25,098 nucleotides of DNA, from IMG/VR virus record IMGVR_UViG_3300003937_000019, positions 1 to 25,098 of that record; one strand, written 5' to 3'. Shown one piece after another: positions 1 through 25,098 of the stretch (the stretch's first letter is position 1; the number at the start of each line of letters is the position of its first letter). The notes under the pieces are model-generated. The model was not told where the DNA came from and did no database searches. It saw only the letters and a list, made by a program, of their open reading frames with translations. Made by a program: the position numbers and the translations under genes. The stretch comes from a virus.

Positions 1-23
1 AATTCAGCTTAAAGGAGGATAAT

Positions 24-317
24 ATGACAATGCCAGCGTCATTAGCAGGAGATATGTCTTTGGGACATACAGGATTTAGTCCATCTCCCATTACACCAAC
101 AACAGTTGGAGTTATTGTAATGGGTAAACCGCCCCATGTTTTAGGGGATATGATTGGGCCTCATGTTCTTGGACAGGCGGTTCATCCCGGCGCTATTTTA
201 AAAACTTCTTCCAAAACCTTTTTTGGCAGCCCCCCTAAAGGAGCGGCACGATTAATGGATAAAGGAAATTGTGGTGCAATGGTAATGGGTTCTGGTGGAC
301 AAGTGTTATTAGCATAG
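24..317 (+). CDS. PAAR-domain spike-tip protein (T4 gp5.4-like)
   Basis: A 97-aa protein that is almost entirely a PAAR-type domain. This family forms a small metal-stabilised cone that sharpens the central spike of contractile tails (gp5.4 on the gp5 needle in T4). The sequence shows short Gly/Pro/His-rich repeats: GHTGFSPSP near residue 14, KPPHVLGDMIGPHVLG near 35-51, and a late Cys in DKGNCGAMVMGSGG near 79-92. His residues plus one late Cys are the usual Zn ligands of PAAR proteins. Length is normal for the family (about 95-100 aa). A strong AAAGGAGG (11-18) sits 5 nt before ATG 24; a second in-frame ATG at 30 is spaced less well. The stop overlaps the Shine-Dalgarno of the next ORF. The gp5 hub/lysozyme gene expected nearby is not in the window. 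Confidence 0.9.
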   Translation: MTMPASLAGDMSLGHTGFSPSPITPTTVGVIVMGKPPHVLGDMIGPHVLGQAVHPGAILKTSSKTFFGSPPKGAARLMDKGNCGAMVMGSGGQVLLA

Positions 318-325
318 GAGGATAA

Positions 326-490
326 ATGGCTTTAGAGTGGAAAAACCCAGGAAAATCTAAACCAGAAATGGTTAAGACATTAGAAGATCTTAAAAATGCA
401 GCAACTGTGGCAATTCGTGAATTAAAGGAAAGAAGAGAAATGTTAGAGAAAAAACTTTCAAAGGATGAAGATGGCGAAATGGGAAAGTAA
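326..490 (+). CDS. Small helical protein of unknown function, 54 aa
   Basis: A short ORF that fills the gap between the PAAR gene and the 638-aa gene. It begins MALEWKNPGKSKPEMVKTLE and ends in EDGEMGK. AGGAGG at 316-321, overlapping the PAAR stop codon, lies 4 nt before ATG 326, so initiation looks efficient. The product is charged, lacks Cys, and from about residue 14 reads as one long amphipathic helix with Leu/Ile/Val at heptad-like spacing, consistent with a short coiled coil. Its last 20 nt overlap the start of the next gene, suggesting translational coupling. I do not recognise a family. By position it could be a minor virion component or assembly chaperone, but nothing in the sequence proves that. 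Confidence 0.7.
   Translation: MALEWKNPGKSKPEMVKTLEDLKNAATVAIRELKERREMLEKKLSKDEDGEMGK
460..465 (+). promoter_or_regulatory. Ribosome binding site deciding the start at 471
   Basis: AAAGGA lies inside the end of the 54-aa ORF. It is 5 nt upstream of ATG 471 but overlaps the alternative in-frame ATG at 465, which would leave no spacer. Start 471 is therefore preferred for the following gene. Confidence 0.6.
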
Positions 491-2387
491 AACTTTAGCT
501 GAAAGTGGTATTATAAAAGCAGTGGGTGAACAGGCTACTGCTGCCATCGAGAGTGTTAATGCTATAATGACATTAATTTCTGGTGGGGCAGAAGTAGCAA
601 AGCTATTTCTTACTGCTTTAGGAAACCCCGCAGCTGCAGCAATAGCTCTGCTTGCTGATCAAATAATTGCCGCTCTTAATGATTATAAAGAGTTGGGGTT
701 TTTTGCTCTAGTTATCAATCCATTTGATGAAAATTATGGGGGAAAAATAAAAGGAGAATATGGTCTTGAAATGGTTACAGATGATAATGGAAATCCATAT
801 TTCAAAACTAGTCAAGTAATGAATGCTGATTCTCCATTTGATGGATTTACATTTACTGTAAGTGAGAGATATAGAGAAACTTTAAATCTTGAAAATTTAA
901 CAGCCTTTGAGGGTGGTCCTTGGAGAGATAGAACAGGTAGAGACAAAGAAATGGAAGGATTTGTTCCACCTATTCCAAGAATTGTGTCACCTCCTAAGTT
1001 TGTTCTTGGTGGATATGACCCCGCTACATGGACAGGAACTATTGAATCAGTAGATACTTTTCCTTCTCTACCTGCCCCTGATTGTATAAAATTAATGGCA
1101 GATGCTTTTGATGATGAGGGAGATATTCCAAAATATGAAGTTATTAATAAAACAGAACCTATTTCTAAAGGACCGTTTACAGAGGGTGGAGGTGGAATTT
1201 CTTCTTATGATCCTCTTAAAGAATATCGTGAACCCCTTTTTAAATCTGCAAATACACAATTAACAACCGCAGAAAGAATACCATTAACTCGACAAATACA
1301 ATCTGGTAAACCAAATTATCTAGGAAGTCCAGGAGTTAAGGTTTCAGCTCTTGCTATTGTAGTTGCAGCTGCTGATTTCCAAGAATTTATTGATGGATTT
1401 AAATCTTTGGGAGATTTTTTAGGGGCAGGTGTTCCAGATTTGAGTAAGATAGTTTCAGCACTTGAAGACTTGTTGACTCCAGATCCTATTGCTCTTACAA
1501 TTGAAGTTAATACAACTTATGGAAATTTTGCAGAGGGGGATATTTTCAAAGGAGATGATTCTGGAGCAGTAGGGAAGATTCAAAAAATTGTGAGTGAAGC
1601 GGATTCTGTTAGAACTAGGACAATCTATTCTCTGATGAATGATGTATATGGAGATTTAAATCAGATAGTCAAAGAAGTAATTAATACTAATAGCCCTCCT
1701 ATCTGGAAGGATACTAAAATAGAATATGTACCATTATATGATCCAACGAACCGTTTTATTCCTGGAGAAAAGGTATATCAAGCAGAGGAATTAATTAGAG
1801 ACAATCCAGATGGTACAACATCAAAGAGTTACAGAATTATAGGAAGTCAATATAAAAATAATGTTCTTGGTATGAATTTTGGTAGGGCTGATTTTACTAA
1901 TGAATCTGCTCTTCCCAAATATGGCCACGTTAAAGGAATAGATGCGATTGCTCCCAATTCAACTCCACCAGATTTCTTTTCATTAAAGGCAGCTGAAATG
2001 GTTCCTGGATATACTGATTTCTTTGATGGATTAATAGAAATGGCTAATGGACTTAAAGGATTTGCTGGAGAAACTTCAGAGTTTATAGAATCATTGATTG
2101 AAGTTATAAATGATTTGATTGAATTTTTTGAGGATTTGGTGGCTAAGATTACTGCATTCTTAGAATTTTTCACAAAGGGGCTTCCAGCAACTGGAATTTA
2201 TATGCTTGGAATTACTACTTCAGGAGGTAATGATGCTATAAAATCTGCATTAACTGGTTCGGATGATGCGCCTGGAAGTGAATTGAAATATAGTGGAGGA
2301 GTTCTTTTGGTATCGGTTGAAATTAATGGTATTGATCCTTTGGTTACATTTGGGGGATTACTTGGTTTAGATTTTGAATCAGTCTAA
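471..2387 (+). CDS. Probable virion structural protein next to gp25, unrecognised family (~638 aa)
   Basis: A 638-aa protein (640 aa if ATG 465 is used) with no enzyme motif I can recognise. The N-terminal ~75 residues are Ala-rich amphipathic helix (for example AAAAIALLADQIIAAL), followed by a mixed region with VINPFDENYGG. The middle holds many short Pro/Gly turns (PPIPRIVSPPKFVLGGYDP). Residues ~530-590 form a second hydrophobic/acidic helical stretch (EFIESLIEVINDLIEFFEDL), and the end is a Gly-rich beta-like tail (ATGIYMLGITTSGGND, YSGGVLLVSVEINGID). No signal peptide or clear transmembrane helix is evident. Its place between the PAAR tip and gp25 suggests a baseplate- or hub-associated virion protein. 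I recall similar C-terminal 'GIYML..GG' and 'YSGGVLLV' strings in marine contractile-phage proteins, but cannot verify this. Function is unknown. Confidence 0.75.
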   Translation: MAKWESKTLAESGIIKAVGEQATAAIESVNAIMTLISGGAEVAKLFLTALGNPAAAAIALLADQIIAALNDYKELGFFALVINPFDENYGGKIKGEYGLEMVTDDNGNPYFKTSQVMNADSPFDGFTFTVSERYRETLNLENLTAFEGGPWRDRTGRDKEMEGFVPPIPRIVSPPKFVLGGYDPATWTGTIESVDTFPSLPAPDCIKLMADAFDDEGDIPKYEVINKTEPISKGPFTEGGGGISSYDPLKEYREPLFKSANTQLTTAERIPLTRQIQSGKPNYLGSPGVKVSALAIVVAAADFQEFIDGFKSLGDFLGAGVPDLSKIVSALEDLLTPDPIALTIEVNTTYGNFAEGDIFKGDDSGAVGKIQKIVSEADSVRTRTIYSLMNDVYGDLNQIVKEVINTNSPPIWKDTKIEYVPLYDPTNRFIPGEKVYQAEELIRDNPDGTTSKSYRIIGSQYKNNVLGMNFGRADFTNESALPKYGHVKGIDAIAPNSTPPDFFSLKAAEMVPGYTDFFDGLIEMANGLKGFAGETSEFIESLIEVINDLIEFFEDLVAKITAFLEFFTKGLPATGIYMLGITTSGGNDAIKSALTGSDDAPGSELKYSGGVLLVSVEINGIDPLVTFGGLLGLDFESV

Positions 2388-2394
2388 TAGACAA

Positions 2395-2406
2395 ACTAAA
2401 TAAATA
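2395..2406 (+). promoter_or_regulatory. Candidate T4-type late promoter upstream of gp25
   Basis: The 32-nt gap before gp25 contains ACTAAATAAATA, which includes AATAAATA (2399-2406). This is one base from the T4 late consensus TATAAATA. The octamer ACTAAATA (2395-2402) recurs just after the gp7 stop, upstream of gp8. There is no -35-like element, as expected for sigma-gp55-type late promoters. Promoter activity is inference. Confidence 0.45.
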
Positions 2407-2419
2407 CAATAGAGGGAAA

Positions 2420-2812
2420 ATGCCTACTTACACTAAAGGATTTAAGGACATAGATCTAGATTTTACCGCTAATCCTGTTACTGGAGATGTGGTTACGGTT
2501 AAAGATTCTGTGTCAGTAAAACGAGGAATTAAAAATATTCTTCTAACGGAAGAGGGTGAAAGACTCATGCAACCAGAACTAGGTTCTGGTATTAGAAATA
2601 TGCTTTTTGAGCAAATGACAGATCTCAATGCTCAAAGATTAGAAACTGAAGTATTATCAGCAATTGAAGCATGGGAAGCAAGAGCTGAAGTTATAGAAAT
2701 TGTTGTTACACCGGAAGAAGAAAATAATCGCTACAGGGTTGCCGTTACTTTTAGAATTATTAATGAACTTGAAGAGCAAGAACTGGAGCTTTTTCTACAA
2801 AGAGAGAGATAA
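2420..2812 (+). CDS. 25: Baseplate wedge protein gp25 (GPW/gp25 family)
   Basis: A 130-aa protein close to T4 gp25 (132 aa). The family is a lysozyme-like fold without lytic function. In contractile tails it sits in the wedge core with gp6 and gp53 and contacts the first sheath ring. Hallmarks are visible: an N-terminal segment FKDIDLDFTANPVTGDV, then VKRGIKNILLTEEGERLMQP, then the conserved core QPELGSGIRNMLFE (residues 51-64; the 'EPEFG' loop of the family). The C-terminal half alternates helix (AIEAWEARAEVIEI) and strand (RYRVAVTFRI). An AGAGGG element precedes ATG 2420. The stop is 6 nt before gp6, so the two are almost certainly cotranscribed. Identification is secure from sequence pattern, size and neighbours. 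Confidence 0.95.
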   Translation: MPTYTKGFKDIDLDFTANPVTGDVVTVKDSVSVKRGIKNILLTEEGERLMQPELGSGIRNMLFEQMTDLNAQRLETEVLSAIEAWEARAEVIEIVVTPEEENNRYRVAVTFRIINELEEQELELFLQRER

Positions 2813-2818
2813 CAGAAT

Positions 2819-4705
2819 ATGTCTGATGTTGCTTCAAAACTCAAAGTATCTGAATTAGATTTTGATACTATAAAAACTAATCTAAAAAGTTTTCTAAGTG
2901 ATCAAAATGAATTGTCTGACTACAATTTTGATGGGTCAGCTATGTCTGTTCTTTTAGATGTTCTTGCATATAATACTCATTACAATGCGTTTTATTTGAA
3001 TATGGTTGTAAATGAGATGTTTCTTGATACAGCGTCTATCCGGAATTCTGTAGTATCAAGAGCTAAACATCTTGGTTATACACCATTATCAGTTAGGGGC
3101 GCAAAGGCTTATGTTGATCTTACTATTACTCCAGCAGACACTCCTGCTACTATTGTTATTGAAAAAGATACTCAATTTTCTTCATCAATAAATGGTATCA
3201 GTTATATATTTTCTACATCTAATTCTACTACAGTCAATGTAAATTCTAATGGGATATACACCACAGCAAATGTAGAATTAACACAAGGTGTTCCCCTTAC
3301 TCATCGTTATACAGCAAATACCACAGACCCTGATCAAGCATTTCTATTACCAAATGCTAATACTGATACATCTACTTTGACAGTAAGAATAAAAACCTCA
3401 GCAACTTCTTCAAATCTTTATTCATATGATCTTGCCAATGATACAACAACAGTCAATTCTACAGCAAATGTATATTGGTTAGAAGAATCAGAAGATGGAA
3501 AATATGAGGTGGTATTTGGAGATGATGTCATCGGTAGAAAACCAATTTCTGGTAATATTGTATTACTTTCTTCATTGATCGCAGATGCTACAGAAACTAA
3601 TGGGGCAAGAATATTTGTTCCAGTTGATAGTGTTGGTGGTTATTCTAATGTAGCAATGACTACAAGAACAGTGGCATCTGGTGGATCAGAACGAGATACA
3701 ATTTCTAAAATTAAGTTTAATGCTCCAAGAAATTATCAAGCACAGAATAGAGCAGTAACTATTAGTGATTATATAAGAATTTTACAAAGAGATTATCCTG
3801 CTGCTGAATCAGTTATTGCTTGGGGTGGAGAAACAAGTGATCCACCCGTTTATGGAAAAGTATATATTGCGGTAAAACCCGCAGCTGGACTTACTCTTTC
3901 TACTGCGACAAAAGACTATATTAAGAATACAGTTCTTGGAAAGAGAAATGTAGTTTCCATTACTCCAGAAATTCAAGATCCAGATTATATGTATGTGACG
4001 GTAGATTCAACTGTTAAGTATGATTCAACAATGACTACAAAATCTGCAGATACAATTAAGGCATCAATTTCAAATACAGTATACAATTATGGTGTAGATA
4101 ATCTTCAGAATTTTGCGAATGAATTTAGATATTCCCCTATGGTCAAAAAGATTGATGAAACTGAACCAGCTATTGAGAGCAGTTTGACAACGATAAAACT
4201 TAAACGAACCTTTACTCCAACTTTGGCGACTGCATTGTCATATACCTTAAATTATTCTAATGAACTTTTTGAAATTGCGGGATCTGCATCTGTTTCTAGT
4301 ACACAATTTTCACATCTTGACGATAATGGAGTACTTAGAACTGGATGTGCCTTACAAGACTCTAATGGAGTGATGCAAATTTTTAGGACTGTTGGTGCAG
4401 ATAGGGTTACTGTTGCAAACAATGTTGGAACTGTAACATATGGTACTGGAAAATTGGCACTTACATCCTTTGCTCCAGTAGTTATTACTGATGGTACAGC
4501 AAATGTAGCAATAACAGTTACTTTAGCATCTAGTGATATTACACCAGTTAGGGATCAGATTCTTCTTATTGCAAATTCTGATATTAAACTTGCTATGGTT
4601 GATACTGCTGGTACTGGAACAGATACTTCTGTAAGTTCTACTACTGCTAGTGGTTCTACTACTGGAGGTTCAGCGGGAAGTGGTGGTGCAGGGAGTAGCT
4701 ACTAA
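2819..4705 (+). CDS. 6: Baseplate wedge protein gp6
   Basis: A 628-aa protein matching the size of T4 gp6 (660 aa) and directly following gp25, as in marine T4-like phages. gp6 dimers join neighbouring wedges into the inner baseplate ring. The N-terminus has the family signature: LKVSELDFDTIKTNLKSFL, then DGSAMSVLLDVLAYNTHYNA and MVVNEMFLDTASIRNSVVSR (residues ~40-80). The 'LLDVLAYNTHYNAFY' and 'FLDTA..R.SVVSRA..LGY' strings are the most conserved parts of gp6. Later segments also fit: YEVVFGDDVIGRKP, and RDTISKIKFNAPRNYQAQNR followed by AVTISDYIRILQRDYP (the baseplate-J-like region). The last ~30 residues are Gly/Ser/Thr-rich and probably disordered. The stop codon overlaps the next start (TAATG), with GGGAG at 4691-4695 serving the downstream gene. 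Confidence 0.94.
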   Translation: MSDVASKLKVSELDFDTIKTNLKSFLSDQNELSDYNFDGSAMSVLLDVLAYNTHYNAFYLNMVVNEMFLDTASIRNSVVSRAKHLGYTPLSVRGAKAYVDLTITPADTPATIVIEKDTQFSSSINGISYIFSTSNSTTVNVNSNGIYTTANVELTQGVPLTHRYTANTTDPDQAFLLPNANTDTSTLTVRIKTSATSSNLYSYDLANDTTTVNSTANVYWLEESEDGKYEVVFGDDVIGRKPISGNIVLLSSLIADATETNGARIFVPVDSVGGYSNVAMTTRTVASGGSERDTISKIKFNAPRNYQAQNRAVTISDYIRILQRDYPAAESVIAWGGETSDPPVYGKVYIAVKPAAGLTLSTATKDYIKNTVLGKRNVVSITPEIQDPDYMYVTVDSTVKYDSTMTTKSADTIKASISNTVYNYGVDNLQNFANEFRYSPMVKKIDETEPAIESSLTTIKLKRTFTPTLATALSYTLNYSNELFEIAGSASVSSTQFSHLDDNGVLRTGCALQDSNGVMQIFRTVGADRVTVANNVGTVTYGTGKLALTSFAPVVITDGTANVAITVTLASSDITPVRDQILLIANSDIKLAMVDTAGTGTDTSVSSTTASGSTTGGSAGSGGAGSSY

Positions 4706-7700
4706 TGCAGACTGACGGCGGAGTTCTTTATACTCAAATAGAAGGTCAACTTCCTTCCTTCATTCAGACTAATCATAGTAAATTTACTAAGTTTGTCGAG
4801 AAGTATTATGAATTTCTAGAGCTCAATCTTCTTACCTTTACTGAAGTAAATCTAAATGAAGACAAGCCGATACAAGAAAGCGCTGATGTAACTTATACAG
4901 TTTCAGTTACTACAGGTAATAATGATTTTAGTGCTAACACTAACAAATTTTATCTTGATGGTGCTGTTTCTCCTGATCTCACAATAGACCCTACCAAGAA
5001 GACTATTTTTGACCAAGGTGATATTTCACTTCTTACTCATTATTTAAGAATATCTGATACTCCGGATGGGGTTTGGGGAGTTGGTGGAGAAGAAAATGCT
5101 AATACTGAAGTAACATATTTTTCTGGATCACAAGAAGTTTTGTTTCAAGATGAAGCAGGAAATCAATTTGTGTCAGAAGATGGATTATATGATTTTGTAT
5201 CAGAACTAGATGATGTAGCAAGAACCATCATTGAACCAAATCCAGACAACGCAGGAAAAACTTTTTATTACTATTGTAACACACATTCTGGGATGGGTGG
5301 TACTATTGTTTTTTCTGATATATCTTCTTATATTTCTCTTGAAAATGGAAATACTGAATCAGCTAATGTAAGTACTGATTATATTGATTATGAAAATCCA
5401 AATAGACAGGGTGAACAATTCCTAAGTGGTGAAACACTTCTTGGTGCTAACTCTGGTGCACAAGGAGTTGTTAGAGGTAAGTACTCCACTACACAAGCAT
5501 ATGTTCAAGAAACTAATAATGGTTCATTTCAGGTTGGTGAAACAATTACTGGATTGGAATCTAGAGTTTCTGCTAATGTTAGTTCTTATTCTAGACAACC
5601 TATCAATGCATCCCGAAATGTTAAAGCTTTTCAAGATGTTGATAAAGCACCAGTAGGATTTGTTGAACTTTTTCGTAAGGAGTTTTTACAAGGACTTCCT
5701 ACTGATATGCTTTCTAGGAAGCAGGATGCTCTTAAACGTATTAAAGATTTTTATAGAGCAAAGGGAAATGAAGATTCTTTTAGGTATATTTTTAGACTAC
5801 TCTATGCAAAAGAAAATATAACTTTTTATTATCCTGGTACTGATATTTTGCGATTATCTGATGGTAGATGGACACTTGACAAATCAGTTAAGATAGCAAC
5901 TTCTCTTGCTAATAATATTGGAGCTTTTGTCGGAAGAAAAATAGTTGGTGAAGTTTCTAATGTAACAGCACTTGTAGAAAGATCTGAGAGTTATCAAATA
6001 GGTGCTACAGGTGTTACTGAATTGTATATATCAGGCATTGATGCTAATAATGCAGTTGGGGGATATTCAACGTTTAAGGTTGATGAACTTCTTACAACAA
6101 CTACAGCTGATGATGATGGAAATTATGGGTCTGCGAATACTACTGGAGTTCTTTCTGGTGTAACCATTGATGCTGGTGGGTCGAACTATCTTGTAGGTGA
6201 TGATGTTTTAGTTTCTGGTGGAGGTGGTTCTGAGGCGGCAGCTAAAGTTGCATCAATATCTGATGCTACAATTAGTCAATTTGATCTTATTGATGCTGGA
6301 GATGGGTATACAGTAGGTGATACAGTCTCTTTTGTGAATGAGGGAACTGGTGGAACTGGTGGTGCGGCGCGTGTTAATTCTATTATCCCTACTTTTACTA
6401 CTGTACATATATCAGACATTATTAACACTTTTAAAGATAATAAAATTGATGCTGCAGCATATTCAGCACCGTGGGCAGGATATACTCGAAATAATCATAT
6501 TACTTCAAATTCTACAACTACATTTGATGTTGGTTATGATGGATTATCAGGTTCAGCGCCAAAAGTAGGTGATTTAATAATATCATTTCAGCATCCCCAA
6601 ATGCTTCTTGAAAGTGGAGAAGGAAATATTGGTTTTGAGACAAATTCAGCAAATCTTGGAAGCTTGGGAATTGGAACAGCTGACCGCGTATTGACGGAAA
6701 ATACTACTGGAGTAACAGATGCAAATGGATTTGAAACTATTGCGTCTTATACTCCGGATAGATCTATTTTTGCAACAGTTATTGCAGCAACTGGTTCAAC
6801 TGTTACATATGCCCAAGGATCAGTAATTACTTCATCTTTAACAGGAGAAGTTACTATAAGAGGATTTAGTGATAATGATGTAGTAACTATCTTTGATCTC
6901 ACAAAAAAAGCAGATGGTACAGCAATCACTTCTACTGGAAATGGGGCGGCTTTTTATGCGACTGGTGCAACTTTTAACATTAATGGAACCCCAACCTCTA
7001 ATACAGAAACGGCAGCAACATCTGGAATGGCATCTGTAACAGATATTCAATTAGGTGCTATTCGTGGTATACAAATTCTTTCTTCTGGTCAAGGTTATGA
7101 ATCCATTCCACAAGTTTCAGTCGCAAATACTATTACAGAATCTTACAAAGCAGATGTTTCAAAAACTGGTGCTAATTCTGTTTTTGTTAAACTTGCGAGT
7201 GCTACAGCAAATCTGTTCACTGCTAATACAAGAATTGAAAATGATGCACAAACGGCAGTTGGATTTGTTTTAGATTATATTGACAAACCTACAACTACAC
7301 AATTAGCTACTGGTGGTAGTGTAACTTTGGTGGCTACTGGTAATACTCATCTACGTGTTCAGATGACTACAGCAAATAGTTTTGCGGCTGAGGAAACTTT
7401 AACTATCTATAAAAATGAGGCAGGTGGAGCTCCAATAGGAGTTGGAGATTTTACTACTGCTAATATTGAAGTTTCTTCTGAAACAACCGGAACTTTTACT
7501 CAAGCAATTCATGGATATTCAGCGGGAGAGAAAGTTGTAATAACAAATGTAACTGGGCAGGATGATAATGTTTTTAATAATACTTATACAATTGCTACAG
7601 TTCCTACTACAAATACTTATACTGTTACTCTTTCTAGTGCTCCAACTAGACAATCTGTAAATAATGCTACAATCAGAAAAGTAGTTACCGCAAATACTTC

Positions 7701-10700
7701 TTCGACTAATACTGTCTTTGCGAATACTGGAATACCTGGAAATAATGCAACTATTTCTATTGCATCGATCGCGATTGGTGCTATTGAATCTCTTACAATA
7801 ACCAATTTTGGCGCGAGTTATACTACGGCACCAACTCTAGATGCTACTGGTTCAGGAGATGGAAATGCAACTCTTTCTGCTCAACTTGGTGCTCTGGCAG
7901 AATATGCAGGATATTTTGATGGTAATTATGGTCTATTAAGCACTACAAATAAATTCCAAGACAACTATTATTATCAAGATTTTTCATATGTTATTAAAAC
8001 AGATGTTGATGTAAAAACATACCGTGATAAAATTCTGAATTTGGTACATCCAGCTGGAATGTTTCTATTTGGAGAAATTGCTATTACTTCAGACTCTTCT
8101 GCGAGAATGTTTGATAATGCTACAAGGAATGCAGCATCTACTATTGCTAATACACAACATGGAATTGATGTTCCTTTATATCAACATCATGATATTAAAA
8201 TTCTTGGATCTTCAAATCTTGTGCATAGTATTGCAGAAAGTATGCATAAAACTATATTATTTCCTCCCAATGCATTAAGAGCTATAGATGCGACTGTAGA
8301 AAGTCCGCACACTGATTTTGAATTGATTATGGAACGGAATATAGATGGAATAGCTTTTGAAGAACATGGTGATGCTTTTATACATGAAGGTGTTGGGGAA
8401 TTTCTTTTAGAAAATGATACTGGTGGTAGAGATAGAATTATAAGTGAGACTGTAGATTATATTTTGAATGAAGATGGTACAGTAATAGTACATGAACTTA
8501 AAGATGATACCATCCAGCTGGTTATGGAGCAAGGTGGTTATTATATAGTAGAAGTTGCAATACTTCAATCTGAGTCAGGATATACCTTAGTTGAAGAACA
8601 ATATGGTGCTCGATTTGAGAGTGAGGCGGGGGAAGGCGGACGAAGATTTACTGTAGCACATTCAGCGTCTTCTCTTGGAGGACTTGCTGAAGGTACTACG
8701 TATATGAGGGCGGAAGTTTCTACTGGTGGTGGAATACCTGTTTCTACAGCTGATGTTGGTAATCGACTTGCTTATTTTCAACTAGAATATACTGGTCAGT
8801 CACCCATAAGAATAATGCAAGAGCAAGATGATCCTTCTTATATCTTGAATGAAAATACTGATTTTCAAATTATTCAAGAAGAGGATTTTGGTAGCATTTC
8901 TCTTGAATCAAGTAAGACAGATTTAATCACACTTGAAGATGGTACAGGGGTAATTGATTTAGAGGGTGATGGTGGTTATATTCTTATAGATCAAGACAAT
9001 GCTCTTTCACAAAATCGTATTCTATATGAAGAAGAAAAAATTTCATATCATGTTGTTAATTCTCATCCTCAAGATGAATTTTATATTACTGCAGAGAATA
9101 ATGGAGATTTTTATTTTATCAGACAAGAGGGAATTAGTTCGGCAGATTATGGTGATTTTATATTCCTTGAAGATGGGCGTGTCACGGCTGACTCAATAGA
9201 TGGTGGAAGACTTTTTGGATTTGAGGCTTCAGATGAAAGAGATTATATTACTCTTGAAAGATCTGATTGGGTAAGTGATACTACTATGAAGGGTGAAGAA
9301 ACCATTCCCTTTGGTTATTCACTTCCAATAATACAAATGCCATATGCTGAAACTGGATCTGTCAAGATTGATTTCGGCCCTGCTTATGATCTTTTACTTG
9401 AGGATGGTAGTTATCTAATTCTTGAAGATCCTAATGCACAAGCATATCCAACTTATCTTGCATTTGAAAACACTATGCAAGAAGAAATATCTAAGGATTA
9501 TGTAGTTACAGTTTCTACTGGTACTGCTAATTTAGCAGACATGATTGGGCTAGAAGATGGCACAGGAGTTATAGAGATTGAAGGTGGTTTAGATAAGATT
9601 CTTTCTGAGGCGGGCGGCGATGTAATGCTTGATGTGAGAAGAGATCCAATTGCTTTTGAAATCACACCTAAAGTCACTGTATCAGCAGTAACTTCAGATC
9701 TTATCCTTGAGGATGGTTTTGGTAGTGTGGTACTTGAAGATTCTGAATATACTATGGATCTTTCTAGAAGTATTATTAGACTTGAAGAAGAATTGCTTCC
9801 TTTTGTTTCTCTCACTTCTGGTTCATCTCAATTTCAACATGCTGCTACATGGGGTAGAATAGATGAATACACAATACTTGGAAGTTTAATTTCTGCACAA
9901 GTTGGAGGTAAGGAAGAATTTGTTGCATTTGAATCAGTAGATATAGCACAAGCTGGTGTAGTTCTTCTTGAAGATGATACTGGAAAAATGATTACAGAAA
10001 GATCGGTTATTCCTTCCTTTCCAGATGTTCAACCATTAGAAATAAACATTCCACTATCATCAACATTGGATCAAGCTCCTGGGGATGAAGTTGCACTTGA
10101 AGATGGTTCTGGTGCGGTTAAACTTGAGGGCGATTATATTGGTCTTGAAGATGGTACTGGTGGAATTGCATTAAATCATACTTATGGAAGATTGACAGAG
10201 GAAGATTTTGGTAGACTTGCTACAGAAAGAAGAAGACTTCTAAATGAAATGAATTGGGCAAGGGCTGAATCTGATGGTGCAGTATCTAATTATCTTTATG
10301 AAGCACGGGGTGAATTACAACTCACTGGTGGAGAAGAATATGAACTCTTAGCAGAGAATGGAGATAAGTTTGTAACACAATCTGTTGAAACCTTCCTTTC
10401 AGTTTCTGCTTTCACTACTGAATTGGGAGAGTATTTGGTTCAGGAGTCAGATCAGTCTTCAAGGATAATAGGGGAATTTTCAGCAGATATAGATCAAACC
10501 GCAAAAATACTCTCAGCTGATTATGGAAGAAAAAATGAGGTTATTGGAACAAATACTTCCTTTGAGATAGATTTCGCTTCTCCCCTAACCTTAGAAGATT
10601 ATGAAGATCATTTGTATAGTGCATCTGGGGGTGGAACAATACTTCTTGAAAGAGTAACCTCACAAGATTATTTACTTGTTCTTGAGAATTCTAATGACAG

Positions 10701-11817
10701 AATATATGATTCATTTATTTTAGAAACTAATACTACAGGAGGTCCTGGCAGAGTATCATCTGAAGAAACAATTCAGAATGAGACAGCAAGATTAGTCTAT
10801 CATGATCTTTTAGATTTGGTAACAGAAGAAGACAATATTTTGACAGAAGAATTGGATAATATTCTGTTTGAGGATCATTTAATAGTTCCAACAGATGTGA
10901 GCTCATTTCTTGCAGAGAATAATGATGATTTTATTCTTGAGCATGATGTGCGGAATAATTATGCGGCTCAATTGTTAGGATATGGAATTGAGAATGTTGT
11001 ACAAGAATTTAGAATAAGTGATTTAGTGGCAGATATAGGACTAGAATTTGATGGAGATAAGGGAGAATTGCCTGGTAGTATTTTGATGGAAAGATATACT
11101 CCACATAATACACTTGATGGTCAAATAGTTGTAGGAGCGAATACTTATGTGAAATCTTGGAGTGATGCATTACTTGTTCAATCATCAACTACTGTTAGTC
11201 TTGTTGATGGTGTTGCTTTCCCATATGGTGTAGAGGGTGGAACTTTAAGATATGCAAATGGAACTGTTACTGATATTACAAATCTTAATAATAATATGAC
11301 TCAACTTACAGTTGGTAATTCAGCGACAGTTGATGATCCTGGACAAACTTTTAGGATCTATTATGGTAGTGATGAGGCTGTACCAGTAGACACACCAAGA
11401 AAAATGAAATGTGAGATTGGAACAACAGATACCAATGATGCTGGAAGAGAATATCAATTTATTATTAATGATTGGGTGGGATTGACAATACAATCATTAC
11501 ATGAGCGACATGGAAATGATATTGTATTTGAGGATGGAGAAAGAATGCTTATTGAAGATGGAGAAATAACTCAAACAGAAAATGCTATGCTCCTTGAGGA
11601 TGATACTGGGAAATTAGGATATGAAGGTGATAATAACTTGTTGTTTGAAGATATGCATTATAATGAAAAAATGCTTATACATGATGCAGAAAGATTTAGA
11701 ATCAAAGAAATTGCTAATAACACTAGCATGATTATGTCATCAACAGAAACGGATGTCCAGACCCCGAGGTCTGATGTAACTTTCTTTATAGAGCGAGAAG
11801 GGAGAATAACTTCTTGA
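4705..11817 (+). CDS. 7: Giant baseplate wedge protein gp7-like, with cupredoxin-like insert and LEDG-repeat extension
   Basis: A 2370-aa protein in the gp7 slot between gp6 and gp8; T4 gp7 is 1032 aa. Residues ~12-40 (LPSFIQTNHSKFTKFVEKYY) resemble the marine T4-like gp7 N-terminus. Residues ~80-203 form a cupredoxin-like module. A SGAQG/FQVGETITG beta module follows. The best family signature is residues 318-389: GFVELFRKEFLQGLP, ALKRIKDFYRAKGNEDSFR and TFYYPGTDILRLSDGRW. Residues ~480-1070 are Gly/Thr/Asn-rich beta segments with several GxGY..GD motifs. A second conserved block (YQDFSYVIKT, YRDKILNLVHPAGMFLFGEI) ends near residue 1125. Beyond ~1200 the chain is a long acidic region of degenerate LEDGTG-type repeats with no counterpart in T4 gp7. 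The frame is unbroken for 7.1 kb. The start overlaps the gp6 stop by one base. The gp7 call rests on position plus the two conserved blocks; the extension's role is unknown, possibly a peripheral baseplate or fibre-docking surface. Confidence 0.85.
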   Translation: MQTDGGVLYTQIEGQLPSFIQTNHSKFTKFVEKYYEFLELNLLTFTEVNLNEDKPIQESADVTYTVSVTTGNNDFSANTNKFYLDGAVSPDLTIDPTKKTIFDQGDISLLTHYLRISDTPDGVWGVGGEENANTEVTYFSGSQEVLFQDEAGNQFVSEDGLYDFVSELDDVARTIIEPNPDNAGKTFYYYCNTHSGMGGTIVFSDISSYISLENGNTESANVSTDYIDYENPNRQGEQFLSGETLLGANSGAQGVVRGKYSTTQAYVQETNNGSFQVGETITGLESRVSANVSSYSRQPINASRNVKAFQDVDKAPVGFVELFRKEFLQGLPTDMLSRKQDALKRIKDFYRAKGNEDSFRYIFRLLYAKENITFYYPGTDILRLSDGRWTLDKSVKIATSLANNIGAFVGRKIVGEVSNVTALVERSESYQIGATGVTELYISGIDANNAVGGYSTFKVDELLTTTTADDDGNYGSANTTGVLSGVTIDAGGSNYLVGDDVLVSGGGGSEAAAKVASISDATISQFDLIDAGDGYTVGDTVSFVNEGTGGTGGAARVNSIIPTFTTVHISDIINTFKDNKIDAAAYSAPWAGYTRNNHITSNSTTTFDVGYDGLSGSAPKVGDLIISFQHPQMLLESGEGNIGFETNSANLGSLGIGTADRVLTENTTGVTDANGFETIASYTPDRSIFATVIAATGSTVTYAQGSVITSSLTGEVTIRGFSDNDVVTIFDLTKKADGTAITSTGNGAAFYATGATFNINGTPTSNTETAATSGMASVTDIQLGAIRGIQILSSGQGYESIPQVSVANTITESYKADVSKTGANSVFVKLASATANLFTANTRIENDAQTAVGFVLDYIDKPTTTQLATGGSVTLVATGNTHLRVQMTTANSFAAEETLTIYKNEAGGAPIGVGDFTTANIEVSSETTGTFTQAIHGYSAGEKVVITNVTGQDDNVFNNTYTIATVPTTNTYTVTLSSAPTRQSVNNATIRKVVTANTSSTNTVFANTGIPGNNATISIASIAIGAIESLTITNFGASYTTAPTLDATGSGDGNATLSAQLGALAEYAGYFDGNYGLLSTTNKFQDNYYYQDFSYVIKTDVDVKTYRDKILNLVHPAGMFLFGEIAITSDSSARMFDNATRNAASTIANTQHGIDVPLYQHHDIKILGSSNLVHSIAESMHKTILFPPNALRAIDATVESPHTDFELIMERNIDGIAFEEHGDAFIHEGVGEFLLENDTGGRDRIISETVDYILNEDGTVIVHELKDDTIQLVMEQGGYYIVEVAILQSESGYTLVEEQYGARFESEAGEGGRRFTVAHSASSLGGLAEGTTYMRAEVSTGGGIPVSTADVGNRLAYFQLEYTGQSPIRIMQEQDDPSYILNENTDFQIIQEEDFGSISLESSKTDLITLEDGTGVIDLEGDGGYILIDQDNALSQNRILYEEEKISYHVVNSHPQDEFYITAENNGDFYFIRQEGISSADYGDFIFLEDGRVTADSIDGGRLFGFEASDERDYITLERSDWVSDTTMKGEETIPFGYSLPIIQMPYAETGSVKIDFGPAYDLLLEDGSYLILEDPNAQAYPTYLAFENTMQEEISKDYVVTVSTGTANLADMIGLEDGTGVIEIEGGLDKILSEAGGDVMLDVRRDPIAFEITPKVTVSAVTSDLILEDGFGSVVLEDSEYTMDLSRSIIRLEEELLPFVSLTSGSSQFQHAATWGRIDEYTILGSLISAQVGGKEEFVAFESVDIAQAGVVLLEDDTGKMITERSVIPSFPDVQPLEINIPLSSTLDQAPGDEVALEDGSGAVKLEGDYIGLEDGTGGIALNHTYGRLTEEDFGRLATERRRLLNEMNWARAESDGAVSNYLYEARGELQLTGGEEYELLAENGDKFVTQSVETFLSVSAFTTELGEYLVQESDQSSRIIGEFSADIDQTAKILSADYGRKNEVIGTNTSFEIDFASPLTLEDYEDHLYSASGGGTILLERVTSQDYLLVLENSNDRIYDSFILETNTTGGPGRVSSEETIQNETARLVYHDLLDLVTEEDNILTEELDNILFEDHLIVPTDVSSFLAENNDDFILEHDVRNNYAAQLLGYGIENVVQEFRISDLVADIGLEFDGDKGELPGSILMERYTPHNTLDGQIVVGANTYVKSWSDALLVQSSTTVSLVDGVAFPYGVEGGTLRYANGTVTDITNLNNNMTQLTVGNSATVDDPGQTFRIYYGSDEAVPVDTPRKMKCEIGTTDTNDAGREYQFIINDWVGLTIQSLHERHGNDIVFEDGERMLIEDGEITQTENAMLLEDDTGKLGYEGDNNLLFEDMHYNEKMLIHDAERFRIKEIANNTSMIMSSTETDVQTPRSDVTFFIEREGRITS
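4942..5313 (+). other. Cupredoxin-like module inside gp7 (putative type-1 copper site residues)
   Basis: Residues ~80-203 of the gp7-like protein read as a plastocyanin-type beta sandwich. An opening NKFYLDGAVSPDLTIDP and TIFDQGDISLLTHYLRIS place His112 (codon 5038-5040) in a position like the first His ligand of plastocyanin (H-x-x-x-F). The closing FYYYCNTHSGMGGTIVF gives Cys191 (5275-5277), His194 (5284-5286) and Met197 (5293-5295). The spacing is C-x2-H-x2-M; plastocyanin has C-x2-H-x4-M, so the axial Met assignment is uncertain. Copper binding is inferred from the motif only. Confidence 0.6.
8317..11610 (+). repeat. Degenerate LEDGTG-type protein repeats in the gp7 C-terminal extension
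   Basis: The C-terminal ~1,100 residues of gp7 repeat a loose pattern of hydrophobic-hydrophobic-E-D/N-G/D-x-G-x-hydrophobic. Clearest copies: LEDGTG at 8932-8949, LEDGSY at 9397-9414, LEDGTG at 9550-9567, LEDGFG at 9706-9723, LEDDTG at 9967-9984, LEDGSG at 10096-10113, LEDGTG at 10144-10161 and LEDDTG at 11593-11610. More diverged units (FEDGER, IEDGEI, LNEDGT, LENDTG, FLAENND) lie between them. Spacing is irregular. The copies use different synonymous codons, so the repeat is conserved at protein level, not as recent DNA duplication. Confidence 0.8.
11758..11773 (+). other. GC-rich hairpin near the 3' end of gp7
   Basis: CAGACC-CCGA-GGTCTG is a perfect 6-bp stem with a CCGA tetraloop in an otherwise AT-rich stretch, 44 nt before the gp7 stop. 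No U-tract follows, so it is not a canonical intrinsic terminator. It might be an mRNA stability or processing element, or chance. Confidence 0.3.
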
Positions 11818-11824
11818 CTAAATA
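11817..11824 (+). promoter_or_regulatory. Candidate T4-type late promoter upstream of gp8
   Basis: ACTAAATA starts on the last base of the gp7 stop codon and is identical to the octamer before gp25. It is followed by an A/T-only stretch and then a strong GGAGG (11853-11857), 9 nt before the gp8 ATG. At 49 nt, this gap is larger than most in the cluster, which leaves room for a promoter. Function is inferred from similarity to TATAAATA. Confidence 0.4.
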
Positions 11825-11866
11825 TATAAGAATAATAACTTTAAATATTTTTGGAGGAAATTCAAA

Positions 11867-13591
11867 ATGCCTGCTATAGTAACTAATAAATTTCGTATTC
11901 ATAACGCCAAGCAATTTGTAGAGGCGTTTGATGAGGTGTCCACTACCTCTGGGGCGGCTGTCTCCGATTCTAGCGGGCTCCTTAACACAAATATGTACCT
12001 TTTCATAGGAAAAGTTACACCGTGGTCCAGTGATTCTGCACCACCAACACCAACTGATGCGGTAGCCAATACTCATTATGAGAATTGGCGGGACATGATC
12101 GCAGCGAAGAAGATTACTTCTTCAGATGTTTCTCATGTAATTCCACGCAAGAATTGGACTAATAATACCAATTATTTTGCATACACCCATGCTGAAGCTG
12201 ATCTTAACAGTCAGAACTTTTATGTCATGACAGATGCGTATAATGTTTATAAGTGTTTGTCAAATAGTGACACTACATCAGCTGGGGCAGTTGCAACAAC
12301 TTCTACAGTTAAACCAACTGGAACAGGAACTAGTATTGTTGCTACTACTGATGGTTATAAATGGAAATTTATGTATCAAATTTCTGCAGCTGATGCACTA
12401 AAGTTTGTTACACCAAATTATATTCCAGTAGACACAGTAAGACGTTCCAATGGACATCTTGCTAATACCTATGATAATGCTCCTGCTCAAGTACAGTATG
12501 ATGTTGAAGTCGCAACTGCGGCATCTGGTGGAGGAAATGGAGCTATTGAAGTTGTCCATATGACTACAAGAGGATTAAGTTATCATGGGGAAGTTTCTAC
12601 AGTTCAAGCATCACCTGCTCCAACTACAACAGCAGTTACAATTGCTTCTGGTGCAAGTTTTGCTACTGATGCTCTTGTAAATAGTGATATCTATTTCACA
12701 AGTGGAACACATAGTGGAAAGGGTGGAACTATTACTGATTATAATTCAAGTACTAAGGTAGTAACATTTGTAGCATCACCCGCTCTAGGCAGTGCTCCAA
12801 GTTCTGGAGATGCTTATGTAATTGGACCAAAGGTTGTCATTTCAGGTGATGGTCAAGGCGCTAATGTAAGAGCAACAGTTAATTCCACTGGTGGAATTAA
12901 TGCTGTAACAGTTATTGCTGGAGGAAATAATTATTCTAATGCTTCTATTACAGTTATTTCAAATACTTCTGGTATATCTCCTGCTGTTTCTGCGGCGACC
13001 TTAACACCAATTATTGGTCCAGCCGGAGGGCATGGTGGAGATGCTGTTAAAGAACTTGGTGGATATTATGTTCTTACTAATGCAAGACTTGAGTATTCTG
13101 AATCAAATAACTTTACTACAAACAATGATTTTCGCAAAGTAGGTCTTCTTGCACAACCAAAATGGGCAAATGGAGATTTTTCAACTGCATCAGTTATTGA
13201 TCAAGCGACTACTGTTGTTATTACATCTTGGAATGGTACACAATATACCGCTGATGAATTGGTAACTGGATCGACTTCAGGAGCAACAGGAAGAGTTATT
13301 GATTTTACAAGTAATAATACTCTAAGGTTGTCAGATATTGTTCCAGCTGGAAATTCATCTACAGCTGGGTATAATAGTATCTATGGATACTTTACTAATA
13401 CAGAAGTTATTGCAGCGAACTCTGTTGGTACTGGTGGATCTGGTGCATCTGCTACAGCTAATGGTTCTGGTGCGGTTACAGGTGGTGATTTGTCAAGATT
13501 TTCTGGAGATGTTCTCTATGTAGAAAATCGCTCACCAGTAACACGAGCGTCAGATCAAATTGAAGATGTTAAGTTGATTATAGAATTTTAA
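11867..13591 (+). CDS. 8: Baseplate wedge protein gp8 (enlarged)
   Basis: A 574-aa wedge protein; T4 gp8 is 334 aa. gp8 dimers bind gp7 and gp10 in the baseplate wedge. The N-terminus (KFRIHNAKQFVEAF) and the core signatures FYVMTDAYNVYKC (residues 118-130), KPTGTGTSIVATTDGYKWKF (148-167) and KFVTPNYIPVDTV are characteristic of gp8 in marine T4-like phages. The last 30 residues (GDVLYVENRSPVTRASDQIE then DVKLIIEF) are the conserved gp8 C-terminus. The extra length lies in the middle, as beta-rich Gly/Ser/Thr segments including an AGGNNYSNASITV unit and a TGSTSGATGRVIDF unit, both resembling modules in gp7 and the DUF4815 protein. The start is fixed by GGAGG at 11853-11857, and the product is full length. 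Confidence 0.93.
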   Translation: MPAIVTNKFRIHNAKQFVEAFDEVSTTSGAAVSDSSGLLNTNMYLFIGKVTPWSSDSAPPTPTDAVANTHYENWRDMIAAKKITSSDVSHVIPRKNWTNNTNYFAYTHAEADLNSQNFYVMTDAYNVYKCLSNSDTTSAGAVATTSTVKPTGTGTSIVATTDGYKWKFMYQISAADALKFVTPNYIPVDTVRRSNGHLANTYDNAPAQVQYDVEVATAASGGGNGAIEVVHMTTRGLSYHGEVSTVQASPAPTTTAVTIASGASFATDALVNSDIYFTSGTHSGKGGTITDYNSSTKVVTFVASPALGSAPSSGDAYVIGPKVVISGDGQGANVRATVNSTGGINAVTVIAGGNNYSNASITVISNTSGISPAVSAATLTPIIGPAGGHGGDAVKELGGYYVLTNARLEYSESNNFTTNNDFRKVGLLAQPKWANGDFSTASVIDQATTVVITSWNGTQYTADELVTGSTSGATGRVIDFTSNNTLRLSDIVPAGNSSTAGYNSIYGYFTNTEVIAANSVGTGGSGASATANGSGAVTGGDLSRFSGDVLYVENRSPVTRASDQIEDVKLIIEF

Positions 13592-13647
13592 ACATTAGTT
13601 TAATTTTCACAACATAATTATATTAAATCAATACAGGAAAAGTATAA

Positions 13648-15882
13648 ATGGCGCTTTCTACAGACTTTAATGTTGATCCCTATTATGATGATTATGATGA
13701 GACGAAGAATTTTCATAGGATATTATTTAAGCCAGGATATGCGGTTCAAGCCAGGGAAGTTACACAGCTCCAGACTATTCTACAGAAACAAGTAGAAAGG
13801 CATGGTGAACACCTTTTTAAGAACGGTAGTATAGTTCTAGGATGTGAACTTAATTATGATAATGAAGCAAAATCTCTGAAACTTGAAACTCAATATTCAG
13901 GTGTTGATGTATCTGTTTCAGATTTTGCAAATACAATCATTAATGGCGGAACTTCTAATGCAAGAGGTAGGATAGTATCTTCTGAAGCGGGAACGGCTTC
14001 AGAGCAGCCTACACTTATGTTTCATTATATGAATAATAATACATTTCAAGATGGTGAAACAATTACAGTTGTTGGTTCTTCTACATCTGCTAACACAATA
14101 AGTGCGGCTGGTGTTTCTGGTCTTGCTGATGCTACGGCAAATAGTTCAGTATGTAGTATTAATTCTGGAGTTTTTTATGTTGGGGGGTTCTTTGTTATGC
14201 TGGAAGCTCAGACATTAACTCTTGAAAAATATTCTTCTGCTCCTTCTTACCGTGTTGGAATACAAGTTACTGAAACTATTACAACTTCTGATGCAGATAA
14301 TTCTCTACTTGACCCCGCCCAAGGTGCGTATAACTATGCCGCTCAGGGTGCGAATAGATACAAAATTGCATTATCTCTCAGTAAGAAAGCATTTTCCGCT
14401 GCTGATCCAGTAGAAGCGGCAGCTGATGAAAACTTTTATCAACTTTTAAAAGTTAGCGCTGGGAAAAAACTCCAAGAAGTAAAATATCCAGTTTATACAG
14501 AATTGGAAAAAGTCCTTGCTCGAAGAACTTCTGATGAATCTGGTGATTATACAGTTACGCCATTTAATCTTCAACAAACTACTCATCAAGGAATTACAGG
14601 CACTACAGCAAATTCTGGAACAGGTCTAGCATCTAAATTGACAGGGGTTGGAACTCTTTTTCAACAAGAACTTGCGGTGGGAGATATTGTATATTTAAGT
14701 GGAGCTCCTACAACAACAGCAATAGTTGATACAATTACATCAAATACTGTAGCGACTCTTGATGGGTCTTTAGCTACTGATACTTCTGGTCAGAGTATAC
14801 ATTTTGATAGTAAGTATTCTGCTGGACTTGATCCTGGTAAGGCATATGTTAAGGGATATGAATATGAGAATATTGCAACCAAGTATGTCACAGTGGATAA
14901 GGGGCGAGATACCGCAAATGTAACTACATTTGGATTGAATACTTCCTTTGGAAATAAACTTCATATTTCTCAGGCTAATGGATATTTTGATGTTAGCGCT
15001 CATCAAATTTTAGATTTACATTCTGTTCCTTCTGCAAACGTAACAACGGGAACTGATACTGTTGATTCTATACACGGAACAACTAACTTAACATATCAAT
15101 CAAGAACTAAGATAGGAACAGCTCGCATTAGAGACATGGATTGGTATGCTGCATCTGGAAATACAGCTAATGATTCTCATTCGCATTCAGATTATCTTAT
15201 GTATCTTTATGATGTAAGATCATCAAATAATAAAACCGGAGTTGTTGGCGATACAGTTAGTTATCTTGGGCCTGCTGGTGAATTACATAGTTCTAGGGGT
15301 TCTGCTGGATATTCAAATTCTACAGCTAATACATTTGAAATGCAGAGAGACATAGTAAAAATTGGTGTTTCTACTACGGGTCATGTAAATTCCACTAATT
15401 ATCGAATTGGAGACGGGACAACTGCTAATACAACACATTTTCAAAAACTTGCACAAATTAATAATGCTTATAATGAAGCAGTAGTTAAGATTACAACTCC
15501 AATCTTAAATAAAATGATTGCGATAGATTCTGTCGCAGTAGGAAATTTTAATATAGCTTTAGAATATGGAGGACCTCCCAATTTTGATGTTGAGGGTGGT
15601 GGTGTTATCTTGTTAGAAGAACAAACATCAGCTAATGGTGTTGCAAATGTTACATATACCAGAAATGTTGTCACTTCTTTTGGAAATTCAACCGTTACTA
15701 CTCTTCAATTAGACTCAAATATGACTGAGCGGACATATTATTCTGCGGGTGGTCCTGGTATTGTGGCTTCAACGGTCGCTTCACCGGGCGTGCCAGCATG
15801 GACGGCTCAATATGCTGCGGATGATTATAGTCATTTATATCCTGATGGAGATACAAATATTCAACTACTGGTGAAACATTAG
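13648..15882 (+). CDS. DUF4815-type wedge/fibre-connector protein, N-terminal part (frame broken at ~15860)
   Basis: A 744-codon frame that begins with a clear DUF4815-like N-terminus. DFNVDPYYDDYDETKNFHRI and RILFKPGYAVQAREVTQLQT, then LFKNGSIVLGCEL (residues 24-68), match the large structural proteins that follow gp8 in marine T4-like phages. A second family block, DPGKAYVKGYEYENIATKYV then TVDKGRDT, is at residues ~394-423. AGGA at 13635-13638 precedes ATG 13648. The frame ends abruptly after DGDTNIQLLVKH at 15882, whereas the related region continues at once in the -1 frame. One missing base between 15846 and 15882 would restore a single gene, 13648-20438, of about 2263 aa. The slot and domain suggest the role of T4 gp9/gp10: a virion protein linking the wedge to tail fibres. 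That role is inferred. Confidence 0.85.
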   Translation: MALSTDFNVDPYYDDYDETKNFHRILFKPGYAVQAREVTQLQTILQKQVERHGEHLFKNGSIVLGCELNYDNEAKSLKLETQYSGVDVSVSDFANTIINGGTSNARGRIVSSEAGTASEQPTLMFHYMNNNTFQDGETITVVGSSTSANTISAAGVSGLADATANSSVCSINSGVFYVGGFFVMLEAQTLTLEKYSSAPSYRVGIQVTETITTSDADNSLLDPAQGAYNYAAQGANRYKIALSLSKKAFSAADPVEAAADENFYQLLKVSAGKKLQEVKYPVYTELEKVLARRTSDESGDYTVTPFNLQQTTHQGITGTTANSGTGLASKLTGVGTLFQQELAVGDIVYLSGAPTTTAIVDTITSNTVATLDGSLATDTSGQSIHFDSKYSAGLDPGKAYVKGYEYENIATKYVTVDKGRDTANVTTFGLNTSFGNKLHISQANGYFDVSAHQILDLHSVPSANVTTGTDTVDSIHGTTNLTYQSRTKIGTARIRDMDWYAASGNTANDSHSHSDYLMYLYDVRSSNNKTGVVGDTVSYLGPAGELHSSRGSAGYSNSTANTFEMQRDIVKIGVSTTGHVNSTNYRIGDGTTANTTHFQKLAQINNAYNEAVVKITTPILNKMIAIDSVAVGNFNIALEYGGPPNFDVEGGGVILLEEQTSANGVANVTYTRNVVTSFGNSTVTTLQLDSNMTERTYYSAGGPGIVASTVASPGVPAWTAQYAADDYSHLYPDGDTNIQLLVKH
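15846..15882 (+). other. Frame discontinuity (-1) inside the DUF4815-type gene
   Basis: The upstream frame is open to TAG 15880-15882; the downstream frame opens right after TGA 15843-15845. In the overlap the downstream frame reads YSTTGETLANGQVSITPTD, clearly coding and fibre-like. One extra A in the CAAC at about 15862-15865 would give NIQTTGETLANGQ and fuse the frames. No canonical X XXY YYZ slippery heptamer is visible. Confidence 0.8.
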
Positions 15883-18800
15883 CAAATGGTCAAGTTTCAA
15901 TTACTCCTACAGATAGTGGAGCGTTTGGAATATCTGGAAGTCCTATTACAGACGCACAAGCAGAAGAAAATTTTCTTGTGGTTGTTACTAAAAGTAGAAG
16001 TGATTCCTCTTCTGATACTCATACTGCAGTAAGTAATGGTCAATATTTAAGTTTTGCAAATACTGATGGAGAAAGTAGATCCATAGCAGTATCAAGTGGT
16101 TCTGCGGTAATTCAAACAAGATGTACAAGTGCAGTAAACGTTGCTGTTACATATACAGCAACCAAAACTACTGCTGGAAATATAAGAACTAAAACAATTA
16201 CTCAAGGAAATGGAAATGTTGCATATAATGTAACAACTATTGGTGGATCTCCAAGTGCTAATACTCTTAATACTCATAAAGGGGTAGGTCAATATTTCGT
16301 TGATGCTCCAACGAGAACTGTTGGAGAAAAGATTGAGCTTCCGGTTACTGATGTGTTTAATATTGTTAAAATTGTAGATTCTGGATCTCTTTCTATTGAC
16401 ATTTCAAATACAATGTTGAGTGCGACCGCTAATAATATTACCTCTGCATATGCACTTGATACTGGTATGCGAGATAATTTTTATGGTCATTCCTCAGTAT
16501 ATCTTAAACCAGGATATGCTCCACCTAAAGGTAAAATTGTAATTATATTTGATAGATTTGCTCATGCTGGTAAAGGATATTTTACTGTTAGTTCATATCC
16601 AATTACAGGCTCAGACCGAGAATTCAATAATGGAGTTGATACTTTTGGATATGGAGATGTCCCAACTTATACTAGTCCAACTACTGGTGAATCTTTTAAA
16701 TTATCAGATTGTGTAGATTTTCGACCCTATGTTGCGGAAAATACTAATGATGGTTCAGCTGCTGTCACATATGATATAGCAACAGTTACAGGTGCGGTTA
16801 CTGCTGGTACTATTCTTATTCCAGATTCAGACACAACATCTACTCTTGATTATTCATATTATCTTCCAAGAATTGATAAATTAACTTTAACAAGAGATAG
16901 AAAATTTGAAGTTATTAAAGGAAAGGCGGGTGCTAATCCAATTGCTCCACCTGATGATGATGATTCTATGACTCTTTATACTTTGAAGATTCCTGCTTAT
17001 ACTTTTGCTTTAACAGATATTGAAAGTAGATATATTGATAATAAGCGCTTCACAATGAGAGATATAGGAAAACTTGAGAAGAGGATAGAAAGACTTGAAT
17101 ACTTTACATCTCTTAATATTTTAGAGAAAGAGACTGCAGCAACGGATATTACTTCTGATGGTTCTAAAGATTCTTTATTTAACTCTACTGGATCAAGATT
17201 TAAAAATGGAATTTTGGTAGATCCATTTGCTGGACATTCTATTGGAGATGTAACCTTAGAAGATTACAATGCCTCAATACATTTTGCAACAAAACGACTA
17301 AGGCCTCCATTCTATTATGATAATTATAGATTTACTTATGACTCTTCTACTAGTAATAATACGGTTAAGACAGGAGATTTGATAACTCTTCCATATACGA
17401 ATAGTGTTTTTATTGAACAGCCCTTAAACAGTCATGAGAAATCTCCAAATCCATTTAATATTGTGAATTTTATTGGATCAATGAAGCTTGATCCACCTTC
17501 TGATACATGGTTTGATGATACTACTCGACCAGATGTTACTACAAATCTTGAGGGACATCATGATAACTGGACATTAAGTTCAGGTGAAGGTAGAAAGGGA
17601 TTTGGCGCACAATGGGATGATTGGTCTGTAAACTGGACAGGTAAACAAGTTAATCCTGAACCTAATACAGCAATTGCTAATTCTGGAAGCGTTGCTACTA
17701 ATACAAGAAGTACTAAACTTATTAATCAAAGTAAATCTAAATTTGGTATCCAATCAAATGATCCAGTAGAATCAATAATTAAAACGGTTGGTAATCGCAA
17801 ACTTGATATGAGTGTGGTTCCATATGTACGTTCTCAAAGAATATCTTTTTCTTCTAAAGGATTAAAACCTCTTTCTAATGTATATGTTTGGATTGGTAGT
17901 ACAGATATGAGTGCTAATACAGAACCAGCTAAGAAATTACAACTTGCTGGTGCTAATGGTGCATTTAAAGATGGTGAAGTTATTAAAGATTCTGCAAATA
18001 ATAGAGCTATTTTGAGATTAGCTTCTAATACAGTTGCTAATGTGGCTTCACTTTTCATTACAGATATTGATGGAAATTCAAGTGCTACTTTAGGATCTCC
18101 AGTTACTTTACAGAATAATAGAATATCAAATTCCGGAGTTGGATTCGCAGCTGCAAATGTAGTTACTGGTTTAACTTCTTCTGCTAATGGTACTATTGGA
18201 TCAATTGTAGCTAATACTAGAGGTATTCTTGTTAATAGTGTGTCTAGAATGCAAACTAATGATTATGGAGAAATTTCTGGTGATATTGATATTCCTGCAG
18301 GAACTTTTAGAACAGGCGATAGAATTGTAAGAATTACAGATCAAGCAAATAATGAATTAGCATCTACTACAACCGTTTCTGAATCAACCTTTAAGGCTAA
18401 AGGACTATTACAGAATAGAGAAAAACTTTTAATTTCTACAAGAGAACCTATTCTTCGTAGAGAATCTATTGGTGATGAAGAAATTGTTACTGATACTACT
18501 TCTCGACAAACTTCTCAAACCAATTGGATTAATCCAATGTCACAGTCTATTTTTATAGATCCAAGTACATATCCAATGGGAATGTTTCTTAGGGATGTAA
18601 CATTGTTCTTTAGTGCTAAAGATACTTGGCTTCCAATAACAGTACAAATTCGGCCAATGATAAATGGGTTTCCAAGTAGTTCTATAATATTACCATTCTC
18701 AGAAGTAACATTGAATCCAGATGAAATTCAAACATCGTCTGTCGCAAATGCAGCATCTAGTAACACTACTACTCATACAACATTTACATTTGAGTCTCCA

Positions 18801-20438
18801 GTATATTTGACTCCAGAAGAATATGCAATTGTTATAACAACTAATAGTCCAGAATATAAATTGTTTACTGGAGATATAGGATTAGATTCAAGTGGAACTA
18901 CAAGAAAAATTTCTAAGCAGCCATTTGTTGGTTCATTTTTTAATCCTCAAAATTCTGGAGAATGGAAAGCTAATCCAACTACTATGTTAATGTTCCGTTC
19001 AAATCGTTATGATTTTACTGGAACTGGTGGATCTAATAATTATGCATATTTTATTTCTCATGCAAATGGAGCAGCAGGAAATACGGCAAATGTTGAATAT
19101 CAAACATTTAAGACTACTACTTCAACTATTCAATTTAGTAATACAACTTCAGATTTTACTTATAATTCATATGATACTGGTAATACAGCTCAAGGATTTG
19201 TAGCATTTAGTCCAGATCAAAGTATTAATTTGACAGGTACACGTCAAATGACAATGAGTACTAATGGAATGTTCCTTGTTAATTGTACCATGTCAACATC
19301 AAATTCTCATATTTCTCCGGTCATAGACCTTGATAGAATGAGTGTGATTACTATTGAAAATAATGTTGACGATGCTGGAATTGCTGCAAATGATGTTGTT
19401 GTAACTACTGTTGGAGGTGGATATACAAATGTATCACCTTCTGCTTTTACAGCAGCAATATCAGCTCCAGATAGAGCAGGGGCAGTTACCGCAAATGCTA
19501 ATGTCCATATTGAAGTAACTCTTCCACAAACTGGTACTTTAGAATCAGGAAATTCTAATTATACTGTTGATACTACAAACTCTGGACAATTTGTAATTGG
19601 AGAAGGTGTAATAGTAGTCGCAAATAATACAAGTGGAACTATATCATCAGATCCAGTAGCAACAGATAATGCAGCTGCTGGAATTGTTACTCATCAGACT
19701 TATGTAAATGGAAATACATCCGCGAATGTATCTACTATTACTATTAAAACTAGTGCAAATTGTTATGGTATATTTGCTAATGGAGTTACTATTCAGTCTA
19801 GTGCATTAGCACAAGATTCTGATCATACTAATTCTGGTTATTCTGTTAATCATTCAAATACTTTTACAAAGATAGGAACTGTTACTGGTTCAGTATCTAA
19901 TGTGGTTCCTTCTTTAGCTAATGGATTGATATCTACAGCGGGGTCTGGTTATTTGACTACCCCAACTGTTACAATCTCTGATCCAAATGTTTCTCAACAA
20001 GCGGCTGCCGCTGTAGCAACTGTAGTTGGAGAAAATTCTACTTCTGGTGGAAATGTTAATGCAAAATATATTTCACGAAGAGTAACATTAGAGGATGGGT
20101 TTGATGCTTCAGATATAAAAGTTATATTAAATGCATATAAACCATTAGGTACAAATCTTTATCTATATTATAAAGTAAAAGCAGAAGATGATCAAACAGA
20201 TTTTGATGATAAAAGTTATGTGCTTATGAATCAAGAAACTGATTCATCAATAGTTTCTGGAAGTGAAGAAGATGTTAAGGAGTTCATTTATAAAACAGTA
20301 AATGAAAAAATTACTTATACATCTGATAATGTTGAATATGATAAGTTCAAAACTTTTGCTGTGAAAATGGTTCTTACTTCTAATAATGCTGTCATAGTTC
20401 CAAAGGTACGGGATATGAGAGTAATTGCATTGGATTAA
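15846..20438 (+). CDS. DUF4815-type wedge/fibre-connector protein, C-terminal part
   Basis: A 1530-codon frame that continues the preceding gene. The first start-like codon is GTG 15978, with no Shine-Dalgarno and coding sequence before it, so an independent start is unlikely. Family landmarks in order: CVDFRPYVAENTNDG (~16709-16750); YYLPRIDKLTLTRDRKFEV (~16857-16910); DIGKLEKRIERLEYFTSLNI (17061-17120), a conserved helix; LFFSAKDTWLPITVQIRP (~18604-18655) and SPVYLTPEEYAIVITTNSP (~18795-18855), a beta domain shared by these large proteins; and a C-terminus FKTFAVKMVLTSNNAVIVPK followed by VRDMRVIALD. GGGYTNVSPS and GSGYLTTPTVTISDP beta units at ~19410-20000 echo gp7 and gp8. The stop is one base before the next ATG. 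The role is presumably the outer wedge/fibre attachment layer of the virion. The match to the family is good; the exact T4 equivalent is uncertain. Confidence 0.85.
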   Translation, partial: WRYKYSTTGETLANGQVSITPTDSGAFGISGSPITDAQAEENFLVVVTKSRSDSSSDTHTAVSNGQYLSFANTDGESRSIAVSSGSAVIQTRCTSAVNVAVTYTATKTTAGNIRTKTITQGNGNVAYNVTTIGGSPSANTLNTHKGVGQYFVDAPTRTVGEKIELPVTDVFNIVKIVDSGSLSIDISNTMLSATANNITSAYALDTGMRDNFYGHSSVYLKPGYAPPKGKIVIIFDRFAHAGKGYFTVSSYPITGSDREFNNGVDTFGYGDVPTYTSPTTGESFKLSDCVDFRPYVAENTNDGSAAVTYDIATVTGAVTAGTILIPDSDTTSTLDYSYYLPRIDKLTLTRDRKFEVIKGKAGANPIAPPDDDDSMTLYTLKIPAYTFALTDIESRYIDNKRFTMRDIGKLEKRIERLEYFTSLNILEKETAATDITSDGSKDSLFNSTGSRFKNGILVDPFAGHSIGDVTLEDYNASIHFATKRLRPPFYYDNYRFTYDSSTSNNTVKTGDLITLPYTNSVFIEQPLNSHEKSPNPFNIVNFIGSMKLDPPSDTWFDDTTRPDVTTNLEGHHDNWTLSSGEGRKGFGAQWDDWSVNWTGKQVNPEPNTAIANSGSVATNTRSTKLINQSKSKFGIQSNDPVESIIKTVGNRKLDMSVVPYVRSQRISFSSKGLKPLSNVYVWIGSTDMSANTEPAKKLQLAGANGAFKDGEVIKDSANNRAILRLASNTVANVASLFITDIDGNSSATLGSPVTLQNNRISNSGVGFAAANVVTGLTSSANGTIGSIVANTRGILVNSVSRMQTNDYGEISGDIDIPAGTFRTGDRIVRITDQANNELASTTTVSESTFKAKGLLQNREKLLISTREPILRRESIGDEEIVTDTTSRQTSQTNWINPMSQSIFIDPSTYPMGMFLRDVTLFFSAKDTWLPITVQIRPMINGFPSSSIILPFSEVTLNPDEIQTSSVANAASSNTTTHTTFTFESPVYLTPEEYAIVITTNSPEYKLFTGDIGLDSSGTTRKISKQPFVGSFFNPQNSGEWKANPTTMLMFRSNRYDFTGTGGSNNYAYFISHANGAAGNTANVEYQTFKTTTSTIQFSNTTSDFTYNSYDTGNTAQGFVAFSPDQSINLTGTRQMTMSTNGMFLVNCTMSTSNSHISPVIDLDRMSVITIENNVDDAGIAANDVVVTTVGGGYTNVSPSAFTAAISAPDRAGAVTANANVHIEVTLPQTGTLESGNSNYTVDTTNSGQFVIGEGVIVVANNTSGTISSDPVATDNAAAGIVTHQTYVNGNTSANVSTITIKTSANCYGIFANGVTIQSSALAQDSDHTNSGYSVNHSNTFTKIGTVTGSVSNVVPSLANGLISTAGSGYLTTPTVTISDPNVSQQAAAAVATVVGENSTSGGNVNAKYISRRVTLEDGFDASDIKVILNAYKPLGTNLYLYYKVKAEDDQTDFDDKSYVLMNQETDSSIVSGSEEDVKEFIYKTVNEKITYTSDNVEYDKFKTFAVKMVLTSNNAVIVPKVRDMRVIALD

Positions 20439-20439
20439 T

Positions 20440-20676
20440 ATGGAAGTAGTTCAAACAGAAAATAAGTCTTTTATAAGAGATTTACATTCGAAGGCACTTC
20501 TTAATACAGATAAAGTTGCTCTAGAAAATCATCGACAGAAACAAATACATATATCTCAGATCAACCATGAATGGCAAGAAATGAAATATAAAGTAGAGGA
20601 ACTAAATAATGTTAGGAATGAAATGCTTGAAATTAAGTGTCTTCTCCAAGAGATAATAAGCAAAAAGGAGTTATAA
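20440..20676 (+). CDS. Small coiled-coil protein, 78 aa
   Basis: Begins MEVVQTENKSFIRDLHSKAL. ATG 20440 starts one base after the preceding stop, which favours it over ATG 20425 inside the upstream gene. The N-terminal 'SFIRDLHSKALLNTD' segment is followed by a long charged helix with regular Leu/Ile/Val spacing (VEELNNVRNEMLEIKCLLQE), a likely coiled coil. I recall similar small proteins with an 'FVRD..SKA..NTD' opening among tail genes of marine T4-like phages, but no function is known to me. The position between the connector and the fibre suggests a small assembly or structural factor. No membrane segment or signal peptide is seen. The stop is 3 nt before the fibre ATG, and the fibre's AAGGAG (20665-20670) lies inside this gene. 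Confidence 0.8.
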   Translation: MEVVQTENKSFIRDLHSKALLNTDKVALENHRQKQIHISQINHEWQEMKYKVEELNNVRNEMLEIKCLLQEIISKKEL

Positions 20677-20679
20677 AAA

Positions 20680-21975
20680 ATGTCCGCTAACGTCGCACTA
20701 TCAGATACCTTTGATCAATGGAGGGTGAAAACTAATGAATTGATGGCTATGACCCAATCGGGCGGTATGGCCAATTTTGTCAAATTAACTGATACCACAA
20801 ATGCAACAAGTAATACTACTGGTTCTATCATTACTTCCGGTGGAGCAGGGATTGCAAAAAGTGTGGTTATTGGAGAACATCTCAATGTTCATGGAAACAT
20901 TCATGCAAATGGCCAAATATCCGCGGATGGTAATTTAACTCTTGGGAGTGATGATACCGATTCAGTAGATTTTAATGCGGATATTGCTTCTCACATTATA
21001 CCTAATGTAGATACCACTTACAATTTAGGTAATTCCACAATGTATTGGGCGAATGCCTATATCAATACAGTAGATCTTCAACAAGAATCAGCTGCGGGAA
21101 AACCAGGACTCAAAGTTACTGGAGCAGATGTTGATGCTAAGTTAGTAGAAATCATTGGAGCACAAACTACAAATGATATTCTATATGTTAATGCGTCAGC
21201 TTTGACTTCTGGAAATGCCTTTGTAATTAATCAAGATCAAAGTGATCCAACAACAAGAACTCTTGCTAAAATTATTCAAGACCATGTTGGTGCACTTGGA
21301 ACTACAGGATTATCTGTTCGAATGGATGCTGGAAGAGGGGTGTTTATTGATAGTAATCTAACCTCTGGAGATGCTACCTATGCTCTAGAAATAGATGCAG
21401 AACATACTACTACAAATACAGCAAAGATTGCATCTGCTTCTACAACTGGAACTATCCTCGATATTCAAGCTGAAGCAATTACTACAGGAAGAGGGATAAA
21501 CATTTATGATGATTCTGCGACTACTGGTTCTGCACTTTATATAGATTCAGATTCTTCTTCTACTGGTACTAGAAATACAGCAGCTATAATTCAAAATCAT
21601 GCATCTGCTACTGGTGCAACTGCTCTTCATGTTCAAAATGATAGTACTGGTTTTGGTATTGACATTAGAGGAGGTATTGGAACCGGAACCGCTGGTGCAG
21701 GTAAACTAAGATTATCTACCGCAGAAACCACTGTAGTTGATGCAGATGTTTTAGGAATGATTGAGTTTACGGCTCCATTGGAAGGAAGTGGTACTGATGC
21801 AATTTTGGTCGGAGCGACTATTCAAGCTGAAGCAGATGATACTTTTGCGGCGGACAACAATGCAACTGAATTGGTATTTAAAACTGCTGCGTCAGAAGCG
21901 GCAACGGAGAAGTTAAGAATTGCGAGTGACGGAAAAATCGGGATTGGAACACCTACTCCATTTGGTTTTAGGTAG
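20680..21975 (+). CDS. Tail fibre protein, N-terminal part (frame broken at ~21960)
   Basis: A 431-codon frame with the style of a trimeric phage fibre: beta-rich, Gly/Thr/Asn/Ala-rich, no Cys. After a short helical start (LSDTFDQWRVKTNELM) come the fibre signatures GAGIAKSVVIGEHLNVHGNI and SVDFNADIASHIIPNVDTTY followed by NLGNSTMYWANAYI (residues ~95-128), widespread in tail fibres of T4-like marine phages. The middle repeats units of about 40-50 residues with TTGTxLxIxxxx and TTGxGxxIYDDSA/YIDSDSS patterns. AAGGAG at 20665-20670 is 9 nt before ATG 20680. The frame stops after IGIGTPTPFGFR at 21975, but fibre sequence resumes in the +1 frame. Removing one base would give one gene, 20680-22771, of about 696 aa. 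The role is host recognition, by family inference. Confidence 0.85.
   Translation: MSANVALSDTFDQWRVKTNELMAMTQSGGMANFVKLTDTTNATSNTTGSIITSGGAGIAKSVVIGEHLNVHGNIHANGQISADGNLTLGSDDTDSVDFNADIASHIIPNVDTTYNLGNSTMYWANAYINTVDLQQESAAGKPGLKVTGADVDAKLVEIIGAQTTNDILYVNASALTSGNAFVINQDQSDPTTRTLAKIIQDHVGALGTTGLSVRMDAGRGVFIDSNLTSGDATYALEIDAEHTTTNTAKIASASTTGTILDIQAEAITTGRGINIYDDSATTGSALYIDSDSSSTGTRNTAAIIQNHASATGATALHVQNDSTGFGIDIRGGIGTGTAGAGKLRLSTAETTVVDADVLGMIEFTAPLEGSGTDAILVGATIQAEADDTFAADNNATELVFKTAASEAATEKLRIASDGKIGIGTPTPFGFR
21917..21975 (+). other. Frame discontinuity (+1) inside the tail fibre gene
   Basis: The upstream frame ends TTT GGT TTT AGG TAG (stop 21973-21975). The downstream frame opens after TAA 21914-21916 and reads VLGSTEVTATAAELNLIDGG, a classic fibre string. 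One T too many in CCATTTGG would explain it: CCATTGG gives PLVLGSTEV. A +1 slip at AGG-TAG is the alternative. Confidence 0.8.
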
Positions 21976-22771
21976 TACAGAAGTAACAGCAACTGCCGCT
22001 GAACTCAATCTAATAGATGGTGGAACTGCGAGAGGAACAGACGCAGTTGCAACGGGTGATGGTGTTTTGATCAATGATGGTGGCACAATGAAAATGACTA
22101 ATGTTGACACTCTTGATACATATTATGCTCAAACAACAAAAACTTTAACTAATAAAACACTTACTGCACCTACTCTGACAACTCCAGCACTAGGTACTCC
22201 TGCATCTGGAGTTATGACTAATATGACAGGAGCAGTCACCGCTTCAATAGTTGATAATGCGATCACACTTGCAAAAATGGCAGGTGGTACAGATGGTAAT
22301 ATAATTAGTTATGATGCTTCTGGTGATCCAGTAGCAGTTGCAACTGGTACTGATGGACAAGTATTAACTTCAACAGGAGCAGGTTCTCCTCCAGCTTTTG
22401 AAGATGCTGCAGGTGGTGTAGATCCTGCTGCTGAAACTACATTTACTGCTCAACAATACTTTAATGATCAAGCATTGACTTCTGGAACATCTATTTCATG
22501 GAATGCGAATACAGCTCAAGTTGCTTATCTATCTCTTGCTCATAATGCTACGATAGCTACTGCAACAAATCATAAAGCTGGTGGAGTTTATATAATGAGA
22601 GTGACACAAGCATCATCTCCTAAGACTCTTGCGTGGTCTACAGGTTATAAATGGCCGGGAAATACAGCACCAACAATGACCGCTACCGGAAGTGCGGTTG
22701 ACATTTTTACATTTACTTCAGATGGAACTTATATGTATGGGTCTTTTTCAGGCTCTCAGAACTTCACTTAA
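21917..22771 (+). CDS. Tail fibre protein, C-terminal part
   Basis: A 284-codon frame continuing the fibre. It has no usable start: the first start-like codon is TTG 21920, without a ribosome site and in non-homologous sequence, and the first ATG is at 22087. Motifs in order: STEVTATAAELNLIDGGTAR, a repeat unit common to fibres of marine T4-like phages; DTYYAQTTKTLTNKTL with APTLTTPALGTPASGVMTN, a Thr-rich beta repeat typical of phage fibre shafts; DGNIISYDASGDPVAVATG and GTDGQVLTSTGAGSPPAFED; then a globular C-terminal region (SPKTLAWSTGYKWPG, TFTSDGTYMYGSFSGSQNFT), the usual end of such fibres. The natural C-terminus argues that 22771 is the true gene end. The distal tip would contact the host surface; the receptor is unknown. 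Confidence 0.85.
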   Translation, partial: ELRVTEKSGLEHLLHLVLGSTEVTATAAELNLIDGGTARGTDAVATGDGVLINDGGTMKMTNVDTLDTYYAQTTKTLTNKTLTAPTLTTPALGTPASGVMTNMTGAVTASIVDNAITLAKMAGGTDGNIISYDASGDPVAVATGTDGQVLTSTGAGSPPAFEDAAGGVDPAAETTFTAQQYFNDQALTSGTSISWNANTAQVAYLSLAHNATIATATNHKAGGVYIMRVTQASSPKTLAWSTGYKWPGNTAPTMTATGSAVDIFTFTSDGTYMYGSFSGSQNFT

Positions 22772-22784
22772 CAGGTAGCAAAGA

Positions 22785-23149
22785 ATGAGTATACTTACAT
22801 ACCCTCTCGGATTTATTCAATTTATATGAGGAATGTAGGTAGTGGTGGTACTGATGAAGGAAATGCAGATACTACTGCATTGTATAGAGATCCAGCCGCT
22901 TGGTATCATATAGTATGGCAATGGAATACTCTTTCCAGTGTTGCATTAGACCGACAAAATCTTTTCGTAAATGGAGAAAGAGTTACTTCATGGGCACTCG
23001 CTCCTGACGATTCTGCTCAGGATATGGATACTCATTGGATGCAGGATGGTGAACGTCTTAATATTGGTAATATAGACACTAATGGAAGTTTGTCCAATTT
23101 TTATGATGGATTGATGACTGATATTTACTGTATTGATCACCGCCTATAA
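22785..23149 (+). pseudogene. Broken LamG-domain adhesin gene start (partial)
   Basis: A new gene appears to start at ATG 22785: MSILTYPLGFIQFI and then TGA. The opening is typical of marine-phage LamG adhesins as I recall them. In the -1 frame, open from 22772 to 23149, the sequence continues with the second half of a LamG/concanavalin-like domain: LYRDPAAWYHIVWQWNT (~22880), NLFVNGERV (~22960), and FYDGLMTDIYCIDHRL at the end. The usual first half of the LamG domain is missing, so there is both a frame change and an apparent internal deletion. The only ATG in the second frame (22826) has no ribosome site. The end at 23149 overlaps the next open frame. It could be a degraded or recombined adhesin, or an assembly artefact. 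Confidence 0.6.
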
Positions 23150-25098
23150 TTACTGATAGTTCAAGTTATAATCATTCTCTTGCGCATAGATCTAATCGAG
23201 TAGACCTCAATTCAGATGATTATTATATCGGAAATACCTCTCTTGACTTTAGTGCTCCAAGTCACGACACAGGTTTTATAATTCAATCACAAGGCACTGA
23301 ATTTGATATGGGAACAGGAGATTTTAGTTTTGATTGTTGGTTTAAAATGACATCATCTAGTTACATTGTCCATTTTTTCAATACCCAGAGCACAAATCCT
23401 CAGTCGTTTCCTTATACATGGAATTTTTTGTATCATTCTAGCTATGATAATCTTACATATTACGTAGATGGAACATCACAATCGGGTGCTGATGCTATTA
23501 GTGATGGTACTGTTGACCCAGCTCTTAATCAGTGGCATCATGGTTTCGTAGGACGCAAGAGTGGGACTGTAACAATGCATATTGATGGTGTTCCAGATGG
23601 TACTCCATACGATGCCTCGGCACAGAATTATACCACAAATAAAGTAATAGTTGGGGCCACTCAATCGGGTACTGAATATGGAGTGCCTGGACTTTTAGAT
23701 GAAGTAAGATTTGTTAAAGGAGAATATCTCCCACCCCGCTTCTACTTTGGAACAAATTATGGTGACCAAGATGGGGGTACTCTTCCACAGCGAGCAACAT
23801 CAGAACACAGATTTTCAGATGATGAACGGACAGTCTTACTCGTTTCTGGACAGAGTGCGAACAATCATGCACGTTCTGTTTCTTTGGTTGATGAATCTGG
23901 TTTGCATCTGGATAATGTGCATCATTCAAATTCTACAGTAGATTTTTATCCAACTCAAGATGGAATAGGAAAACAGTTCACCATTTCTGGCCCACAGCAG
24001 ACTACAAAAGAATCATTTATTGGAAATACTTCAAGTGTGGTCTTTGATGGGGTTGATGATTATTTTGAGATGCCTGATTCTGCTGATTGGGTTTTAGGTT
24101 CTGGAGATTTCTCAATAGATTTCTGGACAAAACCTACACTCATTCAAGATTATCTTTCGTGGATAGGACAAAATGTCGGCAATGATTCAGATCGGTGGCA
24201 TGTTACTATGTTTAGCAATGGCAAAGTCTCGTTTGGTAAAAACGGTGGAGGCGCGGTTGCACTCACCACCGAAGTTAATGCAGTTGTGCCAGATGTGTGG
24301 CAGCACATAGTGGTAACTAGGACTGGAACCCTTTGGGAGACTTTTGTAGATGGTATACTGAAAGGCTCAGAAACACTATCTTATACTGTTCCAGATTATG
24401 CAATACCGCTAAGAATCGGTAGGTGGACTCATGATGGCAGAAATGCTGGCCGGAATTTTGAAGGTTACATGGATGAAATCAGATTGATAAAAGGAAATGC
24501 AGACAAGCCCCAAATCAAATGGACACACACGCAGACAGCAGGAGCAGGTAACAAAGATGCATATGATGTACATCAATGGAGAGCACACGGACACGAATTT
24601 ACCGATGACAATGCTACATCTTTGTTGATACATGGGGATGGATATGGCTATGACGATACAACATATAATTCAGCCAAAGCATATAGACATGATGGAACTA
24701 ATGATGTAATTGATTGTGGTGATCCTTCAGCTTTTGATTCAAATGTAAATTACATGACTATATCGGGTTGGTATTATCTGTCTCGTTATTCAGGTGAAAT
24801 GGCCTTTGTATCTAAGAGATCTGCTACAGAACAAACTGGTGATTTTTTTCTTAGATTGAATCCAGAAGGAACTATTGAATTCGATGCATGGACAGGATCT
24901 GGTTGGCATGGTGCATGTAATTCACCTATGTTATTTCCTCTTGGTAAAGTAACTCATCTTGGATTTCAATATAGTTCGGATGGTGCTGGTACAGTTAATT
25001 GGTTTATTGATGGAGTATTAATAGCTCAACAATCACCAACAGCACCAACGCCATTAATTGGTGGGACTAGTACTTTGCAGATAGCTGGGACTGATGGT
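23137..25098 (+). CDS. Multi-LamG adhesin, 3'-partial open frame (at least 654 codons)
   Basis: This frame is open from just after TGA 23134-23136 to the last base of the window, with no stop, so it is cut by the window end. It contains three LamG-like concanavalin folds. Domain 1 is ~23239-23724 (SLDFSAPSHDTG, MGTGDFSFDCWFK, MHIDGVPDG, LLDEVRFVKG). Domain 2 is ~24028-24498 (SVVFDGVDDYFEMPDSADW, LGSGDFSIDFWTKP, WQHIVVTRTGTLWETFVDG, YMDEIRLIKG). Domain 3 is ~24679-25098, partial (YRHDGTNDVIDCG, MTISGWYYLS, NWFIDGVLIA). Linkers carry DERTVLLVSGQS and NATSLLIHGDG. There is no credible start: the first ATG (23308) is inside domain 1 and lacks a ribosome site. It is therefore most likely the continuation of the gene starting at 22785, shifted by one base near 23140. 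LamG repeats at the end of a fibre cluster suggest glycan or surface binding, which is inference. Confidence 0.8.
23239..25098 (+). repeat. Three tandem diverged LamG-like domains
   Basis: The three units share the order: [S/A]-hydrophobic-x-F/H-D-G-x-x-D-hydrophobic, then GDFSxDxW (or YMTISGWY), then W/K-x-H-hydrophobic-hydrophobic, then F/I-DG-hydrophobic, then DE[V/I]R[F/L][V/I]KG. They are strongly diverged at DNA level. A fourth half-unit lies upstream at 22880-23140 in another frame. Confidence 0.7.

Follow-up and report, generated by a model that had tools for sequence, protein, structure and literature searches.

A predicted cupredoxin-like module with a putative metal site recurs in virion proteins of marine phages

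Amicyanin-type blue copper proteins (PF00127) are secreted electron carriers with a cupredoxin fold, in which the ligands follow one another in the order His...Cys-x2-His-x2-Met, C-x2-H-x2-M being the ligand-loop spacing of amicyanin. An Asn stands right after the first His, a second-shell feature typical of plastocyanin and amicyanin. In plastocyanin and pseudoazurin, the loop is C-x2-H-x4-M, and in rusticyanin, a soluble periplasmic electron carrier, the Cys/His/Met loop is longer. Loop exchange between such copper proteins has been described (PMC7480511). A cupredoxin domain attached to another protein is present at the N-terminus of the Cu nitrite reductase of Hyphomicrobium denitrificans, where it is an enzyme accessory domain. 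In virions, few metal sites are known to our knowledge, and the HxH segments of phage tail fibres have a fold that differs from the cupredoxin fold. The nearest published idea is that of iron in phage tail fibres, for which PMC11705849 cites the HxH iron sites of T4 gp37 and presents hypotheses on host contact for such segments (T4 gp37, R22Y). These also are metal sites in a tail, but their motif differs, as would their metal, from those of the phage cupredoxin domain described here, which has no HxH. Our literature search revealed no paper that connects cupredoxins to structural proteins of cyanophages or to the baseplates or tail fibres of phages.

The window analysed in this study, a stretch of 25,098 bases from an IMG/VR virus record, encodes a T4-like baseplate cluster with ORFs for a PAAR-like protein, a 640-aa protein, a gp25-like protein, gp6, a 2370-aa protein, gp8, and two DUF4815 proteins, where the PAAR-like and gp25-like ORFs are what we take them to be from their position in the cluster and general knowledge. 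Flanked by gp6 (phrog_219, E 5e-168) and gp8 (Pfam Phage-Gp8), the 2370-aa ORF occupies the place of gp7 in T4-like phages. At E 1.2e-38 it matched phrog_17744, the PHROG family 'baseplate wedge subunit', while its score against the Pfam model Baseplate_wedge (PF23786) was 25.6 bits, narrowly below the cut-off of 27, and no T4 gp7 chain was among its PDB sequence matches. The features assigned to this ORF are listed in Table 1.

Table 1. Features of the wedge-like protein and its cupredoxin-like module (positions in the window).
Feature	Position	Strand	Basis
Baseplate wedge-like protein, 2370 aa, cyanophage 'gp7'-type by position/homology, module host	4705..11817	+	PHROG/Pfam matches and gene order
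Cupredoxin-like domain, aa ~59-210	4879..5334 (approx.)	+	Profile matches, AlphaFold2 models, PDB fold matches
His112, first (N-terminal) His, predicted metal ligand	5038..5040	+	Invariant in 34 copies; 47/48; aligned to first Copper-bind His
Cys191, predicted thiolate ligand, end of penultimate strand	5275..5277	+	Conservation and profile alignment
His194, predicted ligand, C-x2-H	5284..5286	+	Conservation and profile alignment
Met197, predicted axial ligand, H-x2-M, amicyanin spacing	5293..5295	+	Conservation, profile alignment; 99/101 copies C-x2-H-x2-M
Loop insert, aa ~143-170, ~24 aa beyond compact orthologues, low pLDDT	5131..5214	+	Alignment with L008-L016
Second inserted module, aa 211-298 (GExxxGxxSG...VGETITG)	5335..5598	+	Also in L138-L140, which are without cupredoxin
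Conserved wedge core, aa 299-417, query for homologues with and without module	5599..5955	+	Homologue search

The initial annotation had proposed a cupredoxin-like module with a copper site in this protein. The four ligand positions that it named, H112, C191, H194, and M197, are all exact in the translation of the 2370-aa ORF (THYLRIS starts at residue 111, YYYCNTHSGMGG at residue 188), but its interval started too late, since the first domain strand VTYTVSVTT already begins at aa ~61, and the domain is larger than proposed (aa ~59-210).

AlphaFold2 modelling of the window domain resulted in a pLDDT of 69.6, the core of strands being confident and the insert disordered, and modelling of the compact orthologue L010 in a pLDDT of 91.5 and a pTM of 0.84. 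Both models, like their top PDB matches, displayed the Greek-key beta-sandwich of about eight strands that characterizes cupredoxins. Their leading Foldseek matches in the PDB were copper cupredoxins (bilirubin oxidase, rusticyanin at 13-22% identity, three-domain nitrite reductase, laccases), and an azurin with an amicyanin loop (2fta, CTPHPFM) was among those of the window model. Second-look alignment gave the highest Z values for the N-terminal cupredoxin of the H. denitrificans nitrite reductase (2dv6, 6tfo; about 15-20% identity), with 8.3 for the window model and 9.4 for the compact orthologue against 2dv6 (rmsd of 2.5 over 100 residues in the latter case), although a Z of 8-9 by itself is middling as fold evidence. 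In the window model, H112 immediately precedes a strand, C191 ends a strand, and M197 immediately precedes the last strand. This matches the arrangement in cupredoxins, where one His lies close to the beginning of a middle strand and Cys, His, and Met surround the last loop. Profile-profile alignment to bacterial Copper-bind proteins paired all four residues with known ligands (probability of 92% with the window-led alignment and 53% with the compact one). Based on the uniform match list, the ligands, and this alignment, the module is predicted to have a cupredoxin fold, in line with the initial proposal.

Searches of Pfam, NCBIfam, and PDB sequences with the domain recognised no cupredoxin family, and neither the window domain nor its compact relatives matched PF00127 Copper-bind at E<=1. 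The gp9-type copies described below likewise revealed no cupredoxin family in Pfam, NCBIfam, or the PDB, and only one weak sub-threshold match to an At5g54830-like domain. As far as sequences can tell, the relation to Copper-bind proteins is a distant one, visible only by profile-profile comparison. What the module shares with amicyanin-type proteins are the predicted fold, the ligand order, and the loop length given by C191, H194, and M197; in contrast to these proteins, it is part of a virion protein, and H112 is followed by Tyr (mostly Pro in the relatives) instead of Asn. The x2 spacing before the Met, present in the window and all complete copies, had at first been regarded as atypical with reference to plastocyanin. 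Since amicyanin has the same loop length, and 2fta with that loop was itself matched, the spacing is no anomaly.

Conservation was centred on the putative ligands. In an alignment of 34 diverse copies, no column was invariant apart from H112, Y189, C191, H194, and M197. When copies were restricted to those below 80% identity (48 non-redundant copies), the two His and the Cys were each present in 47 and the Met in all 48, and these four positions were the top four in conservation among 114 model positions, while outside them the copies diverged to 20-50% identity. The motif C-x2-H-x2-M was exact in 99 of the 101 unique copies. These counts have to be read with the collection in mind, as the viral relatives were gathered partly with DNA patterns containing the C and the H, whereas H112 and M197 lay outside those patterns; the pattern of a later scan of cellular contigs did contain the M. 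Among the copies from phage records, found free of patterns via tblastn, 13/14 possessed the complete set. Because the ligands are the best conserved positions, including the two outside the collecting patterns, the set is more than chance, and the type-1-like ligand set of the initial annotation is thus borne out: it is intact in the window and aligned with the Copper-bind ligands. Degenerate copies were found as well. Cyanophage PSS2 (L115, 392-730) harbors a stand-alone ORF (119 aa, or 112 aa as annotated) beside the tape measure gene. This relative with a cupredoxin fold no longer has H1, C, and H2, three of the four ligands. A second copy in S-RIM2 is without the C/H/M loop, so that the fold can evidently outlast the site.

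Using the core just downstream of the module (aa 299-417) as query, 80 wedge homologues were gathered. Every one of the 20 nearest, at 63% identity or more, carried the cupredoxin module, and the 60 more distant ones did not; in most of the latter, an N-terminal helix leads directly into the core, and some 45-85 residues precede the match. L138-L140 are intermediate: these three possess a module of the aa 211-298 type and no cupredoxin. Compared with its module-free homologues, the protein of the window thus carries an insertion, which agrees with the embedding that had been proposed. From this distribution, the module was either gained in one lineage or lost repeatedly, and judging from the homologues at hand, a single gain would be the simpler course.

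Orthologues L027, L040, L052, and L092 displayed longer, LEDG-type inserts at the position of the loop insert in the window. A long array of LEDGTG-like units makes up the C-terminus of the 2370-aa protein (window ~8452-11814, aa ~1250-2370), and such units also occur within the cupredoxin loop of orthologues L027, L031, L040, L052, L068, and L092. An origin of the window insert from the protein's own C-terminal array was unsupported, as 825/2000 shuffles scored as high; the longer insert of L027 does match the C-terminal array (0/1000 shuffles as high).

A first scan of viral contigs resulted in 13 orthologous loci, of which four, at 86% identity, share the loop insert, whereas the other nine, at 39-44%, do not have it. 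A profile scan retrieved 308 relatives in IMG/VR stretches. Via tblastn with a compact orthologue, the module was detected in 240 phage records, most of which belong to phages of Synechococcus and Prochlorococcus, others to phages of Pelagibacter and Methylophilales. Among named phages, gp9-type connectors carry it at their C-terminus. Wedge subunits contain it in S-SSM4 and ACG-2014d, tail fibres in Melnitz-3, Bellamy, and S-SCSM1, and structural proteins in S-TIM5. S-ShM2, like S-TIM5 a cultured cyanophage, is another carrier. One S-SCSM1 protein with the module has the label 'virion protein' in its record, and the virion proteome of this phage was established by mass spectrometry (PMC9602691). 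Searching the predicted structures of BFVD resulted in 68 matches at E<=0.001, including a gp14 neck protein. With copies in gp9-type, wedge, fibre, and neck-region proteins, the suspected mobility among virion genes of marine phages is supported. One phage ORF of 539 aa contains two tandem copies (L034, 4677-5369). Small 'beta-sandwich proteins' of pitho-/marseilleviruses (BFVD A0A481Z6J5, A0A481YVH3, A0A481Z7Q7, A0A481YY19) match the phage cupredoxin model at E values of ~2e-6 to 3e-5.

In named cellular contigs, 11 matches to the module were found, several of which resemble phage genes. Two others resemble bacterial surface proteins, namely L097, whose frame apparently also has a cadherin-like repeat, and L102, a repeat protein of 2768 aa. 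Closest on the cellular side to the gp9-type phage copies are L199 and L200, domains of marine Bacteroidetes in open frames of 1100-1300 aa of a cellular genome, with L199 aligning to those copies at 27-40% identity; both score over the PF00127 cut-off and share the C-x2-H-x2-M loop (YICSLHAGMVG). A mainly bacterial origin was rejected, the module being present in 1/100 genomes of the phylum of L097, namely in L097's own genome. As most matches in cellular contigs look phage-like, a cellular home is not established, and the module appears to be a mobile domain that recurs in virion proteins of marine phages and, in a few cases, in surface proteins of marine bacteria.

Based on these findings, we consider it fairly probable that the module is a mobile domain decorating the surface of marine virions, with a competent mononuclear metal site, probably for copper, and acts as a structural clip and/or in adhesion. 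On this reading, a mobile cupredoxin-fold module has been inserted into the N-terminal part of the T4-like wedge protein of a marine phage and would sit on the exterior of the baseplate, serving decoration or adhesion by analogy with Ig-like domains in other phages. The four residues of the predicted site would hold one metal ion, most likely copper, which might be taken up as Cu(I) inside the host or after lysis in seawater. The metal could then pin the last loop onto the sandwich and/or offer a metal-stabilised surface for host contact. Because of the fold, the full putative ligand set, and the recurrence in virion proteins, the particles of these phages may contain metal, copper being the probable one. 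A role in electron transfer is possible, though not required. Points against the decoration domain with a metal site are the low-confidence insert and mediocre model of the window copy, the Tyr after its first His (usually Pro in relatives) in place of the Asn typical of plastocyanin and amicyanin, the degenerate copies that keep the fold without the site, and the cytosolic assembly of T4-like phages, as the cytosol holds very little free copper. We regard as rather doubtful the stronger claim that marine T4-like phages bear functional type-1-like copper sites in baseplates and tail fibres, in many copies per particle, with the metal or its redox state serving host contact or tail stability.

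The same cytosol, reducing and poor in free copper, and the missing second-shell Asn of classical blue sites speak for a site whose metal in vivo is a different one (Zn(II), Cu(I) only, or some other ion), which would serve as a clip for structure or adhesion and never as a redox-active blue copper. Metal clips in phage tails have a precedent in the HxH iron sites of T4 gp37, as cited in PMC11705849. This alternative is possible, though not the one we expect, since Cys-His-His-Met with amicyanin spacing is the canonical copper set and the structural neighbours are copper proteins. That the fold was kept as a plain, metal-free spacer, with the four residues used for packing only, agrees with the ligand-free relatives in PSS2 and S-RIM2, but is unlikely given ligands that outrank all other positions in conservation while the remainder diverges, a loop length that is constant in 99 of 101 copies, and a lone Cys that would not persist for packing in so many contexts.

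An active part at host contact, either as a redox or copper sensor triggering baseplate rearrangement or as a copper counterpart of the 'Ferrojan Horse' that offers copper to a host surface receptor, would suit the baseplate, gp9-type, and fibre proteins in which the module resides, as these act at host contact, and has a precedent hypothesis for iron in PMC11705849. However, no redox partner, receptor, or conserved partner surface was found for the module, and most homologues of the same wedge protein are without it, which renders such a role improbable. That the module is instead some widespread type of beta-sandwich, Ig-like or otherwise, with C, H, and M clustered by chance is disfavoured and hardly credible: although Ig-like domains are frequent in phage virions and a few Fab and integrin chains stood far down the window model's Foldseek list, cupredoxins were the top and most abundant structural matches of both models, and profile alignment recovered all four ligands on which conservation is centred.

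The family of virion cupredoxin-like modules is real and apparently undescribed; its fold and its type of site are known, and what is new is the setting. It is compact and well predicted and spread through tail genes of marine phages, unseen by Pfam and NCBIfam. How much weight the finding carries hinges on whether metal is bound. If so, many structural proteins so far hypothetical would gain a biochemical property that can be tested, and the module would widen the discussion of phages as marine metal carriers from iron to copper.

Downstream of the wedge gene, two successive ORFs in different frames (window 13648-15882 and 15978-20438) match positions 60-200 and 312-568 of the DUF4815 profile and are probably one gene broken by a frameshift or an assembly error. 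Tail-fibre-like ORFs follow at window 20680-25098 (20680-21975, 21920-22771, 22826-23149, and 23308-end), likewise in different frames with small overlaps or gaps, possibly representing a frameshifted fibre gene; the last of them bears Laminin_G_3 domains.
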